A stretch of DNA of 64,000 nt from NCBI GenBank assembly GCA_902778175.1, contig CACYWT010000004.1:62001-126000 (forward strand). The letters run 5' to 3'. Below the pieces are notes generated by a model. It had not been told where the DNA came from and did no database searches. It saw nothing but the letters and a program-made list of their open reading frames with translations. Shown here one piece after another: positions 1 to 64,000 of this stretch. This DNA is from an uncultured Ruminococcus sp. (GTDB lineage: Bacteria; Bacillota; Clostridia; Oscillospirales; Acutalibacteraceae). Numbering within the stretch: position 1 is the stretch's first letter; every line of letters starts with the position of its first letter. A program made the translations under genes and the position numbers.

Positions 1-95
1 GCGTACACATAAAGATCTGACTCGTGATGGTCCATTTCAGATACAGGATATCCTGCGTCGATTAGTCGTTGCATTATGCTTCTGTTATCGCTCAT
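1..95 (-). CDS. Small phage protein, cut by the window edge
   Basis: Only the first 31 codons are present; the 3' end lies outside the window. The start ATG at 95 is preceded by an AGGAGG-type ribosome site. The visible protein begins MSDNRSIMQRLIDAGYP and continues with an acidic, His-rich stretch. A SDLY tetrapeptide also occurs near the C-terminus of the 1266-1544 protein. It is the last visible gene of the leftward operon that starts near 1,600. Family not recognised. Confidence 0.6.
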   Translation of the reverse strand, partial: MSDNRSIMQRLIDAGYPVSEMDHHESDLYVY

Positions 96-125
96 TTGAA
101 TGCACCTCCTTTCCTGTGAGCGATA

Positions 126-656
126 TTATGCAGTCTTCTCTACAGATTCATCGTGCCAATGCAAGCCTCTCTTCTTATACAGTGGAATCCAATGTTCGTC
201 GTAGAAGGAATAGCCTGCTCCGTCAATGCCGAAGTAGTAGCCGAACTCTTCTGACTCATAGACTCTGAATCCACATTCTGACATTATGCGTATGCCGTCT
301 TCGTGTTCAAGCCACCAATCATCGCATCCATCTCCAAAAGACCACATCGTTCCCCACATAGGAAGGGCGTCGTATCTTTTGACCTCAAAATCATCAGCCT
401 GTGCTTCAACAGTTTTTCCGCTGTCAAGCTCGATAAGGTAAACTATGTCATCGTCTTCGTCGTTAATGCAAACGATCTCTCCGTACTCAGAGTCTTCGTA
501 GTAATACACTCTGTCGTTTTTGCACGGTGTAGTAACCTCAGTCCAATCACAAGGATCTGCTGCCATCAGCTTCTGTATCATTGCCTGCGGAATGGCGTTC
601 ATTTCTCTTACCCATTCCTGTGCTGCCTCTCTGATAGTCATTCCATCTCTAATCAT
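126..656 (-). CDS. Hypothetical acidic, tryptophan-rich phage protein
   Basis: A 176-residue protein not assigned to a family. The start at 656 has GGAGG eight bases upstream and overlaps the previous gene's end (ATGA-type coupling), so the two are probably co-translated. It is rich in Asp, Glu, Tyr and Trp (for example a GCDDWWLEHEDG stretch near residue 110) with no signal peptide or membrane segment. A strong net negative charge in a small accessory protein resembles DNA mimics and other phage host-takeover factors, but that is only suggestive. It is the fourth gene of the operon driven from the repressor-controlled promoter at about 1,600. Confidence 0.7.
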   Translation of the reverse strand: MIRDGMTIREAAQEWVREMNAIPQAMIQKLMAADPCDWTEVTTPCKNDRVYYYEDSEYGEIVCINDEDDDIVYLIELDSGKTVEAQADDFEVKRYDALPMWGTMWSFGDGCDDWWLEHEDGIRIMSECGFRVYESEEFGYYFGIDGAGYSFYDEHWIPLYKKRGLHWHDESVEKTA

Positions 657-958
657 TTTACTGATACCTCCATTTCCTTAAACAGGTTAAATCTGTCACA
701 CGCTGTATCGAAAGCGTTGGCTTTCGGGCTGTATGCTGCGTAGAAGATTGACTCTCTTGCAGTCCAAACGGACTTCGCTTCAAGCGTAAACAGCTTTCTT
801 CTGATCTTTCTGCGTTTGATCTCAGACTTAACCTCACGAACAGCGTCCGGTAGAACCTTCATGATCTGAGCAAGTTCCTCTCCATCAAACTTGTCGAGAT
901 TTTCTACAGTAAAGCCTTTGCTGTCGAGCTGTACCGTGAATTCGATTATGTTTCTCAT
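653..958 (-). CDS. Hypothetical basic phage protein
   Basis: About 101 residues if started at ATG 958, which has AAGGAGG eight bases upstream; an ATG two codons earlier is too close to that site. The middle (EVKSEIKRRKIRRKLF) is strongly basic and predicted helical, followed by an ESIFYAAYSPKANAFDTACDRF segment. It overlaps the next gene by four bases. No family recognised; a nucleic-acid-binding role would fit the basic helix but is not shown. Confidence 0.65.
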   Translation of the reverse strand: MRNIIEFTVQLDSKGFTVENLDKFDGEELAQIMKVLPDAVREVKSEIKRRKIRRKLFTLEAKSVWTARESIFYAAYSPKANAFDTACDRFNLFKEMEVSVK

Positions 959-1036
959 TGACATTACCTCCTTGAATTTAAGCCTCCAACTACTTCGGAT
1001 ATGTTGGCGTAGCTTTACAGCCCGTGAGGGCTGCCG

Positions 1037-1213
1037 TCAGCTTTTGGCTTTGCTGTCTTTTACGATGCAAAAGTTCTTTGCGATGGTGTACAATGCAGTA
1101 TCTATATCCGTCGAGCCTCTGTAAACCAAATTGTTATACAAGCTTTTGACCCATAAATCAGAAGCTATAAGATCACGAGTTCTTTTCGTTTCTGCTTCGG
1201 TAAGTTTTCTCAT
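1037..1213 (-). CDS. Small hypothetical phage protein (58 aa)
   Basis: A short reading frame starting MRKLTEAETK and ending DSKAKS, with an excellent AGGAGG ribosome site ahead of ATG 1213. It is the second gene of the operon and lies just after a palindromic operator copy (1232-1245). Predicted helical, no motif recognised. About 80 bases separate it from the next gene; they contain a small hairpin (CAGCCC/GGGCTG near 1018-1033). Confidence 0.6.
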   Translation of the reverse strand: MRKLTEAETKRTRDLIASDLWVKSLYNNLVYRGSTDIDTALYTIAKNFCIVKDSKAKS

Positions 1214-1231
1214 ATTACCAGCCTCCTCCCC

Positions 1232-1245
1232 TTACAGTTTGGTAA
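1232..1245. promoter_or_regulatory. Repressor operator copy inside the operon
   Basis: TTACAGTTTGGTAA, a one-mismatch member of the 14-bp palindrome found in the three repressor-controlled promoters of this prophage. It lies between the stop of the first gene and the ribosome site of the second, where a bound repressor could block elongation or loop to the promoter operators. Confidence 0.65.
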
Positions 1246-1265
1246 CTATCGAGCATAAAAAAACA

Positions 1266-1544
1266 TTATAGTTTGATGTGTCCATAAAGATCGGACTCGC
1301 TTGTGTAAAGAAATCGACCATCTCGGAGAACCTTTGAAAACCTGTAGGTTATTTCTGTGTTGAGATTATCAAAGTGGCTCGTTGTTTTGCTTCCGAACTT
1401 ACTTGTACTCTCTGTAAGTCTTACTCTGATGCTCTTTCTGTTGATCCTTACAATCTCGCCCTTATATGTGGTGCATTGAATCAAAAGACCAATGCAGGTT
1501 CCTCTGTAAGCCTCAACTGCCATACCGATTTGTAAATCCGTCAT
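1266..1544 (-). CDS. Hypothetical phage protein, first gene of left operon
   Basis: A 92-residue protein begun at ATG 1544 (AAGG eight bases upstream); a GTG three codons earlier is the alternative. The sequence MTDLQIGMAVEAYRGTC... with alternating hydrophobic and charged residues and KGEIVRINRKSIRVRL looks like a small beta-barrel (SH3/KOW-like), which is an inference from pattern only. It is the first gene behind the repressor-controlled promoter and is bracketed by operator palindromes on both sides. Confidence 0.65.
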   Translation of the reverse strand: MTDLQIGMAVEAYRGTCIGLLIQCTTYKGEIVRINRKSIRVRLTESTSKFGSKTTSHFDNLNTEITYRFSKVLRDGRFLYTSESDLYGHIKL

Positions 1545-1564
1545 TTCGATCACCTTTCCTTAGC

Positions 1565-1578
1565 TTACCGTTTGGTAA
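1565..1578. promoter_or_regulatory. Repressor operator (perfect-arm palindrome)
   Basis: TTACCGTTTGGTAA, five-base inverted arms. It lies between the left-operon promoter and its first ribosome site. The same sequence recurs at 9031-9044. Confidence 0.7.
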
Positions 1579-1594
1579 TTTATTTATTGATTAT

Positions 1595-1623
1595 ATCTTA
1601 CTACATAGGAATTCGTTTTGCAA
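1595..1623 (-). promoter_or_regulatory. Repressor-controlled promoter of left operon B
   Basis: On the minus strand TTGCAA (1623-1618), a 17-base spacer and TAAGAT (1600-1595). A degenerate operator TTACTACATAGGAA (1598-1611) covers the -10 and most of the spacer, so a bound repressor would exclude polymerase. The same promoter architecture is at 9332-9360. Confidence 0.65.
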
Positions 1624-1672
1624 GCGTTTTTGACAAGTTTTTTGAAAAATTTTTTAGAGTTTCTATTTTAGT
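1610..1672. repeat. Duplicated promoter-upstream segment, copy 1
   Basis: About 60 bases almost identical to 9347-9409, including the -35 hexamer, a TTTTTGACAAG block and A/T tracts. It lies upstream of the operon B promoter and probably reflects duplication of a promoter module (or a conserved upstream activating sequence). Confidence 0.75.
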
Positions 1673-1761
1673 TTATTAGCTTGTTGAGCATTGATTTGTG
1701 CTTACCAAGGTATATATATTGATTTCGAGGTAAAACGCCGTTGTAGGCTCTTGTAGCCTAC

Positions 1762-1806
1762 TTAAAAAACAAAAGCAGGGCAAGGATTTTGAGATCCATT
1801 GCCCTG
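1762..1806 (-). terminator. Rho-independent terminator of the HTH gene
   Basis: On the minus strand a CAGGGCA...TGCCCTG stem (arms near 1800-1806 and 1775-1781) followed by CTTTTGTTTTTT. A second small hairpin (GTAGGCT/AGCCTAC, 1744-1762) follows. It separates the HTH gene from operon B. Confidence 0.8.
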
Positions 1807-1811
1807 TTAAA

Positions 1812-2258
1812 TCAGACTGTTTCTTCAATTATTCGTATAGCATCCTCTTCGCCGATAGGTGTAATCGTGTTCACTCCACCATCCCACTTGACATAGTTCA
1901 CGATGAAGTATCTACCATCGTCATCACGATATACTTCGTAGAACATATCCTTGCTCTCGTCAGAGTGGCAGATTGCGTCAGCCTTGCTTGTATCATACTT
2001 TACACCGCCTACCATCATCTTTACAGGCGATCCAATGCCTTTTCTCCTGATCTTTACTTCGTCTTTGCTCTCAGCTTCAACAATCTTTATATCATATCCG
2101 AGAATTTCAAGCATTTTGAGAAACTCGTCTGCTGAGAGAGATTTTCGTCTGAACCTATTGCTGAGGCTCTGCTCGGTCCATCCCATTTTTTCTGCAACTT
2201 CACGCTGCAACAATTTACTTTTGCCTATCAGTTCTTTGCATATATCGGTTGCGGACAT
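1812..2258 (-). CDS. HTH (Cro/CI-type) regulator with C-terminal extension
   Basis: A 148-residue protein begun at ATG 2258, chosen because GTAGGAGG precedes it; a longer in-frame ORF upstream would read through the promoter. Residues 1-65 form a lambda-repressor-like helix-turn-helix (LQREVAEKMGWTEQSLSNRFRR, then LSADEFLKMLEILGYDIKIV), a layout common in small phage and mobile-element regulators. The C-terminal 80 residues (GVKYDTSKADAICHSDE...YRDDDGRYFIVNYVKWDGGVNTITPI) form an uncharacterised beta-rich domain, perhaps ligand-sensing. It has its own consensus promoter and terminator, so it is expressed independently of the repressed operons, possibly in the lysogen. Confidence 0.8.
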   Translation of the reverse strand: MSATDICKELIGKSKLLQREVAEKMGWTEQSLSNRFRRKSLSADEFLKMLEILGYDIKIVEAESKDEVKIRRKGIGSPVKMMVGGVKYDTSKADAICHSDESKDMFYEVYRDDDGRYFIVNYVKWDGGVNTITPIGEEDAIRIIEETV

Positions 2259-2288
2259 ATAAACGCCTCCTACTTGCATTTTTACACA

Positions 2289-2317
2289 AGTATAGCATAA
2301 GCGTTTACTTTTGTCAA
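2289..2317 (-). promoter_or_regulatory. Consensus sigma-70-type promoter of the HTH gene
   Basis: Minus strand TTGACA (2317-2312), 17-base spacer, TATACT (2294-2289). An imperfect inverted repeat (CAAAAGTA...TACTTGTG) spans spacer and -10 and may be an autoregulatory operator. No TTACC..GGTAA palindrome is present, so this promoter should escape the CI-like repressor. Confidence 0.75.
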
Positions 2318-2342
2318 TATTCAGAATACTTAACACCATAGT

Positions 2343-3107
2343 TTACTCTTCTCTTTCATACTCGACAAGGTACGAAGACTTCGCCATTTCATAGATCGCT
2401 TCTGTTTCCGCATACACATAGTTTTCTATGAAGTTATCTAAGTCAACTCCTTGACGGTTATTCAGTTCATCCATTCTTTCAAGCGTTTTCGTAAGCCAAA
2501 AACGAGGAACTGCGAATAGCTTGCATTTCTTATCATCTCTGTCAGGGTAGGTTCTAAGCTCAACAAATCTGTTTTCGTTGAAATCCTGAACATAGCACCA
2601 ACTCTGAGGAGGTCTTTCGAGAGGTTTCTCCCAGTAGCAGTCGTTATTCACATCTCCATATTCGCTTGGCATTTCGTACTTCGGACAGCATCCACAAAGC
2701 TGAGGTTCACAATATTTCTCGGCAGGGTAGAAGAACTCGCATATATTTCGCGGTGTGCGGTACATCCTGACATCAGATATATACCAATAATACAATACAT
2801 TCCCATCAGCGTAGTTAATTATCTGCTTGGGCGAAAGACAAGAGTGTTTCAAATCAACGACATCAACAAGCCCTCCTGCGGCATCAAATGATGTCTGTAC
2901 TCTGTTACAGGTAAATTCTCCTACAACCATACCGTAGCTTTCGCCCTGTATTGCATCCTTCTTCTTTTTCGGAAGTGTCTGATACATATACACCTTGAAC
3001 GGAGCTTCTAAGTTCGGCTTTGTCTTGCGAATTTCTATGGTCTTTTCGCCGCTTGCAATAAGCCTGATGTACTCAGGCTTTATGCTTATCATTACTGCGT
3101 TTTTCAT
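2343..3107 (-). CDS. ASCH-domain protein
   Basis: A 254-residue protein whose N-terminus (ISIKPEYIRLIASGEKTIEIRKTKPN) matches the ASCH fold, a PUA-like beta barrel that binds RNA or modified nucleotides; related YqfB-like proteins hydrolyse N4-acetylcytidine. The ASCH motif G-x-K-T-x-E-x-R is intact at about residues 20-27. The C-terminal half has a Cys cluster (CEPQLCGCCPKYE, near 122-135) that may bind metal. It ends close upstream of the HTH gene's promoter. In phage accessory blocks ASCH proteins are thought to act on modified or host RNA; the substrate here is unknown. Confidence 0.7.
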   Translation of the reverse strand: MKNAVMISIKPEYIRLIASGEKTIEIRKTKPNLEAPFKVYMYQTLPKKKKDAIQGESYGMVVGEFTCNRVQTSFDAAGGLVDVVDLKHSCLSPKQIINYADGNVLYYWYISDVRMYRTPRNICEFFYPAEKYCEPQLCGCCPKYEMPSEYGDVNNDCYWEKPLERPPQSWCYVQDFNENRFVELRTYPDRDDKKCKLFAVPRFWLTKTLERMDELNNRQGVDLDNFIENYVYAETEAIYEMAKSSYLVEYEREE

Positions 3108-3297
3108 TATCGTTCAGCTTCTCCTTTCGCATTTGTTCAAAAAGCTTAATCAGAGTGTCACATTCGCCCTTACTTATCACTTCATCGCATAACGAACACG
3201 CTCCGGAACAAATGTAAACTCCACCTAAGCTCCTTCGCCAATAGCATTTCTTGATTGCTTTAATAGCTTCTCCGAACTTCTCGGGTGATTCATCCAT
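3073..3297 (-). CDS. Small hypothetical cysteine-containing protein
   Basis: A 74-residue protein begun at ATG 3297 behind a GAGGAAA site. It has four cysteines (YICSGACSLCDEV and ECD, about 29-47) and a very basic tail. Its 3' end overlaps the ASCH gene by 35 bases. No family recognised. Confidence 0.55.
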   Translation of the reverse strand: MDESPEKFGEAIKAIKKCYWRRSLGGVYICSGACSLCDEVISKGECDTLIKLFEQMRKEKLNDNEKRSNDKHKA

Positions 3298-3548
3298 CAG
3301 TTTTCCTCGCTTTCCATCTTTGCACCGCAGTTCGGGCAGAAGGGATAGATTCTGTTCGGCATAATTTCATAACCACAAGCCGAACAATGGGGGATGTCAT
3401 ATTCTCCGCACACCCAATGAGCAAAATCAAAGCATTCGACTTCTTCAGCTGAATCTATGAGATCGTACACATTCTCATAGTCTCTGTAGGTATCAAAGTC
3501 TGTGCTGTTTATCTGCTCAATCAAATCATCTGCGTCAATAAGCTTCAT
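3297..3548 (-). CDS. Small zinc-ribbon phage protein
   Basis: An 83-residue protein begun at ATG 3548 (GGAGG upstream). The N-terminus MKLIDADDLIEQI is the typical start of a common Firmicutes phage family, and the C-terminus carries a zinc ribbon: CSACG about 55-59 and CPNCGAKM about 73-80. Function of the family is not established. The last base of the gene is shared with the start of the next. Confidence 0.75.
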   Translation of the reverse strand: MKLIDADDLIEQINSTDFDTYRDYENVYDLIDSAEEVECFDFAHWVCGEYDIPHCSACGYEIMPNRIYPFCPNCGAKMESEEN

Positions 3549-3799
3549 TTTCGCCACCTCCACCTCAAAGCCTTACCGCACCTGAAGCAAAACTTGCTTT
3601 CGCACGCAATCTGCCATACAGAGCCGTGACATTTCGGGCAAAAATAGACACCGTAACCATTTTCTATGACATCTTCAGGCACTTGCTTTTCAAGTGCTTC
3701 AACGGCAGCTTCGTATGTGTCTTTGTGGCATTGGAAGCCTAAGCCGACTATGCTTGCTTTCAGCTCGGTCAAATATTCCTCTAAGCTATGCTTCTCCAT
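3545..3799 (-). CDS. Small zinc-ribbon phage protein
   Basis: An 84-residue protein with an N-terminal helical part (SLEEYLTELKASIVGLGFQ, then YEAAVEALEKQ) and a C-terminal zinc ribbon, YFCPKCHGSV...SKFCFRCGKAL. The ALEKQ-P hinge followed by a ribbon recurs in the 43976-44269 protein, so the two are related. An AAGGAGG ribosome site precedes ATG 3799. Role unknown. Confidence 0.7.
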   Translation of the reverse strand: MEKHSLEEYLTELKASIVGLGFQCHKDTYEAAVEALEKQVPEDVIENGYGVYFCPKCHGSVWQIACESKFCFRCGKALRWRWRK

Positions 3800-3992
3800 T
3801 CCAATACCTCCTTGCTCTTTCTTCAGCTATCTTTGGATCTATGCTCCAAATCGAAATTTCACGACTACAAGAGCCGCATCTTATCGTACATACATAGCCT
3901 AATACACCGATGTAATTCCTGTCTTCGTGAAGTGAAACACGAGCATCTCCTCCGCTGTACGGACATTTTTTAAGTTTCGTCGTGTCCTCCAT
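3786..3992 (-). CDS. Lar-like (restriction-alleviation family) zinc protein
   Basis: A 68-residue protein begun at ATG 3992. The pattern LKKCPYSGGDARVSL...YVCTIRCGSCSREI...ARRYWN resembles the Lar restriction-alleviation family of phages and mobile elements, whose founding Rac-prophage member modulates a type I restriction enzyme. One Cys of the usual first CPYCGG knuckle is Ser here (CPYSGG), so metal binding may be weakened. It overlaps the 3970-4131 frame by 23 bases in another reading frame. Confidence 0.55.
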   Translation of the reverse strand: MEDTTKLKKCPYSGGDARVSLHEDRNYIGVLGYVCTIRCGSCSREISIWSIDPKIAEERARRYWNGEA

Positions 3993-4131
3993 CGCTTTCA
4001 TCTCTTTTCTTTTTATCATTGAGCTTTTGAAACTCGTCGTCTGCTTGTGAAGCAGCTGCCATACAGCTAAGTATGGCAAAGCTAACTACAAGCACAACAA
4101 GAACGAGTATTCCGAAAATGATCTCGTTCAT
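3970..4131 (-). CDS. Small single-pass membrane protein (53 aa)
   Basis: A short frame with GTGAGG ahead of ATG 4131. Residues 3-25 (IIFGILVLVVLVVSFAILSC) form one clear membrane segment, followed by a charged, Lys/Asp-rich cytoplasmic tail. Similar tiny membrane proteins sit among early or accessory genes of many Gram-positive phages and are sometimes superinfection-exclusion or holin-like factors; no specific family can be named. Confidence 0.6.
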   Translation of the reverse strand: MNEIIFGILVLVVLVVSFAILSCMAAASQADDEFQKLNDKKKRDESDGGHDET

Positions 4132-4141
4132 AGCTGCTACC

Positions 4142-4660
4142 TCACTTACTTCTGCCGAGGAAACGATCTACAAGCCATTCGTATTGATGTTTATACACTT
4201 CAAGCTCGGTACACACCTTTATGTACTCTTCGTTGCAGCTTTCGTCGCTATTTTGGCTCTGCTGAGGTTCATTCGATATATCTTCGTTATGTTCATCGCT
4301 GTTCGGTGCGTTTTCGAGACAGCCAAAATCAATTCCGAGACTGATTACAAGAGCTGTGTCTATGTTCATCATTTCAGCATCGGTGCAGGTGGCGACATAA
4401 TCTCCTATGCGGCTTACAGATACAGTCGTTACCTGCTCGCACAGAGCTGTCGATACACGATTAGAACTTCTTATGCGAACATGGGTCGGGAGTTCGTTCT
4501 TAGGCTGGGTGGTGAGATATACAATCTCGACAACCTCGCTGTATTTGTTGTTCTTGTCATTCGACACTATGATTGCAGGTCTTCCTGCATACTGTTCGCT
4601 GTCTGTGGGCATATTCTGCCTGTTGCTTTCGATGTAATAAATCTGTCCTCTTTTGATCAT
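4142..4660 (-). CDS. MazF/PemK-family toxin-like protein with C-terminal extension
   Basis: A 172-residue protein. Residues 1-115 match the MazF/PemK endoribonuclease barrel: MIKRGQIYYIE at the start, then GRPAIIVSND, VVEIVYLTTQPK and ALCEQVTTVSVSRIGDYV. MazF enzymes cleave mRNA at short motifs and are normally paired with an antitoxin. Here neither neighbour resembles an antitoxin. A 55-residue acidic, Ser/Asn-rich tail ending in a possible coiled coil (YIKVCTELEVYKHQYEWLVDRFLG) is added. It could be a solitary toxin acting on host mRNA, a cis-inhibited toxin, or a regulator. Start at ATG 4660 with TTGGAGG upstream. Confidence 0.75.
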   Translation of the reverse strand: MIKRGQIYYIESNRQNMPTDSEQYAGRPAIIVSNDKNNKYSEVVEIVYLTTQPKNELPTHVRIRSSNRVSTALCEQVTTVSVSRIGDYVATCTDAEMMNIDTALVISLGIDFGCLENAPNSDEHNEDISNEPQQSQNSDESCNEEYIKVCTELEVYKHQYEWLVDRFLGRSK

Positions 4661-5148
4661 TCCGATACCTCCAAAATGTTGTTTTTTGTCATTCCTATAC
4701 GCTTACGCCAAACTACAATATCAAAAGACACATTGTCGTTGCCTACCGATTTCCAAAAAAGTCTGAATCGAGAAAATCCGTAGGTGCGAGGAAAAAAATA
4801 TTTTTCCGAAACATCATCTCCTGTATTAGTGACATATCCATTTTCAAAAGCCCAAGATGTTATGCACTTAGCCCATGTAAGAACATCAGCTTTGTTAAAA
4901 CGAACTGTCAGGTCAGATATTGCTCCGTTAGTATCGGCAAGATCATTGTGGTTTTCGATGTAGCAAACATAAACAGCATCTCTTTTGAGCAGAGCCAAAG
5001 CTGATCTGCCGATTTGCATAGCCTCTTCTACTACCGCTATTGATTCATAGTTCTCTCTGTGCTTTGGGTCAAGTATCTCCATCGCTCTTTCAATAGTCAT
5101 AAAACAATCACCTCCTTCCGTTGTGAAGTGTATAACGAGGTCATCCAT
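4657..5148 (-). CDS. Hypothetical phage protein with two possible starts
   Basis: A 163-residue protein if begun at ATG 5148, or 147 if begun at ATG 5100; both starts are in frame and each has a near-perfect site (GGGGAGGTGG and AAGGAGGTGA). Two protein forms are possible. The visible domain (MTIERAMEILDPKHRENYESIAVVEEA...) is helical at the N-terminus, which resembles a common phage start; the rest is mixed alpha/beta and unassigned. It overlaps the MazF-like gene by four bases and the upstream gene by eight, so it is translationally coupled. Confidence 0.65.
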   Translation of the reverse strand: MDDLVIHFTTEGGDCFMTIERAMEILDPKHRENYESIAVVEEAMQIGRSALALLKRDAVYVCYIENHNDLADTNGAISDLTVRFNKADVLTWAKCITSWAFENGYVTNTGDDVSEKYFFPRTYGFSRFRLFWKSVGNDNVSFDIVVWRKRIGMTKNNILEVSE

Positions 5149-5782
5149 ATACCACCTCCCCGAACAAAGCAAGCTGAACGATAACATCTACAGCAGGTCC
5201 GTCAAGGTAAGACCATTCAATTTTGCCGTCCTCAAACCAGTCATCAGCATATCCGTCCTCTATGGCAGCTTTGAAGCCAAACAGGAACTTTTCGAGCGTG
5301 AGCGTCCATTTATCGTCGGACTCTCTATCGTACAGTATCAGGGTACCGCCTCTTGAAATCTGGTCGCTTGCATACTCGCCGTAATAGGCACCTTCCGCAA
5401 CCTCTGCTTTTCTGCACCAGTATGTGATGTAGTCCAAAGCATCGCCCATAATGTCGTCTATGTCCTGAGCTGTAATATTGACATCTATCCCTGCACATAT
5501 CTTGTATGATTTATAGCCATTTCGTGTGCGATATGGAGTTATCTTATACACATCTGTAGCGATAAACCATTCTTCAAGAGACTTTTCATACGGCGTATCA
5601 ATAGTGTCTTCCACAGACTCCCACTGTCCGCATTCATCGCAGATGTAGATGTCAGCTTTTCTACTAAGAGCGTTAAGCTCTATGTGTTCATTCATTGCAA
5701 TCTTGCCGCATCTCGGACAGGGGAGGATGCAGCCTGCATCCTGAGCCTTGCTCCAGTTTCTGATGATTTCCTCGATTGTCAT
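5141..5782 (-). CDS. Hypothetical phage protein with N-terminal zinc knuckle
   Basis: A 213-residue protein. Residues 18-52 carry two Cys pairs (CPRCGK and CDECGQ), a zinc ribbon. The rest is acidic and aromatic-rich with a DDIMGDALDYITYWCRKAEV stretch and is not assigned to a family. ATG 5782 follows GAAAGGAG. It is part of the tightly packed operon A. Confidence 0.65.
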   Translation of the reverse strand: MTIEEIIRNWSKAQDAGCILPCPRCGKIAMNEHIELNALSRKADIYICDECGQWESVEDTIDTPYEKSLEEWFIATDVYKITPYRTRNGYKSYKICAGIDVNITAQDIDDIMGDALDYITYWCRKAEVAEGAYYGEYASDQISRGGTLILYDRESDDKWTLTLEKFLFGFKAAIEDGYADDWFEDGKIEWSYLDGPAVDVIVQLALFGEVVYG

Positions 5783-5783
5783 T

Positions 5784-5975
5784 TTAATCTGCTCCTTTCT
5801 GAATGGGGACTCTGCGCTTTTTTATTCTGATGTCAACAAGACCTCTGGCATTTTCTATGTATTCTTTCTTGCGCTGTTTTGCTTCTTTCATTGTGAACTC
5901 GCAGCACTCAACTTCCCAACCGTAGCCGTAGTTTGTTTCGATGTCGTACTCATCACGAGTCTTTCTTTCATACAT
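5784..5975 (-). CDS. Small hypothetical phage protein
   Basis: About 63 residues from ATG 5975 (GTG or TTG starts four and three codons upstream are alternatives). The start lies inside the 3' end of the previous gene. The sequence is highly charged, with a helical KEAKQRKKEYIENARGLVDIRIKKRR segment. No family recognised. Confidence 0.5.
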   Translation of the reverse strand: MYERKTRDEYDIETNYGYGWEVECCEFTMKEAKQRKKEYIENARGLVDIRIKKRRVPIQKGAD

Positions 5976-6411
5976 CTGCTTCACCAACCTTTTCTACAGT
6001 CATGCTATATCCGAGTGTTTCAAGAATCCTTTTGGCGTGCTTTATGCAATCAGACAGATTGGTAGCATAGCTGAAGTCCCCATAGTCATTTTCTTCAATA
6101 CATACCCACTGACCGATGCTGCTGTCATCAATCGCCAAATCGAAGTATCTTTCTCTAAGAAGATCAACTTCCTCTGTGCTTACAGGGTAAAACCACTTGT
6201 ATGTATGGTTTTCGCTGTACTCATCACCATTAAATGGACGACGACCATCAAGAGCCTTGCAGGTTCTTATCTTGCTTATCTCCTTGTCAAGCAGCTCCTC
6301 TTCGTAAGATATACATTCTCCTCTGGTGACAAATTCTTTTCCGTCTTTCGCTATGTAGGTTTCCTTTTTGACCATTTTAGTTTCTTCTACGAATGCAACT
6401 TTCGTTTTCAC
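5968..6411 (-). CDS. Hypothetical phage protein with GTG start
   Basis: A 147-residue protein. GTG 6411 is chosen because GTGAGG lies eight bases upstream; the first internal ATG has no clear site. The segment KKETYIAKDGKEFVTRGECISYEEELLDKEI is typical of a widespread family of small phage proteins that start by describing a CxxxE-like motif, function unknown. The C-terminal part (IGQWVCIEENDYGDFSYATNLSDCIKHAKRILETLGY) is amphipathic. Confidence 0.6.
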   Translation of the reverse strand: MKTKVAFVEETKMVKKETYIAKDGKEFVTRGECISYEEELLDKEISKIRTCKALDGRRPFNGDEYSENHTYKWFYPVSTEEVDLLRERYFDLAIDDSSIGQWVCIEENDYGDFSYATNLSDCIKHAKRILETLGYSMTVEKVGEADV

Positions 6412-6421
6412 TTATCTTACC

Positions 6422-6862
6422 TCACTTTCTTATAACTCCATGTGTCCATGCTCCTGCGTATATACCAACCTCTCCATTCATATCAAGCAGTATATCCTCA
6501 ATCGCTTTCAGATACTTTTTGTACAAGCCCATCTGTAGTCCGATCAAGCTCTCACTTCCGTAAGTGTCGTACTTCTGGATAAGTTCAACAGCTACGCTCC
6601 ATTCGTTGTCTTCTACAACAATGTAGAACAGTTCATTTTCAAGCAACGCTCTTCTGCTGCCTGAGATCCATTTATCGACATAGACGAAGCTGCTAAACCT
6701 TGCTGTGAGTTTCTTTGCAAGCTCGTATTCAAATTCGCTCCTGTTAAAATAGCTTGCTATTTCATCATACTCGCCGTCTTCTGTAAGCTCGTCAATGAAT
6801 TCATTGTCTACATAGTACAAGCCCTCACACTTGCCTAATACGCATACATTACCTCTACCCAT
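6422..6862 (-). CDS. Hypothetical acidic phage protein
   Basis: A 146-residue protein from ATG 6862 (GAAAGG upstream; ATG 6868 is an alternative). Starts MGRGNVCVLGKCEGLYYVDNEFIDEL, then an acidic helical region and a SESLIGLQMGLYKKYLKAIEDILL stretch. Proteins of this appearance are found in Clostridia plasmids and phages without known function. Operon A member. Confidence 0.6.
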   Translation of the reverse strand: MGRGNVCVLGKCEGLYYVDNEFIDELTEDGEYDEIASYFNRSEFEYELAKKLTARFSSFVYVDKWISGSRRALLENELFYIVVEDNEWSVAVELIQKYDTYGSESLIGLQMGLYKKYLKAIEDILLDMNGEVGIYAGAWTHGVIRK

Positions 6863-6864
6863 AA

Positions 6865-7056
6865 TCAATCATCCTTTCCGATGTCTGAGAGCCATTTGTT
6901 CTTGGCTTCTACGCATTCATTATAGTTTCTTCTTACGCAGGTAAACAGTTTGCCGTCTGATGCACGATAATCATACTGTACAAGCGTCCTGCCACGGAAA
7001 TCCTCGTATTCTTCGTACTGCTCGCTACGAGGCTTCAAATCTCTCGGATCAAGCAT
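6865..7056 (-). CDS. Small hypothetical phage protein
   Basis: A 63-residue protein with AAGGAGGTGG ahead of ATG 7056. Contains YDYRASDGKLFTCVRRNYNECVEAKNKWL, a two-strand-plus-helix pattern also seen in the 5968-6411 and 8017-8199 proteins, where a substrate-like DGK..T segment is followed by a helix. Function unknown. Confidence 0.6.
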   Translation of the reverse strand: MLDPRDLKPRSEQYEEYEDFRGRTLVQYDYRASDGKLFTCVRRNYNECVEAKNKWLSDIGKDD

Positions 7057-7089
7057 TTCGTTCCCACCTCCTTCCGATGCCGGATTTTA

Positions 7090-7284
7090 CTAAAGCGTGT
7101 AGTAGTTTTCTCCGATTCTCTTCGCCATTGCTGTGCCGAGCTTGTGAATACGCTCTACGATGGCATCCTTTTCATCTTCGCTGAGATAATCATATTCGGA
7201 ATCTTCGAGCTTGTAGTAAGCACAAGCAAGTCTATCCATAACAATCTCTTTTGCGATAAGATTCAGCTTGCTTTTAGGCATCAT
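7090..7284 (-). CDS. Small hypothetical helical protein
   Basis: A 64-residue protein with AAAGGAGG ahead of ATG 7284. Almost entirely helical (NLIAKEIVMDRLACAYYKLEDS...EDEKDAIVERIHKLGTAMAKRIGE). No family recognised; a two-helix hairpin is likely. Confidence 0.6.
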   Translation of the reverse strand: MMPKSKLNLIAKEIVMDRLACAYYKLEDSEYDYLSEDEKDAIVERIHKLGTAMAKRIGENYYTL

Positions 7285-7288
7285 ATCT

Positions 7289-7708
7289 TTACGCCTCCTT
7301 TCCGCTGTAGGCTTTCGGATTGTAGTCAGCCCATACGCCGGACAGGTTCAGGTATATGTACCATCTGTCTTCATCGACTTGTTCAACTCCCCATCCATAG
7401 CATCCATACAGCTTTCTGAGTGCTTTGTTGTCAGCTCCGTACACCTGCCATCCGTCTATATCTTTGAAGCATCCGTTTACGCAGCTTTCCATCACGGTTT
7501 CCATAAGCCAATCGTACAGCAGCTTGCTGTCTGCAACAGCTCTTGCGAGTCTTCTGATAGCCGTCTTCCATTTCTTGCAGCTCGTCATAAGGTCGATGGA
7601 TATTTTCCATCCGTCATCTATCATCACAGGCTTTTCGGACGGTTCCTGAACGGCTTCGAGCCATTTTGCGTAATCGTCCAAGTTCTTGAAGACCATAAGC
7701 TCTTTCAT
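7289..7708 (-). CDS. Hypothetical tryptophan-rich phage protein
   Basis: A 139-residue protein starting MKELMVFKNLDDYAKWLEAVQEPSEK, with AGGAG ahead of ATG 7708. Rich in Trp and Asp; ends VDEDRWYIYLNLSGVWADYNPKAYSGKEA. Not assigned. It lies five bases upstream of the next gene in operon A. Confidence 0.6.
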   Translation of the reverse strand: MKELMVFKNLDDYAKWLEAVQEPSEKPVMIDDGWKISIDLMTSCKKWKTAIRRLARAVADSKLLYDWLMETVMESCVNGCFKDIDGWQVYGADNKALRKLYGCYGWGVEQVDEDRWYIYLNLSGVWADYNPKAYSGKEA

Positions 7709-7720
7709 TGCTGTCTCCTC

Positions 7721-7954
7721 CTATCTTTCCAAATAGTGCAGGTAGTTCATATCATCCCACCTTGCACCATATACAGCTTCGTAGCTGTCAAAATCATCAT
7801 ACTCAATTTCTGCGTATGTATCAGGAAGACCGTATTCTGCATCATCGTCGCAGAAGACATCAGCGTTTTCTAACATTGCGTCGTAGGCTTCCTCGCTTAC
7901 AGTTCCTTCGTTAAACGCCTTAAAAGCTCTTCTTAAATATTCCTGTCTTTTCAT
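7721..7954 (-). CDS. Small very acidic protein
   Basis: A 77-residue protein with AGGAG ahead of ATG 7954. It starts basic (MKRQEYLRRAFKAFNEG) and then becomes strongly acidic (DVFCDDDAEYGLPDTYAEIEYDDFDSYEAVYG). Charge distribution of this kind is seen in DNA-mimic inhibitors, but there is no homology evidence. Confidence 0.6.
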   Translation of the reverse strand: MKRQEYLRRAFKAFNEGTVSEEAYDAMLENADVFCDDDAEYGLPDTYAEIEYDDFDSYEAVYGARWDDMNYLHYLER

Positions 7955-8016
7955 CGTGATTCTCCTTTCTGCCGCCCGATGAAGGGCGGCTATCGGTTAT
8001 GTACTTTTTTCGTTAA

Positions 8017-8199
8017 TCAGAAGATGCACTCGTAGATGCCTTTGATTACGAAACCCTGCTTTTCAAGTTCCTCCTTTTTTGCCTCGACTTTTTCTTTGCT
8101 TGTGGACTCGTAGATGTCGGTAAACTTTACACCTTTCTTTGAAACCTTTCCGGTTTCCCACTCTACCATCCATCCACTTTTTGTCGGAAGATTAAGCAT
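8017..8199 (-). CDS. Small hypothetical protein
   Basis: A 60-residue protein with GAGGTGAG ahead of ATG 8199; its start abuts the upstream gene's stop. Sequence pattern GWMVEWETGKVSKKGVKFTDIYESTSKEKVEAKKEELEKQGFVIKGIYECIF reads as a small alpha/beta fold: two strands, helix, strand. No family recognised. Confidence 0.6.
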   Translation of the reverse strand: MLNLPTKSGWMVEWETGKVSKKGVKFTDIYESTSKEKVEAKKEELEKQGFVIKGIYECIF

Positions 8200-8643
8200 T
8201 CAACTCACCTCCTCGTCTATCAGGTCAAACAGCCTTGCCTTCAGTCGGATGATCTGTTCTTCTGCCGCTTTCAGCTTCGATTCTGTTTCTCTGACAATTT
8301 TCTGAAGCTCGATCGTTTCAGCTTCGGTGTTGTGTGCAAGCTGTCTTGCCATTTCCAACTGGCGTTTGAGCTGCTCGTTCTCAACTACAGCCTTTTCTGC
8401 CTCTGAGCGAGCTCTTTCGGTTTCAGCACCCTCGTAATCGGCGGCTCTTCTGAATTCTTCTGCTTTCTTCTCTGCACTTTCAGCTCTCTGCTTCATTGAG
8501 CATCCGAAGTCGTTGTCGATGTTCTGTTCGGCTATCTCGAAGCATCCTTCAAACGCTGTTCCGATGTAGCTGTTTTCTCCAAGACCTTCAACGATTTTTC
8601 TGATCTGTTCGAGTGCCTTGCGTTCCTGCTCTTTCGTTGTCAT
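8200..8643 (-). CDS. Coiled-coil phage protein
   Basis: A 147-residue protein with GAGGAGG ahead of ATG 8643. Residues about 45-140 are a long Glu/Arg/Ala-rich coiled coil, preceded by a small N-terminal segment with EGLGENSYIGTAFEGCFEIAEQNIDNDFG. This organisation is common in Clostridia phages as a hypothetical protein. Likely an oligomeric scaffold or partner of other operon A products. Confidence 0.65.
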   Translation of the reverse strand: MTTKEQERKALEQIRKIVEGLGENSYIGTAFEGCFEIAEQNIDNDFGCSMKQRAESAEKKAEEFRRAADYEGAETERARSEAEKAVVENEQLKRQLEMARQLAHNTEAETIELQKIVRETESKLKAAEEQIIRLKARLFDLIDEEVS

Positions 8644-8734
8644 AACGATTACCTCCTCGTTTTTATTTCAGCTCCTCTTTCGGGGATGTGGCAGCGGCTT
8701 TTGTTTTAAGTCCTACCGCCAGTGGACTTTGCTT

Positions 8735-9010
8735 TCACCTGTTATCGTCTCCGTCTATTTCGTAGCAGGTGATTACTGCGTGGTTTGCAAGAACAAACAT
8801 TATGTTCGAGATCGTCTGGTTTTCGCTGTGCCTGTAGATGTCATCGGCTATGAAGTAGATGTTTTCGGTGCTCGGGTAAAGTCTTCCAACCCAATCAAGC
8901 ATGTGTTCGTAGTCTTCGTTATCTCCTGCTGTGTAGAGGTTGTTTTCGATGCAAACCTTCCTTACGCTATCTGCTGACCATCTTTTGAACTCTTCGATTT
9001 TTGGTAACAT
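8735..9010 (-). CDS. Hypothetical phage protein, second gene of operon A
   Basis: A 91-residue protein from ATG 9010 (AAAAGG nine bases upstream; ATG 9019 is an alternative). Mostly helical with NIMFVLANHAVITCYEIDGDDNR at the C-terminus. It is immediately downstream of an operator palindrome (9031-9044), matching the arrangement in operon B. About 90 bases without a gene separate it from the next gene. Confidence 0.6.
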   Translation of the reverse strand: MLPKIEEFKRWSADSVRKVCIENNLYTAGDNEDYEHMLDWVGRLYPSTENIYFIADDIYRHSENQTISNIMFVLANHAVITCYEIDGDDNR

Positions 9011-9030
9011 ATTGACCATCCTTTTTTTAC

Positions 9031-9044
9031 TTACCGTTTGGTAA
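9031..9044. promoter_or_regulatory. Repressor operator copy inside operon A
   Basis: TTACCGTTTGGTAA, identical to 1565-1578. It sits between the first gene's stop (9062) and the second gene's ribosome site. Confidence 0.7.
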
Positions 9045-9061
9045 TTGTGAGGTAAATTTTT

Positions 9062-9280
9062 TTACCTTACTTCATCGTATCTTTTTCCTAATGACTGTGC
9101 AACCGTCCTGATGTTCATGTTGTCGATGTTCTCGGCTTCTCCGATCTCACCCTCGTGTTTGAAGAATACAACTGTGTTGCTCTTCTTTATCCACATGATT
9201 GTGCTACAGGATTCGATCATCTTTCTGACTTCCATTGTGTTTGCCATCAGGTTTCTGTACAACTTGTGTATCTCTGTCAT
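9062..9280 (-). CDS. Small hypothetical protein, first gene of operon A
   Basis: A 72-residue protein with CGGAGG ahead of ATG 9280. It contains SCSTIMWIKKSNTVVFFKHEGEIG, likely a beta hairpin, and a C-terminal helix. Operators lie on both sides of the gene. No family recognised. Confidence 0.6.
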   Translation of the reverse strand: MTEIHKLYRNLMANTMEVRKMIESCSTIMWIKKSNTVVFFKHEGEIGEAENIDNMNIRTVAQSLGKRYDEVR

Positions 9281-9299
9281 TTTCGTTTCCTCCGTTTCC

Positions 9300-9313
9300 T
9301 TACCATTTGGTAA
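9300..9313. promoter_or_regulatory. Repressor operator at the operon A leader
   Basis: TTACCATTTGGTAA, downstream of the promoter and adjoining the ribosome site of the first gene. Its spacing to the promoter operator (35 bases start to start) is close to that in operon B (33 bases). Confidence 0.7.
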
Positions 9314-9331
9314 GTTGTTTTTGATGATTTA

Positions 9332-9360
9332 ATCTTACCACATGGTAATTCGTTTTGCAA
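9332..9360 (-). promoter_or_regulatory. Repressor-controlled promoter of operon A
   Basis: Minus strand TTGCAA (9360-9355), 17-base spacer, TAAGAT (9337-9332). The palindrome TTACCACATGGTAA (9335-9348) overlaps -10 and spacer. It should drive the gene string from 9280 leftward, off in the lysogen if the repressor binds here. Confidence 0.7.
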
Positions 9361-9409
9361 GCGTTTTTGACAAGTTTTTTGAAAAATTTTTTGGAATTTC
9401 TATTTTTGT
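9347..9409. repeat. Duplicated promoter-upstream segment, copy 2
   Basis: Nearly identical to 1610-1672 over about 60 bases, covering the -35 and the region upstream of the operon A promoter. Confidence 0.75.
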
Positions 9410-9717
9410 TTATATATCTATATATACTATATAATATTCTTTTATTTTCTTTTATATAGCCTGAGATTTTTTTTGGAAAATCCGCAACCTGTCGTGCGGA
9501 CAAAATGCGTGACATTTTACGGACTGTTGCTGCTTAAAATCGCTTATTTTGCTCTGAAAATCGGCTTTGTGCAGTTTGTATATCGTTTAAACGCTTGGAA
9601 ATTCGTTGTATTGCGTTTTTGGGTGGGGGTATGTAAGTATATTAAAGTTTCTTAAAAGCTTCTGGGGGCTCTATTTGTCAAATGTTATATCGTTTGTTTG
9701 TGCAATATACATAAACG
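9410..9717. other. Non-coding AT-rich gap between operon A promoter and lysis genes
   Basis: About 300 bases with no convincing gene. It holds an A/T-rich run, a 35-base segment (9434-9468, ending in ATAGCCTGAGATT) that recurs at 23684-23713, and a hairpin (TCCGCA...TGCGGA, near 9480-9499) followed by a GCGTGACA motif that also recurs in the 23.7-24.1 kb gap. Confidence 0.5.
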
Positions 9718-9762
9718 AAAAACCCCCGAACCACAAGATGAAATCCTGTGATCCGAGGGATT
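9718..9762 (-). terminator. Terminator of the late/lysis operon
   Basis: On the minus strand a long stem (CCCTCGGATCACAGGA / TCTTGTGGTTCGGGGG) followed by TTTTTCG, just after the endolysin stop. It marks the 3' end of the late transcript. Confidence 0.85.
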
Positions 9763-9775
9763 GATTTTCTCGATA

Positions 9776-11350
9776 TTACTTCATAAGCTGATTGACTTTG
9801 CTCTGAACCTCAGAGTAATTGTAACCTGCATCTGTAAGTTTTTTTCTTCTTTCATCGCCGTTGCCCCATTTGCCCTGTATCACTTCACGAGCGATGGTGT
9901 CAACGGATTTTCTGCCGGACATAAGAGCGTTAACGAGAAGCTGCACAGCGTTATAGTCATATCCTGCCGAGGTCAGCTTTTTCTTTCTCTCGTCACCTGA
10001 ACCCCATTTACCTGCTATGACCTCACGAGCTATCTCTTCTGTGGATTTGAGCTGTTTCTTTGATCCGAGAAGTTTTTCATTTACTTTGTTCTGCACAGCA
10101 GTATAATCATAACCTGCATTTTTCAGTCTGCTCTTACGGTCGTCGCCAGAACCCCACTTGCCTGCGATAACTTCGTTTGCGAGTTCATCAACGGTCTTGC
10201 TGTTCTTCTTGGTCGATGTCGAGGTGGATGTAGTAGAACTTTTCCAATTCGGACGGAAGAAAGCGTAAACGCTACTGTCATTCAGGTATCTTGTCTTACG
10301 CTTAAATGTAGAGGTTTCAGCCCAGTTATCTCCGCTACCTTCTACATTTCCTTCAAGGGTGATTATAGTGTTTCCGTCAACCTTTTCTACGATACCTACA
10401 TGGCTCGCAGAGTAATCGTCAATCGGAGACAAGCTACTGTACCTGAACATAATCAGGTCGCCTGCCTGTGGAGCTTTGCTGCCTTTGACGAAGAAGGTGC
10501 CATACTTTCCATCGCCGTATCTTGCTTCGTCAGAAGCAAAGGAATGTACTCCATCTGTGTACTTGCCAATGAAACCGCAATCTTTCATTATTGCAGAAAC
10601 GGCAAACGCACACCAATCTAAGATAGTATCAAGACCGAGCTTTGTCTTGCATACATAATAGCCGTTCTTTCCGATGTACTCAGCAGCTTTTTTGAGGAAC
10701 TTATCTCTGTCAGCAAGAACATTCACGGGAACTGTTGACGATTTATTGGCAGATGTACTCTTGCTCTGAATATCAGCATAGCAATAATCGAGGTCGATTT
10801 CTCCTGCGATGCCGCTAATGCTTCCTGCTCTGCCGACATTGTACTGCCATATCATACAGTCGCAATACGGCTTTGAGCTTTGCCATTGAGCAAGCCAAAG
10901 ATTTACTTTGCTGATGATCTCTCCTTTGTACAGATAGTTTTCAAGCCAATTCGGATTGGTATAGATACCGGATTTGTAGCCTGCCTTTTCAATCGTTTCG
11001 ATGAATGCTTTGGCAACATCGGTGCAAGCTCTCTTTCCGGCAGCAGCACACGACGCTTCTTCCATATCAATAAAAATAGGAAGTTCAAAGCTCTTGCCTT
11101 TGATACATTCGAGGCAGTATTCAGCTTCTTTGACAGCTTGCTCCTTCGTTTTTGCGTAGGAGTAATGGTATGCTCCGACAGGAATACCGAGCTTTTTGAA
11201 GCCTGCGTAGTTTCTTTCAAAGTAGTTATCTTTCTGATTTGCTTCCCATCCAAAAGACGAACGGACGATTGCAAACTGAACCTGATTTTTGTCTATCTTG
11301 GAGAAATCAATATTTCCCTGACAATATGATACATCAATCCCTTTTTTCAT
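9776..11350 (-). CDS. Endolysin: GH25 muramidase + CHAP + three CW_7 repeats
   Basis: A 524-residue modular peptidoglycan hydrolase for host lysis. Residues 1-190 are a glycoside hydrolase 25 domain (start KGIDVSYCQG, catalytic DME at 95-97). Residues about 225-355 are a CHAP/NlpC-type amidase or endopeptidase, with the Cys in DWCAFAVS, the His in SHVGIVE and a downstream TLEGN. Residues about 390-523 are three CW_7 (Cpl-7) wall-binding repeats, each with the EVIxGKWGxGDxRxxxLxxAGYDY core. Two catalytic domains would cut glycan and peptide. There is no signal peptide, so export relies on the holin one base upstream. ATG 11350 follows AAGGAG. Confidence 0.92.
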   Translation of the reverse strand: MKKGIDVSYCQGNIDFSKIDKNQVQFAIVRSSFGWEANQKDNYFERNYAGFKKLGIPVGAYHYSYAKTKEQAVKEAEYCLECIKGKSFELPIFIDMEEASCAAAGKRACTDVAKAFIETIEKAGYKSGIYTNPNWLENYLYKGEIISKVNLWLAQWQSSKPYCDCMIWQYNVGRAGSISGIAGEIDLDYCYADIQSKSTSANKSSTVPVNVLADRDKFLKKAAEYIGKNGYYVCKTKLGLDTILDWCAFAVSAIMKDCGFIGKYTDGVHSFASDEARYGDGKYGTFFVKGSKAPQAGDLIMFRYSSLSPIDDYSASHVGIVEKVDGNTIITLEGNVEGSGDNWAETSTFKRKTRYLNDSSVYAFFRPNWKSSTTSTSTSTKKNSKTVDELANEVIAGKWGSGDDRKSRLKNAGYDYTAVQNKVNEKLLGSKKQLKSTEEIAREVIAGKWGSGDERKKKLTSAGYDYNAVQLLVNALMSGRKSVDTIAREVIQGKWGNGDERRKKLTDAGYNYSEVQSKVNQLMK

Positions 11351-11556
11351 TATCTGTCATCTCCTTCCTTAACTTCCGGCAGACCTGCAAGGCTTGTAAG
11401 GATACTGCAAACTGCCGCTACAGCTGCGACAGACAGCATATTGATCCAATCGACTTCATTTGCGGCTACACCTATCGAAATAGTTGCTACTGCCGTCTGT
11501 GCAAAGGTCTTCAACGCCCTTATTCCTGCCGCTTTGAGCCATTCCTTGTTAATCAT
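11350..11556 (-). CDS. Holin (r1t-like)
   Basis: A 68-residue membrane protein from ATG 11556 (AAGGAG eight bases upstream). The N-terminal INKEWLKAAGIRALKTFAQTAVATI and the second hydrophobic segment VDWINMLSVAAVAAVCSILTSLAGLPEV match the r1t-type phage holin family: two membrane segments and a charged C-terminus. It forms the pore that releases the endolysin, whose ATG overlaps its stop. Confidence 0.85.
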   Translation of the reverse strand: MINKEWLKAAGIRALKTFAQTAVATISIGVAANEVDWINMLSVAAVAAVCSILTSLAGLPEVKEGDDR

Positions 11557-11875
11557 TTTTGCCACTCCTTTCGAGTTTCTCTATCCTGCTTTCGTGTCCG
11601 TCAATCCTATGATGGGACTGCTTCGCAGACTCTTCTACAGCTGTGAGCCTTGACACAACTTCTATGTGCTGCTCGTCCTGTTTTTCCTGCTTACGCTTGA
11701 TGTCATCAACACCGGATTTGATGTAGCCTATTTCGGTAAGCATTATGCCGTCCTTTTTGCCCTCGGTGGTATTGTCACTCTTGTCGTTCCTTTTGAATGC
11801 AAGGTAGCCAAAAATGATAGCACAGACCGTTCCGAATACACCGAGGACGGTAGCTATCATATCAATATCGTTCAT
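11549..11875 (-). CDS. XhlA-like membrane-anchored coiled-coil protein
   Basis: A 108-residue protein. Residues 3-27 form a membrane segment (IDMIATVLGVFGTVCAIIFGYLAF), followed by a long charged coiled coil (IGYIKSGVDDIKRKQEKQDEQHIEVVSRLTAVEESAKQSHHRIDGHESRIEKLE). The layout resembles the PBSX XhlA haemolysin-like partner of holins, though with the membrane segment at the N- rather than C-terminus. Gene order before holin and endolysin supports a lysis-accessory role. Confidence 0.65.
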   Translation of the reverse strand: MNDIDMIATVLGVFGTVCAIIFGYLAFKRNDKSDNTTEGKKDGIMLTEIGYIKSGVDDIKRKQEKQDEQHIEVVSRLTAVEESAKQSHHRIDGHESRIEKLERSGKND

Positions 11876-12077
11876 CGTCATCACTCCCTATAAGTGGTCT
11901 GTTTGCGTACTCAATAAGATCAAGCTCGCTGTCTGCCTTTTGACATAGCAGACGGAGATCCCCTCGGACTTCATCTGCTATTTTTGCCTGTTCAATAATC
12001 ATCGTTTGCTTGCGGATAATATCAGCCTGTAACTGAGTCACACTGCAAAGACGATCTATTATTTCAAGCATTGTCAT
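11862..12077 (-). CDS. Small hypothetical late protein
   Basis: A 71-residue helical protein (MLEIIDRLCSVTQLQADIIRKQTMIIEQAKIADEVRGDL...). Such short helical proteins with CSVTQLQADIIRKQ sit between tail and lysis genes in several Clostridia prophages; function unknown. ATG 12077 overlaps the XkdX-like gene's end. Confidence 0.6.
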   Translation of the reverse strand: MTMLEIIDRLCSVTQLQADIIRKQTMIIEQAKIADEVRGDLRLLCQKADSELDLIEYANRPLIGSDDDERY

Positions 12078-12207
12078 ATGGTTCGCCTACAATGGTTTCG
12101 TACTCTTCAGGAGTAATCCACTCGTATTCTACAGCTTTGTGAACACGGCTTTTCCCCCAAATATGATTATCATACAGCCTCTTTACATACTCATAACGCT
12201 TGCTCAT
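12064..12207 (-). CDS. xkdX: XkdX-family protein (47 aa)
   Basis: A 47-residue protein, MSKRYEYVKRLYDNHIWGKSRV...EWITPEEYETIVGEPY. The YVKxxYD..IW...RV..AV...WIT.EEYE.I.G..Y pattern is that of XkdX from the defective phage PBSX, a short protein found between tail-fibre and lysis genes in many Firmicutes phages; its function is not known. ATG overlaps the reverse transcriptase stop by four bases; GGAGGTGATGCAG provides the ribosome site. Confidence 0.85.
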   Translation of the reverse strand: MSKRYEYVKRLYDNHIWGKSRVHKAVEYEWITPEEYETIVGEPYDNA

Positions 12208-12416
12208 TCTGCATCACCTCCACTTACATCAAACGGAGCATCGTCTTCAGGAAGATCATCCTGTTCGAGATCAACGCCGAGGCACATTGCCATAAAAGCA
12301 TTGTCACCGTTTATCATTTCGATCCGCTGCCTCATTTCTGTATTTTCAGCCTTCAACCTTTCGTTTTCAGCTTCAAGTTCACGCAGTCTGCGGTTTTTGT
12401 TGATATGCTCTGTCAT
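12204..12416 (-). CDS. Possible internally started coiled-coil protein (70 aa)
   Basis: Inside the 3' end of the reverse transcriptase frame, ATG 12416 is preceded by AAGGAGG at the ideal distance of eight bases. The product would be an acidic leucine-rich coiled coil (RLRELEAENERLKAENTEMRQRIEM) with an Asp-rich tail. Either a formerly separate phage gene has become fused to the reverse transcriptase, or both the fusion and the short form are made. It overlaps the XkdX-like start. Confidence 0.5.
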   Translation of the reverse strand: MTEHINKNRRLRELEAENERLKAENTEMRQRIEMINGDNAFMAMCLGVDLEQDDLPEDDAPFDVSGGDAE

Positions 12417-13532
12417 TGCATTTTTCCTCCTTGACTTTCTTTTGCACTTGTAGATTGGTTTTGTTCCGAACAGGCTTGCAAAGAATGAATCCATTTTCTT
12501 TATCTGCTTTGTGCAGTCGCAGATAAGCATCGTAGAGATAAAACATTCATACTTGTTCATTATGGTATCCATATCAGTCAGACCTGCATCGAGATCACGC
12601 TTTTGTTTTCGGAGAACTCTTCGCTCTTTCTCGAACTTCTGACGCATAGGTATCACAAGAACCTTTCCTGTCTTTGTGAGGATAAACTTCTTTTTCAGGA
12701 AGTAAAAGCCTTTACTCAGCTTATTGTTGCCACCTTTATCGGTGCAGATAAGACCTCTTTCGGCAAGATATGATTTGACGGTTTCTTCAGCTCTACGAAC
12801 TGCGTCTTTATCACGAGCTATGATAACAATATCGTCCATAGTCCTGTGAACAGTAAAAAGGTCCTTGTCGCCAGTGAGCTTATGGTCGAGATCATCGAGT
12901 ATAGCAAGCTGAATAAGCTGTGATACCGGAGAGCCGAGACCTGTACCTCTTTTACCGAATGGATCAGCAGCTATGGTGTCAGGGTCTCTGCTGTCAATAA
13001 AACTATTGAAAACATCAACGAGAAAGGGAACTATCTTTTCGTCTTTGCAATATCTTTCAATGACATCTATTGCGACGCTGTTTGGCGTTGATGGGAAATA
13101 GCTTTTGATGTCAAGATGCTTTGCAATACCATTGTTATCGCCGTATTTTCGGCAATATTTTTCAAGTGCTGCCGTCATACGCAGTATCGCAAACTCTGTT
13201 CCTTTTTCTTTCTGACAAGCTCCGCTGTCGTATATAAGCGATGTTGTCATATCATCGTAAACTCCGTTGTAGCACATATCATTCTGCCATACACGATCAC
13301 AGTACAAAGGCGGCAAGATAAGTCTTTCTTTCGGTTCGTATATCTTGAAGGGTACACCGTGACCTGTCCTGTGCCTGCCGGAAGTGATAGAATATTTCAG
13401 CTTTTCACACCGTTCAAGTCGTTCTATCTTCCAAAGCATTACTGCTTGTTTATGACCTACACCTTTTGCTGTTCGTTTTGACGCTTTACATAACTCATTC
13501 AGACTGATTGCTTTGTCAAATTGTTCACCCAT
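12204..13532 (-). CDS. DGR reverse transcriptase with C-terminal coiled-coil extension
   Basis: A 442-residue protein from ATG 13532. It is the DGR reverse transcriptase that copies the TR RNA with adenine errors. Visible motifs: HLDIKSYFPS (about 139-148, first catalytic Asp), GLGSPVSQ (about 198-205), which is the DGR-specific G-x-x-x-S-Q form instead of the QG-x-x-x-SP of retroviruses and group II introns, and TMDDIVII (about 231-238, catalytic YxDD equivalent). A thumb region rich in Lys/Arg follows. Residues 373-442 are an acidic coiled coil that looks like a separate small gene joined in frame (see 12204-12416). Upstream residues in the open frame overlap the TR spacer RNA and are unlikely to be translated. 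Confidence 0.93.
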   Translation of the reverse strand: MGEQFDKAISLNELCKASKRTAKGVGHKQAVMLWKIERLERCEKLKYSITSGRHRTGHGVPFKIYEPKERLILPPLYCDRVWQNDMCYNGVYDDMTTSLIYDSGACQKEKGTEFAILRMTAALEKYCRKYGDNNGIAKHLDIKSYFPSTPNSVAIDVIERYCKDEKIVPFLVDVFNSFIDSRDPDTIAADPFGKRGTGLGSPVSQLIQLAILDDLDHKLTGDKDLFTVHRTMDDIVIIARDKDAVRRAEETVKSYLAERGLICTDKGGNNKLSKGFYFLKKKFILTKTGKVLVIPMRQKFEKERRVLRKQKRDLDAGLTDMDTIMNKYECFISTMLICDCTKQIKKMDSFFASLFGTKPIYKCKRKSRRKNAMTEHINKNRRLRELEAENERLKAENTEMRQRIEMINGDNAFMAMCLGVDLEQDDLPEDDAPFDVSGGDAE

Positions 13533-13730
13533 AATTACCGTAAAACAACGCTCCAAAAAGGAACACCGCCGCCGTTTATAGCAGAGACCTGAGTTTTTCT
13601 CAGCCTGCATCGTAGGTTACAAGGATTTTAGCACCATCACGGCTTCTTTTCGCCTTTTGGGACAGGAAGAAGGCTCCCTGCGTGAGTTGTACTGCTTTCG
13701 GCTTTCGCTTACTCGATCTCGCATACACAC

Positions 13731-13853
13731 GGTCGCAGACGACACCGTTCGTGTTGTTGGCGTTGTTGTTGTTCAACTCACCTGATGTATTCACGTTACG
13801 CACATTGTTCGCATTGGAAGGGTTGGCAGAACGCAGCCACCAGTTCCGAGCTG
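13731..13853 (-). repeat. DGR template repeat (TR)
   Basis: 123 bases aligned without gaps to the VR at 14407-14529. Twenty positions differ and in every one the TR base is adenine on the minus (RNA-sense) strand. Thirteen of the altered codons encode residues that vary and most are AAC or AAT, the codon type used by DGR templates for maximal diversification. It lies between avd and the reverse transcriptase; about 200 bases of spacer follow to the RT start, as needed for the structured DGR RNA. Confidence 0.97.
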
Positions 13854-13865
13854 AATAGCCTCTCC

Positions 13866-14312
13866 CTATTGATTTTTGTAAATCTTATCATGCATCCTTA
13901 TCCATCCATAAAGAGTATCGTAGAAAACATTGTAAAGCCTCGCCCAATTTTCAAAGTGATCTGCTGATAATTGCAGTCTTCTTTGCTGATCGTTTATTGA
14001 ACGAGCTATTGTTTTCGCAACGGCTCTCGATTTATAAACAGCTTTAACTCTCTCTTTGAAAAGCTCAGGAATATCCATTGGCAAATCATTTGCATAGGTT
14101 ATGAGATCGAGTAACTGATCGCATTTTTCAAGTATGCGTGTGCCGTATTCCCATCTGCTTCTCTTTGGCATTAGCTCTCTTTTTGTCTTCTTGCAGTTTT
14201 CGCCAATAACGGTGATAGTCTTTGTTTGCAGACGATAAACTTCATCAGTCATTTGTTGAGCTTGGATAAGGACTTTCAATCCCTCTTTGTATTCGTTGTT
14301 TTTCCTTGCCAT
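13866..14312 (-). CDS. avd: Avd, DGR accessory variability determinant
   Basis: A 148-residue helical basic protein (MARKNNEYKEGLKVLIQAQQMTDEVYRLQTKTITV...). It has the size, position and helical composition of Avd, which forms a pentameric four-helix-bundle barrel, binds the reverse transcriptase and TR RNA and is required for mutagenic cDNA synthesis. Characteristic are the N-terminal helix rich in Gln/Leu and the late RSINDQQRRLQLSADHFENWARLYN stretch. GGAGG precedes ATG 14312. It starts just after the hairpin that follows the variable gene. Confidence 0.85.
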   Translation of the reverse strand: MARKNNEYKEGLKVLIQAQQMTDEVYRLQTKTITVIGENCKKTKRELMPKRSRWEYGTRILEKCDQLLDLITYANDLPMDIPELFKERVKAVYKSRAVAKTIARSINDQQRRLQLSADHFENWARLYNVFYDTLYGWIRMHDKIYKNQ

Positions 14313-14324
14313 AGTATTATCCTC

Positions 14325-14356
14325 CCACAGATGCGGCAGATTGCCGCCATCTGTGG
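14325..14356 (-). promoter_or_regulatory. Strong hairpin/cruciform downstream of VR
   Basis: Inverted repeat CCACAGATG / CATCTGTGG with a further CGGCA / TGCCG inner stem and a three-base loop (one bulged base). No U-tract follows, so it is not a simple terminator. In the Bordetella phage DGR a hairpin just after the VR is needed for efficient homing; this one begins about 50 bases after the VR and could play that part. It also directly precedes the avd ribosome site. Confidence 0.65.
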
Positions 14357-14374
14357 TATTGTTGATTTTCGTTA

Positions 14375-15895
14375 TTATTCATCGGATTTGCGAGATTTTA
14401 TAAGCAGGCCGCAGACGACACCGTTCGTGCTGCCGGCGTTGATGTCGTACAACTCACCAGATGCAGACACGCAACGCACATAGTGCGCAAAGGAAGGGCG
14501 GGCAGAACGCAGCCACCAGTACCGAGCTGTGCCGTTCTGATATTTGATTTTATCGCTGTTGCTTGTCCCTGAGAAGATTTCAAGCAGTTCTCCTTCTTTT
14601 CCGCTGATGTTGTTACCACCGTAAACCTCTGTCTTTGACATCAGGAATACCTTGTCATTCAGAGTTTCTGTGGTGTCGTCTCCTGACACTCTATCAGGAG
14701 ATGGTATCTCGACTACGATAGTAGCTTCTCCGATATTATCAGCAAGATCAGGATCAAGACCGTGAAGGAATCCTGCCATCTGTCGTGCTGCTGCCGAAGG
14801 AGGCATATCAAAAATATCAGATGGAGTCCACCAATAAGAGAATGTGGTATCTCCACTTTTAACTGCCTTACCTGTACTGTTGAGCCACTTGCGGTAACAG
14901 GAGTGAGCATAGCGGTTTGAGCCATAAATCTGTCTTTCGGAAAAATTCACCTTTGTCAGATTCTCGACTTCGACAATGTACTGCTTATCTCTTGCAGCAA
15001 CAGTTCCGAGATCTGTGCAGACGGTTTCGCCATCCCATTCAGATACAACGATATTGCTTTCGATAACGGTTCTCTGTGGTTGAATGCCATAAGTCGTGAT
15101 TTTTCCGGCTGTAATTTCAGCTTTTGTATGTGCGTTCTGAGACCACTCGCCGACTTTGCTGTGCCTGATACCGCCTCCGGCAGGAATAGCCTGTGTAGTC
15201 GTAAACATATATGTTCCGTTCTGAAGCACACCACCGCCGTTATCAGCGTGATTGAGGGTGAACTTATACTTTCCGGCAGGAAGCTCGGCTAAGGCATAGA
15301 TCATTAGCTGTGGAGCCGAGAACGGAATTGTGCCGTAAGCTATGACATCACGAGAAATAAACATAATACTCTGTTCATTGTCAGCACAGTTTACATCGTG
15401 ATCTGCAACATCGAGAATGATTCTTGATGCTGTCTCGGTGATAACCACCTTGTCTCCTTCGGCAGGTGTTCCTGTCACGGTAATGCCATAAGCGGCAAGA
15501 GAGATCGCTTCGTTATCCTCTTTGTGCCATACAGCACCGTCATATACAGCTTCATACACTCCGCTGTGTGCTGTGCCTACTGCGGCAATAAAGGCATCTT
15601 CGTCAACTGTTGCAGCTGTGATACCTGTGCTGTCGCCAACGCTGATAGCGAGAGCTGTCTCTCTTTCAGCAACGAACGAGTCTTCGACAGGTATCTTTCG
15701 ATGAAGACCGAGACGGACAAGGTTTTTGACCTCGCCAAAACTGTTTGCACTTACTTCGCCACTTCCTGCGGCAATAGTGGAAAGTATTGAGCTTACTGTC
15801 TTCAATTCAGACGAAAGCCCGTCTTTGAGACCGCCTATGTTTTCAATAAAGGCTTCCTCAGAGAGAAGGTGCAGGGGATTTGTTTGTTCGCTCAT
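14375..15895 (-). CDS. DGR variable protein, putative tail receptor-binding protein
   Basis: A 506-residue structural protein, the last large tail gene. The N-terminal 300 residues are beta-rich and hold repeated Ala/Gly/Thr segments. The C-terminal 200 residues resemble the DUF6273/C-type-lectin-like (FGE-type) folds used by DGR targets: NRYAHSCYRKWLNS, YWWTPSDIF, VFLMSKTEVYG and the core RYWWLRSARPS...GELYDINAGSTNGVVCGLL. The VR covers residues about 456-497. Template Asn codons have become Tyr, Arg, Phe, His, Cys, Ser, Asp, Ile or Gly, as expected for a diversified ligand-binding surface. Position after the BppU-like gene suggests host-receptor or mucosal-glycan binding. AAGGAGG precedes ATG 15895. 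Confidence 0.9.
   Translation of the reverse strand: MSEQTNPLHLLSEEAFIENIGGLKDGLSSELKTVSSILSTIAAGSGEVSANSFGEVKNLVRLGLHRKIPVEDSFVAERETALAISVGDSTGITAATVDEDAFIAAVGTAHSGVYEAVYDGAVWHKEDNEAISLAAYGITVTGTPAEGDKVVITETASRIILDVADHDVNCADNEQSIMFISRDVIAYGTIPFSAPQLMIYALAELPAGKYKFTLNHADNGGGVLQNGTYMFTTTQAIPAGGGIRHSKVGEWSQNAHTKAEITAGKITTYGIQPQRTVIESNIVVSEWDGETVCTDLGTVAARDKQYIVEVENLTKVNFSERQIYGSNRYAHSCYRKWLNSTGKAVKSGDTTFSYWWTPSDIFDMPPSAAARQMAGFLHGLDPDLADNIGEATIVVEIPSPDRVSGDDTTETLNDKVFLMSKTEVYGGNNISGKEGELLEIFSGTSNSDKIKYQNGTARYWWLRSARPSFAHYVRCVSASGELYDINAGSTNGVVCGLLIKSRKSDE
14407..14529 (-). repeat. DGR variable repeat (VR)
   Basis: The diversified copy of the TR at 13731-13853, lying at the 3' end of the variable-protein gene. 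The G/C-rich 3' end (ACGAACGGTGTCGTCTGCG) is shared with the TR and is the probable initiation-of-mutagenic-homing site; the next base differs (A in TR, G in VR). Confidence 0.97.
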
Positions 15896-15907
15896 TATTT
15901 TTCCTCC

Positions 15908-16831
15908 TTAAATGGTGTTATATATAATGCACGGCTTGCCGTTCATTACCCTGAATTTGCAGAGATAGTCGGTGTCGTTATCTGTGTCTTTGAATACAAT
16001 TCCGTCTATCTCTTCTCCAACCGCAGATGCAGCTGCGGTTGCTGCTGCCGCAGCAGTATTCGCACTTTGCGTAGCAGCATTTGCGTTTTCTGTAGCGGTA
16101 TTGGCATTTTGCGTAGCGGTTGTAGCGGAAGATGCAGCACTATTCGCACTACTTGCAGCTGTCGTTGCGCTCTGAGCTGCACTCGTGGCTGACGAGGCAG
16201 CGGAATTTGCACTTTCAGCCGCCGAATTTGCACTCTGAGAAGCGTTGATTGCTGAGGTTGTGGCAGAGTTGGCGTTTTGAGTAGCAGTTTCAGCTTTCTG
16301 CTTTGCCGTGTTTGCGTTTTGTGCTGCTGTCGTAGCAGAGGATGCTGCCGAGTTTGCGCTATTGGCTGCTGCTGTTGCGTTTTGAGCAGCTGTATTTGCA
16401 GCAGAGGTTGCACTTTCTGCATCGGCAGTAGCTTCTGTAAGAACGCCAAATTCATTCGAGCTTGTTGTCTGATCTGCCGATAGCGGAGCTTTTTCAACCT
16501 GAATAAAAAAAGTCGCTGAAGATAATACCTTTTCTCCATTACGGATAGATATATCAGCTTCAACAAGTCCCTTTACTGCAAGCACCTGATCTGTAAGCTC
16601 AACAGAAATTGTATTGTCGTTATTGATTACTCCGTTGTTAAGGCAGCTTTTGCCGTCAGGCTTCAAGCACCTGAAAACTGCTACATCTCCGCTTGCAGGA
16701 GCAAGCTGCGTTGTACCGTTAATCAGCGTAATACGGAGATACCGTGTCTTCTGATCGCCCTGTTTTGCATCAATATACTTTTTCTGCTGCCTGCAAGACA
16801 CATCGAGGGATATAGGCAATTCGTATTGCAT
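15908..16831 (-). CDS. BppU-like baseplate/tail-fibre connector protein
   Basis: A 307-residue protein. Residues 1-115 match the BppU N-terminal domain of lactococcal-type siphophage baseplates (LPISLDVSCRQQKKYIDAKQGDQKTRYLRITLINGTTQ, then VAVFRCLKPDGKS and LVEADISI). Residues about 130-265 are a low-complexity Ala/Ser/Asn/Thr repeat in short units such as SANSAASSATTAAQNA, predicted to form a long trimeric helical shaft. The short C-terminus (IDGIVFKDTDNDTDYLCKFRVMNGKPCIIYN) ends the fibre. It probably attaches the DGR-variable protein to the tail tip. Confidence 0.8.
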   Translation of the reverse strand: MQYELPISLDVSCRQQKKYIDAKQGDQKTRYLRITLINGTTQLAPASGDVAVFRCLKPDGKSCLNNGVINNDNTISVELTDQVLAVKGLVEADISIRNGEKVLSSATFFIQVEKAPLSADQTTSSNEFGVLTEATADAESATSAANTAAQNATAAANSANSAASSATTAAQNANTAKQKAETATQNANSATTSAINASQSANSAAESANSAASSATSAAQSATTAASSANSAASSATTATQNANTATENANAATQSANTAAAAATAAASAVGEEIDGIVFKDTDNDTDYLCKFRVMNGKPCIIYNTI

Positions 16832-16834
16832 CGT

Positions 16835-17056
16835 TTACTCCTCCTTCTGTTCGGAATCATCCTGCTGAGAGTTCATAGTGTTTATATCAGCAAGAAGTTC
16901 AATGTTTTTCTGATTTCTGACTTCTGCAAGTATTTCGCATATCATACCTTCGACAAGATAGGCAGGGAGTTTTGTGTCATTCAGAACACTATTCACTGAC
17001 GCTTTCAGCGAATTTTTTGCAGACTCCATAATTACGCTAAGAGGCATTTTACTCAT
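16835..17056 (-). CDS. Small conserved tail-region protein
   Basis: A 73-residue protein: MSKMPLSVIMESAKNSLKASVNSVLNDTKLPAYLVEGMICEILAEVRNQKNIELLADIN and an acidic tail. The LPAYLVEGMICEILAEVR motif recurs in short proteins beside Gram-positive phage tail-fibre genes; function unknown. Its ATG overlaps the stop of the tail endopeptidase gene. Confidence 0.65.
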   Translation of the reverse strand: MSKMPLSVIMESAKNSLKASVNSVLNDTKLPAYLVEGMICEILAEVRNQKNIELLADINTMNSQQDDSEQKEE

Positions 17057-19794
17057 TTCTTTTTCACCTCATTTATCGGTATTTTTATTTTCGACCGTGC
17101 AACTTCTTCCATTTTTTTACGATGAACTCCGCTCACGATGTCAAAGAAAGATTTTTTTTCTTCCTTAGAATAAGGATCAGACCATGGTGCAGTTTTCTTC
17201 TTCTGGGAAGATGGCTTTGCCGCAGATCGTGCATAGAGTTCCTGAATTGCTTTTACAAGATAAGGTATCAGCTTGATGTAATCAATAGATAGCTTTCCGT
17301 CATTAGTAGATTCAACAACTACATCAGGCAAAACACTTTGCACTTGTTGAGCTATGAAGCCTATATCATTGTGTTCTTCGTTTTCTATCCAGTCAAACGA
17401 CATTGCTTCCAAGCTGTTTATGACATCAACAGCACGAACGTCAGAAGGTGCGATATTTGTCTTCAGTCTTGCGTCACAAGTATTTACGATACTGTGGTTA
17501 TTCATATCGAGGTTGGTGTGACAACTTACAACACCATAATCGGAATACAAATCAATATCAGAATTAACCTTTACCCTTGCAGATGGACCATACAGTCCAA
17601 CCTCTTTTGTATCGGAATACCATCCTCCTGCACCGCTTGACCAGTTGACGCTTCTGACATATTCATTTATTCTAAGATTTCCCCAAACATAAGTAGGGCA
17701 GGAAAAATGAATACCTCTTTTTTCTTCTGTATCATCAGCATAGTAAATCATCTCTACTGAATAGTCGCTATCTGTTTTATTTTCCTGATGTGCCCAACAC
17801 ATATACTCAGCACCGTAGTTAAGGTCAAATACAAGACCTTTAAAATTCGGCTTTCCAGAAAAATTGTTGGTTCCTATTTTTCCGACATAAGTTCCTGAGT
17901 GGTAGAAATGAGAGCCACTATAATTAAACTTTGAAACAAGCTGCTGTGTCGATACGTTTGCACTATCGTATATTCTAAGCTCTCCACTTTCAAATTGGAT
18001 GTATTTACTCACATTGTTCCAGGCGATTTTTACAGCGTCAGACTTTAAAGATAGAACCGTACCTGAGGAGTTTTTATTTGCTATTAAAGAGATGTTGTCT
18101 GCGTTCTGTTCTATCTTACTTTGCAAAGTAGAGAGTGTCGTTTGAAGCGTCCAAGATGTTCCGTTTGACTTCCAGAGCTTTCCGGTTGACTGGTCGAGAT
18201 AATACTTATTGTTATAGTTCACAGGGGGATATATCGTAGCAGACGGTCTACCGTTGCTGTAAATCGAGATAGTATAGTCGCTTGTATCATACCTTGATAC
18301 AGTAGAGTATATCGAATCAGCAGTCTGCTGTATCAGCGTTCGCATATTGCTTTCAGAAGTGGCTATTTCACTCCTTACTTGACCGTCAGCTGCTGTAAAC
18401 TCTTGCGTTAGAGTAGTTGACGCTTCGCTCACAGCAGAATTAACAGTTTCGTTTATCTCAGAAGTAACCTCAGATTTGTACGACTGAGAGATAGAACCTG
18501 ACTTTATGCTTCCTGCCTCTATCAGCTCACCTCTTATCACCATTGCGTTAATAACCTCTGTGATAAAGTGATCGTCGTAAGTGATAGCTGTTGTATATGG
18601 ACCGTTTATTCCTGTCGATGATTTACCTATGCCTTTGTAATTTATGATCCATACGACCTCTGCTTCGTCAGGGTCGGGATCGTCCATCATATAGAGGTTT
18701 GAACCGTCGCTATACGGATAACTTCCGAAAGCACCTGTAAGCATTGCGGTAGCAATAAGTATTCTCGACTCGTAATCGGTCTGCATACGAACTACGCTGT
18801 TATCAATATACGATATTGCACTGTCTATCGAGGAGCTTATTGTCTGTGGAACACAAGAGAGCGTAACCTTGTTATTTCGAGGATCATCTGGATATTCAAC
18901 ATACTCAACAATTTGATGAACAATACGAATACCTCTGTCAATATCTATCAGCGTGACTTTTTTGTGCAGCGAAAAATCGAGGAAGGAATATTCTGCACTT
19001 TGCTTTGCGAGATCAACTACATCGCACTCGTATGATCTGACAGGTGCAGATACACTTTCGAGCTTTTTTACAGCATCTTCATACAAGTTCTCAGGAATGG
19101 TATATCTTTCGTCAGACCAATACGCACAAATCGTTTTGTTAGCGTACTGCTTGTTTTCTACATAAGTAAGACCGTATCTGCTTCCGTTTATAACAGCTTC
19201 TTCCATCGTCATACCGTCTTTGCCGTAAGCATACAACCTTGTGGCAAACTCTGTGGTATCTCCTTTGAAAGACAGCTTTTTCAAGTTCAGCTCACTCGTC
19301 AAGTATTCTCCGGTGACAGGCATATCTGTCTGCGAATAAACGATAAGTCTCTTCTCTTTGATTTTCCAAACAAAGAATACTCCATACACAGACATACAGC
19401 GATAGAGAATATCGAAATCTGTACAGAAATCAAACTCTATCGTCCGTCTAATAGAGGAAACACCTGCTCCTTCTACAGTCCATCCTGCCGGAAGATGAGA
19501 TTGCAAAACTTGGGTCAAAAACTGTGTCTCGCTTCTGAAATCCTTATAAAAAGTGCCTTTCAGAAAATCAAAGTTAAGTTCACAGTCTATCTTGTCGTCA
19601 TCTATCTTTTTTACGAGCCACTCATTATCGTCAGAAACAATCTTTGCTTCTTCATATATCAGCTTGTACTGATCGAGAGTAACATCAATAGTGAACGACA
19701 TTTCATCTCTGCCGTCCTGCTTGTGTTTGATGCACAAATCGTCATAGTCTGTTATAGGCTGAGGAATACCGTATTTATCAGTTATAATAAGCAT
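17053..19794 (-). CDS. Tail endopeptidase/tail-spike protein with S74 chaperone domain
   Basis: A 913-residue tail protein. The N-terminal 380 residues match the Tal/prophage endopeptidase-tail family that plugs the tail tip after Dit (start MLIITDKYGIPQPITDYDDL). A coiled-coil and beta-helical middle follows. Residues about 790-880 are a peptidase S74 intramolecular chaperone (CDARLKTNIAPSDVRAVDVINSLEAMSFDW...IGFIAQQVQSVLPDVV...SIDYIKLIPYLVKAIQEL), which trimerises the fibre and then cuts itself off. The usual catalytic Ser of S-D-x-R-x-K is Cys here (TGT codon), so self-cleavage may be lost or Cys-based. A basic tail of about 50 residues follows. Confidence 0.88.
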   Translation of the reverse strand: MLIITDKYGIPQPITDYDDLCIKHKQDGRDEMSFTIDVTLDQYKLIYEEAKIVSDDNEWLVKKIDDDKIDCELNFDFLKGTFYKDFRSETQFLTQVLQSHLPAGWTVEGAGVSSIRRTIEFDFCTDFDILYRCMSVYGVFFVWKIKEKRLIVYSQTDMPVTGEYLTSELNLKKLSFKGDTTEFATRLYAYGKDGMTMEEAVINGSRYGLTYVENKQYANKTICAYWSDERYTIPENLYEDAVKKLESVSAPVRSYECDVVDLAKQSAEYSFLDFSLHKKVTLIDIDRGIRIVHQIVEYVEYPDDPRNNKVTLSCVPQTISSSIDSAISYIDNSVVRMQTDYESRILIATAMLTGAFGSYPYSDGSNLYMMDDPDPDEAEVVWIINYKGIGKSSTGINGPYTTAITYDDHFITEVINAMVIRGELIEAGSIKSGSISQSYKSEVTSEINETVNSAVSEASTTLTQEFTAADGQVRSEIATSESNMRTLIQQTADSIYSTVSRYDTSDYTISIYSNGRPSATIYPPVNYNNKYYLDQSTGKLWKSNGTSWTLQTTLSTLQSKIEQNADNISLIANKNSSGTVLSLKSDAVKIAWNNVSKYIQFESGELRIYDSANVSTQQLVSKFNYSGSHFYHSGTYVGKIGTNNFSGKPNFKGLVFDLNYGAEYMCWAHQENKTDSDYSVEMIYYADDTEEKRGIHFSCPTYVWGNLRINEYVRSVNWSSGAGGWYSDTKEVGLYGPSARVKVNSDIDLYSDYGVVSCHTNLDMNNHSIVNTCDARLKTNIAPSDVRAVDVINSLEAMSFDWIENEEHNDIGFIAQQVQSVLPDVVVESTNDGKLSIDYIKLIPYLVKAIQELYARSAAKPSSQKKKTAPWSDPYSKEEKKSFFDIVSGVHRKKMEEVARSKIKIPINEVKKK

Positions 19795-19810
19795 CTATAT
19801 TCCTCCGTTC

Positions 19811-20485
19811 CTAAATGTAGATAGGGTAGTAGCTGACTTTTACGCTTGTATTTCCACTTATGGTTATGGTGTTATTTCCTGCTTGTAGTTTCGGAAACTC
19901 AGTAAGATTTGTATAGCTGAACTTATTGGAATTGTTCTGCTTGACTGTGCAATTCAGACTATCAATAACGAGGTTTCCATAAACATTGGAAATAGTGATA
20001 CCTGCAATAGTTACTGCTGTGCCGTAGCACATTGCTTCGATAATAGCAGGCGTTTCATAGTTCCCCTTTACAAACAAATCAAAAGTGGATGTGTGAGTAT
20101 CTGTGGTTTCGAGTGCGTCGTGCCTTATACCTGAAAGAGAAAACTTTGTCTGCATTATCCAAGGAGCTTTTTCTTCGGGAGCTGATGCACTCTCAAAAAC
20201 ACAGAAATACCAAAACCCATCAGGAAGCAAAATATCTGCTCCTTCATAAAGAGCAGATATAAACCGTGAGATATTCATCTCAATATCACGCTTCGAGTCA
20301 CCCTCAAAGTCGATTTTCAGCTCTATGCTTCTGAGTGTCATTTTAGGTTTCAGTTTGACAGGAAACATCCTTCTGTTAGTGGAGTGATATGTATCGCTAT
20401 TCTCGCTGAAGCCTATCGAGAACGAAAGCAGTTTAGCTCTGTAGGAGTCGAATCGCTCGTAGTTGATTTTGGGCTCAATCGTCAT
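19811..20485 (-). CDS. Distal tail protein (Dit)
   Basis: A 224-residue protein placed between tape measure and tail endopeptidase, the usual position of Dit, the hub that joins the tail tube to the baseplate. Visible features include FDSYRAKLLSFSIGFSENSDTYHSTNRRMFPVKLKPKMTLRSIELKIDFEGDSKRDIEMNIS (Dit N-terminal ring) and the galectin-like C-terminal part. Four-base overlap with the tape-measure stop. Confidence 0.8.
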   Translation of the reverse strand: MTIEPKINYERFDSYRAKLLSFSIGFSENSDTYHSTNRRMFPVKLKPKMTLRSIELKIDFEGDSKRDIEMNISRFISALYEGADILLPDGFWYFCVFESASAPEEKAPWIMQTKFSLSGIRHDALETTDTHTSTFDLFVKGNYETPAIIEAMCYGTAVTIAGITISNVYGNLVIDSLNCTVKQNNSNKFSYTNLTEFPKLQAGNNTITISGNTSVKVSYYPIYI

Positions 20486-23400
20486 TTCTTATCACTCCAT
20501 TTCATTTCCTGCGATACATAAGGCGTAATCACTCTTGCCGTTTTCTTTCCGTCTATATAGATGTCATTCTGAATATAAGCAGGTTTAGCATCGCTTCCGC
20601 TTGTTGTTTTTTTGTTACCTTCGTTGCTTGTGTGAGAAGTGCTGTTTCGACTGCCGAGAACACTTGCGACTCCAATGTTTCCGTCATCAACTGCTCCTCT
20701 CATTTTTTCAACCATTGAAGAGTAGTCTGTTTTTGCAGAATTTACATTGTTGCTTACAGAGCTTACAAGAGAGCTATAGTCGATGTCTCCTAAATCAAAG
20801 TCAACATTGCTTATATCCTCAGAAACATCCATAGCTGCATCAATGGCAGCCTTACCGTTTTTCTGAATACCGTTAGCGAGACCGAGCATGAGGTTTTTAC
20901 CCATACCAATCTCAAACAGTTTTGATGGACTATGTATTCCAAAGAAATCGCATACTCCACCCCAAAGATCGTTAGCCCAACCGCTTACATTGTCCCAAAG
21001 CCATCCTGCTGCACCGGAAATGCCGTTCCACAAACCTTCGAGCATATTTTTTCCGATGTCAGCCATAGAGGAAACAAGTCCACCAAACGCAGAAATAATA
21101 CTGCTTACTATTTGAGGTATCTTGCCTACAATGGTCGAGATGATCTGAGGAAGCTTTTGAACTATACCTACAAACAGCTTCAATCCAACGGTAGCGAGCT
21201 GAGGTATGGATTTAAATAGAGCATTGACTACGCTGTTAATAATCTTTGGTAATGCAGCTATAATGCCGTCTATTATAGCAGGAAGATTGTCAACGAGTGC
21301 GACAAATAGTCTTAGTCCTGTGTCGATTATTTTCGGAATGTTTTCCGTAAGTATTTTTATTACAGCTTCTATGATTTGAGGAATTACAGCAACTATCTTG
21401 TCGATTATCTCAGGCAGAGCTTCTACAAGGGAAACGAGCAACTGTACTCCACATTCAATCAGCTGAGGGAGCATACCGAGCAGAGTTGAAATAATACTTC
21501 CTATTATTTGCGGAAGCACTTCAACTATCTTCGATATGATGTCGGGTAGAGCAGAAACAAGAGAAGTGAGGAGTGTTACTCCTGCCTCGACTATCTGCGG
21601 TATCATGCCGAGCAGACAAGTTACTATGGCTATGATAATATCGGGCAGCACTTCAAGTATCGCTACTATAATCTCAGGCAAGGCTTCAACTATAGCCATA
21701 ACCATCTGAGTTACGCAGTCAAGAAGCGTAGGGATAAGTTCAATCAACGCTCCGACTATGCTTAAAAGTAAATCGGGAAGTATCTCTACAATAGCAAGAA
21801 TGATCTCAGGCAACGCTTCGGCTATAGAAGTGATAAGCTGTACTACACATTCAAGGAATAGGGGTATCAGCTCAACAAGTGCGTCTATTACAAGCTGTAT
21901 CAAGTCAGGCAAAGCCTCTACGATGGCTATTATCAGCTCAGGCAGAGCTTCTGTTATAGCTGTAATCAATTCGCTTGCAAACTCTATGAAAGTTGCGATA
22001 GACTCCCTCAAACCTTCAATCAAGGTAGAGATTATTTCAGGCACAGCTTCTACAAGCGTAGGCAACGCACTCATTATTCCTTGCAAGAAGGAAGAAAGAA
22101 GATCAATCCCTGCCTGTATGATCTGCGGCAGATAGTTTACAATCGTCGTTGAAAGCTGTACAAGACCGTCTGCTATCGTTTGAGTTATTTCTCCTGCATT
22201 TTCAGACAGTCCTTGACAAAGTGCAATGATAAGTTCTGCTCCGAGGGTAACAAGGTCGTTGGTAATATCTAATATTCCACCGATAAGAACAGAAACCAAG
22301 CTCGATGCAGCAGATGCGATGTTTGAAGCGGACTGCGATAAGCCTTGAACAAGAGAGGAAACAATTTTCGTTCCGCCATTTACTATCTGCGGCAGATACT
22401 CAATAATTTTATTTATAGCTCTTGCGAGAGCATCTCCGAGAGCATTTACAAGACCGTCAAAACCGTTCTCGTTAATAGCTTTAGTCAGGTCGCCAATTAT
22501 CTCAGTAGCTTCCTGAACAGCACCACGCATTATGCCTGTGCCTTCTCCGGCTTTGTTCATCGATTCATAGAATGATATGCCAAATCCCTCGGCAGCAGAG
22601 CCTAAGATTGTCAAATCTCCCTGTAAGTTGTCGATCATAGTAGCTGCCATTCTATCAGCAGCTCCGTCACAATCTTCTATAGCACCACGAAGCTTCTCTA
22701 CATCGTCAGAGCCTGTGTTCATTAACGCAAGCCATCCTGCCAAGCCTTGTTGTCCTGCTATGGTTTTGCCGTAGTTCGCTTGCTGTTCTTTACTTAAACC
22801 TTGCCAAGCTGCTCTCGCTTCATCGAGTACATCATTCAGATTTCGTACTGTGCCATCTGTATTGTAAAATTCAACACCGAGATTTTCTGTCAGGACATCT
22901 AAAGCTCCGAGAGACTTTGATGTTTTGCCTGCGTTTGTAGAAAGCCTTGTAAGTATTGATCTGAGCGTAGTGCCTGCCATACTTGACTTGATGCCTGCAT
23001 TAGCCATCAATCCGATAGCTTCTGCTGTATCTTCTATATCAACGCCAAGTGCACCTGCGACAGGAGCGACATATTTGAATGTTTCGCCCATCATCGAAAC
23101 ATTTGTGTTTGCGTTCGATGCGGCAGTAGCAAGAACATCTGAAAAATGTGCCGAGTCCGACGACTTCAGACCAAAGGCTGTTAATGCGTCGGTTACAATA
23201 TCGGAAGTGGTAGCAAGATCAAGACCGTCTGCGGCAGCAAGACTCATAATTCCGTCGATGCCGTTGAGCATATCTTCGGTTTTCCAACCTGCCATTGCCA
23301 TATACTGAAAAGCCTGTGCTGATTCAGATGCGGAAAACTTTGTTTTTGCACCCATCTCTTTTGCTTTGTCAGTAAGGCTTTGTAATTCATCGCCGGATGC

Positions 23401-23607
23401 ACCTGATATAGCTGCGACCTTTGACATAGCAGCCTCAAATTCAGAACCTACCTTCGTCGCATAGGTTCCAAGCCCTACAAGAGCAGTACCTGCTGCTGTA
23501 ACAGCACTTGTGATGCCTGTAACAAGGGTTTTGCCAAGACTTGACAAATCTTTCTTTAAGCCAGACTGATCTATTTTCGTATCAATAACAACTGAGCCAT
23601 CAGCCAT
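20482..23607 (-). CDS. Tape measure protein
   Basis: A 1041-residue protein from ATG 23607 (AAGGAAG upstream; an earlier ATG at 23643 lacks a site). Residues about 30-350 are the TP901-type tape-measure core (GSEFEAAMSKVAAISGASGDELQSL and GLMANAGIKSSMAGTTLRSILTRLS). From about 380 to 830 the protein is built of roughly 38-residue hydrophobic amphipathic repeats of the form ALPEIIxAIVEVLPDIIxxIVxxLLxMIPQIVEAGV, in which each repeat reads as two helices. The C-terminus has the GLWNGISGAAGWLWDNVSGWANDLWGGVCDFFGIHSPSKLF motif of many Firmicutes tape measures. It sets tail length and may reach the membrane on DNA injection. Confidence 0.92.
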   Translation of the reverse strand: MADGSVVIDTKIDQSGLKKDLSSLGKTLVTGITSAVTAAGTALVGLGTYATKVGSEFEAAMSKVAAISGASGDELQSLTDKAKEMGAKTKFSASESAQAFQYMAMAGWKTEDMLNGIDGIMSLAAADGLDLATTSDIVTDALTAFGLKSSDSAHFSDVLATAASNANTNVSMMGETFKYVAPVAGALGVDIEDTAEAIGLMANAGIKSSMAGTTLRSILTRLSTNAGKTSKSLGALDVLTENLGVEFYNTDGTVRNLNDVLDEARAAWQGLSKEQQANYGKTIAGQQGLAGWLALMNTGSDDVEKLRGAIEDCDGAADRMAATMIDNLQGDLTILGSAAEGFGISFYESMNKAGEGTGIMRGAVQEATEIIGDLTKAINENGFDGLVNALGDALARAINKIIEYLPQIVNGGTKIVSSLVQGLSQSASNIASAASSLVSVLIGGILDITNDLVTLGAELIIALCQGLSENAGEITQTIADGLVQLSTTIVNYLPQIIQAGIDLLSSFLQGIMSALPTLVEAVPEIISTLIEGLRESIATFIEFASELITAITEALPELIIAIVEALPDLIQLVIDALVELIPLFLECVVQLITSIAEALPEIILAIVEILPDLLLSIVGALIELIPTLLDCVTQMVMAIVEALPEIIVAILEVLPDIIIAIVTCLLGMIPQIVEAGVTLLTSLVSALPDIISKIVEVLPQIIGSIISTLLGMLPQLIECGVQLLVSLVEALPEIIDKIVAVIPQIIEAVIKILTENIPKIIDTGLRLFVALVDNLPAIIDGIIAALPKIINSVVNALFKSIPQLATVGLKLFVGIVQKLPQIISTIVGKIPQIVSSIISAFGGLVSSMADIGKNMLEGLWNGISGAAGWLWDNVSGWANDLWGGVCDFFGIHSPSKLFEIGMGKNLMLGLANGIQKNGKAAIDAAMDVSEDISNVDFDLGDIDYSSLVSSVSNNVNSAKTDYSSMVEKMRGAVDDGNIGVASVLGSRNSTSHTSNEGNKKTTSGSDAKPAYIQNDIYIDGKKTARVITPYVSQEMKWSDKK

Positions 23608-23643
23608 ACAAATCACTTCCTTATAGTAATTTGCACGGCTCAT

Positions 23644-24052
23644 TGGCTCAATCGGTGCATATATTTATATATAAATATATATTATATTCTTTTATTTTAT
23701 ATAGCCTGAGATTATCTGCGGACAGTCCTACGGACAGAGGGTGTGACACTTTCAGGAAAAAATCAAAAGTGTAGATTTTATAGGCTTTTGCGACTTCCGT
23801 TGCTTCCTGAAGTTTTTGAACGGCAACAAGAAAAAATGACAAAAAATCTGTCAATTTCTGATTTTGAAAAGACAATCCGATTTTTTCTTATGTGACCGTC
23901 CATATTTTTGTCCGTGGACAGTCCTGCGGACGAATGGTTTAGAAACCAAAATTTGCTGATTTTTGAAAGATTTTAGCTCATTTCCACGGTATTTTTGCGG
24001 ATTATCCGAGCTGAAAATGCGTGACAGTCCTCGCCCGTATCCACGGACAGTC
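23644..24052. other. Non-coding gap with dispersed quasi-palindromic repeats
   Basis: About 400 bases without a credible gene in an otherwise packed late operon. It holds a segment shared with 9434-9468 (23684-23713) and three copies of a CGGACAGTCCTRCGGAC-like motif (23717-23736, 23911-23931, 24040-24060), plus a shorter GTGACAGTCC at 24021-24030. Each copy can fold because GGAC and GTCC are inverted. Reading frames across it are short and have no similarity to phage proteins. Confidence 0.55.
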
Positions 24053-24238
24053 CTACGGACACACGGTTTTGATGATTTGCTTGCCGTTTTTGATGACAAG
24101 TTCAAACTCTCTTTTACACCCACGAGTGCATTTGAGAAATACTCCGTGACAGTTTGCTGTGTCATCGTAAATAGTGTTCTTCGCTTTGCAATACGGACAA
24201 ACAACCCATATTCTTTCTGTGGCAAGTTTCTTAATCAC
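24053..24238 (-). CDS. Com-like small zinc protein
   Basis: A 61-residue protein with two Cys pairs (WVVCPYCKAKNTIYDDTANCHGVFLKCTRGCKREF). Small Cys4 proteins of this type, like Com of phage Mu, bind RNA to regulate translation, but the assignment rests only on size and knuckle pattern. It lies between Gp15 and the non-coding gap ahead of the tape measure. Overlaps the Gp15 stop by four bases. Confidence 0.6.
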   Translation of the reverse strand: MIKKLATERIWVVCPYCKAKNTIYDDTANCHGVFLKCTRGCKREFELVIKNGKQIIKTVCP

Positions 24239-24837
24239 ATAAAAGCACCTCCAAAGGCGGCTCCTGCGAGAGCAACCTTGTCTTCTGTAGTAAGGTTTTG
24301 CGGCAGAGCGAAAAGGTTTTTCATCCTTGCTATGCGATCCCTTTCAGCTTTGTTTTTGATTTTGCTCAGGTCGGCAGAACGATAGCCCATTATTTCAACG
24401 ATCTTATTGTCGCTGTTGAGGCTTTTGAATAACGCCTGAAACTTCCACCAATGGAGATATTTGATTTCATTCAGGTCTATTCTGTACTGAGACATAAATG
24501 CACCGTAAATATAAGGAGCGTCATGCTCAAAGCTGTAAATCTGTTTCGGCTTCAGCTCAACATTACCGTTCTTCTGTTTTCGCTTCTGCTTCAAGGGTTT
24601 ATTATCGCCGCATCTGTACATATACAGTATGGCATCAACAGCTTTGTTAAGGTCTTCCGGCTGTTCGTCTGGGAAGAATACTCCTACAAGGTCAAGGATT
24701 TTATTTTCATCATCCATATCACTAAGCAGAATTTTCTCCATTATGATTCCGGCACGAAAGTCGCTCTCAATATAAAATTCCTTGCCATCAACCATTACGG
24801 TCTCAGGCAAGGAATCGAGTAAGATGTTTTCGCTCAC
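24235..24837 (-). CDS. Bacteriophage Gp15-family tail assembly protein
   Basis: A 200-residue protein. Residues 1-100 (FYIESDFRAGIIMEKILLSDMDDENKILDLVGVFFPDEQPEDLNKAVDAILYMYRCG) and the later FEHDAPYIYGAFMSQYRIDLNEIKYLHWWKFQALFKSLNSDNKIVEIMGYRS match the Gp15 family of Listeria A118-like phages, the second tail-assembly chaperone component preceding the tape measure. Confidence 0.88.
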   Translation of the reverse strand: MSENILLDSLPETVMVDGKEFYIESDFRAGIIMEKILLSDMDDENKILDLVGVFFPDEQPEDLNKAVDAILYMYRCGDNKPLKQKRKQKNGNVELKPKQIYSFEHDAPYIYGAFMSQYRIDLNEIKYLHWWKFQALFKSLNSDNKIVEIMGYRSADLSKIKNKAERDRIARMKNLFALPQNLTTEDKVALAGAAFGGAFM

Positions 24838-25217
24838 TTCTTCTGCTTTTCCGCGTTTCTACGCTGTGAACGGTTGGAATACTTGGCGAAAGTGTTCTTC
24901 GTTGCGAGTATGTCGTTCCTCTGCAATCTGACGAGTTCAATGAACTTTTCATAAGCGTCATAGTGAGGTGCGACATTATCCTTTTCGCCGCAGATCTTTT
25001 CTCCTGCACCATTGCCGAGGCAGGTGTCAAAGAATTGTTTGATTGCACGACAGGTAATGCGAATCTGAGTGGATGCCTTGCCATCTTTCGGTGCGGACTT
25101 TTCGGCTTCCGAGAGATCGTTTATGGCATCCTCAAACTTTTCTGCGTCGTCTGCATCTCTGACATCAAACTCAAACTTTTCTCCGTTGTATTCAAATACT
25201 GTTTCTATCTGGCTCAT
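24834..25217 (-). CDS. Tail assembly chaperone (DUF6673-like)
   Basis: A 127-residue protein, IETVFEYNGEKFEFDVRDADDAEKFEDAINDL..., matching a family of short proteins between tail tube and Gp15 in Gram-positive siphophages. The position corresponds to the first tail-assembly chaperone. A four-base overlap with Gp15 suggests translational coupling rather than a frameshift. The C-terminus is basic. Confidence 0.7.
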   Translation of the reverse strand: MSQIETVFEYNGEKFEFDVRDADDAEKFEDAINDLSEAEKSAPKDGKASTQIRITCRAIKQFFDTCLGNGAGEKICGEKDNVAPHYDAYEKFIELVRLQRNDILATKNTFAKYSNRSQRRNAEKQKK

Positions 25218-25246
25218 TTGCTCATTCTCCTATCTTTCTGTTTTGC

Positions 25247-25768
25247 TTACGAACCGCTTGACAAACTACTCGATGAACTGCCGGGGTCCTCTATAAATGT
25301 GAATGTGCTTCTATTAAAAGCACCATACACAGGATCGGAAACAGCTTTCAGAGTGCCTGAGTATATCAGAGCTTCTGTGCCATCACCTTTTGTGTCAGGG
25401 ATGACTGCGTATGTTCTTTTGCAAGCCTTGTACTCGTTGCTGTTGGTCTGTTCCCAACAGTTTACATTGACAATCTCGACATAGGTGTTTACGCCGAGAT
25501 ACTCTTTGTCTGTGATTTCCATGATCTTCTGGACGCAAGGATCGTCTTTAATGGCATCACAGCTGTATGAGATGCTGGGAGCATATCCGATTACATCTGT
25601 GCGTTCTGTCTTATCGTTGATGTATTTTCTCGTGTACTCAACAGGGTTTTTCGCTTCAGGAAAAGCTGTAAAACCTTCTCCGATAAGATAGAACGACGGT
25701 GTGTTGATGCCGCATTTCATATACGACTCAAACTGACACCTGAGAACAAGCTCATTGGGTGTTGACAT
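25247..25768 (-). CDS. Major tail tube protein
   Basis: A 173-residue protein from ATG 25768 (GAGGAGG upstream). Features: LRCQFESYMKCGINTPSFYLIGEGFTAFPEAKNPVEYTRKYINDKTERTDVIGYAPSISYSCD and GDGTEALIYSGTLKAVSDPVYGAFN, typical of the A118-type tail tube, and a Ser/Gly tail. It is placed after three minor capsid genes and before the chaperones. Confidence 0.82.
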   Translation of the reverse strand: MSTPNELVLRCQFESYMKCGINTPSFYLIGEGFTAFPEAKNPVEYTRKYINDKTERTDVIGYAPSISYSCDAIKDDPCVQKIMEITDKEYLGVNTYVEIVNVNCWEQTNSNEYKACKRTYAVIPDTKGDGTEALIYSGTLKAVSDPVYGAFNRSTFTFIEDPGSSSSSLSSGS

Positions 25769-25770
25769 AT

Positions 25771-26226
25771 TCAATTCCTCCTCACTTTGTATTCAAGCGA
25801 TAGTAACGCCTGATAATCTTCGTAACCATTTTCGTATCTCGCAGCAAGAGATGGATTTGCAAGAAGCTCTATGCTTGTTGCAATTCTCTTATCGTCAATA
25901 CGAGGCAGGTTGACAAAATCGCCATTTTCATCCTGTTCTGTGAGCCATGCAGCAAAATCGCTCAAACAGGCTATGGCATCGACTCTTGAAGCTGTATCAA
26001 CTCCGTTGACACGTATATAGAGTGCAAAGTTCCAAACTCCTATGTACGAGCCGTTGACATAAGATCGTTTCTTCTCTGAGGCAGATAGCTGTTGTACCAT
26101 CATACTCGGAACACGCTTACCTAAGTCTTCGAGCATCACATCAACAGGCTTTTTAGACCAAGTGTTCAGATGATCTCTCATTACCTTTGCAATTACGATG
26201 CCATCATTGGTATAAACCTTCTCCAT
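25771..26226 (-). CDS. Minor capsid / tail terminator-like protein (Minor_capsid_3 type)
   Basis: A 151-residue protein: IVIAKVMRDHLNTWSKKPVDVMLEDLGKRVPSMMVQQLSASEKKRSYVNGSYIGVWNFALYIRVNGVDTASRVDA. This matches the family placed just before the tail tube in A118-like phages, which by position is the tail-terminator/stopper component. Confidence 0.75.
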   Translation of the reverse strand: MEKVYTNDGIVIAKVMRDHLNTWSKKPVDVMLEDLGKRVPSMMVQQLSASEKKRSYVNGSYIGVWNFALYIRVNGVDTASRVDAIACLSDFAAWLTEQDENGDFVNLPRIDDKRIATSIELLANPSLAARYENGYEDYQALLSLEYKVRRN

Positions 26227-26230
26227 ATAG

Positions 26231-26572
26231 TCACCCCATCACTATTTTGTTAACGCCTGCCAACCACGCTTTTTTCTTTAACGCTTTGGCTTTTTCAAAC
26301 CATTGAGCGCAAGCCTGCGGATGTTTGACTTTTGAAAAATTGAAGCCAAATCCATAATACATCGGTTTTGAATATGGAGCAGAATAAATAACTTGTCCGC
26401 TTCCGAGTGTAGTTCCGGTAATACCGCTGTTACGCAGATTACCTGTTCTAAACGGAACAAAAGGATCGCTGTCTTTGAGAACTTCATTGTCGAGAAACTT
26501 CTGAGCAGCAGAAAACTTGCTATTGAATCTTCCGATACAAGCCTGTGTATTGATGTGAACTTTTGCTTTCAT
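26231..26572 (-). CDS. Minor capsid protein (Minor_capsid_2 type)
   Basis: A 113-residue protein. The SDPFVPFRTGNLRNSGITGTTLGSGQVIYSAPYSKPMYYGF segment is the HK97-gp10-like core; the C-terminal HPQACAQWFEKAKA...KIVMG completes it. It belongs to the head-tail connector set. ATG 26572 overlaps the preceding gene's end. Confidence 0.78.
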   Translation of the reverse strand: MKAKVHINTQACIGRFNSKFSAAQKFLDNEVLKDSDPFVPFRTGNLRNSGITGTTLGSGQVIYSAPYSKPMYYGFGFNFSKVKHPQACAQWFEKAKALKKKAWLAGVNKIVMG

Positions 26573-26973
26573 ACTCCATTCACCTCAAAATGCCACATAA
26601 TCTTTCTTCCTGTTGCTTTTCGGTTGAAACCTGATATTCTCAGTTTTACATCAGAGCCGACCTTTTGAAAGTAGTCATTACCGCAGTCTCCCAAAGTCCA
26701 AAAACCGGATTTGTCGTCAGTGTACTTCCATTGATCGTAGGGAAGGAAGGTCCTTGTTTTGCCGTCTTCAGACTGAGCAAGTGTTTTTTCGTCGAAAATA
26801 TATAGCTTTCCTGTGTTTTTTGTGGAGTGACCCACGCTGCCGAGAGATGTTCCTTCATTGAGTACGCAGTAGCTGTGTTTGAGAATGGTTTTCTGATATG
26901 CAGCTCTGTCATCGACTTCTCCGATATAGTTGTACAAGACAACGGTTTCTTCCAACATTCGATGAGTTCTCAT
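26569..26973 (-). CDS. Putative minor capsid protein (head-tail connector)
   Basis: A 134-residue protein: MRTHRMLEETVVLYNYIGEVDDRAAYQKTILKHSYCVLNEGTSLGSVGHSTKNTGKLYIFDEKT. This is the beta-rich Gram-positive phage protein that follows the first connector; probably the stopper. GGGAG precedes ATG 26973. Confidence 0.7.
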   Translation of the reverse strand: MRTHRMLEETVVLYNYIGEVDDRAAYQKTILKHSYCVLNEGTSLGSVGHSTKNTGKLYIFDEKTLAQSEDGKTRTFLPYDQWKYTDDKSGFWTLGDCGNDYFQKVGSDVKLRISGFNRKATGRKIMWHFEVNGV

Positions 26974-26976
26974 AGC

Positions 26977-27381
26977 TTACTCCCTTCTGGCATAAGCCCA
27001 TCTGCACATCAGTCCCATTCTACGGAGCATCATTATAGCCATTGATGAAACAGGTATGCCCTCAAATGTATTTACAGCCGCCTGAGATGGCGTTCCTCCA
27101 GAAATGGAGTAATCTCCTAAGTGTTCGCTAACCCCTGTCAGAGAGCTTTCTGCAAAGCCTGAGATGGCATCTATTCCACCTTGCTTATAAAGCATCTCAA
27201 CCTCATAAGCGACAGCCTTTTTGAATGTTTCTGTTTCGGTATCAGCTTGGGAAGGTTCGAGGTTGCATACTCCGTATATTACATCAGACGATATATCAGC
27301 AAGTCTATTAAACAAGCTGTCTTCTTCTATGGGAGTGCCGCAGAATATATCGTCGTAAAACGACTTGTCGATATAGCTCAT
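26977..27381 (-). CDS. Head-tail connector (adaptor) protein
   Basis: A 134-residue helical protein immediately after the capsid region: EEDSLFNRLADISSDVIYGVCNLEPSQ...FKKAVAYEVEMLYKQGG...LGDYSISGG. The layout resembles gp6/adaptor proteins that sit on the portal ring. AAGGAGG precedes ATG 27381. Confidence 0.75.
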   Translation of the reverse strand: MSYIDKSFYDDIFCGTPIEEDSLFNRLADISSDVIYGVCNLEPSQADTETETFKKAVAYEVEMLYKQGGIDAISGFAESSLTGVSEHLGDYSISGGTPSQAAVNTFEGIPVSSMAIMMLRRMGLMCRWAYARRE

Positions 27382-27392
27382 ACAATCCCTCC

Positions 27393-27572
27393 TTACGAGC
27401 CTGGCTTCTTTTTAGGCTTCGAGGTTTTGGGATTTGTGTCTGCATCAAACGGATCAGAGGCAACATTTTCAGTTGCCTCTTCACCAACTACTTCATAGCC
27501 GTTATCTTTGAATGCTTCTACGAAAATATCAGGAACATACTCGTAACGAGTTCCTCTTTTCATAAGTTTCAT
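27393..27572 (-). CDS. Small hypothetical head protein (59 aa)
   Basis: Starts MKLMKRGTRYEYVPDIFVEAFKDNGYEVV and ends in a Lys/Pro-rich tail SKPKKKPGS. Short proteins of this kind, with VPDIFVEAFKDNGYE, lie after the major capsid gene in many Firmicutes prophages. GAGTGATAACGA precedes the ATG. Function unknown. Confidence 0.6.
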   Translation of the reverse strand: MKLMKRGTRYEYVPDIFVEAFKDNGYEVVGEEATENVASDPFDADTNPKTSKPKKKPGS

Positions 27573-27587
27573 TCGTTATCACTCCAA

Positions 27588-28670
27588 TCAGCCGAGAGAG
27601 ATGATCTGAGCAATCGGAATGGTCTTATGATTCAGATACTCCTTGTTTGACGCCGCCTGAGAGTTTACAATCTCCCAGTTTGCACCGTTTTCAAGCTCTG
27701 CATCAGTCGGGCTGAGAGAAGCCATAGATGCCATTGTGAAGCTGATGCCGTAGGGGGCAAAGCACTTTCTCTGTCTGCTGTAGAGAGTGTCCTGACCGCC
27801 GTTTGTACTCGGATTTCTATCAACTTCATACGGCACTTTTGCACCGCAGTTGGTAAACTCGATAGCACCATCACCGAGAACATAGGTGATATAAGCAGTC
27901 TTTGCAGATGCACCTGATCCGACGGTTGTTGTAGGCATAGAGTCGTCAACAAGAACAATCTTGCCGTTGAGTGTGCCGAGAGAGAGGTCACGCTCCATAC
28001 CCTGAGCGTCTGTGTATTTGAGATATGACAGGAGCTTCAGGTTTTCGAGGTTCGTTGCAACAACAGAGTGCATAATAGCAAGGCTGAATTTACCCTTGTT
28101 ATCTCCGCAGGCTTTCTGAATAGCACTATTGAGAGTGGTGGCGTTCATAAATCCGGCAGCTACATCAATAGCGGCAGCATTGCCTGTCACATCGGTTGTG
28201 TGAGCAGTAACAAACTTTGCTCCCTCTGTATCGGACATACTGAAGATGCCTTTGAGGATGCTGATAAGGGTAGCCTGATCTACTTCATCCCAATAGTCAC
28301 CGATCTGCTGTGCGATGTTTTCGAGGAAGTCCTCGCCGCCTGTGATGTCGTAGCTGAAGTCCTTCTCAGTCCAAGCGGCTGCACGACCTACAACGACTCT
28401 GCTGTGCTTGAAAGTCGCAGTATTGCTTGCAGAAATATTTGTAGATCCGTCATAGTTGGTCGGAGTAGTTCCGCTGATAAGACCTCTCAGGGTGGTCGTA
28501 ATGTAGTTACCACCGTCCTGATCTGACATTGCCGCTGCAAGGTCGGGTCTTGGTCTGATGGCACGGCTTTTGATAAGCTCTGTCTTTTTGGGGTTGGGGA
28601 TTCTGTCGATGTACCCCTGAAACACCTCGCCGTTAAAAATCTTCTTGTCGAAAATTGAAGTCGTAGGCAT
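27588..28670 (-). CDS. Major capsid protein
   Basis: A 360-residue protein from ATG 28670 (AAAGGTGG upstream). It carries phage major-capsid hallmarks: MPTTSIFDKKIFNGEVFQGYIDRIPN at the start, SDQDGGNYITTTLRGLISGTTPTNYDGSTNI, GRAAAWTEKDFSYDITGGEDFLENIAQQIGDYWDEVDQ, and KIVLVDDSMPTT. It is probably HK97-fold, downstream of a scaffold protein; no protease gene is present, so assembly uses a Gp20-type scaffold. Confidence 0.9.
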   Translation of the reverse strand: MPTTSIFDKKIFNGEVFQGYIDRIPNPKKTELIKSRAIRPRPDLAAAMSDQDGGNYITTTLRGLISGTTPTNYDGSTNISASNTATFKHSRVVVGRAAAWTEKDFSYDITGGEDFLENIAQQIGDYWDEVDQATLISILKGIFSMSDTEGAKFVTAHTTDVTGNAAAIDVAAGFMNATTLNSAIQKACGDNKGKFSLAIMHSVVATNLENLKLLSYLKYTDAQGMERDLSLGTLNGKIVLVDDSMPTTTVGSGASAKTAYITYVLGDGAIEFTNCGAKVPYEVDRNPSTNGGQDTLYSRQRKCFAPYGISFTMASMASLSPTDAELENGANWEIVNSQAASNKEYLNHKTIPIAQIISLG

Positions 28671-28687
28671 ATTGGTTTCCACCTTTC

Positions 28688-29350
28688 TTAATCATATTTG
28701 ATGGTTGCATTAGGGTTTTCGTTTTTGAACATCATTAGTTCTGCCAAGCTCTTCTTCTTCGGAGGGGGAGCAGGCTGTGGGTTGGGATCTGAGAACTGCG
28801 GCTTAGGCTTTCCTGCGTCGGGAGCAGGTGCAGGTGTTTCAGTTACGAAAGCAGCCTTGTAATCATCGTCAGCCATAAGTTTTTCGATGAACTCTTTTCC
28901 ACCGATGAATGTGCCGTCCTCATAAGGAAACTTTCTCTTGACAAACTCTGCTTTGATTCCGGCAGCGGCAGCCTTTGAGGAGAAATGATAGCCACGGAGA
29001 AATAACTCTTCGTTAAACGCTCGCTCGTTGTCTGCAATCTTCTGATTGAGAGCAGCGGTATCATCATTGTACTTCTTTTCCCAATCAGCAGCAGATCGTT
29101 TGATGCCATCAATATCCATATCTTTGTAAGACTGGATGGTGGCATTTGCTGAGTCGAGCTGCTGTCTTACGCCTTTAAGCTCCACATCCTTCGCTTTGAA
29201 TTTTTCTTCGGAAATATATCCACCGTCGGCAAGGTTTACGAGCTTGATGTCCTTCGCTTCGTTGATCTTGCTGACAAATTCATCGAACGTGAGAGCAACA
29301 GGCTCTCCCTTGTCGTTTGTGCCAAAAATAGTTTTCAGATATTCGTACAT
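28688..29350 (-). CDS. Scaffolding protein (GP20 family)
   Basis: A 220-residue coiled-coil, charged protein just upstream of the major capsid gene. Pattern EEKFKAKDVELKGVRQQLDSANATIQSYKDMDIDGIKRSAADWEKKYNDDTAALNQKI then FLRGYHFSSKAAAAGIKAEFVKRKFPYEDGTFIGGKEFIEKLMADDDYKAAF matches phage minor structural protein GP20. A Pro-rich segment precedes a C-terminal helix (KKKSLAELMMFKNENPNA) that likely contacts the capsid protein. Confidence 0.9.
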   Translation of the reverse strand: MYEYLKTIFGTNDKGEPVALTFDEFVSKINEAKDIKLVNLADGGYISEEKFKAKDVELKGVRQQLDSANATIQSYKDMDIDGIKRSAADWEKKYNDDTAALNQKIADNERAFNEELFLRGYHFSSKAAAAGIKAEFVKRKFPYEDGTFIGGKEFIEKLMADDDYKAAFVTETPAPAPDAGKPKPQFSDPNPQPAPPPKKKSLAELMMFKNENPNATIKYD

Positions 29351-29475
29351 AACATTGCCTTTCTTCGCTGATTTAGTTTAATCGTCGGTTCACTCCGACA
29401 TCTGCTATCGTATGATATATCCCCATACGCAAGGAAAATTTGCGTGCAGTTTATATGCCTTGCACCTCGGCAGGC

Positions 29476-29506
29476 AAAAAGAAAAAGGCAAGCATTAAAG
29501 CTCGCC
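29476..29506 (-). terminator. Terminator within the head-gene operon
   Basis: Minus strand GGCGAGC, six-base loop, GCTTGCC, then TTTTTCTTTTT. It lies between the minor capsid gene group and the scaffold gene, so read-through or a promoter in 29351-29475 is needed for capsid expression. The region holds two further hairpins (ACGCAA/TTGCGT and GTCGG/CCGAC). Confidence 0.75.
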
Positions 29507-29650
29507 TCGTTCTATTTCATTTCGCAGCGTATTTACTGCTTGTTCGTCTGTCAGCCTATCACCATAGAACCGTTTAACAAATTCATCTCCGACTTTGAAG
29601 ACAAACTTATCGGTATCGTATCCGGCTGAAAAACGCCTAAGTAAAACCAC
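29495..29650 (-). CDS. Small hypothetical protein (51 aa, GTG start)
   Basis: The product reads RRFSAGYDTDKFVFKVGDEFVKRFYGDRLTDEQAVNTLRNEIERGEL at its C-terminal part, which looks like a folded protein. The start is uncertain: GTG 29650 has no clear ribosome site, while GGAGGTGG precedes a different frame just upstream that closes after nine codons, so a frameshift is possible. Its stop lies in the terminator loop. Confidence 0.4.
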   Translation of the reverse strand: MVLLRRFSAGYDTDKFVFKVGDEFVKRFYGDRLTDEQAVNTLRNEIERGEL

Positions 29651-29677
29651 TTTGGGTGCTGTTCACAGAACCACCTC

Positions 29678-29839
29678 CTAATCATTATTTGTGATAGATT
29701 TATCGTCATTAACAGGAAGACTGCATACATCTTCTGTAACTAAAACTCTGTCCATAGTGACAACTATCCGAGTGTGAGGGTTGCCATTATCCTTTAACCA
29801 CTGAATAGCAGGAGCTACAATTTCTTTCAAGCTTTCCAT
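29678..29839 (-). CDS. Small hypothetical protein (53 aa)
   Basis: Starts MESLKEIVAPAIQWLKDNGNPHTRIVVTMDRVLVTEDV. GAGGTGACGAA precedes ATG 29839. A helix followed by a two-strand hairpin is predicted. It follows the minor capsid gene by four bases. No family recognised. Confidence 0.55.
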   Translation of the reverse strand: MESLKEIVAPAIQWLKDNGNPHTRIVVTMDRVLVTEDVCSLPVNDDKSITNND

Positions 29840-29843
29840 TTCG

Positions 29844-31034
29844 TCACCTCTTCTTTGCTTTTCGATTAGCCCATACAGCTTTACCGCTTACACTCCTATC
29901 CCATTTACCTATCCATTCTCTTTCGGGGTATCTTGTAATTCCGTTGTCGGTGACAAACTTTTTGAGCTTTGCTTCTCTGTTTTTGAGCTTTACAGATGCC
30001 GATTGAAAGCTCTTATACATTTCCTTTGCGAGACCTTCATCGTCAGCCTCTTCGACTGCGGTGTTGTATGCCTCACACTCTCTCTTGGCGGCTCTTACTT
30101 GTCTTTCGTAATATCGCTGTTTTTGCTGTATCTCATAGTCTTCGTCGTTATCCCTTCCTGCATCTGCCGAGGGATCGTTGATAAAGGTCGGGGTGGAATA
30201 TCCATCGAGATAAGGGTAGAAATTGTGATAGCAATTCCATCCACACAAACCATCACCTTCGCCGTAGCCTGTTTCTTCTTCGAGATTGCCGTAATGCCTT
30301 GTGCTACCATTTACGCAATATATCTTTCCTTGCCATACTGCGTGAGTAGGTCTTGCTCCTGCGTGACTTGTAACCTCGACAAGATCCCATTCCATTTCTT
30401 TGACTCTTTCGAGCTGTAGCTTCGATACAGACTGATTAAGTCCTGTGATTACAGCTCGTCTTACAGCAGCTTCTATAGTGCAAGATGTACCGCTTGGATA
30501 TGCGACCTTATTGATACCATTTTGGGCAAGGTCGTTTATTCCTCGTTTAATCGCTGTTGTAGGATCGAAAGCTCCGGTAAGGATTTGTATATATGCCCTG
30601 TCTAAAACTCGTATAAAAGCCGTTTGAGACGATATAGCCGTCGTTTTGGTGAAGTTTGAGACAAGGGCATTTACATCACTCGTCCCTTGAAGCAGCATAG
30701 CTTGTAAAGCAGGAGATTTGCTGAACGGAATAGGCTTCAATCCGGCTTTAAGATAAATCGAGTCGTCATAAGCAAGGGATTTCGCACCTGCTTCAGCCAT
30801 TATTCTCCTGATCTCTTTTTGCGATTTGCCTGTTGCTTTTGCGAGAGTTTTTTCAACATCCTGCCTGAAATATCCAAACGCCTGTGCTCTTTCAAGCTGC
30901 CATTTTGCAGTCTCTGTAAGTTTTCCGGTTTTGACTATTCTTCTGACTATATCGTTGATAATATCCTGCTCGACTTCGCTATATATGTCTATAACATCAT
31001 CGGCAACAGAAACGAGGTATTCAGGAGTGAGCAT
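29844..31034 (-). CDS. Minor capsid protein (Phage_min_cap2 / MuF-like)
   Basis: A 396-residue protein following the portal region, matching minor capsid proteins of A118-like phages: SEVEQDIINDIVRRIVKTGKLTETAKWQLERAQAFGYFRQDVEKTLAKATGKSQKEI, LQGTSDVNALVSNFTKTTAISSQTAFIRVLDRAY, and the conserved VTSHAGARPTHAVWQGKIYCVNGSTRHYGNLEEETGYGEGDGLCGWNCYHNFYPYLDGYS. These proteins are packaged with DNA; some carry toxin or protease domains but none is evident here. Confidence 0.9.
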   Translation of the reverse strand: MLTPEYLVSVADDVIDIYSEVEQDIINDIVRRIVKTGKLTETAKWQLERAQAFGYFRQDVEKTLAKATGKSQKEIRRIMAEAGAKSLAYDDSIYLKAGLKPIPFSKSPALQAMLLQGTSDVNALVSNFTKTTAISSQTAFIRVLDRAYIQILTGAFDPTTAIKRGINDLAQNGINKVAYPSGTSCTIEAAVRRAVITGLNQSVSKLQLERVKEMEWDLVEVTSHAGARPTHAVWQGKIYCVNGSTRHYGNLEEETGYGEGDGLCGWNCYHNFYPYLDGYSTPTFINDPSADAGRDNDEDYEIQQKQRYYERQVRAAKRECEAYNTAVEEADDEGLAKEMYKSFQSASVKLKNREAKLKKFVTDNGITRYPEREWIGKWDRSVSGKAVWANRKAKKR

Positions 31035-31045
31035 ATAACCACCGC

Positions 31046-31243
31046 CTATCGAAAGTATCTTCCGCTTTCGGTGTCTTTGAGTTCTATCCGATTAGCAAGC
31101 TCAAATCCACTGAGGCGTATAGTGCTTTTCAGAACCTTAACGAGCAAGTTCGCTCTTTTTTCAAGCTCACTTTCTCCTTTGATTACAGCGTAGGCAGTAG
31201 GGTCTGCATATCCCTCTTCGTTATACATAGGGTTTCTGTTCAT
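31046..31243 (-). CDS. Small conserved phage protein
   Basis: A 65-residue protein if begun at MNRNPMYNEEGYADPTAYAVIKG (ATG 31243); earlier starts add seven residues. The NRNPMYNxEGYADPTAY start is common in short proteins between portal and minor capsid genes of Clostridia phages. No function is known. Confidence 0.65.
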   Translation of the reverse strand: MNRNPMYNEEGYADPTAYAVIKGESELEKRANLLVKVLKSTIRLSGFELANRIELKDTESGRYFR

Positions 31244-31264
31244 CTGCATACTACACACCATCAA

Positions 31265-31642
31265 TCACTTTTTATTGGTTCCAAGAACACCTCTTGCTGC
31301 TCTGTCTTCGACTCTTTTGTTCATCCAAAGAAGAGCTGTTTCAATATGCGTGAGAGCTATAGCATTTTCTCTTGTAGCGTATTCGCCCTGTTGAAAGCCG
31401 TGAAGCCTGTCTCTTACGATTTCGAGAAGGTCGGTATCGAGAAGCCCGTTTATGCTATCTTCTTCGTTTCTCGGTCCGTCCTGAAATTGCACAAGCTCTA
31501 CATCCTGTGTATCAGGATCTGACTCACCGCAGAAAACGAGGTAAACATGATTTGCTCCTCCGTTGCCTTTTTCATCGGCAGCAAATACTCTGTTGAGTTT
31601 GTTCGTCTTCTGGATAGTATCAAGTTCTCTCATATCATCCAT
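31265..31642 (-). CDS. Acb2/Tad1 hairpin-domain anti-defence protein
   Basis: A 125-residue protein. Residues about 50-123 match the Acb2/Tad1 family: VQFQDGPRNEEDSINGLLDTDLLEIVRDRLHGFQQG, then ATRENAIALTHIETALLWMNKRVEDRAARGVLGT. Acb2 sequesters cyclic nucleotides of CBASS immunity and Tad1 sequesters the cyclic ADP-ribose signal of Thoeris; both form helical-hairpin oligomers. An N-terminal 48 residues with GNGGANHVYLVF are added. The usual VGVNG turn is altered (DSING) and the RGVEGT end reads RGVLGT, so ligand preference may differ. It sits in the late head operon, so it would be made late or carried from the previous cycle. AGGAGG precedes the ATG. Confidence 0.8.
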   Translation of the reverse strand: MDDMRELDTIQKTNKLNRVFAADEKGNGGANHVYLVFCGESDPDTQDVELVQFQDGPRNEEDSINGLLDTDLLEIVRDRLHGFQQGEYATRENAIALTHIETALLWMNKRVEDRAARGVLGTNKK

Positions 31643-33168
31643 TACTCTTCGTCCTCCTTACTGTTCTCTGACCCTTTGCTTTTGGTTTTGCCGTTGTCTT
31701 TCCGCTTTTTGTTGTCTGACATTTCGCCATCATCAACATCTCCTTCGTTACCAAATCCGAGTATTTCGTCATCGGTTTTTTCTTCGGTATATCCTACCAT
31801 TTTCTTTGCTGTAGCTTCGTCTTCTCCACGCCACTTCATACGATATTCGTAAGCCTGCATAAGACCTTGTGCTACTTCCTGCTGATCTCTGAGCCTTTCG
31901 GCTTCTGCATCTACTATAATGCTATCATCCCACACATAGTTGGTAGTGTAGCTTCCATCAGGGCATAGATCGTAGAGGATGGCAATGCAGTACATAGCAT
32001 AAACGAGATCATCAAGTGCCGTTTCAAGCGACGCTTGTATGTCGTGAACAGTTACATACGATCTTTGCTTTGTGGAGATGATTTCGGTGGCTGTTTTATC
32101 CACCTGAGATGGATCGGACAATGTGCCTCTCGCAAGGCTACAAGCGTCCTCTATCTGAATGAGAAGCCTGTTCAGACCTGCTATGTAGTTGCTATCTCTT
32201 AAAGAAGGACTCCACGCTTTGAGGAGTTCTCCTGAGCCTGCTGTGATAGGATCTATGTTATTCGTTCTGTACAGTCTTTCTTTTCCGCTCGGAAGAACAG
32301 GTACACCATCGACCGCTGTAAAAGCGTCTTTGGATGCGTCGATAGCCAACTCTCCACCTTCATACTCCCACATAAGGCGTTGATACTGTAAATCTGCATC
32401 CCTTATAAGACCTACTGCTCTTGCATATACAGAAACTCCAAGAGGAGAATTAAAGTCAATGGTGTTTCCTATTGGTATCTTGAAATAGGAGAACAGAGGC
32501 TTTTCTACACCATCGAGATATGTTTCCGGCTGTATGTTCTGCCATTCTTCAACCTCTCCAAGTGAACACTCGCTGCCGAGAGACTCGTCGTTAGTGGAAA
32601 CATACGCTTTGTTTGTGATGATGTATTTAGTTCCTTTGAGTTCGTGTTTTTCAAGCCTGCTGTAAATTTTTCTTCCGTCCCAATGCCTGTATATGAAGTA
32701 TGCAGCTGTGATTTTTTGAGCGTTGCTGTACGCTATAGGGAAGAATGCATTCGCCTGAATGATCTCTGTGCCTATGTTCTTACCATCAGGAGAGATATAC
32801 GGTTTGAAGACTATTCCTCCACCTGCACAGGCATACTCTGTATTAGATCTTATATCGCTTCTGACGTTATCGAACTGAGTGTTGATATAGTCAGCCATTT
32901 GAGATCCGGAGATTTTTACTTCCATCTCAACGGTTACAGATCTTGCGATTTCAGATGCAATGATAGCAGGTAGGCAAAGCGATTGAGGATTGTCTTTGAG
33001 CCATTCAGCGTTTCCGGAAAACATATCAAGCCAAATGTCGATGGCGTTCATCATAACTTCGGAAGTCACGCTACTGCTGTTGGCTATTTCAGCTACGCTT
33101 CTATAAAAATTTCTCTTAAACAAGCCTTTCAGCCTCCTAAAAAAATCTTTTATTCCATCAATAATCAC
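31642..33168 (-). CDS. Portal protein (A118/SPP1-like)
   Basis: A 508-residue portal that forms the DNA entry ring. It starts at GTG 33168 with GGAG eight bases upstream. Features: FFRRLKGLFKRNFYRSVAEIANSSSVTSEVMMNAIDIWLDMFSGNAEWL, RSNTEYACAGGGIVFKPYISPDGKNIGTEIIQANAFFPIAY, and DACSLARGTLSDPSQVDKTATEIISTKQRSY typical of the A118 portal family. The C-terminal tail is highly charged (Lys/Glu/Asp). Confidence 0.9.
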   Translation of the reverse strand: MIIDGIKDFFRRLKGLFKRNFYRSVAEIANSSSVTSEVMMNAIDIWLDMFSGNAEWLKDNPQSLCLPAIIASEIARSVTVEMEVKISGSQMADYINTQFDNVRSDIRSNTEYACAGGGIVFKPYISPDGKNIGTEIIQANAFFPIAYSNAQKITAAYFIYRHWDGRKIYSRLEKHELKGTKYIITNKAYVSTNDESLGSECSLGEVEEWQNIQPETYLDGVEKPLFSYFKIPIGNTIDFNSPLGVSVYARAVGLIRDADLQYQRLMWEYEGGELAIDASKDAFTAVDGVPVLPSGKERLYRTNNIDPITAGSGELLKAWSPSLRDSNYIAGLNRLLIQIEDACSLARGTLSDPSQVDKTATEIISTKQRSYVTVHDIQASLETALDDLVYAMYCIAILYDLCPDGSYTTNYVWDDSIIVDAEAERLRDQQEVAQGLMQAYEYRMKWRGEDEATAKKMVGYTEEKTDDEILGFGNEGDVDDGEMSDNKKRKDNGKTKSKGSENSKEDEE

Positions 33169-33182
33169 AGTATCAACTCCAT

Positions 33183-35153
33183 CTATCCTGAGATAAACCT
33201 TGCACTTTCACGCTCGATAGTGTACTCGAAAGCGTTGAGCGTACCTATATCCGACGAGTCGCTTCTTGCGTCGTTGGAATTTCTGCCTACCCACACAGCG
33301 TTGCTGAAAGCCTCTGCAAGAGTGTCACATCCTTCTACGAGGAATAATTTATTCTGAGTGAGCAACCTTGTAGTAAGCCTGATGCGGTTATTGATGCTGT
33401 CGTTAGCAGCGACTCTTACTGTGATGGGAATTTTATAAACCTGAGCAGCATCTCTTATGCATCTGAACAAAAATGTTTCCTTATCATCGCAGTAGGCGTA
33501 ATCAAGCCGACTGTATTTGTTTTTGATTTCGTTGCAAAATTCAGCAAATCTTTTTCCGAGTTTGTCTGTCTCTATTTCTCCGTCGTATTTTTCGGACGCA
33601 AGAACGACAACCCTTTTATGGCCGGAAATGATAGCTGTCGCTACAATCGATGTTCCTCGTATAGAGTTGCCTATGCTTATGCCTATATTGATCTGGGCAA
33701 TCTGCATTACCTTGACGGCTTCTTTCGGTATGATTACGGTTTCTGACTTATCGAGGAAGGAAGTGTAAACCTTGTTCGTTGAGTAACACGACAAAGCTAA
33801 TGCATCGGCTCTGTCAGGAGATTTTATTCCCCTGTCTTTCATAGCTTTTTTGCTTTCAAGAACAATTTTTCCATTGCTCATTATTCCGTATTTTCTAACG
33901 GACAGTTGAGCGATAAGTTCTTCATCGTCAGGTATTTTTATTTCAGACTTCTCCATAAGAGACTTGACGATAGCATACATATATGTCGTTATATCCTGAT
34001 AGTTTTCGTCAGAGCCGTCTTTTGGAGGCTTGCTTCCGAAATTAACAGGAACAATTTCGAGTCTGCGAAGCTGTTGCTCGATCTTTATTTCTTCAAGTCT
34101 ATCTGTTACTCCTCCGCCAAGTCCTGTGTCGTCAATTATTGCACTTATAGGACCTTTGTACTGAGGATAATCTTTGACGAGCTTTTTATAGATTCTGACA
34201 ATATCTCCAACAGTCTGCATAAGGTTTTGACCGTGCCTTATTGCGGAAATATCTGTTGCTCCTCCGATGTTTGAAATGATGATTGTTTCGTCATCCCCAA
34301 ACCTCGCAACATCGACTCCGATAGAAATCCTTGAAATTTCTTCTGTCTGTATATCTGTAATTACAGCCCTTTCGATTAACTGCAAAGGAATAAATACATC
34401 ATCTTCTTGTTCAGGGAAGTCCCCGTAAACACGAACTTTAACAACATTGCTGTGTTCTCCGTACTTGCGTATAAAGGCAGCGATATTCTCCTTGTTCGTC
34501 CTTTTACTGTCAAGCGAAGAGACACGATGGCATTTATACAAGCCTCTGTTTCTGTTGTGGCTATCGAAGAAAGTTCCTGTCGTCCTTGTAGGGTTAGCAC
34601 ACATCAGAATCTTGTTATTTCCACCGGATAGAGTTGCGAGTATAGCTTCCATTATGGACTCGTCTATACCTGACGCTTCATCAACAACAAAAAGCATATT
34701 GTCTTCGTGAAAGCCTTGCATATTTTCAGGAGATGATGCAGTCTTTGCTACAGCAAACCACCGCTTTTCGTATCCTTTCATATATACATAGGTTTTCGTC
34801 CACTCAAACATTTGATTGAGTAATGGGCTTTTCGATTTCCATTTGTCAAGTTCAGACCATAATACATCGTGAAGCTGCTGCAAAGTAGGGGCTGTGCAAA
34901 TTACTTTCGGGAACTTGAAACAACTCAGAAACCACAATACAATATTTGCTTCGAGTGCAGTTTTTCCTACTCCGTGTCCAGATCTGACAGAAACTCTTGG
35001 AGAACAAGCTATATCTTGCATGACTCGCACTTGCCAGTCGTCAGGATTGAATTTGGTGACTTCTCTCGCAAACAAAACAGGGTCCTTCTGATAAGAAGGA
35101 ACCCTGTTATTAAAAAACTCTTTTCTATTCATTGTTATTGTCAACCTCGACAT
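33183..35153 (-). CDS. Terminase large subunit with extra C-terminal nuclease-like domain
   Basis: A 656-residue packaging motor, longer than the usual 420-560. Residues 1-250 are the ATPase: Walker A SGHGVGKT (58-65), Walker B FVVDEA with Asp/Glu 158-159. Residues about 275-460 are a complete RNase H-fold nuclease with Asp281 (IGVDVA), Asp341-342 (IIDDTG) and Asp450 (DRADALA). Residues about 485-650 look like a second, degenerate copy of the same fold: QINIGISIGNS (Asp lost), YAYCDD (Asp kept) and SSDIGTLNAFEYTIERE (last Asp to Asn). The extra domain may be structural or regulatory. The gene overlaps TerS by 29 bases. Confidence 0.88.
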   Translation of the reverse strand: MSRLTITMNRKEFFNNRVPSYQKDPVLFAREVTKFNPDDWQVRVMQDIACSPRVSVRSGHGVGKTALEANIVLWFLSCFKFPKVICTAPTLQQLHDVLWSELDKWKSKSPLLNQMFEWTKTYVYMKGYEKRWFAVAKTASSPENMQGFHEDNMLFVVDEASGIDESIMEAILATLSGGNNKILMCANPTRTTGTFFDSHNRNRGLYKCHRVSSLDSKRTNKENIAAFIRKYGEHSNVVKVRVYGDFPEQEDDVFIPLQLIERAVITDIQTEEISRISIGVDVARFGDDETIIISNIGGATDISAIRHGQNLMQTVGDIVRIYKKLVKDYPQYKGPISAIIDDTGLGGGVTDRLEEIKIEQQLRRLEIVPVNFGSKPPKDGSDENYQDITTYMYAIVKSLMEKSEIKIPDDEELIAQLSVRKYGIMSNGKIVLESKKAMKDRGIKSPDRADALALSCYSTNKVYTSFLDKSETVIIPKEAVKVMQIAQINIGISIGNSIRGTSIVATAIISGHKRVVVLASEKYDGEIETDKLGKRFAEFCNEIKNKYSRLDYAYCDDKETFLFRCIRDAAQVYKIPITVRVAANDSINNRIRLTTRLLTQNKLFLVEGCDTLAEAFSNAVWVGRNSNDARSDSSDIGTLNAFEYTIERESARFISG

Positions 35154-35547
35154 CAGGTATGCTCGAAACCCATTCGTCTATGACATCAGACTTAACAGCC
35201 GAACTGTTCATAAACTTCTTGTGTCTCTGCTCTTCCATTTTGAAGGATGGAGATGTTCCTGACATAGAAATAAGGAAGCTCATAGCAGATACATCTCCTG
35301 CCATCGCCTTATGAAACGCTCTTGCCATCATAGCAACCATGTTGGTATAGTCTTCTTCTTTAACTCCAAGAGCTTCGAGGTTAGCTTCAAGTGATTCGGT
35401 AGATGGAAGGTTAAGAATAAGTCTTGCGGCACTTTTGGCATCTCGTTTTTTTCTTCGAGCCTCTCCTGACTTTTTACCACCATTTCGTCCTCTTTCTCTT
35501 GCTTCTTCCGTGGTTCGCACAGGTTTTAGGTTGTCTTTTCCTGCCAT
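35125..35547 (-). CDS. Terminase small subunit
   Basis: A 140-residue protein directly upstream of TerL. It starts with a basic KGG-type segment (EEARERGRNGGKKSGEARRKKRDAKSAARLIL) that suits DNA recognition, followed by helices with GVKEEDYTNMVAMMARAFHKAMAGDVSAMSFLISMSG. It selects the packaging site and stimulates TerL. Confidence 0.8.
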   Translation of the reverse strand: MAGKDNLKPVRTTEEARERGRNGGKKSGEARRKKRDAKSAARLILNLPSTESLEANLEALGVKEEDYTNMVAMMARAFHKAMAGDVSAMSFLISMSGTSPSFKMEEQRHKKFMNSSAVKSDVIDEWVSSIPDVEVDNNNE

Positions 35548-35582
35548 TTCATCTCACCCCCATCTAAGCAGAAGGGGATTGA

Positions 35583-35617
35583 CAAAAAGCAGTGCAAACT
35601 TTTGTGTCTGCACTGCT
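35583..35617 (-). terminator. Terminator downstream of the RarA-C-like gene
   Basis: Minus strand AGCAGTGCA / TGCACTGCT stem with a twelve-base loop, followed by TTTTTG. It isolates the 35626-36315 gene from the terminase genes. Confidence 0.75.
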
Positions 35618-35625
35618 ATAATAAA

Positions 35626-36315
35626 TCAATCTGTCCAGTTTTCTCCGTTATGAGTTGGATCGGTCTCTTTACCCTTCATAAATTCTTGCCATTTTCTGTC
35701 GCTTTCAGGGGATATTTCTCCTTTAGATTTGTAATGCTCGTAGTAATTTCCGAAACTTCCGTCATCAAACAACGAAAGCTGCCGTGGCTCTAAAGCATCG
35801 TTCTCTGTCTGAAACATATCCCTTGCTGTTAAGCCTCTTCTTTTCCCTTGCCAAGTGTGGCAATCGTACACATAATCAGGAAGTCTTTCTCCGTAGGATA
35901 TTCTGAGTTTTTCTACTTGTTCGTAGTCAACAAATTCGTCAAACTCTTCATCGGTGAGCAACTTGTCATTCCACATAAAGTTACAAGCAACATAGTCTGC
36001 GTCACGGTTTTTTCTTGCCATACAAAGAAGCACAAGAGCTTTTGCGATAAACAGATCGTTTGTCGCTCCTTCTTTTGCTTTCTTGTTTACGAAGTCATCA
36101 GCATCTTTCAAGGCGATTATTTCCTTTGTCATAATGCCGTAACAATCTTCAGCAGAAACAGTAAGCAATCTTTTCCAAAGGTACGCTCTGTATCTGACAG
36201 ACAATTCATTTGCAGCATAGGCTGCGTGGGGAATATCGCTTCTTCTGATGGCTTTTTGCAGCATAGAGGACATTTCAAACATATCATATCCATTTGCCGT
36301 TGTTAGTTTGCTCAT
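35626..36315 (-). CDS. RarA/MgsA C-terminal-domain-like protein, monocistronic
   Basis: A 229-residue protein from ATG 36315 (AAAGGAG upstream). Residues 5-110 resemble the C-terminal part of the replication-recombination ATPase RarA/MgsA: MLQKAIRRSDIPHAAYAANELSVRYRAYLWKRLLTVSAEDCYG, then IAKALVLLCMARKNRDADYVACN. The ATPase module is absent. The remaining 110 residues are charged (WQGKRRGLTARDMFQTENDALEPRQLSLFDDG). It may bind RarA, SSB or forked DNA and redirect host repair. It has its own promoter with two palindromic operators, and a terminator. Confidence 0.72.
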   Translation of the reverse strand: MSKLTTANGYDMFEMSSMLQKAIRRSDIPHAAYAANELSVRYRAYLWKRLLTVSAEDCYGIMTKEIIALKDADDFVNKKAKEGATNDLFIAKALVLLCMARKNRDADYVACNFMWNDKLLTDEEFDEFVDYEQVEKLRISYGERLPDYVYDCHTWQGKRRGLTARDMFQTENDALEPRQLSLFDDGSFGNYYEHYKSKGEISPESDRKWQEFMKGKETDPTHNGENWTD

Positions 36316-36328
36316 AAGCATCGCTCCT

Positions 36329-36386
36329 TTACAAATATGTTTATTTTTGTATCTTTATTATACCACTAAACATATTTGTTTACAAG
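36329..36386 (-). promoter_or_regulatory. Promoter with two TAAACA....TGTTTA operators
   Basis: Minus strand -35 TTGTAA (36386-36381), 17-base spacer, -10 TATAAT (36363-36358). A perfect 16-bp palindrome TAAACATATTTGTTTA (36368-36383) overlaps -35 and spacer; a one-mismatch copy (36329-36344) covers the leader near the ribosome site. This operator differs from the CI-like one, so a different regulator controls the RarA-C-like gene. Confidence 0.8.
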
Positions 36387-36391
36387 CGAAA

Positions 36392-37543
36392 TTAGCAAAT
36401 TAGTTCATATAGTTTGAGCTTTGGCTTGATGAAATCTGAACACAGAGAATACGCATAAGATCCAAGATTTCTGAAAACAAGAATGTCTCCAACACACAGT
36501 TCTCCGCTATAAGACTCACATACAACATCGTCTTCTGTGCAGGCGTACCCATAGATAGTTATACCGTTATATTGATTACCGTCTGATAAATGAATAACAT
36601 CAACAGGTACTTTTTTATCAGAACCGTGGAAAAATCCAAAATCATAAACGCTACAGCTCGATACAGCCTGCGTGGAAGATCCAGCTTTGATGTATTCAAC
36701 TTTTCCTACAGCACTGACAGTATCTGCTACTATGGGAGTTCCTGCCTCGATAATAATCTCAGGCATTTTGTTGTAGAATCTGCCAAGCTCATTGAAGATC
36801 GCTTTAGCATATTCATCAACGGAAGGAATGTTGCTGTTAAACTGTTCGGATAATCTTTCGTCCATAAAACCGAATATATTGCTTCCAAAATCTATGTATT
36901 CAGATCGTAGATAAGCTGCAACTTCTCCGGCTTTTTTTGCTCTTGTTCTCCAACTATCTATATCTCTTCCTCCGTGAATGTGGATATGCACTCCGTTGAT
37001 CATGCAATAATCATTCTGTAAATTGAGAAATTGAAAAAACTCAGGAGAAAAGGGGACAATGCCAAATCTTGAAGAATGTCCATTGTCTCCGTGAAGGTTA
37101 ATATTTAACCTCATTCCGATTTTTATTTTTCGCTTCTCTTTAAGTGCAATGGCGGCTATTTGTTTCATCTCGAAAATATTTTCAACATTAACTTTGCCAC
37201 CGTGGGATGCAATAGTGTATTTGCTGAACAAATGTGGTATAACGCCGTTATAGATAACTTCGTCAGGCATAAATCCTGCCTTTGCTACCTCGTCGTACTC
37301 GTAATGAGAGACTATCTCAATCTTTATTCCGTTTTCTTTTGCAGCTTTTAAGATAGCAGGGTGAGGGTTTGTTTTGGTGCTATACGCTATTTCAAATCTA
37401 TCAAAATACTTGTGAAAACTTTTTCTGAATGAATTTATGTTTCTGTCAAACCTATTCCTGTCAAAAACAAAACAAGGAAGGAGATCATCTAACCTATCGC
37501 TTGACATTGATAATCGGTATATTTCGTTTATGATTGTATCCAT
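36392..37543 (-). CDS. PLP enzyme of the DAP/ornithine decarboxylase fold
   Basis: A 383-residue fold-type III PLP enzyme. YSTKTNPHPAILKAA (about 54-68) carries the PLP lysine; HIHIHGGRD (about 186-194) and IIEAGTPIV (about 259-267) line the cofactor site; CSVYDFGF and YGYACTEDD continue the family. The substrate Cys region is present. DAP decarboxylase itself is a cell-wall enzyme, but phage gene clusters with DNA-modifying enzymes carry such decarboxylases as presumed suppliers of amine side chains. Last gene of the glf-to-decarboxylase operon, overlapping the glycosyltransferase by 50 bases. Confidence 0.8.
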   Translation of the reverse strand: MDTIINEIYRLSMSSDRLDDLLPCFVFDRNRFDRNINSFRKSFHKYFDRFEIAYSTKTNPHPAILKAAKENGIKIEIVSHYEYDEVAKAGFMPDEVIYNGVIPHLFSKYTIASHGGKVNVENIFEMKQIAAIALKEKRKIKIGMRLNINLHGDNGHSSRFGIVPFSPEFFQFLNLQNDYCMINGVHIHIHGGRDIDSWRTRAKKAGEVAAYLRSEYIDFGSNIFGFMDERLSEQFNSNIPSVDEYAKAIFNELGRFYNKMPEIIIEAGTPIVADTVSAVGKVEYIKAGSSTQAVSSCSVYDFGFFHGSDKKVPVDVIHLSDGNQYNGITIYGYACTEDDVVCESYSGELCVGDILVFRNLGSYAYSLCSDFIKPKLKLYELIC

Positions 37544-38219
37544 AATACTTTCCCCATTTATTCTTCAGAGCTTCAATTAGAAGCAAATGACCTTTTCTGG
37601 TTCTTGTAGCTCCTTCGTTGAGATCCATTTGAGCTTTCGCAACTATATATTTCGGTTGAAGGATAACTCTGTTCTTCAATAACTCCTGCATCATCATATC
37701 GACATCGGATGCAGCATCGTCCTCCCTTGTGTAGGTAGCTTTAAATGCTTTCTTGTTTATCCACCTTGCATGAGCAGGAATACCAACAAATTTAAACTCA
37801 GCATCATAAGCATAAGGAGCTATCGAGTTCTGGTCAAACGCAAGACCTATATTCAGGTCATAAACGAGTTGAGCGATTCTTTCAACCTCTGCCGTCGCAG
37901 TTTCTTTGTCGGGCATACCATCGTCAGTCTCTATGCTTCTCGTGTCTCTCATTCGATAGAGAAATCTTTCTATGTCGTCATCTGCTATAAAGATGATGTC
38001 TTCCGGCGTGTTTTCTATGATCCAGTAAAGAGTTGACATAAAACTGAATACAGCTCCATCAGGAATAACAAGCAGGTCGGTTACTCCGGCTTTCCTGTAT
38101 GCTTCTTCCTCTTCTTCGCGAACTACATAGGTGCAGTATTCAAAAAGATCTTTGGTCTTTATTGCATCAGCTCTTTTGTAGGACATACAGTAAATGTTAA
38201 ATGTAATATTCTGACTCAT
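37494..38219 (-). CDS. TET-associated-type glycosyltransferase (TAGT-like)
   Basis: A 241-residue GT-A-fold protein. NIYCMSYKRADAIKTKDLFEYCTYVVREEEEEAYRKAG (8-45), then LLVIPDG and IIFIADDDIERFLYRM, with DDD at 80-82 as the metal/nucleotide-sugar motif. This matches the TET-associated glycosyltransferase family described in phage DNA-modification clusters, which transfers sugars to hydroxymethylated bases. No TET dioxygenase or hydroxymethylase is seen in the window. The overlap with both neighbours argues for a joint pathway. Confidence 0.72.
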   Translation of the reverse strand: MSQNITFNIYCMSYKRADAIKTKDLFEYCTYVVREEEEEAYRKAGVTDLLVIPDGAVFSFMSTLYWIIENTPEDIIFIADDDIERFLYRMRDTRSIETDDGMPDKETATAEVERIAQLVYDLNIGLAFDQNSIAPYAYDAEFKFVGIPAHARWINKKAFKATYTREDDAASDVDMMMQELLKNRVILQPKYIVAKAQMDLNEGATRTRKGHLLLIEALKNKWGKYYGYNHKRNIPIINVKR

Positions 38220-39231
38220 AATTCTTACTCATTTTCAGATCATAGTTGATGTCGATATCGTACTTCAATATGTCAAATCCAAGTAACTGCTTGCATCTGA
38301 GATACGGAAGGTTAAGTCCTGCTCTTGCGATAAACGGCAGGGTAGCGTTTACACGAGGGTTGCATTCGAGCAGTACGGCTTCTCCGTCAGGTGTGATTAT
38401 GAAATCGAAGCAAGCGTTTCCGTCAAGCCCTGACTTTTCAACTATTTCCTTTGCTATTTCACAAGCCTTTGTATTGAAAGAGATTTTAGCGAACATCGCA
38501 GAGCCATAAGCCATAAGGTCTGCCTCAAAGCCAAGTGCGTGAGTAACTTTACCGTTATCGGCAAGTACGCACATACTGTAATCTACTCCTTCTGCGTATT
38601 CCTGAAGAATTACTTTTTCTCCTTTGTCAAGAGAATACTGTACATATTCTTTCAGCATTGAGAGTGTAATGTACCTGTTCATTCCGAACTTGTTCATTAT
38701 GGTGAGGTCTTTTCCTTTTTCCTCGTCAATAACAGCAAATCCGAGTCCTCCGCATCTATTGGGCAATTTGCAGCAGATGTTTTTTTCAGGATAACCTACA
38801 AGACAAGCAAATCTATCTACATTGTTGATGGTGTGTACAATAGACTGTTTCGGCATTGAGGATCCAAACAAACCGTACAGGCTTGTTTTTTCTCCTACAA
38901 GTTCGAGAGAGGATTTAGAGGTAACAGACACCTTAATTCCTTCATCCTCAAAAAACTTCTTGTTATCTGCCATAATTGGCAATTCAGCGGTAATAAAAGG
39001 AAGAATGACATCAACATTCTCCTTCTTGCAAATGTCAAGGACAGTAGGAATATAGTCCGGCTCTGTGATTCTCGGAACTATATACCCTGCATCAACGCCT
39101 TTTCTGAGCAAAGCGTCTTCTGCACAGTTTATTCCAACAACCTTAATATCTTCGTTTTCATAATTCCTTCTCAGTTCTGTTATAAGATCATACGAGTGCA
39201 TCGAGCATCCTGTGATAAGAACAGTAATCAT
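38197..39231 (-). CDS. ATP-grasp ligase
   Basis: A 344-residue protein from ATG 39231 (AAGGATG about ten bases upstream; ATG 39237 is an alternative). N-terminal Rossmann-like part VLITGCSMHSYDLITELRR, then VDVILPFITAELPIMADNK; ATP-grasp core NICCKLPNRCGGLGF, KVILQEYAEGVDYSMCVL, and metal-binding AVLLECNPRVNA near residue 290. It is similar in layout to the carbamoyl-phosphate-synthase/PylC-type family that joins a carboxylate to an amine or phosphate. In this operon it could attach an amino acid or amine to a modified base or sugar; substrate not known. Confidence 0.82.
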   Translation of the reverse strand: MITVLITGCSMHSYDLITELRRNYENEDIKVVGINCAEDALLRKGVDAGYIVPRITEPDYIPTVLDICKKENVDVILPFITAELPIMADNKKFFEDEGIKVSVTSKSSLELVGEKTSLYGLFGSSMPKQSIVHTINNVDRFACLVGYPEKNICCKLPNRCGGLGFAVIDEEKGKDLTIMNKFGMNRYITLSMLKEYVQYSLDKGEKVILQEYAEGVDYSMCVLADNGKVTHALGFEADLMAYGSAMFAKISFNTKACEIAKEIVEKSGLDGNACFDFIITPDGEAVLLECNPRVNATLPFIARAGLNLPYLRCKQLLGFDILKYDIDINYDLKMSKNYESEYYI

Positions 39232-39233
39232 AA

Positions 39234-39845
39234 TCATTCATCCTTCCATATACTTTCGTTTTCTGCTATTGGAACTATCTGAGCCTTCATGTCGTCGTAC
39301 CAAACGGCTCTCGCTTTTATTTTTCTGCGTTTCGCCATAAGGACTTTTGACTTGTCGATTCCGAGGGCTCTTGTGAGGTTGAGATAATCAACTTCGTTTC
39401 TGCATACGATCATAACATAGTCGTACTTTTCATACCTTATAGGCTCCATAGTTTTGTTGTTGCGTTCATCAGGATTTTTTGCCTTTGGCTCAATACCGAG
39501 AGATACATTCAAGTCGGCAGTCCAGTCAGCCAATAGATCGAGATCCCATTCTCCGGCGTGGGTGTTGTCTTTGATGTTTATAGCTCTTTTTTCTGCATCA
39601 GAGTAGCCGATAAGTCTTTTACAAAGAACAACAGTTTCGGGGTTTCTTTCCATAAGTATTGAGGCTCTTTGATTTCCTGCTATGATGTTGTTGTCTTCGT
39701 CAATAACAAAAGAACCAAAATCTCCGAAAGTATCGAGAGACATTTCAAGCTCCTCACGCTTTTTCTTTCCGATCTTTCTTGGATTTCCGAATCCTGTCCT
39801 TAATTCACAGACAGGGAGTTTAATAACTTCAATTCGTTTTTCCAT
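39234..39845 (-). CDS. ParB/Srx-fold domain protein
   Basis: A 203-residue protein. Residues 5-110 show the ParB/Spo0J N-terminal fold: LPVCELRTGFGNPRKIGKKKREELEMSLDTFGDFGSFVIDEDNNIIAGNQRASIL, where the GNPR, GDFG and IAGNQR motifs line a nucleotide pocket (CTP in ParB, ATP/ADP in serine kinases of this fold). The helix-turn-helix of chromosomal ParB is absent. Such domains accompany DNA-modification and terminase genes in phages; a nucleotide- or DNA-nicking role is plausible. Its stop overlaps the ATP-grasp start. Confidence 0.82.
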   Translation of the reverse strand: MEKRIEVIKLPVCELRTGFGNPRKIGKKKREELEMSLDTFGDFGSFVIDEDNNIIAGNQRASILMERNPETVVLCKRLIGYSDAEKRAINIKDNTHAGEWDLDLLADWTADLNVSLGIEPKAKNPDERNNKTMEPIRYEKYDYVMIVCRNEVDYLNLTRALGIDKSKVLMAKRRKIKARAVWYDDMKAQIVPIAENESIWKDE

Positions 39846-39977
39846 ATAGTCACTCCTAATGCAATTTTCTTTTATGTAAAAAATAATGCTCGTGAAAATC
39901 GCTTGTATTCGTCAAAAGTCAAGTAAGGAATATAAAGATATTATTGATACAATACCGCACTTATAGACGCTTTAAAC

Positions 39978-41087
39978 TCATAATAGACGACGAGCAAATT
40001 TTAGAGCCGATTTTACGACTTGATCCATATTGTAATACTTGTATTCTCCGAGTCGCCCTCCGAAAAATACTTTTTCCTCCTGTTCTGCAAGGCTTTTGTA
40101 CTTTTCATAAAGCGAGTTGTTCTTCTGATCGTTGATGGGGTAGTAGGGTTCAGTCCCTTGTTTCCACTCTTTGCTGTATTCGATGGTGACTATCGTATGA
40201 TCTGTTTCTTTACCATCGGATGTTTTGCCAAATTCAAACCACTTATGCTCTATCATCCTCGTGTACGGAATTTCAGCATCTGTGTAGTTTACAACAGCGT
40301 TGCCTTGATAATTTTGCTGATGGAGATAAACCTCTGAGAACTGCAAGGATCTATATTCGAGCGTTCCAAAACAAAAGCCATAGTATTCATCTATAGATCC
40401 GGTGAATACTATGGTCTTGGCAATAGAATCAAAAAGATCCCTTTTTCTGAAATAATCGTTATTCAGAAAAACATCTGCTCCTGACAGCAGCTTTTCTATG
40501 ATCTGTGTATATCCTCCGACGGGGATGCCTTGATAGAGATCATCAAAATAATTGCTGTCGTATGTCAGTCTGAACGGCAGCCTTTTTATGATGGACGGAG
40601 GGAGATCTGTACATTTTCTTCCCCATTGCTTTTCTGTGTAGCCTTTCACAAGAGTTTCGTATATATCTCTGCCGACCATAGAAATTGCCTGCTCTTCAAG
40701 GTTTTGAGGAGTACCGATTACATCTTTTCGTTGAGCTTCAATTATTTCAACAGCTTGTTCAGGTTTGATAACTCCCCACATCTTATTGAAGGTGTGCATA
40801 TTAAAAGGCAACGAAAAAACGCTCCCTTTGTATTTTGCGATAGGAGCGTTTGTGAAGCGATTAAATTCTGCGAATTGGTTTATATATTCCCACACTTCTT
40901 TGTCGCTCGTGTGGAAGATGTGAGCACCGTATTTATGCACATTGATTCCTTGTATGTTTTCGGTATAGATATTGCCTCCGATATGAGGTCGTTTGTCTAT
41001 CACGATAACAGACTTTCGTGCCTTTGCAGCTTCGTGAGCAAAAACTGCTCCAAACAGTCCTGCTCCAACAACAAGATAATCGTACAT
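39978..41087 (-). CDS. glf: UDP-galactopyranose mutase
   Basis: A 369-residue flavoenzyme that converts UDP-galactopyranose to UDP-galactofuranose. FAD motif VGAGLFGAVFAHEAAK (6-21), IDKRPHIGGNIYTENIQGINVHKYGAHIFHTSDKEVW (31-67), and EKQWGRKCTDLPPSIIKRLPFR, all typical. It is the first gene of the accessory operon and would supply the Galf donor to the following glycosyltransferase. A 130-base gap with no gene separates it from the ParB-like gene. GGCGGTG precedes ATG 41087; a weak promoter (TTGAAT/TATAAA, 15-16 base spacer) lies in 41088-41165. Confidence 0.93.
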   Translation of the reverse strand: MYDYLVVGAGLFGAVFAHEAAKARKSVIVIDKRPHIGGNIYTENIQGINVHKYGAHIFHTSDKEVWEYINQFAEFNRFTNAPIAKYKGSVFSLPFNMHTFNKMWGVIKPEQAVEIIEAQRKDVIGTPQNLEEQAISMVGRDIYETLVKGYTEKQWGRKCTDLPPSIIKRLPFRLTYDSNYFDDLYQGIPVGGYTQIIEKLLSGADVFLNNDYFRKRDLFDSIAKTIVFTGSIDEYYGFCFGTLEYRSLQFSEVYLHQQNYQGNAVVNYTDAEIPYTRMIEHKWFEFGKTSDGKETDHTIVTIEYSKEWKQGTEPYYPINDQKNNSLYEKYKSLAEQEEKVFFGGRLGEYKYYNMDQVVKSALKFARRLL

Positions 41088-41274
41088 AAACTTTCACCGC
41101 CCTCAGGAACAATTTGCGATGATACGATTTTATAACAACAGCAACAATTATTCAATTACATTTACTATCATTTTGTATCATTTGCTATCGCTTTAAACAA
41201 AAAACATCGAGCAACCTATTTTCAAAAAAAGATGCCAGATAAACACCATTGTTAATTCGTTTTGACATTTTCTG

Positions 41275-41303
41275 TTGACTTAGCCTTTTTGTTATGCTAT
41301 ACT
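41275..41303 (+). promoter_or_regulatory. Strong promoter of the lipoprotein gene
   Basis: Plus strand TTGACT (41275-41280), 17-base spacer, TATACT (41298-41303), about 60 bases ahead of the start codon. No CI-type operator overlaps it, so it should be active in the lysogen. Confidence 0.85.
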
Positions 41304-41361
41304 TAGAACCAAAGTTAATGTGATAAAGGGCATTACTTGAAAATGTATCGGAGGTATCATT

Positions 41362-41991
41362 GTGAAAAGAATATCGTTAGGGATAATTGCTATCGCTCTT
41401 TCGGCGTGCCTGCTTTCTGCTTGTAGCACCTCATCAAGTAATAATAACGAGCAAAGCAAATCATCTGAGCCAAATGTATCATATCAGGAGCAAAAAGACG
41501 ATTCTTTGATTGCGTCTGATTCGGCAGGGGAATCGTCATCTTCTTCTGAGGAAGAATCAAGTCTGTCTTCGGCAGAAACATCAACCGATCAGTCAGGAGA
41601 TGAATCAAACGATATGTCGAGTGAGCCGAAGAAAAAGTATTCGTACAAAATTGAGGATACTTATGATACAAACGTCGGAACAGCAATAAGAATGAATCTC
41701 AAAGTGTCTTCGGACGAGGAATATCTTTATGCTATGAACGACGACGAGATAAGCGAAATGCTCAAAAGCATAGTGGATGATTATGTATCAGGCAAAGCGT
41801 TAAATGCTGTAACAGTTTATCTCTATTGCACAGGAGACGATATAGATAACGCATACACAGTAGCCTGTTGCACATACGCCCCAGAGGGGGATCTGTCAAA
41901 AGCTGTAGAAGTCTCGTCTGGTGATTACAGTAGCTTTGATTACTATATTCAAATCAATAGCGTTGACATTAGGGATATTCTAAGAGGATGA
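41362..41991 (+). CDS. Prophage-encoded lipoprotein (moron)
   Basis: A 209-residue secreted lipoprotein. It starts at GTG 41362 (CGGAGG seven bases upstream). Signal peptide 1-20 with lipobox LSAC and Cys21 as the lipid anchor. A 70-residue Ser/Glu/Asp-rich linker is followed by a folded domain (about 90-209) beginning YSYKIEDTYDTNVGTAIRMNLKVSSDEEYLYAM. The domain is not assigned. It is transcribed against the surrounding genes, with its own promoter and terminator: the hallmark of a lysogenic-conversion or superinfection-exclusion gene expressed from the prophage at the host surface. Confidence 0.82.
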   Translation: MKRISLGIIAIALSACLLSACSTSSSNNNEQSKSSEPNVSYQEQKDDSLIASDSAGESSSSSEEESSLSSAETSTDQSGDESNDMSSEPKKKYSYKIEDTYDTNVGTAIRMNLKVSSDEEYLYAMNDDEISEMLKSIVDDYVSGKALNAVTVYLYCTGDDIDNAYTVACCTYAPEGDLSKAVEVSSGDYSSFDYYIQINSVDIRDILRG

Positions 41992-42005
41992 TATCGCAAA
42001 AAGAC

Positions 42006-42039
42006 AAGCACCCAAGTCTTGCGACAAGGGTGCTTTTTT
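42006..42039 (+). terminator. Terminator of the lipoprotein gene
   Basis: AAGCACCC / GGGTGCTT stem followed by TTTTTT on the plus strand; it also sits right at the 3' end of the convergent 42040-42513 gene. Confidence 0.85.
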
Positions 42040-42513
42040 CTACAGCCTTTTTATCTTTGCGAGTGACTCAATAGCGGAGCTATGTAATCGGAACATTCTC
42101 TGCTTGTAGTTTTCGAGCTTGTCTTCGTAATCTTCGTTGCTGCCGTACAACATTTTCTGCACCTCGTTCCACGATGCCACATCGAGATATCTCATTCTTA
42201 TTACAGCTCTTTCACCTGATTTACGGAGACACTTTACCATTCTTTCAATTCTTGCCTTCTGAACATCTCTTTCTTGTATCATACCTAATATTTCTGATTC
42301 AAGATCGAGTATCCTTGTAGCCTGATCTGCCGTTCTGTCGCTGATGTAAGAAGAGGATTTCGGCATATCTGAGTAGGCAACAGCACCGACATAATGAGCT
42401 TTGCTCTTCATTCTTTCGAGTCGTTCAATTTCGTTATCAATATCTTGGTTAAGCTCTCTGTGATAGGAGAGCATTTCCTTTATCGCCGTTATTTTTCTGT
42501 CATCTTCTGCCAT
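42040..42513 (-). CDS. ArpU/RinA-like late-gene transcription regulator (DUF1492-like)
   Basis: A 157-residue protein from ATG 42513 (GGGAGG upstream). N-terminal coiled coil (KEMLSYHRELNQDIDNEIERLERMKSKAHYVGA) and a C-terminal sigma-region-4-like helix-turn-helix: ERAVIRMRYLDVASWNEVQKMLYGSNEDYEDKLENYKQRMFRLHSSAIESLAKI. Proteins of this layout switch on late genes in Gram-positive phages. It is the last gene of the early operon, as expected. Confidence 0.82.
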   Translation of the reverse strand: MAEDDRKITAIKEMLSYHRELNQDIDNEIERLERMKSKAHYVGAVAYSDMPKSSSYISDRTADQATRILDLESEILGMIQERDVQKARIERMVKCLRKSGERAVIRMRYLDVASWNEVQKMLYGSNEDYEDKLENYKQRMFRLHSSAIESLAKIKRL

Positions 42514-42618
42514 AAAATAAACCTCCCACTTACTTGATTTAATCAGCAAACTGTGTTACAATATCATTGTCATTTATCGTAGCCGTCTGCTGACATCGTT
42601 CAGTGGGCGGTTTCCTTT

Positions 42619-43047
42619 TTAGAACGGAAGATCCTCGTCAGACAGCTCGGTAAAATCGTCAGAGTTATAGTCTGCGTTGGAGGTTGTGCTTGCTGTCTGA
42701 TTGCGTGTTTCGTTGTCGCTGTAATTTCCATCTGATGATTTCTTGGTTTTCGGAAACTCAACATCATCAGAAACGACTTCGGTAGCGTATCTGTTATTTC
42801 CGTCACGGTCCTGATACTTACGGATAGTAAGCATACCGCTAAGTTCAATGCCATCCCCTTTGGAGAAATACTTTGCTACAAACTCAGCTGTGTTTCTCCA
42901 ACACACAATAGGAATGAAGTCTGTATCACCGTTTTTTGATCTCGGTCTTTTTACAGCAAGGTTGAACTTCGTTACAGATGTGCCTTGCTGAGTAGTTTTC
43001 AATTCGACATTGTTGGCTATGTAGCCGCTAAGAATTATCTTGTTCAT
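42619..43047 (-). CDS. ssb: Single-stranded DNA-binding protein
   Basis: A 142-residue SSB from ATG 43047 (GGAGAG upstream). OB fold: MNKIILSGYIANNVELKTTQQGTSVTKFNLAVKRPRSKNGDTDFIPIVCWRNTAEFVAKYFSKGDGIELSGML. Acidic, Asn/Ser-rich tail ending DEDLPF, the conserved SSB tip that recruits repair and replication proteins. Works with the Bet protein and RusA in phage recombination. Confidence 0.93.
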   Translation of the reverse strand: MNKIILSGYIANNVELKTTQQGTSVTKFNLAVKRPRSKNGDTDFIPIVCWRNTAEFVAKYFSKGDGIELSGMLTIRKYQDRDGNNRYATEVVSDDVEFPKTKKSSDGNYSDNETRNQTASTTSNADYNSDDFTELSDEDLPF

Positions 43048-43142
43048 TTCCTTCTCTCCAATCTGTGTTATAGTCCATTCTTGCACCGCAATGAGGGCAA
43101 TACTTCACCTTGCAGGATTTCTTTGGCTTCGTCTTTAGTCAT
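43028..43142 (-). pseudogene. Tiny zinc-ribbon gene, apparently frameshifted
   Basis: ATG 43142 opens a frame (MTKDEAKEILQGE...) that closes after 24 codons, while the overlapping frame encodes a good zinc knuckle (KYCPHCGARMDYNTDW...) that ends at 43028. Removal of one base near CTGC-AAG would join the two into a 37-residue protein like other phage mini zinc ribbons. The second frame could also start at GTG 43108 but lacks a ribosome site. Confidence 0.35.
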
Positions 43143-43606
43143 AAGCTTTCCTCCAACAATTCCGGATTGTCGTGAATGTTGCCGATGACTTCATACTCTA
43201 TACCATCGGATAACGGAGTAAGTATCGAGCAACACTTTCCGAGAGCCTGTAAACAAAAGCCGAGATAGCGACAATCGCTTAAACTATCCTCGTCTTTATA
43301 TTCTCCGTATTTTACAAGACAGGGAACAGCTTTCATTTGTTTAGGATGTTTAGCACCAAGTATATCCCCTTCAAAAATCTGCTTGCCGTACTTGTCAACC
43401 AATCCTGTGTACTGTCCAACCGTTTCGTCATAGATAGCTCGCCTTATCATAGGCGTGAGCCAACCACCGTTTGAAGCAAAACTCTCGACAATCCACGCCT
43501 TATGAGGTTTTATTTTTGAATTCATTGATCGGTGTGATTCTGCGTAATATCCATAAGCCCACTCGCCGTTGTCAACTCGTTTTCCTCTGAAAAGTATCTC
43601 ACGCAT
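43139..43606 (-). CDS. YopX-family phage protein
   Basis: A 155-residue protein from ATG 43606 (GAGG eight bases upstream). MREILFRGKRVDNGEWAYGYY and QYTGLVDKYGKQIFEGDIL, with VIGNIHDNPELL at the end, are the signatures of the YopX family of SPbeta and many Firmicutes phages; the family function is unknown. Confidence 0.92.
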   Translation of the reverse strand: MREILFRGKRVDNGEWAYGYYAESHRSMNSKIKPHKAWIVESFASNGGWLTPMIRRAIYDETVGQYTGLVDKYGKQIFEGDILGAKHPKQMKAVPCLVKYGEYKDEDSLSDCRYLGFCLQALGKCCSILTPLSDGIEYEVIGNIHDNPELLEESL

Positions 43607-43616
43607 CACTTTCACC

Positions 43617-43967
43617 TCAATAAACTAAATCTTTTTCCGGTCTGATAAAATCCTGACCTACAGGCTTCCAAAGATGCAGACAGTAGGGGTGTAAATTGAC
43701 ATATTCAGATTTCGGAGGATGTATCTGCATTACAGCTTCCTCTTCGTTCCAAAAAATATCTTTGATGGAACACATTTCTTCCCATGTAGGGCATCTCCCT
43801 TTCAGACTGACTGAAGCGTGTTCCCAACCTCTGTCGCAGGAAAACACAATAGTCATTTGTCTGCGATTATATCTCGGATGGCTGTAATACGCCATTAGTC
43901 CATCTTTGCCGTAGTCTTCAACTATATTAAGCCTGATGCTCTTTTTGATTTCTTCTATTGATCTCAT
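43617..43967 (-). CDS. DUF7694-like phage protein
   Basis: A 116-residue protein from ATG 43967; an in-frame extension upstream overlaps the previous gene and is unlikely. The sequence RRQMTIVFSCDRGWEHASVSLKGRCPTWEEMCSIKDIFWNEEEAVMQIHPPKSEYVNLHPYCLHLWKP is a conserved domain in phage early regions, compact and aromatic-rich. No biochemical role is known. Confidence 0.8.
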   Translation of the reverse strand: MRSIEEIKKSIRLNIVEDYGKDGLMAYYSHPRYNRRQMTIVFSCDRGWEHASVSLKGRCPTWEEMCSIKDIFWNEEEAVMQIHPPKSEYVNLHPYCLHLWKPVGQDFIRPEKDLVY

Positions 43968-43975
43968 TTTGACAT

Positions 43976-44269
43976 TCACCACCAATCTATAGCTTGACCG
44001 CACCTTTGGCAGAAGGATGGAGGAACAAAAACATCCTTGTCTATTGACCTCTCGCACAAAGGGCAGTAATAAATCTTTCCGTAAAAATAGGTTTCCTCTC
44101 TCGGCTTTTTAGGGATTTGCTTTTCGAGAGCGTCAGCTCCCATCTTTATTGCTTCTATCTGACCGCTGAGGATAAGGCGTTCATTCTTTTTCCTTTTATC
44201 GGTTGATTTCTTCAAAATAGGGATGATGCCGTTTCCGAGGAGAGTATTTACAGCCTGTTTATTGGTCAT
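43976..44269 (-). CDS. Zinc-ribbon early protein
   Basis: A 97-residue protein from ATG 44269 (AGGAGG nine bases upstream). Helical N-terminus with IEAIKMGADALEKQIPKKP and a C-terminal zinc ribbon YYCPLCERS...SFCQRCGQAIDW. It shares the ALEKQ-P-ribbon plan with the 3545-3799 protein. Role unknown. Confidence 0.7.
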   Translation of the reverse strand: MTNKQAVNTLLGNGIIPILKKSTDKRKKNERLILSGQIEAIKMGADALEKQIPKKPREETYFYGKIYYCPLCERSIDKDVFVPPSFCQRCGQAIDWW

Positions 44270-44601
44270 TCTGCAGTTCCTCCTAAATCCCATCTCTCTT
44301 TTCCATTCAATCTGTCAAGCCACCTGTTGAGCTTTTCGTCGTAGAGATCCTCGTCAACATAAAGCCTACCTATAACATCAAGACAGATTGTAACATCGGT
44401 ACATTCGGTTTCGATCCTGTTCAGAATTTCCTGTCCGGAAAGAGGAGTAGGATTGGCGTTTCTGTCTTTACGAACATATTTGAGGATTGCTGCCGAGAGT
44501 TCATTGCATTCTTCGGCAAGCTGTATAAGCATATCGTAGCAGCTTACTTGGTGGCGAATGGCTTTGAACTTTTCTACTCTGTTCATTTGACTATCCATCA
44601 T
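44266..44601 (-). CDS. MazG-like nucleotide pyrophosphohydrolase
   Basis: A 111-residue all-alpha protein. LIQLAEECNELSAAILKYVRK (about 26-46) carries the EExxE metal motif and ETECTDVTICLDVI (about 68-81) the ExxD motif of MazG-type NTP pyrophosphatases, which hydrolyse non-canonical or alarmone nucleotides. Phage members may keep nucleotide pools or ppGpp low during infection; if modified bases are made, they could also clean the dNTP pool. Confidence 0.8.
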   Translation of the reverse strand: MMDSQMNRVEKFKAIRHQVSCYDMLIQLAEECNELSAAILKYVRKDRNANPTPLSGQEILNRIETECTDVTICLDVIGRLYVDEDLYDEKLNRWLDRLNGKERWDLGGTAE

Positions 44602-45026
44602 ACTCCATCCCTTCCGGACGGCAATCCTCTTATGCTATGAACTCCCTTATAGTCTTCGCCGGAATCAAAGTCAAAGCTCTGCTGACCGTAATCAATCGGC
44701 TTCATCACAAAGTCCTGAAGATCCTCGTCATATACAAGTTCGTACTCGCCTTTAGTCGAGCCTGATTCTTCAGTTTTGATCTGCATCACAGAACTAACCT
44801 TGTGAGCAAATGCAGGCTTTGTGATCTTTCTGAAGTCATCGTCACCATCAAAATCCGGTGCCTCTCCATCAGAAAGAGTTATGGCAAGTTTTACGGTGAG
44901 GGTGGCGTTTTCACTCTGCTTTGATGTCATATTTGCAAGTGTTCTTTTGAGAACATCATCGAAGTCGTTTCGCAGAGAAGCAAAAGAATCTGAATTGATA
45001 TTAAGACGGTAGTTTTCGTTGTTCAT
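44598..45026 (-). CDS. Hypothetical early phage protein
   Basis: A 142-residue protein (MNNENYRLNINSDSFASLRNDFDDVLKRTLANMTSKQSENATLTVKLAITLSDGEAPD...). Conserved short protein in early regions of Gram-positive phages, predicted helix plus beta sheet, unknown role. TAGGAGG precedes ATG 45026; four-base overlaps on both sides mark a translationally coupled operon. Confidence 0.65.
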   Translation of the reverse strand: MNNENYRLNINSDSFASLRNDFDDVLKRTLANMTSKQSENATLTVKLAITLSDGEAPDFDGDDDFRKITKPAFAHKVSSVMQIKTEESGSTKGEYELVYDEDLQDFVMKPIDYGQQSFDFDSGEDYKGVHSIRGLPSGRDGV

Positions 45027-45457
45027 TGCGTATATCCTCCTATTTTCTCAATTTCTATTTCTACACGAGGTGATTCGGAATAGAGCTTTCTTATATAAGA
45101 ATCGACAATCTGAGTATCGTCACGGTAGGCTACATTGTTAAGACTATCAGCTATGACCTTAATCACATTATCCATATCTGGCTTCTTTGAAGGTCTGATG
45201 ATTCCTTCGAGCATCTGTCCTCTTTTCTTCTTGCTCGTGCTTTTGGGTATGCCGTAAAAAGCATATATCCTCATTTCAAGGAAGTCTTTATCTCCAAATC
45301 GTACTCCTCTACATTGCCTTTCGTATTCGAGCTTTACAAGATTTTCGTAGGCTGCTGTTTTGTCGGGAGTGTAGGTTTTGACATAGCTGCCAACTTTGGT
45401 AAAACGAGGTCTGCCTTTGCCTTGCGGCTCTCCGAGGATGGTAAAACTAACTTTCAT
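45023..45457 (-). CDS. rusA: RusA-family Holliday junction resolvase
   Basis: A 144-residue endonuclease. LGEPQGKGRPRF (N-terminal basic motif), then KPDMDNVIKVIADSLNNVAYRDDTQIVD with the catalytic Asp cluster (D-x-D-N...DD). RusA dimers cut four-way junctions made during recombination or replication, clearing DNA for packaging. GAGGAGG precedes ATG 45457. Confidence 0.93.
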   Translation of the reverse strand: MKVSFTILGEPQGKGRPRFTKVGSYVKTYTPDKTAAYENLVKLEYERQCRGVRFGDKDFLEMRIYAFYGIPKSTSKKKRGQMLEGIIRPSKKPDMDNVIKVIADSLNNVAYRDDTQIVDSYIRKLYSESPRVEIEIEKIGGYTQ

Positions 45458-45620
45458 TCGGTTTTGCCTCCTCGTTGGGCTTATCTACTTCAAGGAAGTA
45501 AACATACGCTTTGCCGTTTGGTGCTTTTCTTTTCTTACCTTGCCGGACTCTGTAGCCGTTTTTTACAAGAATCGCAGCTACCGTTGTTCGGTCTTCTTCT
45601 TTCAGTATTTCTATCTGCAT
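45447..45620 (-). CDS. Small hypothetical basic protein (57 aa)
   Basis: MQIEILKEEDRTTVAAILVKNGYRVRQGKKRKAPNGKAYVYFLEV, then an acidic tail. The helix plus beta-hairpin (wing-like) pattern, VAAILVKNGYRVRQGKKRK, suggests a tiny nucleic-acid-binding fold. Found between the DnaC-like loader and RusA; its end overlaps the rusA start by eleven bases. GGAGGG precedes ATG 45620. Confidence 0.6.
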   Translation of the reverse strand: MQIEILKEEDRTTVAAILVKNGYRVRQGKKRKAPNGKAYVYFLEVDKPNEEAKPNES

Positions 45621-45621
45621 A

Positions 45622-46488
45622 CTATCCCTCCAATAGTTCCTTCATTTCGTTAAACCTGCTTCCTGCCTCTTTTGTTCTCCACGATTTTCCTGTGAACTCA
45701 ACCGGATAGCACACCTCAAAGATTCTGTCATAGATCCTTTTGTATCTTACATCTACGGTGTTTCTCATATCGTAGATGCTAAGATTCGTTGTTACTATCA
45801 TAGGCTTTTTGGTTCTGTATCTACTGTCTATGACATTGTAAACAATTTCAAGAGCGTAATCTGTACTGCGTTCAGCCCCGAGATCGTCGATAATCAATAA
45901 ATCAGCAGCATTCATGCGTTTGATATAGAGATTCTCTTCATCACCGTTGAAAGACTTTGATTGAGCAAGTATCTTGATGAATGAAGTTGCGTGTACGGAA
46001 TAGAGCTTACTCATAAGCTCATTACCGATACAGCAAGCAAGATGGGTTTTCCCTGTGCCTACAGGGCCATAAAACAACATCCCCTGATTTCTCAAAAGCA
46101 TTTCACGGAACTTCTCAGCATATCTACGGCAGATTTTAACCTGCCGTGCGTTGTCTGCGTTAATTCCAACATTATCGAATGTGCAATCAGCGAACTTTTC
46201 ATCCATAAGGCTACTACTTTTCAACCTCTTGATAGTTTCCATTCTTTCGATTTTCCTCGCTCTTTCAGCTTCGAGAAGATCCTCTGCTTTTCTGCACTCG
46301 CATTGGATAGGCAGCGTTTTCATTGATCCATCAAACCATTTGTGTATGCACTGGCGAGGAGTATGGCATTTTCCGCAATACAATAGACCGCCTTCTCCGA
46401 TATAATCTTCATCACTTTTCGGATCACGCTCAACCGCTATTGAGATCATTTTGTTGATTGCGGAAGCAAAGTAATTGTCTGTACTCAT
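45622..46488 (-). CDS. dnaC: DnaC-like helicase loader ATPase
   Basis: A 288-residue AAA+ protein from ATG 46488 (GGAG nine bases upstream). Zinc-like Cys cluster near the N-terminus (YCGKCHTPRQC...IQCECRK), Walker A GPVGTGKTHLA (about 144-154), Walker B LLIIDDLGAE, sensor 1 IVTTNLS and a C-terminal YKRIYDRIFEVC arginine region. It loads the host replicative helicase at the phage origin together with the upstream initiator. Confidence 0.92.
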   Translation of the reverse strand: MSTDNYFASAINKMISIAVERDPKSDEDYIGEGGLLYCGKCHTPRQCIHKWFDGSMKTLPIQCECRKAEDLLEAERARKIERMETIKRLKSSSLMDEKFADCTFDNVGINADNARQVKICRRYAEKFREMLLRNQGMLFYGPVGTGKTHLACCIGNELMSKLYSVHATSFIKILAQSKSFNGDEENLYIKRMNAADLLIIDDLGAERSTDYALEIVYNVIDSRYRTKKPMIVTTNLSIYDMRNTVDVRYKRIYDRIFEVCYPVEFTGKSWRTKEAGSRFNEMKELLEG

Positions 46489-46493
46489 ACATA

Positions 46494-47210
46494 TCACTCC
46501 AAACAATCTGCGAACGGATTACCTGACATCTGAACCGGATGACTCTTTTTCAGATTCGGATATTTCTTTTCGCATTTTTCTACAACCCAACTCAGGATTG
46601 CTCTATAATCATCCTTATAACTCTTGCCATTGGATAGCTTATAATTATTCAACTCTTCTATCAGTTTGACAGTAAATTCTTCTCCGTATGAATCAACAAG
46701 TTTTTGTCTTTCTTCGGGGTACATCGTTACTGCATCTGCGTACTTTGTCTTTGGAGGCTTAACCTCTTTTTTCTTGGTGGGCTTTTTGTCGTCATCGTGA
46801 GACTGTGTTTGTTCTTGGTTTTTCTTTCGAGCAGAACTTGCTTTTTCAGCTCTTTCTTTACGCTTCCTGAGCTTATCTTTCTCTTTGCGATCAAGATAGT
46901 TGAACCAGTATTGTTGCCACTCATACCAATCGTGAACATATAATACGCCGTCTTTTTCGTCGAGCCATTCTTCCTCAACAAGAGCGTCAGCAACTGTTCT
47001 CGGATTTACTTTGCCGACATAAGGCGATACTACAGCAGCTATGTCATCTCTGTCTGCATTGTCTATCAATCCTGTCATATCGGCGTTTTTTCTCGCCCAT
47101 AGCCAAAGGATGGTGAGTATTCCGAGTGCCTCAGCTTCTGAGCATCCTACTTTTTTACGAAACCCTCGGAGCTTTCCGCTGAGGACTTCTTCGTGTACCG
47201 CTATCCACAT
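46494..47210 (-). CDS. Phage replication initiator (DnaD-like/replisome organiser)
   Basis: A 238-residue protein. Residues 1-110 are a winged-helix phage replisome organiser domain (VGCSEAEALGILTILWLWARKNADMTGLIDNADRDDIAAVV...VADALVEEEWLDEKDGVLYVHDWYEWQ). A Lys/Glu-rich linker follows, then a C-terminal DnaD/DnaB-like part (SYKDDYRAILSWVVEKCEKKYPN). It binds the phage origin and recruits the loader. CAGGTGA precedes ATG 47210. Confidence 0.82.
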   Translation of the reverse strand: MWIAVHEEVLSGKLRGFRKKVGCSEAEALGILTILWLWARKNADMTGLIDNADRDDIAAVVSPYVGKVNPRTVADALVEEEWLDEKDGVLYVHDWYEWQQYWFNYLDRKEKDKLRKRKERAEKASSARKKNQEQTQSHDDDKKPTKKKEVKPPKTKYADAVTMYPEERQKLVDSYGEEFTVKLIEELNNYKLSNGKSYKDDYRAILSWVVEKCEKKYPNLKKSHPVQMSGNPFADCLE

Positions 47211-47272
47211 AGCAAATCACCTGCCTTTATCGAGGAGCGAACAATTATCTGTTCGCTCCTTTCATTCTTACA

Positions 47273-48112
47273 TCAGTTTTCAGGAGTTTCTTCTTCAGCT
47301 TTTGCGAGTATCATCTCGTCGAGCTTCCTGTTTATTCTCTCGTAACTGGTCTTGGTCATGCCTGTAGTGGATTTAAGTCCTTCTTCATTAAGCAAAGCCA
47401 TAATAACATCATTGCCATCCTTGTCTCCGAAAGCATTGTGAACTTTGCTAAACATCGCTTTTCTCTCTTCCTGAGTAACGGTCTCTTCTTTTACAGGTGC
47501 AGGCTCTGCGTTTGCAGGTATCATTGACGGAACATCAGACTGTCCCATTTCTGTTTCGCTGTACAGTCCTTCGTAATCTTTCGGGTACGCTTCTCTGAGG
47601 CATTGGCTGATAGCTACCTTCTCTATCATCATGCAAGGCTTGTCTTTCCAAATGGACTGCTTTTTGTCGTATTCGTCTATGCCGACTTCCTTGTAGGTGG
47701 TGACTTCTACATTGTTTCGCATACGATGCACTCTGCACCAACCACCTATGAGCTTTTCTGATGGATACAGACAAGCACCCTGTTTCTGAACAATCTCTCC
47801 ATTAGATCCTCTGCTTACAACTATGCCACTTTCCGTGTAGAGATGGTTCGGATTTTCTTCCGCTCTTCTCTTGTATGTGTCATACCCGACAACCATCTGA
47901 GCAGGCTGTGATCCGAATTTGATAAGGTACGCCTCTCCGGTAACAAACGGATTGAGCTTCTGTGCCTCGCACATCTTGATAAACAAGAAAACTTCCTGAT
48001 CTGTTACTGCTCCGTTACCCTTGACGAGATACTGCTTAACAGTTTCAGCGTCTAACTGCACATTTCCGAGTGCAGTATCGTACTGCACAATTTTCGTCAT
48101 ATCGCTTGCCAT
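47273..48112 (-). CDS. bet: Bet/RecT-family single-strand annealing protein
   Basis: A 279-residue recombinase from ATG 48112 (TTGGAGG nine bases upstream). Core: GAVTDQEVFLFIKMCEAQKLNPFVTGEAYLIKFGSQPAQMVVGYDTYKRRAEENPNH, GGWCRVHR, and WKDKPCMMIEKVAISQCLREAYPKDYEGLYSETEM, the Red-beta/Bet signature. It anneals complementary strands and works with the nearby PD-(D/E)XK nuclease and SSB. Confidence 0.92.
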   Translation of the reverse strand: MASDMTKIVQYDTALGNVQLDAETVKQYLVKGNGAVTDQEVFLFIKMCEAQKLNPFVTGEAYLIKFGSQPAQMVVGYDTYKRRAEENPNHLYTESGIVVSRGSNGEIVQKQGACLYPSEKLIGGWCRVHRMRNNVEVTTYKEVGIDEYDKKQSIWKDKPCMMIEKVAISQCLREAYPKDYEGLYSETEMGQSDVPSMIPANAEPAPVKEETVTQEERKAMFSKVHNAFGDKDGNDVIMALLNEEGLKSTTGMTKTSYERINRKLDEMILAKAEEETPEN

Positions 48113-48126
48113 TGCAATACCTCCAA

Positions 48127-48837
48127 TCACTTTCTGAAGCTCATGTTTGCTGTTTCTTTGTAGGTGATGCCGTCAATCTTTATCGCACCCTTTGAAGCCC
48201 TGATAAGTTTCATTACAGCAGCTGTGTCAACAGGCCTGATAACTACTCCCATAACAGTATCAGGCACTTTGCCGAAGTCGATGTCGGTTATCTCCCAATC
48301 TCTTCTTACGCTTACGCCTTTAGCTTTTGGAGATGCAACATCTACCGTTGCCATTCTTGATGCACTATCGGCAATCTCAGCGTCAAGCAGAGCCGCTTTT
48401 ACAGCTGTTTCATCACCGTTTTCTTCGGCTTTGATTGCTTCTGCGAGTTTTCTTTCAGCTTCTTCCTGAGCGAGTCTTCTCGCAGCTTCTTCGGCAGCTT
48501 TTCTTTCCTGCTCCTTTTTCAGAGCATAAGCTCCCATCGACTTTTTGAGAGCCGCCTCGGCGTTTTTGAGGGGAGTGAGCATCTGCTTTTCTCTGTCGCA
48601 AATATTCTTGTGAGCTTCGTGAGCCGCTTTCTTCATCGGAGCAAAGAACTCAGTAACCTCGGACATTGCCTGTTTCAGGTGAATACCAAATTCTCCTGCT
48701 TCTGCATACTGTGCATCGTTTTCAACCACAAGGTTATATGCAGCCTCTTCGTCATTTGCTACCTTTGTTGCAAGTGCTGTCTCCGTGATTGCTTTCTGGT
48801 CGATAACAGCTACAACCTTTTCTTCTGTGTTGATCAT
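48127..48837 (-). CDS. DUF1351-family recombination-associated protein
   Basis: A 236-residue protein in the usual place between nuclease and Bet. N-terminal and central coiled coil (MKKAAHEAHKNICDREKQMLTPLKNAEAALKKSMGAYALKKEQERKAAEEAARRLAQEEAERKLAEA), C-terminal domain VSVRRDWEITDIDFGKVPDTVMGVVIRPVDTAAVMKLIRASKGAIKIDGITYKETANMSFR. The family is linked to phage recombination modules; molecular role unknown. Confidence 0.85.
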   Translation of the reverse strand: MINTEEKVVAVIDQKAITETALATKVANDEEAAYNLVVENDAQYAEAGEFGIHLKQAMSEVTEFFAPMKKAAHEAHKNICDREKQMLTPLKNAEAALKKSMGAYALKKEQERKAAEEAARRLAQEEAERKLAEAIKAEENGDETAVKAALLDAEIADSASRMATVDVASPKAKGVSVRRDWEITDIDFGKVPDTVMGVVIRPVDTAAVMKLIRASKGAIKIDGITYKETANMSFRK

Positions 48838-48840
48838 AAT

Positions 48841-49452
48841 TTACCTCCTCTTATATTTCTGAATATGGTTATGAACAACCATAAGAGATCCGAAAACTTC
48901 CCAACTTTCATAGTCGTTCTTTTCATAGATTTTCCATTCGTAAAGCCCGTCGCTTTTCAGGTGAAGAATAGCCTTTCCATCAACGCTGAAGCCGTGACTT
49001 TCAAACGCCTTTGCGTATGCTTCAAGCTGAACTCCTGTAAGCATCCTGTTGATCGAAGCAGAGGTCTTGAAATCAATAAGCAAGAGCTTTCCATCGACTT
49101 CCGCTATCATATCAGCAGTTCCGGCATAAAGCATCGACTTGTGATAAGTTCTGATTTCGTTGGCTACGATGTTCAGCTTATGCTCTTTCGCCCAAGACTT
49201 ATAGGCTTTGAAGTAACCTTCGTATCTTTCGTCAATGTCTTCTATTCCGAAAAGAGAATAGTTTTCTATTGCGTTATGTACGGCAGTACCTCTTGCGGCA
49301 GCTTTGTTCAAAATTTCTTCGTCAACCGAGCCGTACATTGCATTTGAAAGCGGACGCATTATCGTTGTAACACTCGGTATCTTGTTACCGTTCAGACAGT
49401 AAATATGTCTTTCTTCTTCAAAAGTGAGTTCTTTTAACTCAGGTACATTCAT
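48841..49452 (-). CDS. PD-(D/E)XK exonuclease
   Basis: A 203-residue nuclease of the Cas4/RecB-like phage group. N-terminal GNKIPSVTTIMRPL, RGTAVHNAIENYSL (His), and the catalytic series YAGTADMIAEVDGKLLLIDFKTS (D...D-x-K). It resects DNA ends to give single strands for the Bet protein encoded two genes downstream. Confidence 0.88.
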   Translation of the reverse strand: MNVPELKELTFEEERHIYCLNGNKIPSVTTIMRPLSNAMYGSVDEEILNKAAARGTAVHNAIENYSLFGIEDIDERYEGYFKAYKSWAKEHKLNIVANEIRTYHKSMLYAGTADMIAEVDGKLLLIDFKTSASINRMLTGVQLEAYAKAFESHGFSVDGKAILHLKSDGLYEWKIYEKNDYESWEVFGSLMVVHNHIQKYKRR

Positions 49453-49670
49453 CAGTAATCACCTGCTGTTCCTTTCTCTGCTCCGCTATCGAGAAGAATG
49501 TCAAAAGCATTATCTTTGAAACAATCCTCGTGATAGTAGCAGCCATCAAATTCGTAGTATTCATCGCCCTCAACGATGTCATCTCCGCACAATTCACACT
49601 CGTAAACCGGATCACCTACATCATTCGGGCAACCTACAAGGCATGGACTGTGCATACACACCGAACACAT
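49452..49670 (-). CDS. Cys-rich zinc-binding small protein
   Basis: A 72-residue protein with eight or more cysteines: CSVCMHSPCLVGCPN and YECELCGDDIVEGDEYYEFDGCYYHEDCFKD. Two small zinc knuckles (LIM-like). GGAGG precedes ATG 49670, and the gene overlaps the upstream gene by 50 bases. Common in Clostridia phage early regions; role unknown. Confidence 0.7.
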   Translation of the reverse strand: MCSVCMHSPCLVGCPNDVGDPVYECELCGDDIVEGDEYYEFDGCYYHEDCFKDNAFDILLDSGAEKGTAGDY

Positions 49671-49923
49671 TTTTGTTCGCCTCCTTTATTGACATTCCAA
49701 ATACTGTTGCTGTTGTAATCATAGATCCCTGAACCTTCAAAGGCAGCTCGTATCTGTACAGTAAAGGGAGATAGTCTTTATCCATACCTGAAACAATGAG
49801 TTTTCTTTTGCAGATTTCAAGAACTTCTCTCGCGATATCATCAGGAATCATAAAACCGAGTTCCATTTCAGCTTCTCTTCTTGAACGGCGAAGCTCAATG
49901 AGGATTTCTTTACTAAGATTCAT
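49621..49923 (-). CDS. Hypothetical early phage protein
   Basis: A 100-residue protein from ATG 49923 (AGGTG upstream). Two helices (ILIELRRSRREAEMELGFMIPDDIAREVLEICKRKLI) and a C-terminal alpha/beta part (SMITTATVFGMSIKEANKNVFGV). Not assigned to a family. Confidence 0.55.
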   Translation of the reverse strand: MNLSKEILIELRRSRREAEMELGFMIPDDIAREVLEICKRKLIVSGMDKDYLPLLYRYELPLKVQGSMITTATVFGMSIKEANKNVFGVYAQSMPCRLPE

Positions 49924-49944
49924 TATCTTCACCTATTCAAGTAT

Positions 49945-50106
49945 TCACGCAGTAAGAGCAGCATCATCAGAACAATCGCTCGGCGACTTAGTGAACACAT
50001 CAATTCTTATACCTCCAAGTTTTCTAATTTCTTCATCAAGCTGTTTTTCGGAAGTGATGCCATATTCATCTGAGAGCAGTTTTATCATTTCTTCAACGCT
50101 TAACAT
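49945..50106 (-). CDS. Small acidic early protein (53 aa)
   Basis: MLSVEEMIKLLSDEYGITSEKQLDEEIRKLGGIRIDVFTK, with GGAGAGG ahead of ATG 50106. Helical with an acidic tail; unassigned. It overlaps the end of the preceding HTH gene by fourteen bases. Confidence 0.6.
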   Translation of the reverse strand: MLSVEEMIKLLSDEYGITSEKQLDEEIRKLGGIRIDVFTKSPSDCSDDAALTA

Positions 50107-50599
50107 TTTCAGCACCTCTCCTTTTTTCGTCGTAAAGCATAAGCTCCTCGACGAGTAATTTGAGCCTGCTTAAATATCCTATGATCTCGCTCATTTTATC
50201 CTTTTGGTCTTCGTCAACTCTGCCGTCACTTGCTATATGAGCAAGCTCTGCCATATAGTCGTCGAGCTTTCCACCTGATAACAAATCAATCAGAGCAACG
50301 GTAGTTCTTTCAAGTGTTCTGATCTCGGTTGCAATTTCTTTTCTGCAACCTATCGGACATTCAGATGCACAATACATATTGAGCAAATCAGGTGCATTGT
50401 AGAGATCAGCCATAAGAACAACCTTGTCAACCGGAACGACCTTTGTGTTACCGAGTTCATAATCTGCAAGCGAAGAAGGTGATACTCCAAGCATATCAGC
50501 TGCACTTTCCCTGCTATTGAGCTTGTCGTTGTATAACGAAGCCTCTTTTCTGCACCGGAAGTACATATTTTCGATGCTTTTCATACGGTCACTTCCCAT
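50093..50599 (-). CDS. HTH (XRE-type) early regulator
   Basis: A 168-residue protein. Residues about 12-65 form a lambda-repressor-type helix-turn-helix, CRKEASLYNDKLNSRESAADMLGVSPSSLADYELGNTKVVPVDKVVLMADLYN, followed by a Cys motif (YCASECPIGC) and a C-terminal coiled coil (TLERTTVALIDLLSGGKLDDYMAELAHIA...IIGYLSRLKLLVEELM). It is the second gene of the early operon and probably an anti-repressor or early regulator. GAGGGTG precedes ATG 50599; ATG 50584 is an alternative. Confidence 0.8.
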   Translation of the reverse strand: MGSDRMKSIENMYFRCRKEASLYNDKLNSRESAADMLGVSPSSLADYELGNTKVVPVDKVVLMADLYNAPDLLNMYCASECPIGCRKEIATEIRTLERTTVALIDLLSGGKLDDYMAELAHIASDGRVDEDQKDKMSEIIGYLSRLKLLVEELMLYDEKRRGAENVKR

Positions 50600-50629
50600 T
50601 CTGTTTCACCCTCTTTCGTGATACAATAA

Positions 50630-50878
50630 TTACAGTCCAGAAACCGTAGTATCAGGAAACTTACTGAACGGTAATTCGGAGTCAAAAAAAATAGCATTAA
50701 AGCGTTCAGGCGATAGGCAAAGATCGTTACATATAGCAACCATCTCGTCAGGAGAAAACTTTACATCTCCACGCTCTTTTTTTGCGTAGGCATCGTCTGA
50801 TTTTTCGATAACCTGAGCCATATACTTTACGCTTTTGCCTTGTCTGACTCTTTCAGCTTTAAGCTCTCTTGTCTTCAT
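50630..50878 (-). CDS. Cro-like HTH protein
   Basis: An 82-residue protein: LKAERVRQGKSVKYMAQVIEKSDDAYAKKERGDVKFSPDEMVAICNDLCLSPERFNAIFFDSELPF. This is an XRE-type HTH, the first gene transcribed leftward from the early promoter and divergent from the CI-like repressor: the usual place of Cro. An operator copy (50661-50674) is embedded in its last codons. GGAGGG precedes ATG 50878. Confidence 0.85.
   Translation of the reverse strand: MKTRELKAERVRQGKSVKYMAQVIEKSDDAYAKKERGDVKFSPDEMVAICNDLCLSPERFNAIFFDSELPFSKFPDTTVSGL
50661..50674. promoter_or_regulatory. Repressor operator copy in the cro-like gene
   Basis: TTACTGAACGGTAA, identical to the promoter operator at 50925-50938 and 264 bases from it. 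It lies within the coding sequence of the Cro-like protein, ahead of the second early gene. Confidence 0.75.
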
Positions 50879-50916
50879 CGAATCCCTCCTGCCATTTGTT
50901 TTTTGACTGTAACTTT

Positions 50917-50945
50917 ATTATATCTTACTGAACGGTAATTGTCAA
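50917..50945 (-). promoter_or_regulatory. Early lytic promoter with embedded operator
   Basis: Minus strand TTGACA (50945-50940), 17-base spacer, TATAAT (50922-50917): a perfect consensus. The operator TTACTGAACGGTAA (50925-50938) fills the spacer, so repressor and polymerase must compete. Confidence 0.88.
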
Positions 50946-51007
50946 TCAGTTTTTAATAAAAAGATTATAATTTCAGTAAGTTTTCTATTAAACCTATAAA
51001 ATTGTGC

Positions 51008-51013
51008 TATAAT
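51008..51013 (+). promoter_or_regulatory. -10 of the repressor promoter
   Basis: TATAAT about 35 bases ahead of the repressor ATG at 51050. The -35 region is poor (TCTATT-like at 17-18 bases), as is common for a repressor-maintenance promoter. Confidence 0.55.
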
Positions 51014-51049
51014 TCATAAAGATACTATCATACGGAAGAGGTGCTATAT

Positions 51050-51427
51050 ATGGAAATCAAATTCAGTGAACGACTCGAACACCTTATATCAGAGCGAGGT
51101 GTCAACCAAAAATGGCTTGCTGATGAAGCAGGAACAACAGAGGCTACAATCAGCAGGTATCTTACATTTGCAAATAAATCTCCGAATGTTGAGATCCTTG
51201 CAAGCATAGCATTAGCTCTAAACACAACAACAGACTATCTTCTCGGTCTTTCTGATGTAAAAAATGCAAGGAACGATCTTACGGCAGAGGAACAGTTGCT
51301 TGTAACTGCTTTTCGTAGAGCGTCAGAGCGTGACAAAACAATAACTTGGCAATTATTCGATACTTATTTATCACAGAATGAAAGGGGATTCTTGCATCAA
51401 TCAGAGCAAGCGTTAAAGGCAGAATGA
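51050..51427 (+). CDS. CI-like prophage repressor (short form)
   Basis: A 125-residue protein from ATG 51050 (GAGG upstream). XRE helix-turn-helix: SERLEHLISERGVNQKWLADEAGTTEATISRYLTFANKSPNVEILASIALALNTTTDYLLGLSD, then a C-terminal oligomerising part. No S24 peptidase domain, so it is not expected to self-cleave in the SOS response; induction must use another signal or an antirepressor. It is the likely reader of the TTACY....GGTAA operators. Confidence 0.85.
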   Translation: MEIKFSERLEHLISERGVNQKWLADEAGTTEATISRYLTFANKSPNVEILASIALALNTTTDYLLGLSDVKNARNDLTAEEQLLVTAFRRASERDKTITWQLFDTYLSQNERGFLHQSEQALKAE

Positions 51428-51514
51428 GTAAGATACTTAATATCAATAGCAAACGATGGCATCGTTGACAACGCAAAAAATAAAGCCTGCTCACGCAGAC
51501 TAATGGAGATCATT

Positions 51515-53245
51515 ATGAAAACTACTTCTGAGAAAAAGGCTGCACTATATGTTCGTGTTTCGACTCAATATCAAATTGATAAGGACAGCTTGCCTATGCA
51601 AAAGGAAGATCTTATCAATTATTCAAAATACGCTCTCGGTATCGACAAGTACGAAATCTTTGAGGATGCAGGGTATTCTGCAAAGAACACGGATCGTCCT
51701 GCGTTTCAACGAATGATGGCAAGACTGAGAACAGGGGAGTTCACACATCTTTGCGTTTGGAAGATAGATCGCATAAGCAGAAACCTTCTCGACTTTGCAG
51801 GGATGTATGCGGAAATCAAAAATCTTGGCGTTACATTTGTATCAAAGAACGAACAATTCGACACATCAAATGCTATGGGGGAAGCTATGCTCAAAATCAT
51901 CCTCGTTTTTGCAGAGCTTGAACGAAACATGACATCGGAGCGTGTTTCTGCCGTTATGGTTGCAAGAGCAACAAACGGAGAATGGAACGGAGGCAGGATC
52001 CCATTCGGGTACGATTATGACAAGCAGGCAAAACTGTTCTCAATAAACGAAGAAGAAGCTGCCATCGTGAGGCTTATCTACGAAATGTATGCTTCCGGCA
52101 AATCCCTTCTATCAATATCCCGTGAACTAAACGAAAAGGGGATCGCAACAAAGAGACGCAATCATTGGAATCCTACCACTATTGACATCATTCTGAAAAA
52201 TCCGTTTTACACAGGCAGATACAGATATAACAGGCACGACGAAAGGGCAACAGGGAACAGTCATCCAAGCCATATTAAACCGGAGGAGGAGTGGATATTG
52301 GCAGAGGAACATCATCCTGCTATCATTGATGATAGCTTGCAGGAGATGGTGGTTGCAAAGCTTCAAGAAAAACGGCGTGGCAACAAGGATTCATCGAAAA
52401 CATACGAACGTAAAAATACTCATATCTTCGCAGGTTTGCTATACTGCGGATATTGTAACCTGCAGATGCAAGCTACAATAGACAGGGCAAGAAAAGGCGG
52501 CTACCGTCCGTCAATTTACGCATGTACAAGAAAACGCAGATTCTCTGATTGTCAGAATAAGTACATTTCCGATGTGGTAGTAGGTCCTTTTGTTTTCAAC
52601 TACATAGCGAACATACTAAAGGCTCAGAATAACTTCGGTAAATCTACAACAGTCGAGGCTTTTGAAAAAAAGCTGCTTAGAGGCACACCGTTTATGGAGA
52701 TCGCAAGCATAGAACGAGCTGGTCTTGAAGATATGTACTCAGTTCTCAAATCGGATTCTGAATCATCAGATGTATTTTCTTCTCCTACAGCAAACATAGC
52801 AAAAAAGATCGACGAAACTATCGACGAGCGAAATCTGCTTGCATCTGAGAAACGAAAAAAGGAAAGAGCTTTAGAGAGGCTCAAATCTCTATATCTATAC
52901 TCAGAGGATGCCATGTCAGAAACAGAATTTCTCGTTTCATCAAAATCTCTTACAGAGCAAATTTCGGAGATAAACAAAAGGCTTGAAGAACTCGAAAAAG
53001 AAAGCTCAACTCACTTTTCGATGTCAGACAAAGAGTTTCTGCAAAAAGCATCATTGTTCATAATGACTCACGAACTCAAAGAGAAAAGATTCATCAATTT
53101 CGTTTCGATGATCCATAAAATAGATCCAAAAATTGTCAAGGATTTCGTAAAATCTATCATCCAAAAAATTGTAATAAAAGACGGTAGGATCATCAGTATT
53201 CGCTTTAAAAACGGCATAGAGCACAAGTTTTTGTATAAGGAATAA
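51515..53245 (+). CDS. int: Large serine integrase
   Basis: A 576-residue recombinase from ATG 51515 (TGGAG upstream). Catalytic Ser16 in YVRVST; resolvase domain with AFQRMMARLRTGEFTHLCVWKIDRISRNLLDF; recombinase domain from about 155 (IPFGYDYD...IYEMYASGKSLLSISRELNEKGI); zinc ribbon near 305-345 (LLYCGYCNLQMQ...YACTRKRRFSDCQNK); C-terminal coiled coil (KKERALERLKSLYLYSEDAMSETEFLVS). It catalyses attP x attB integration and, with a directionality factor, excision. The gene points at the chromosome and is the last prophage gene. Confidence 0.95.
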   Translation: MKTTSEKKAALYVRVSTQYQIDKDSLPMQKEDLINYSKYALGIDKYEIFEDAGYSAKNTDRPAFQRMMARLRTGEFTHLCVWKIDRISRNLLDFAGMYAEIKNLGVTFVSKNEQFDTSNAMGEAMLKIILVFAELERNMTSERVSAVMVARATNGEWNGGRIPFGYDYDKQAKLFSINEEEAAIVRLIYEMYASGKSLLSISRELNEKGIATKRRNHWNPTTIDIILKNPFYTGRYRYNRHDERATGNSHPSHIKPEEEWILAEEHHPAIIDDSLQEMVVAKLQEKRRGNKDSSKTYERKNTHIFAGLLYCGYCNLQMQATIDRARKGGYRPSIYACTRKRRFSDCQNKYISDVVVGPFVFNYIANILKAQNNFGKSTTVEAFEKKLLRGTPFMEIASIERAGLEDMYSVLKSDSESSDVFSSPTANIAKKIDETIDERNLLASEKRKKERALERLKSLYLYSEDAMSETEFLVSSKSLTEQISEINKRLEELEKESSTHFSMSDKEFLQKASLFIMTHELKEKRFINFVSMIHKIDPKIVKDFVKSIIQKIVIKDGRIISIRFKNGIEHKFLYKE

Positions 53246-53253
53246 AAAGATAT

Positions 53254-53300
53254 AAGCCGGAAAAAGACCGCTAAAATCGGGCTTTTCCGGCTTGTTTTTT
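53254..53300. terminator. Bidirectional terminator between int and queA
   Basis: AAGCCGGAAAA / TTTTCCGGCTT stem, followed by TTTTTT on the plus strand and by a weaker T-rich run on the minus strand. It ends both the integrase and queA transcripts and is the prophage-host boundary. Confidence 0.8.
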
Positions 53301-54342
53301 ACTTATCGAACATCCCGCTTCCAATAAACATAGCATCACCGAAGCTGAAAAATCTGTATTTTTCTTCTACGGCAGTTTTGTACGCATTCATTACATTGTC
53401 AAAACCGGCAAATGCCGATACCAGCATTATCAGCGTACTTTCCGGAAGATGAAAATTAGTGATAAGTCCGTCAAGGACCTCAAACTTAAAGCCCGGATAA
53501 ATGAATATATCCGTCCAGCCCTCGCTTGCGCGGATACAGCCTTCTTTTTTCGCTACCGTTTCAAGTGTGCGGCAGCTTGTCGTTCCGACGGAGATCACCC
53601 TTCCGCCGTTTTTCTTTGTTTCATTGATCAGGTCAGCCGTTTCCTGCGGAAGCTCGTAATGCTCGCTGTGCATATGATGTTTTGTCACATCATCGACCTT
53701 TACAGGACGGAATGTCCCAAGCCCCACATGAAGGGTCACAAAGCCGGTCTTTACTCCTTTTTTGCGCAGCCTTTCAAGAAGCTCCTGTGTAAAATGCAGT
53801 CCTGCCGTGGGCGCCGCCGCACTGCCCAGCTCACGGCTGTATACCGTCTGATATCTTTCCTTATCCTTGAGTTTTTCGTGTATATACGGCGGAAGCGGCA
53901 TCTGTCCGAGCTTGTCGAGCGTTTCGTAAAAATTTCCCTCACATTCAAAATCAACGATACGGTTGCCTTCCTCCGTCACCTCCGCTACGGTACAGCTCAT
54001 TATCCCGTCACCGAAAACAAACCTTGTTCCGGGTTTCGCTTTTTTCCCCGGCTTGCAGAGGGTTTCCCATCTCTTGTTCCCTATATGGCGCAGAAGCAGA
54101 AATTCGACATTCGCCCCGGTACCGTTTTTTATTCCGTATATTCGCGCAGGCAATACCCTTGAATCATTAAGTATCAGGCAGTCACCCTCGTTAAGATAGT
54201 CGATAATATCATAGAAATGCTTATGCTCAAGTCCGCCGGTCTTTCTGTTCATAACAAGCATACGCGAGCTGTCACGCGGCTCAACAGGAGTCTGCGCGAT
54301 AAGCTCCTCCGGCAGATCATAATAAAAATCCGATGTTTTCAT
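53299..54342 (-). CDS. queA: QueA, S-adenosylmethionine:tRNA ribosyltransferase-isomerase
   Basis: A 347-residue host enzyme of queuosine biosynthesis that moves the ribosyl unit of SAM to 7-aminomethyl-7-deazaguanine in tRNA. Start ATG 54342 (AAGGAAGG upstream); the longer upstream frame is not real. Family motifs: [75 protein letters not shown] and [15 protein letters not shown]. The C-terminus carries a few extra residues (GSGMFDK) after the usual FGDAMFI, close to the prophage border, so the end of queA may contain or be changed by the attachment site. Confidence 0.95.
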
Positions 54343-54611
54343 TTTATTCCTTCCTTTTGAAATAATATGGAACTGCTGCTTTACCGCAGAGCAATACGGA
54401 GAGATCATAGGCAATACCGCACAAAGATAGTGCCGCAGATGCGCCGCCAATTTTTTCGTCAGATTGTGCAAAACGAGCGTAGTTAACCTGACGGTTATCA
54501 AGCGAGTGTGCAGAATGACGGAAAAAGAGTACCCCAAGGGCACTTCCTTCGGGCGCAGCATATGCGGTGCTAAGCCGTAAGGCGTTCTCCCGGCGGTGTT
54601 GCCCATATTCC

Positions 54612-56102
54612 TCATGCGCTGCGCAGACGGTACAGTCTGTATACCGATATCCCCTTTCCATACGGGAACTCGCAGGTATCGGCACATTCATACATATCTG
54701 AGATCAATTCTTCATCTCTGGTAACGATAAAATCCACACCGCCCGAAGCGGCAATGTCCTTCTGCTGTCTGTACATTTCATCATACTGAACATTCAGCTC
54801 GCAGAAAAAACGACATTCCGGAACTATACCGCTCACCGTATAAAAGCCTCCGTCAAGACAGCCGTAATTGAGCAGCGACGCGTCTTTCTTCCGGGAAATG
54901 ATCTTATCGAACCGATACTGCGGATAATCGTCCTTATTGTACATCAGCCGCGGCAGGTTCGGGCATATCAGCAGCGAAAGCACCGCCGCCGCTGTCGCTG
55001 ATGCGGCAATGATAATGTACTTCCGGCGCAGGGACGGAAATCTTTTCCTCACAAAACGATAAATCGCCGCCATGCCTGCGGGTAAAAACGCACTGAATAC
55101 AAGTGAATAATAAGCATAGAATCTTCCTCCGATATATACGAAGAAAAATGTTGATGCAAGCACGACAAACCAGTAAAAAACCGTTCCGCGGCGTTTTTGC
55201 ATTATTAAAAATACCGAACCGCAGATAATAAGTATAAAGGCAGAAATATTATTTACCGCGACCGAACCGATACCGATAAAAAGATTCAGTATCTTTCCTA
55301 TAACGGGCACCGACGCTCCGTCTGTGCTGTACAGGAACATATTGTCATAGAAATATACTTCAAAAAGATAATCAAACGAGTTATTGCAGGCGAAGTATAT
55401 TATCACCGGAAGCGATACCGCAAACATTCCTCCGAGAACCGTCATCACCGAAGGAAAAATCGCCTTGTATTGTTTTCTTTTTGCGTAAAGCGTAAGGATT
55501 GCCGCAGCAAAGCCTATATAAAAGCCGAGCAAGGTAAATTTGACCCACAGCGCAAAGCCTGCTGCTATTCCCGTGACAAAACACTGCGGATATGTAAGTA
55601 CCCTGCGTTCTTCCGCACATTCAAGACCTGCCCACAGGCAGAATACGATAAACGGCAGACAAAGCTCCTCTACGCTGTCGCCGCCCTGAAAAGAATATGA
55701 TGCATAGCACAAGCCTGCAGCAAGCGGCATAAGCGCAAAGCTGCGCCGTGAGCAGTACATACGGATCATCCTGTAGCTGTAGAAAAGAAACACCCAGGCG
55801 CAGATGATCTCTGCAAAATAAATCCCGAGAAAGCTGCGCGGAGATATATAATATGCGAGGGTATGCAGAAAATACAAAAGAGGTCCCTTCTGCTCGAAGA
55901 TATCCCTGTACATCACCCTGCCGTCAGCCGCCGCCTTTCCGACGGTAAAAAAACAGTTCGGGTCGTCCCAGTCATTGATCGGGTACAACGGCGAACATTT
56001 GGAGCATATTGTAACAGCTGCCGCTGCAATGAAAAACAGCAGCAGCATTTCTGTCCATGAAACTTTTTTCTGCAATGACAATTTATTTTTTTCCTTTATC
56101 AT
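54612..56102 (-). CDS. Multi-pass membrane glycosyltransferase-like protein (GT39/ArnT type)
   Basis: A 496-residue membrane protein from ATG 56102 (GAGGGAG upstream). A membrane segment near the N-terminus and about ten in total; the first loop has [40 protein letters not shown], the [20 protein letters not shown] pattern of polyprenyl-phosphate-sugar dependent transferases. A C-terminal soluble part reads IVTRDEE. It probably modifies wall polymers or glycoproteins. The 270 bases between it and queA hold no recognisable gene. Confidence 0.75.
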
Positions 56103-56167
56103 TTTCTCCCTCACCTGACCGGAATTGTGCAGCAGATGCAATACTGCGCATTGATTATAAATTATTA

Positions 56168-57073
56168 TTAGTCGAAGAGGGCAGAAAAGATACCGCTGCC
56201 GATGCGTCTTTGCCCCTGTGGGTCGGGACGGAAAACATATATGCTGTCGCTGACTGCGCGCAGCTGATCGCGGCAGTGCTGAGCCTTTTCTTCATCGTCA
56301 AAAATCGAAAAGATCACTGAACCGCTGCCTGTCATAAGCGCGCCGAGCGCACCGCATTCCATCATTTTCTGTTTTATTTCCGGCAGCTCCGGCTCATCGG
56401 TCAGCTCCTCGAAACGATTGTACAGTTTTTCCGCAAGCTCTTTTACGCTGCCGCTGCAAATAGCGGCAATTATTCCGTCGGAGCTTTTCGGTAGATGATA
56501 TCCCATATTATCAGAGCGCTCATATGCGTCACGGGTCGATACCCTGAATCCGGGACGCACCGCAACTATAGTACAGTCCGGCATATCCGGCAGCGGCGAA
56601 AAAATATTGCCTATGCCTGTTGCGGACATTGTGCCGCCGTATATGCAGAACGGAACGTCCGCGCCGACCTGTTCGGCTATCTCCGCCAACTGTTCACGAT
56701 CAAGACCTGTCCCGCAAAGCTCATTCAGAGCATAAAGAACCGCAGCGGCATCAGTACTGCCGCCTGCCATTCCTGCCTGGGAGGGTATCCTCTTCTTTAT
56801 TCTGACAGAAACGCCTGTCGGTTTCATGCCGGTATAGGCAAAGAATTTTTCTGCGGCGATATATGCCGTATTGCTTTTGTCACAGGGGATCTCCGGATCG
56901 CTGCAGCTTATGCTTATTTCGCTGCTGTCCTCTTCAAGCGTTACCGTAACGTCATCATACAGCGATACCGACTGCATCACCGTATTCAGAAGATGATATC
57001 CGTCACTGCGCTTTCCCGTGATATCGAGAAAGAGATTCAGCTTTGCAGGAGCCGCCACTGTTATTCGAGTCAT
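56168..57073 (-). CDS. ispE: IspE, 4-diphosphocytidyl-2-C-methyl-D-erythritol kinase
   Basis: A 301-residue GHMP kinase of the MEP isoprenoid pathway. Motifs: APAKLNLFLDITGKRSDGYHLLNTVMQSVSLYDDV at the start, the glycine-rich PSQAGMAGGSTDAAAVLYALNEL ATP loop (about 91-113), and GALMTGSGSVIFSIFDDEEKA. It phosphorylates CDP-methylerythritol. In the order Lrp, aminotransferase, ispE, membrane transferase, queA. Confidence 0.94.
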   Translation of the reverse strand: MTRITVAAPAKLNLFLDITGKRSDGYHLLNTVMQSVSLYDDVTVTLEEDSSEISISCSDPEIPCDKSNTAYIAAEKFFAYTGMKPTGVSVRIKKRIPSQAGMAGGSTDAAAVLYALNELCGTGLDREQLAEIAEQVGADVPFCIYGGTMSATGIGNIFSPLPDMPDCTIVAVRPGFRVSTRDAYERSDNMGYHLPKSSDGIIAAICSGSVKELAEKLYNRFEELTDEPELPEIKQKMMECGALGALMTGSGSVIFSIFDDEEKAQHCRDQLRAVSDSIYVFRPDPQGQRRIGSGIFSALFD

Positions 57074-57090
57074 TATTGCATGATCCTTCC

Positions 57091-58266
57091 TTAAACTTTA
57101 TTACCTTCATTGAGGAATATTTCGATCCTTTCAAGCGCCTGTTTTATATGATTCAGAGAATAGGAATATGAAACCCGCGCAAAGCCTTCTCCGCATTCTC
57201 CGAATGCTGTTCCCGGCACGATAGCGACGTGCTGTGCATATATCAGCTTTTCGCAGAATTCCTCTGATGTAAGCCCTGAGATCTTGATACTCGGAAATAC
57301 ATAGAAAGCTCCCTCCGGCTCAAAGCAGGTAAGTCCCATTCTGCAGAAGCCGTCAACGATAAGCCGTCTTCTGGTATCATATTCCTCCCTCATACGCTCA
57401 ATATCGGCGTCGCCGTGTTTCAGCGCCTCTATAGCGGCATACTGCGCTGTAGTGGGGGCGCTCATTATCGCATACTGGTGGAGCTTTGTCATCTGAGATA
57501 TGATTTCCATAGGACCGAGAGCATAGCCAAGGCGCCAGCCGGTCATTGCATAGGATTTTGAAAAACCGTTTACAACGATAGTGCGCTCTCTCATTCCCTT
57601 TATTGATGCAAAAGAAACATGACGTTCTTGTCCGTATGTAAGCTCGCCGTATATCTCATCGGAAAGGACGAGGATATTATGCTTTTCTATTACCCTTGCG
57701 ATCTCCTCAAGGTGTTCGCGGCGCATTACCGCGCCGGTCGGGTTATTCGGGAAAGGCAGGATAAGGAGCTTTGTTTTCGGAGTGATGGCTGCTTCAAGCT
57801 CCTGAGCGGTAAGACGAAATTCATTTTCCGAGCGTGTACGGAGGATCACAGGAGTTCCGCCTGCCATAACGGTCATAGGCTCATAGCATACAAATGACGG
57901 CTGAGGGATAAGCACCTCATCGCCGCTGTCAACAATTGCTCTGATACACAGGTCGATAGCCTCTGAGCCGCCGACGGTAACAAGTATTTCCTCATTGGGG
58001 TCATATTCAACATCAAAGCGTCTTGCGAAATAATTGCTGATCTGTGAGCGCAGTTCTGCAAAGCCTCTGTTCGGGGAATACCATGTTTTTCCTCTGCGGA
58101 GAGATTCTATACCCTCCTGACGGACGTGCCACGGCGTAGTAAAGTCAGGTTCACCTATACTCAGCGAGATGACATGATCCATTTCATTTGCGATATCGAA
58201 AAAGCGGCGTATTCCCGAAGGTCTGAGGTTCTGTATTTTCTGATTAAGTAAGCTTGAATAATCCAT
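57091..58266 (-). CDS. PLP aminotransferase class I/II
   Basis: A 391-residue fold-type I aminotransferase. Motifs: SIGEPDFTTPWHVRQEG, YSPNRGFAELRSQI, VTVGGSEAIDLCIRAI, FPNNPTGAVM, LSDEIYGELTYG, and VNGFSKSYAMTGWRLGYA with the PLP Lys about residue 234. Similar enzymes (PatA-like) transaminate aspartate, aromatic amino acids or N-acetyl-diaminopimelate. The start overlaps the upstream Lrp-type gene by one base, suggesting it is its regulatory target. Confidence 0.9.
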   Translation of the reverse strand: MDYSSLLNQKIQNLRPSGIRRFFDIANEMDHVISLSIGEPDFTTPWHVRQEGIESLRRGKTWYSPNRGFAELRSQISNYFARRFDVEYDPNEEILVTVGGSEAIDLCIRAIVDSGDEVLIPQPSFVCYEPMTVMAGGTPVILRTRSENEFRLTAQELEAAITPKTKLLILPFPNNPTGAVMRREHLEEIARVIEKHNILVLSDEIYGELTYGQERHVSFASIKGMRERTIVVNGFSKSYAMTGWRLGYALGPMEIISQMTKLHQYAIMSAPTTAQYAAIEALKHGDADIERMREEYDTRRRLIVDGFCRMGLTCFEPEGAFYVFPSIKISGLTSEEFCEKLIYAQHVAIVPGTAFGECGEGFARVSYSYSLNHIKQALERIEIFLNEGNKV

Positions 58267-58751
58267 TACAGCACCATACTCCTTTGTTCTGTTTCCTCTT
58301 CGTCATCCACAAAGCAGATACCGCCCTGCTTATAGGTCGTCAGAACGAAATTGGTAGCGGTCCCGATAACGGAATCGAGCGTAGACAGACGCTTTGAAAC
58401 AAACTCAGCTATTTCCTGGATAGTACTTCCGCGCACCATAGCGATAAGGTCATAGCTGTTTGACGCTGCGAGATATACGTTTTCTACATTATCGTAGGAC
58501 ATAACTATCTTTGCGATATCGTCAAAGCCTGTTTCCGGCTTGGGAGTAACTTTCAGCTCGATAATCGCCCTTACTCCGGAATCCGGGAGCTTATCCCAGT
58601 CAATAAGGGTTTTTGTTCCTCTGATGATACCTTTTGCCTTATATTCATCTATTTGTCTGCGGATCTCCTGTTCTGTTACGCCGAGCATGACCGCAAGCTG
58701 TGCAGGAGTAAAATCCGCGTTGTCGTTTAATAATTTCAGAAGCTTGTTCAT
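58266..58751 (-). CDS. Lrp/AsnC-family transcriptional regulator
   Basis: A 161-residue regulator. N-terminal helix-turn-helix (FTPAQLAVMLGVTEQEIRRQIDEYKAKGIIRG), then an RAM/ligand-binding domain (VRAIIELKVTPKPETGFDDIAKIVMSYDNVENVYLAASNSYDLIAMVRGSTIQEIAEFVSKRLSTLDSVIGTATNFVLTTYK). It senses an amino acid and probably controls the co-transcribed aminotransferase. Confidence 0.93.
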   Translation of the reverse strand: MNKLLKLLNDNADFTPAQLAVMLGVTEQEIRRQIDEYKAKGIIRGTKTLIDWDKLPDSGVRAIIELKVTPKPETGFDDIAKIVMSYDNVENVYLAASNSYDLIAMVRGSTIQEIAEFVSKRLSTLDSVIGTATNFVLTTYKQGGICFVDDEEETEQRSMVL

Positions 58752-58808
58752 TTTGCATCTTCCTTTCTGTTATTGCATATAGTCTGTTATTGTATATAGA
58801 TAGAGTTT

Positions 58809-58837
58809 ATTATAGCATATTTCATTTCTTTATTCAA
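58809..58837 (-). promoter_or_regulatory. Promoter of the Lrp-aminotransferase operon
   Basis: Minus strand TTGAAT (58837-58832), 17-base spacer, TATAAT (58814-58809), about 60 bases ahead of ATG 58751. Confidence 0.8.
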
Positions 58838-58876
58838 TCACCGGAGATGATTATTTTTAAAAAATAAAGTGTTGTA

Positions 58877-58905
58877 TTGACATTCGGGTAAAAATAGTTT
58901 AGAAT
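58877..58905 (+). promoter_or_regulatory. tRNA-Arg promoter
   Basis: TTGACA (58877-58882), 17-base spacer, TAGAAT (58900-58905), 14 bases ahead of the tRNA. Confidence 0.82.
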
Positions 58906-58918
58906 ACATTTATGATTT

Positions 58919-58992
58919 GTGCCAATAGCTCAGCAGGATAGAGCGTTCGCCTCCTAAGCGAAAGGTCGGGGGTTCGAATCCCTTTTGGCACG
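58919..58992 (+). tRNA. tRNA-Arg (anticodon CCU)
   Basis: Cloverleaf visible: acceptor GTGCCAA/TTGGCAC, D arm GCTC..GAGC, anticodon stem TTCGC with loop CTCCTAA (anticodon CCT), variable AGGTC, T arm with GGTTCGAATC. The discriminator G is followed by an encoded CCA (58993-58995). It reads AGG codons. No prophage sequence adjoins it, so it is not the attachment site. Confidence 0.95.
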
Positions 58993-58994
58993 CC

Positions 58995-59036
58995 AAAGCG
59001 AAAATCCTGACACGCAAGTGTCGGGATTTTTGCTTT
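58995..59036 (+). terminator. Terminator of tRNA-Arg
   Basis: AAAATCCTGACAC, GCAA tetraloop, GTGTCGGGATTTT, with flanking AAAGC/GCTTT extending the stem. Confidence 0.85.
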
Positions 59037-59346
59037 GTATTATTCATTTTTAAGTTTTAAGTCTTAAGTTTTCAGTTTGACCGTGAACGAAAAACAGTTC
59101 ACTGCATGAGTTCAGATCCGATATGTGTCTGATAATAATACCTTCTTACATTCGTATCACAGCGTACTGCCGCCGCACCCGATTCTGCGTTCTGCTTTTG
59201 CAGGACGTAATTTTTTGCCGCTCCGTGAGTGATATATTTTTATAGTATTATTCATTCTTTTTTTAATCCTACAATATTTTCTCTCCTCAATACAAAATAA
59301 ACAAAAAAGCCGGAAATACTTACCTTTTTCTTTTCGGGTTAATACA
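59037..59346. other. Intergenic region without recognised features
   Basis: About 310 AT-rich bases between the tRNA terminator and the next promoter. The reading frames here are shadows. Nothing else is seen except a loosely palindromic GTTTTAAGTCTTAAG stretch near 59055-59070. Confidence 0.5.
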
Positions 59347-59374
59347 TTGAATTTATCGGATTTTGTTGTATAAT
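59347..59374 (+). promoter_or_regulatory. Promoter of the CoA-dehydratase-activator-like gene
   Basis: TTGAAT (59347-59352), 16-base spacer, TATAAT (59369-59374), with a 90-base leader before ATG 59468. Confidence 0.75.
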
Positions 59375-59467
59375 AAACTATGTATGTATCATAAAAGATT
59401 ATCGTGGGCAGATATATGATAAATCCTGAGCATTGCCCGAAATTTTCAGAGAAGGCAGAGAGAGAAA

Positions 59468-62400
59468 ATGGAAAAAAATCATCAGTACAGAATCGGTATC
59501 GACGCCGGTTCAACAACCGTTAAGCTCGTACTTGCGGATAATGATAAGATCCTGTTCCATAAGTACATCAGACATTTCGCCAAACAAAGAGAAAGCATAA
59601 TCACTCTCCTTGAAGATATCAGAGATAAGATCGGTCAGGAGGAATTCAAGGTCTGTATGACCGGATCGGGCGCAAGAGTTATTGCCGACAGAATAGGCGT
59701 GCCCTTTACTCAGGAGGTCGTAGCAAACTCCCTTGCACTGAAAAAGAAATATGATAAGATAGGCACCGCTATCGAACTCGGCGGTCAGGACGCAAAGATA
59801 ATCTTCTTCCGCGAAGATGACAACGGCGAACCCATTGTATACGATATGCGTATGAACGGATCCTGCGCCGGCGGTACGGGAGCATTCATAGACGAGGTGG
59901 CTGCTGTTCTCGGCGTTGAGGACTGCAATATGAATGAGCTTGCCTCAAAGGGTACAAGCGTCTATGATATCTCCGGACGCTGCGGAGTTTTCGCAAAAAC
60001 CGATATTCAGGCTCTGCTCAATCAGGGTATCAAAAAATCAGATATTGCACTGTCAAGCTATCATGCTATCGCAAAACAGACAATAGGCGGTCTTTCTCAG
60101 GGACTTCAGATAAAACCGCCCGTTGCCTTCGAGGGAGGTCCGCTGACCTTCCACCCCCGTTTAGGCAAAGTTTTCGCTGAAAGACTGGAGCTCAGACCTG
60201 AGGATATCCTTGTCCCGGAAAATCCTGAGATCATGGTCGCATACGGCGCTGCTCTCAGCATAGACGAGCTTCACCCAGACAGCGGAGAATATAAGCTTGA
60301 CGCGCTTATCAGCAGCATGAAAGCTGCCGCGGAAAAAACAGAGCATCCCGAAAACTGCGGCAGACTCTATTTTGAAAGCGATAAGGAATATGAGCAGTTC
60401 CTGAAAAAACACCCCCATAACGACGCGCCGGATTATATCCCGCGCAAGGGAGAGGTCGTCAATGCCTATCTCGGTATCGACGCAGGAAGTACCACAACAA
60501 AGCTCGTACTTATGAATGAAAAGGAAGAGATCATTGATTCTTTCTATTCTTCAAACGAGGGTAATCCCCTTAATGTCGCAAAAAAAGCATTGCTCGCAAT
60601 GTATGACAAATATAAAAGAAACGGGGCAAAGCTCAATATCGTTGCCGCCGCTTCCACGGGCTACGGAGAATTTCTTTTCTCGAAGGCTTTCCGTACCGAG
60701 GCGCATATTGTCGAAACTGTCGCTCATTCTATGGCTGCGGCAAAATATGTTGACAACCCCAGCTTTATACTCGATATCGGCGGTCAGGATATGAAAGCGA
60801 TCTGGCTTGAAAACGGCATCATAACAAATATTGTCGTAAACGAAGCCTGCTCCTCCGGCTGCGGATCATTCCTTGAGAATTTCGCCCAGACGCTGAATAT
60901 CGAAACAAAGGATATCGCGTCCCGTGCATTTGAATCAAAAAAGCCTGCAAAGCTCGGAAGCCGCTGCACCGTATTCATGAACAGCTCCATCATCACCGAG
61001 CAGAGAAACGGCAAACAGCCCGATGATATCATGGCAGGTCTGTGCCGTTCAATTATAGAGAATGTTTTCACCAAGGTAATACGAGTCCCGAATATTGATT
61101 CCCTCGGCAGCAAGATCGTCGTTCAGGGCGGAACCTTCCGCAATGATGCGGTACTGCGCGCTATGGAGCAGTATGTCGGCAAGGACGTTATCCGCGCTCC
61201 CTATCCCGGACTGATGGGCGCTATCGGATCGGCTCTTACCGCTAAGGAAGAAGCTGCCAAGGAAGGCTTTGTTTCGACCTTTATTTCATATAATGATCTT
61301 GCTGATTTTTCATTCAGACAGGAGGCAAATTCTCCCTGTCCGTACTGCACGAATCACTGCAACCGCACTATACTTACCTTCTCGACAGGCGAAAGCTGGG
61401 TAACCAACAACCGCTGCGAAAAAGGAGAAGTCCTCGGTGATCCCAAGGACAGCAAAACAAGAGATAAGATCAGGGAAATAAACGACAGGAAGGATAAACC
61501 TGTCAATATGTTCGAGATACGCAAGCAGCTCATGTTCAAGGATTATCCGTATGAGCAGCTTCTTGAAAAGCAGAATATCACTATCGGTATGCCGAGAGTG
61601 CTTTATTTCTGGGAGGGTATGCCTTTCTGGAGCACACTGTGGAGATCCCTCGGTTTCGACATAAAGGTTTCTCCGATCAGTACGAGAAAAATATACGAAA
61701 ACGGTATACACGCCGTTTCCTCGGATACGGAATGTTTTCCGGCAAAGCTTACCCACGGTCATATCAGGGAGCTTATCAAAATGAAGGTAGACCGTGTGTT
61801 CATGCCGATCATTGTTGTAATGCCTTCCGAAAATCCCGAGCCGACAAGCTTTTCGCGCTGCGCTCTCGTCAAGGGTTATCCTATCGTAATAAAAAATTCA
61901 GACAACCCTTATAAGGAATTCGGCGTTCCGTTTGATTCGCCGTATTTCTACTGGTACTCAAATGACGACAGAAGACGTCAGCTCTGCGATTATATGGAAA
62001 AGGAATTCGGCATTGACCGCAGGATCACGGAAAAGGCAGTCAGCTTTGCAGAAGCCGCTCAGGCTCAGTTTGATACAGAGCTAAAAGCAAAGGGGCAGGA
62101 GGTAATAGATCAGGTAACGAAGGAGGATCGCTTTGCCGTTGTCATGGCAGGCAGACCCTACCACAATGATCCCCTCGTAAACCACGAGCTGCCGGAAATG
62201 CTCGTCAATATGGGCGTTCCCGTTCTCACCGCAGACAGCATACCGGAGCTTGGCAAGGTCGAGCTGCGCAAATCAAGAATAGATATAGTAAACAATTTCC
62301 ATGCCCGTGTGCTTAGCAGCAGCATTGTTGCGGCAAATAATCCGCATCTTGAATATATTCAGATAGTAAGCTTCGGCTGCGGTCATGACGCTGTTCTTTC

Positions 62401-63808
62401 GGACGAGGTCGTCCGTATCATGAAGGAGATCAGCGGCAAGGCTCCGCTTATCCTCAAGGTGGACGAAAGCGACGCTCAGGGACCGCTGCGCATAAGGGTA
62501 CGTTCCTTTATCGAAACCATCGAACGCAAGCGCCGCATGAAACTCACGCCGGTAATAAATGAGCTGCCCGATCCCTATCCCGTCAAGTACGGCAAAAAGG
62601 AGAGAAAGGAAAAGATCGTTCTTATCCCGAACAGCTCCCATGCTTTCTGCCAGATAATGACGGCTGCATTCCGCACACAGAAGATCAAGGCTGTTCCGCT
62701 GGACGTCGGACGTGAGGAAGCTATCCGTCTTGGAAAGAAATATACCCACAATGATATTTGTTTCCCTGCGCAGATCGTTATCGGTGAGATCCTCGCCGCA
62801 CTCGAAAGCGGAAAATACGATACGAACGAGGTCGCAGTCGGCATGGCGAAATATCTCGGCTGCTGCCGTCTGCCGCATTATGCGACGATCCTGAGAAAGG
62901 CTCTGGACGACGCCGGATATGCCCATGTTTCCATCATGACGAACGACGACGTAGACCTGCACCAGCTCCACCCCGGATACAAGATCAATATGAATACGCT
63001 TATCAATGTCACCTTTGCTCTTCCGATGATCGACGTTCTGGAGGAAATGCTCAGGAAGATACGTCCGTATGAGCTTGTCAAGGGCAGCGCGGACAAAGCC
63101 TTTGCTGAAGGCATGGAACTGCTTTCAAAGGGTATAGAAAAGCACGGCGCATTCGGAGCTGTGCGCGGTTTCAAGAAAGCGCTCAGACTTCTGCATGACG
63201 TCAAATATGATGATTCCGTTAAGAAGCCGAAGGTACTTATCGTCGGTGAATACCTGCTGAATTTCCATCCGGGTGCGAACGGCGATATCGAGCAATATCT
63301 TGAAAACAACAATTTCGAGATAATCGAGGCAAAGATGACTGACGTTATCCAGAAATCATACTTCTGTCAGGGCAAGCAGATCAAGGAATTCAAGGTAAAG
63401 CGCGACCGCAACACTATATTCTGGTCAAAGGTAGCAAATAAATTCTTCAATTTCACGCACAAATACATTGACTTCCTTGCGCGCAAGGAAAAGCTCCACG
63501 AAAAGAGCGTACTGATGGATGATCTTTCAGTTGACAGCGATCCTATCATTCACCACACATTTGACACCGGCGAGGGTATACTTATCCCTGCCGAGATAAT
63601 ACATCATGCAAAGCACGGCTGCAAGAATTTCGTTATTCTCCAGCCCTTCGGATGTCTGCCGAACCATGTTATCGGCAGAGGCGTCAGCAAGCAGCTCAAG
63701 GAAATGTTCCCGGACATCGAATTGCTTCCGCTCGACTATGACCCCGACGTAAGCTTTGCCAATATTGAAAATCGTCTGCAAATGCTGGTCATGAACCAGA
63801 AAGTCTGA
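59468..63808 (+). CDS. Giant 2-hydroxyacyl-CoA dehydratase activator/dehydratase-like fusion
   Basis: A 1446-residue cytosolic protein. Two tandem ASKHA-type ATPase domains of the BadF/HgdC activator family: IGIDAGSTTVKLVL (about 9-22) with NGSCAGGTGAFIDE, and LGIDAGSTTTKLVL (about 333-346) with NEACSSGCGSFLENF. In HgdC the equivalent Cys hold a [4Fe-4S] cluster and ATP drives low-potential electron transfer. The second half is a DUF2229/HgdB-like region: IGMPRVLYFWEGMPFWSTLWRSLGF, SDTECFPAKLTHGHI, AGRPYHNDPLVNHE, CFPAQIV and CCRLPHYATILRKALDDAG. Widespread in Clostridia; the reaction is unknown. Confidence 0.9.
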   Translation: MEKNHQYRIGIDAGSTTVKLVLADNDKILFHKYIRHFAKQRESIITLLEDIRDKIGQEEFKVCMTGSGARVIADRIGVPFTQEVVANSLALKKKYDKIGTAIELGGQDAKIIFFREDDNGEPIVYDMRMNGSCAGGTGAFIDEVAAVLGVEDCNMNELASKGTSVYDISGRCGVFAKTDIQALLNQGIKKSDIALSSYHAIAKQTIGGLSQGLQIKPPVAFEGGPLTFHPRLGKVFAERLELRPEDILVPENPEIMVAYGAALSIDELHPDSGEYKLDALISSMKAAAEKTEHPENCGRLYFESDKEYEQFLKKHPHNDAPDYIPRKGEVVNAYLGIDAGSTTTKLVLMNEKEEIIDSFYSSNEGNPLNVAKKALLAMYDKYKRNGAKLNIVAAASTGYGEFLFSKAFRTEAHIVETVAHSMAAAKYVDNPSFILDIGGQDMKAIWLENGIITNIVVNEACSSGCGSFLENFAQTLNIETKDIASRAFESKKPAKLGSRCTVFMNSSIITEQRNGKQPDDIMAGLCRSIIENVFTKVIRVPNIDSLGSKIVVQGGTFRNDAVLRAMEQYVGKDVIRAPYPGLMGAIGSALTAKEEAAKEGFVSTFISYNDLADFSFRQEANSPCPYCTNHCNRTILTFSTGESWVTNNRCEKGEVLGDPKDSKTRDKIREINDRKDKPVNMFEIRKQLMFKDYPYEQLLEKQNITIGMPRVLYFWEGMPFWSTLWRSLGFDIKVSPISTRKIYENGIHAVSSDTECFPAKLTHGHIRELIKMKVDRVFMPIIVVMPSENPEPTSFSRCALVKGYPIVIKNSDNPYKEFGVPFDSPYFYWYSNDDRRRQLCDYMEKEFGIDRRITEKAVSFAEAAQAQFDTELKAKGQEVIDQVTKEDRFAVVMAGRPYHNDPLVNHELPEMLVNMGVPVLTADSIPELGKVELRKSRIDIVNNFHARVLSSSIVAANNPHLEYIQIVSFGCGHDAVLSDEVVRIMKEISGKAPLILKVDESDAQGPLRIRVRSFIETIERKRRMKLTPVINELPDPYPVKYGKKERKEKIVLIPNSSHAFCQIMTAAFRTQKIKAVPLDVGREEAIRLGKKYTHNDICFPAQIVIGEILAALESGKYDTNEVAVGMAKYLGCCRLPHYATILRKALDDAGYAHVSIMTNDDVDLHQLHPGYKINMNTLINVTFALPMIDVLEEMLRKIRPYELVKGSADKAFAEGMELLSKGIEKHGAFGAVRGFKKALRLLHDVKYDDSVKKPKVLIVGEYLLNFHPGANGDIEQYLENNNFEIIEAKMTDVIQKSYFCQGKQIKEFKVKRDRNTIFWSKVANKFFNFTHKYIDFLARKEKLHEKSVLMDDLSVDSDPIIHHTFDTGEGILIPAEIIHHAKHGCKNFVILQPFGCLPNHVIGRGVSKQLKEMFPDIELLPLDYDPDVSFANIENRLQMLVMNQKV

Positions 63809-63903
63809 AAGAAGCGCTTTTGGCGCGGCGGAGTGCCTCCGCTGTCAGTTCGCGTTGGTCGCTCACTGCGCTCGCTCTGGACTCATACCGAATATTCACC
63901 GGT

Positions 63904-63940
63904 CGCGGTTGGTACTAAATACCAATCGCGGCTTTGCTTT
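63904..63940 (+). terminator. Terminator after the dehydratase-activator gene
   Basis: CGCGGTTGGTA / TACCAATCGCG stem (one G-U pair), five-base loop, followed by GCTTTGCTTTAT. The 95 bases before it hold no gene. Confidence 0.75.
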
Positions 63941-64000
63941 ATAGTTTATTCCATAATACCCTATTTTCTCCGTAACGCTTGTTTTCTTTCAATTTCGTTA

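What the first reader, a model, noticed from the sequence alone, without database searches (positions are those of the whole stretch)
12204..15895. Complete diversity-generating retroelement retargeting a phage tail protein
Seen directly: two 123-bp repeats align without gaps and differ at 20 sites, all of them adenines in the template (13731-13853) and T, G or C in the variable copy (14407-14529). The altered codons change 14 residues at the C-terminus of a 506-residue tail protein. Avd and a reverse transcriptase with the DGR-specific GxxxSQ motif follow. Inference: the prophage diversifies its receptor-binding surface in a gut host.
Basis: partly seen in the sequence, partly recalled or inferred. 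Interest (0 to 1): 0.88.

Follow-up and report, generated by a model that had tools for sequence, protein, structure and literature searches.

The report
Prophage tail-protein diversifier with odd polymerase
A virus dormant in a bacterium carries a known kind of mutation machine that rewrites the end of one of its tail proteins; the machine looks complete and recently used, but its copying enzyme has a threonine where its relatives nearly always have a tyrosine.

Summary
On the minus strand, target gene (VR 14407-14529), avd, TR (13731-13853) and RT lie in BPP-1 order. TR and VR differ at 20 sites, all A in TR (35 A in 123 bases; p 6e-14). RT and Avd match phage DGR families, 14 of 15 first-round RT relatives carry their own TR/VR pair, and a hairpin follows VR. 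This is a DGR, a new member of a known kind: DUF6273-target DGRs in gut prophages are published.

Corrections: the 3'-most mismatch (codon 496) is almost certainly the fixed IMH*/IMH difference, leaving 19 mutagenic sites and 13 changed residues. The RT probably starts at 13532, and its frame runs on into a 70-residue small gene that lies in another frame in 8 of 8 relatives examined.

Of 198 alignable relatives 193 have Y, 4 F, 1 H, none T. Either a threonine-type DGR polymerase works, or this DGR was recently disabled; the clean TR/VR signature and ordinary RT divergence favour the former modestly. Activity is untested.

The parts
14375..15895 (-). DGR target gene, 506 aa; C-terminal DUF6273 domain (residues 319-493) carrying the VR
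   Evidence: Pfam PF19789 E 2.2e-20; phrog_19280 E 1.6e-26 over residues 186-497; homologues in 16 related loci aligned, 32-48% identity
14407..14529 (-). Variable repeat (VR)
   Evidence: only full copy besides TR in the host genome
14325..14356 (-). Hairpin (14 bp stem with one bulged base, 3-nt loop) 50 nt 3' of VR, in the place of the hairpin/cruciform needed for efficient retrohoming in BPP-1
   Evidence: DNA fold z -3.5, 0 of 200 shuffles as good; in 8 of 9 clade members folded the region after VR has z -2.5 or lower, L036 -1.0; in 7 other loci z runs from -0.4 to -2.4 (60 mononucleotide shuffles each; region shifted by 30 nt in L036 and L071)
13866..14312 (-). Avd accessory protein, 148 aa
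   Evidence: phrog_3206 'Avd protein of DGR' E 6.7e-6; no Pfam or NCBIfam hit
13731..13853 (-). Template repeat (TR), 3' end = IMH*
13613..13726 (-). TR-RT spacer RNA, resembles Rfam RT-2 (RF03077), below Rfam's cut-off
   Evidence: 26.1 bits against gathering 40, E 0.0025 in a 4-kb search; related loci L115 and L046 exceed the cut-off (2 of 16 loci searched)
12204..13532 (-). DGR-type reverse transcriptase, 442 aa from MGEQF; the ORF opens at 13610. Motif C is RTMDD (T at 257 in ORF numbering), motif 4 is GLGSPVSQ
   Evidence: phrog_1423 E 1.3e-44; best PDB sequence match 8ub7 reverse transcriptase E 1.5e-6; alignments
12204..12416 (-). 70-aa small ORF, coiled-coil-like by eye, in the RT frame, with its own AAGGAGG ribosome site; may also be made alone
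15908..16831 (-). BppU_N baseplate-type protein, likely carrier of the target protein
   Evidence: PF10651 E 2e-12; phrog_19280 joins it with the DUF6273 part

Best explanation
A complete diversity-generating retroelement in a tailed prophage. Shown by sequence: target, avd, TR, spacer and RT are in BPP-1 order, and VR differs from TR only at template A. Inferred from the BPP-1 mechanism: TR-spacer RNA is bound by RT and Avd and copied with errors at A, and the cDNA replaces VR up to the IMH and hairpin, so that 13 residues so far (any codon with an internal template A in principle) of a DUF6273 domain, C-type-lectin-like by published prediction, vary at the end of a protein probably attached to the baseplate. 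19 of the 20 differences are read as mutagenesis products; the 3'-most is the IMH*/IMH difference. It is more likely than not that the RT works with threonine in place of tyrosine in motif C. The confidence given is for DGR identity and design; present activity is about 0.5.
For: All 20 mismatches on template A, none at 88 non-A sites. 14 of 15 RT loci from other genomes of the family sample carry their own A-biased TR/VR pair, and 152 of 177 loci overall, window included (the finder accepts only pairs with at least 75% of mismatches on A). RT and Avd family matches. Hairpin. Spacer RNA resemblance. PHROG 19280 joins the BppU_N part and the DUF6273 part. 20 of 35 template A changed (0.57), within the range of 119 non-redundant pairs (median 0.49, range 0.17-0.79). 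The RT's path length from its fork (1.63) lies inside its sister group's range of 1.19-1.66, summed by me from the printed tree, so there is no general acceleration. D167, D259 and D260 are kept.
Against: Motif C lacks the tyrosine present in 193 of 198 relatives, and the RT departs from 4 of 23 columns that are at least 93% conserved, against a median of 0. No close relative of this DGR was found, so neither VR turnover nor selection on the RT could be measured. The Avd match is weak. The window RT is one of the four longest end branches, and its placement has modest support. The spacer fold is unremarkable alone (z -1.2), and the clade alignment gives almost no consensus structure. 25 of 177 loci, among them clade members L031 and L032, gave no TR/VR pair (some are cut by contig ends).
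Confidence: 0.85

Rival explanations
1. A DGR that worked until recently and was then disabled by the change in the RT active site. The A-only TR/VR signature is a relic.
For: Published precedent: DGRs with truncated or interrupted RTs but TR/VR differing only at A, read as very recent inactivation (PMC3521204, passages seen). Threonine at this place is seen in 0 of 198 relatives.
Against: The RT frame is open over 468 codons with the catalytic aspartates kept. The RT is not on an accelerated path. A tyrosine codon to ACT needs two base changes (codon read), not what a single recent hit would give. F and H occur in elements that also carry an A-biased TR/VR pair (L030 and L099-L101 with no other mismatch, L108 with 2).
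Confidence: 0.3
2. The target protein is not the host receptor-binding tip but an adhesin for mucus or other surfaces, diversified all the same.
For: DUF6273 also occurs in tentaclins and Hoc-like proteins; the target hits phrog_10993 'Hoc-like head decoration' over residues 319-493. PMC10743442 leaves both options open (abstract and passages).
Against: Only the DUF6273 part is shared with the Hoc-like family. The gene follows the Tal-like and BppU_N genes, and PHROG 19280 spans BppU_N and DUF6273 parts.
Confidence: 0.15
3. The TMDD codon is a sequencing or assembly error.
For: The genome is in 118 contigs, and no reads or sibling genome could be examined.
Against: Two base differences in one codon with the frame intact; neighbouring residues before motif C also differ from relatives.
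Confidence: 0.04
4. TR and VR are an ordinary duplication that drifted apart.
For: Two similar 123-bp segments 676 bp apart.
Against: 20 of 20 differences on template A, p 6e-14; RT and Avd lie beside them.
Confidence: 0.005

Closest known systems
Bordetella phage BPP-1 DGR (mtd-avd-TR-brt)
   Same: Gene order (recalled), VR at the 3' end of a tail gene, A-only TR/VR differences, IMH with fixed TR/VR mismatches, hairpin 3' of VR, RT related to the PDB 8ub7 reverse transcriptase (that 8ub7 is the BPP-1 complex is recalled). BPP-1 features from passages of PMC3240598 and PMC12875486.
   Different: RT motif C is TMDD, not YMDD; DUF6273 target, not Mtd; hairpin 50 nt from VR, whereas in BPP-1 it lies within the first 24 bp after VR; RT frame continues into a small gene.
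Faecalibacterium prophage DGRs with DUF6273 targets (Roos, Pioen, Lelie, CP11; PMC11792537, passages)
   Same: Prophage DGR, VR at the C-terminal end of DUF6273, proposed structural or adhesive role.
   Different: RTs of Roos, Pioen and Lelie only 24.6-26.5% identical to this one; Pioen's target, for one, has another N-terminal domain.
DGR locus of Ruminococcus bicirculans 80/3 chromosome (L114)
   Same: Target homologous over residues 30-494 of the window's (E 4e-65), RT 32% identical, TR/VR with 13 A changes and no others.
   Different: RT belongs to the other branch, without the DPFG insertion (seen in the near-identical L022), and keeps Y in motif C.
Viral contigs L029-L038 and L189-L197 (IMG/VR)
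   Same: RT clade with the DPFGxRG insertion (alignment of L029-L037), 36-43% identical in the best segment.
   Different: All with a readable motif C have Y or F there; the small gene after RT is in another frame in the 8 examined.

Membership tests
Diversity-generating retroelement (DGR) | TR/VR pair whose differences fall on template adenines | tested here: met
   20 of 20 mismatches on A, p 6e-14
Diversity-generating retroelement (DGR) | Nearby RT of the DGR clade with GxxxSQ in motif 4 | tested here: met
   LGSPVSQ; phrog_1423 E 1.3e-44; 14 of 15 first-round relatives have their own TR/VR
Diversity-generating retroelement (DGR) | Catalytic aspartates of RT | tested here: met
   D167, D259, D260 kept
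Diversity-generating retroelement (DGR) | Accessory protein (Avd type) | tested here: met
   phrog_3206 E 6.7e-6, weak but in the right place
Diversity-generating retroelement (DGR) | IMH/IMH* with fixed mismatch, and hairpin 3' of VR | tested here: met
   by comparison of sequences only
Diversity-generating retroelement (DGR) | Structured spacer RNA between TR and RT | tested here: inconclusive
   RT-2 match below Rfam cut-off; fold z -1.2; weak alignment consensus
Diversity-generating retroelement (DGR) | Mutagenic retrohoming observed | not testable with these tools
   needs reads or culture; no near-identical relative in the collections searched
Canonical YxDD/FxDD DGR reverse transcriptase | Tyrosine (or phenylalanine) at the first position of motif C | tested here: not met
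   TMDD; 198 alignable relatives: Y 193, F 4, H 1, T 0. PMC3521204 reports Y, with F in 14% (passage)
C-type-lectin-fold DGR target | C-type-lectin fold of the VR-bearing domain | not tested

The most novel reading that the evidence does not exclude
A working DGR whose reverse transcriptase uses TMDD in place of YMDD: the tyrosine next to the catalytic aspartates is not needed for DGR cDNA synthesis, and its loss, with the change of neighbouring residues, may set the enzyme's fidelity or processivity. The in-frame tail may be a working part of the RT.
Probability: 0.5. Interest if true: 0.55.

Novelty: new member of a known kind. Interest (0 to 1): 0.4.

Why it matters
As a DGR it adds one more tail-protein diversifier to a well-described kind. 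The part worth following is the natural TMDD reverse transcriptase. If it makes cDNA, it is a natural test of which motif C residues DGR mutagenesis needs; in the BPP-1 passages seen, the motif was only inactivated (SMAA). If it does not, it is a case of DGR loss so recent that TR and VR still bear no other mutation.

Tried and rejected
Ordinary duplication: rejected by the substitution pattern. Retron, group II intron or DRT: the RT gives weak hits to these (NCBIfam TIGR04416 43.5 bits against a cut-off of 300; PADLOC RT models up to 49.4 bits), below the phage RT PHROG (153.7 bits), and none explains TR/VR. A second target gene in the host genome: none beyond a 23-base chance-level match. 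Close relatives of the RT or target in viral contigs, and of the RT in genome contigs, by single protein: none; by VR pattern in viral contigs: none. Of the Tal relatives (14 loci) I examined four, plus L233 and L023: L218 and L219 share BppU_N and Tal, but no RT, Avd or target match lies in the DNA held; L221 has a distant RT (27%), a target match and a TR/VR pair. Perfect-stem hairpin scan: 55 of 152 loci against 1.6 expected by shuffling, but the window's own bulged hairpin and those of the clade were missed by that rule, so folding was used. attL/attR: no shared word longer than 13 bases between 53180-53420 and 1-12000, so the left prophage boundary is not fixed. A double frameshift as the source of the motif C change was considered and left as speculation. 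Caveat on the terminal-mismatch count: the ungapped repeat finder seems to have stopped early in a few loci (L036 and L071, for example), so some 'near-end' mismatches there are ordinary ones.
Full report
Observation. On the minus strand the window reads: Tal-like protein (17053-19794), BppU_N protein (15908-16831), a 506-residue protein (14375-15895), avd (13866-14312), TR (13731-13853), RT (ORF 12204-13610), a small phage gene (12064-12207, phrog_134), a weakly XhlA-like gene, a holin and an endolysin (9776-11350). The two 123-bp repeats align without gaps. All 20 differences are A in TR: 9 to T, 8 to G, 3 to C; 0 of 88 non-A sites differ; p = 6e-14.

What it is. The RT matches the phage RT family phrog_1423 (E 1.3e-44) and the gene before TR matches 'Avd protein of DGR' phrog_3206 (E 6.7e-6). 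The best solved-structure match of the RT by sequence is 8ub7 (E 1.5e-6). In a sample of 300 genomes of the host family, 13 including the window's own have a related RT. I scanned the 15 RT loci of the others, and 14 of 15 carry an A-biased TR/VR pair (the exception L007 lies on a 4.5-kb contig). With 80 loci from viral contigs (best 80 of 323 relatives), 80 from genome contigs (best 80 of 151) and one phage record, 152 of 177 loci, window included, show such a pair; the finder takes only pairs with at least 75% of mismatches on A, and 25 loci gave none. This is a DGR.

The target. Its residues 319-493 are DUF6273 (E 2.2e-20), and the VR lies at the end of that domain. PHROG 19280 (623 positions) covers the BppU_N neighbour with positions 1-221 and the target with positions 331-620, so in other phages the two parts are likely one protein. 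That makes a baseplate-attached position likely. Published work places VRs at the C-terminal end of DUF6273 in Faecalibacterium prophages (PMC11792537, passages) and finds a C-type-lectin-like fold for DUF6273 by prediction (PMC10743442, abstract and passages). The fold was not tested here. In one other genome among 64 of the same genus a homologue of the target was found (38% identity; 32% by tblastn). There it is followed after about 0.7 kb by a match to the CHAP part of the endolysin, with no RT or Avd match and no TR/VR pair on the 6.7-kb contig (L023), so the DGR looks like an optional module.

The last mismatch. In the window TR ends GCGACC and VR GCGGCC. Nine loci of the nearest clade have a TR/VR pair (L029, L030, L033-L038, L071). 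In seven of them the repeat ends the same way, with A in TR and G (4) or C (3) in VR one to four bases from the end; I dropped L036 and L071, where the ungapped repeat seems to stop early. Among 119 non-redundant pairs (one per 90% RT cluster) the last mismatch lies within 8 bases of the end in 104: A to C 73, A to G 20, A to T 10, C to T 1; in 9 it is further in, and in 6 there was none in the last 20 bases. Other A changes in the same pairs are G 750, T 568, C 345 (chi-square p 4e-30). So this site behaves as a fixed difference, not as a random product. It fits the BPP-1 IMH, whose mismatches with TR set the direction of transfer (PMC3240598, passage). Hence 19 mutagenic sites, 13 changed residues and one silent codon.

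Other parts. A hairpin (14 bp with one bulge) lies at 14325-14356, 50 nt 3' of VR; the region folds better than all 200 shuffles (z -3.5). In 8 of 9 clade members folded the region after VR has z -2.5 or lower, with hairpins of other sequence; L036 has -1.0, and 7 loci outside the clade range from -0.4 to -2.4. The TR-RT spacer matches Rfam RT-2 RNA at 26.1 bits, under its cut-off of 40. In 2 of 16 related loci (L115, L046) the same family passes the cut-off just ahead of the RT match; 14 of 16 do not reach it. The spacer alone does not fold unusually well (z -1.2), and the clade alignment yields little consensus.

RT boundaries. Several relatives begin at the residues matching MGEQF, so the RT probably starts at 13532. 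In 8 of 8 clade members examined (L029-L031, L033-L037), a small gene that looks coiled-coil-like by eye overlaps the RT end in another frame. In the window the similar segment (12204-12416) is in the RT frame and has its own AAGGAGG site. A similar in-frame tail is seen in L047, L048 and L109.

Motif C. The window has RTMDD. Among 174 relatives with residues there (176 loci, 2 with gaps) Y occurs in 169, F in 4, H in 1; after 24 more loci, 198 relatives: Y 193, F 4, H 1, T 0; counting one per 90% cluster, 163 clusters including the window: Y 157, F 2, H 1, T 1, gap 2. A survey of DGR RTs reports both aspartates always kept and the tyrosine replaced by phenylalanine in 14% (PMC3521204, passage). 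The threonine codon is ACT, two changes from a tyrosine codon. The window RT departs from 4 of 23 highly conserved columns (N129S, H177N, K246T, Y257T); three loci depart from 5, and the median is 0. In a 33-row tree it sits with the DPFG-insertion clade, as a long branch with modest support; its path from the fork (1.63) is within the range of its sister group (1.19-1.66, my sums from the printed tree). Thus the RT is divergent but does not seem to be decaying faster than its kin.

Reading. The cassette was used too recently for other mutations to build up: no non-A difference in 88 sites. Published recently inactivated DGRs look the same in TR/VR, so the signature alone cannot show present activity. 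I put about 0.5 on a working threonine enzyme, 0.3 on recent inactivation, and the rest on uncertainty that these data do not resolve. A paper search for TMDD, 'reverse transcriptase' and YXDD found 45 papers with two of the three terms; none of the 15 listed holds TMDD. Within that library and listing I know of no report.

Not tested: VR turnover, host name, gut origin, receptor role, expression.

Noticed in passing
36392-41087: Unusual gene cluster inside the prophage between packaging and replication genes: PLP-dependent decarboxylase-like, a protein like TET-associated or beta-glucosyl-HMC-alpha-glucosyltransferases, PylC-like ATP-grasp, ParB-like and UDP-galactopyranose mutase genes; possibly DNA hypermodification or surface sugar change.
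   Followed up: partly
L023 (G343 contig 121) 4168-6609: Same-genus homologue of the target protein upstream of an endolysin-like (CHAP part) match, with no DGR detected on the 6.7-kb contig.
   Followed up: partly
119 non-redundant TR/VR pairs from loci L002-L188 and the window: The 3'-most TR/VR mismatch, in 104 of 119 within 8 bases of the end, is mostly A in TR against C or G in VR (93 of 104), unlike the other A changes; it may be a general mark of IMH* in this RT group.
   Followed up: partly
51503-53299: Large serine integrase (phrog_95 E 2e-130) ends beside the queA gene, a likely insertion site; no attachment repeat longer than 13 bases found on the left.
   Followed up: partly
L115 3818-3979; L046 3828-3982: Rfam RT-2 RNA just ahead of DGR-type RTs, so this Rfam family may be a DGR spacer RNA.
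   Followed up: no
L114 6796-7155: A tmRNA gene lies downstream of the DGR in the Ruminococcus bicirculans locus, perhaps the prophage's insertion site.
   Followed up: no
2343-3107: Protein with a sub-threshold ASCH match that also hits the PADLOC candidate family PDC-M11B.
   Followed up: no
window versus L089, L109, L127 and L029-L038: The target is closest to targets of L089, L109 and L127, while the RT groups with L029-L038; RT and target may have been exchanged between phages.
   Followed up: no
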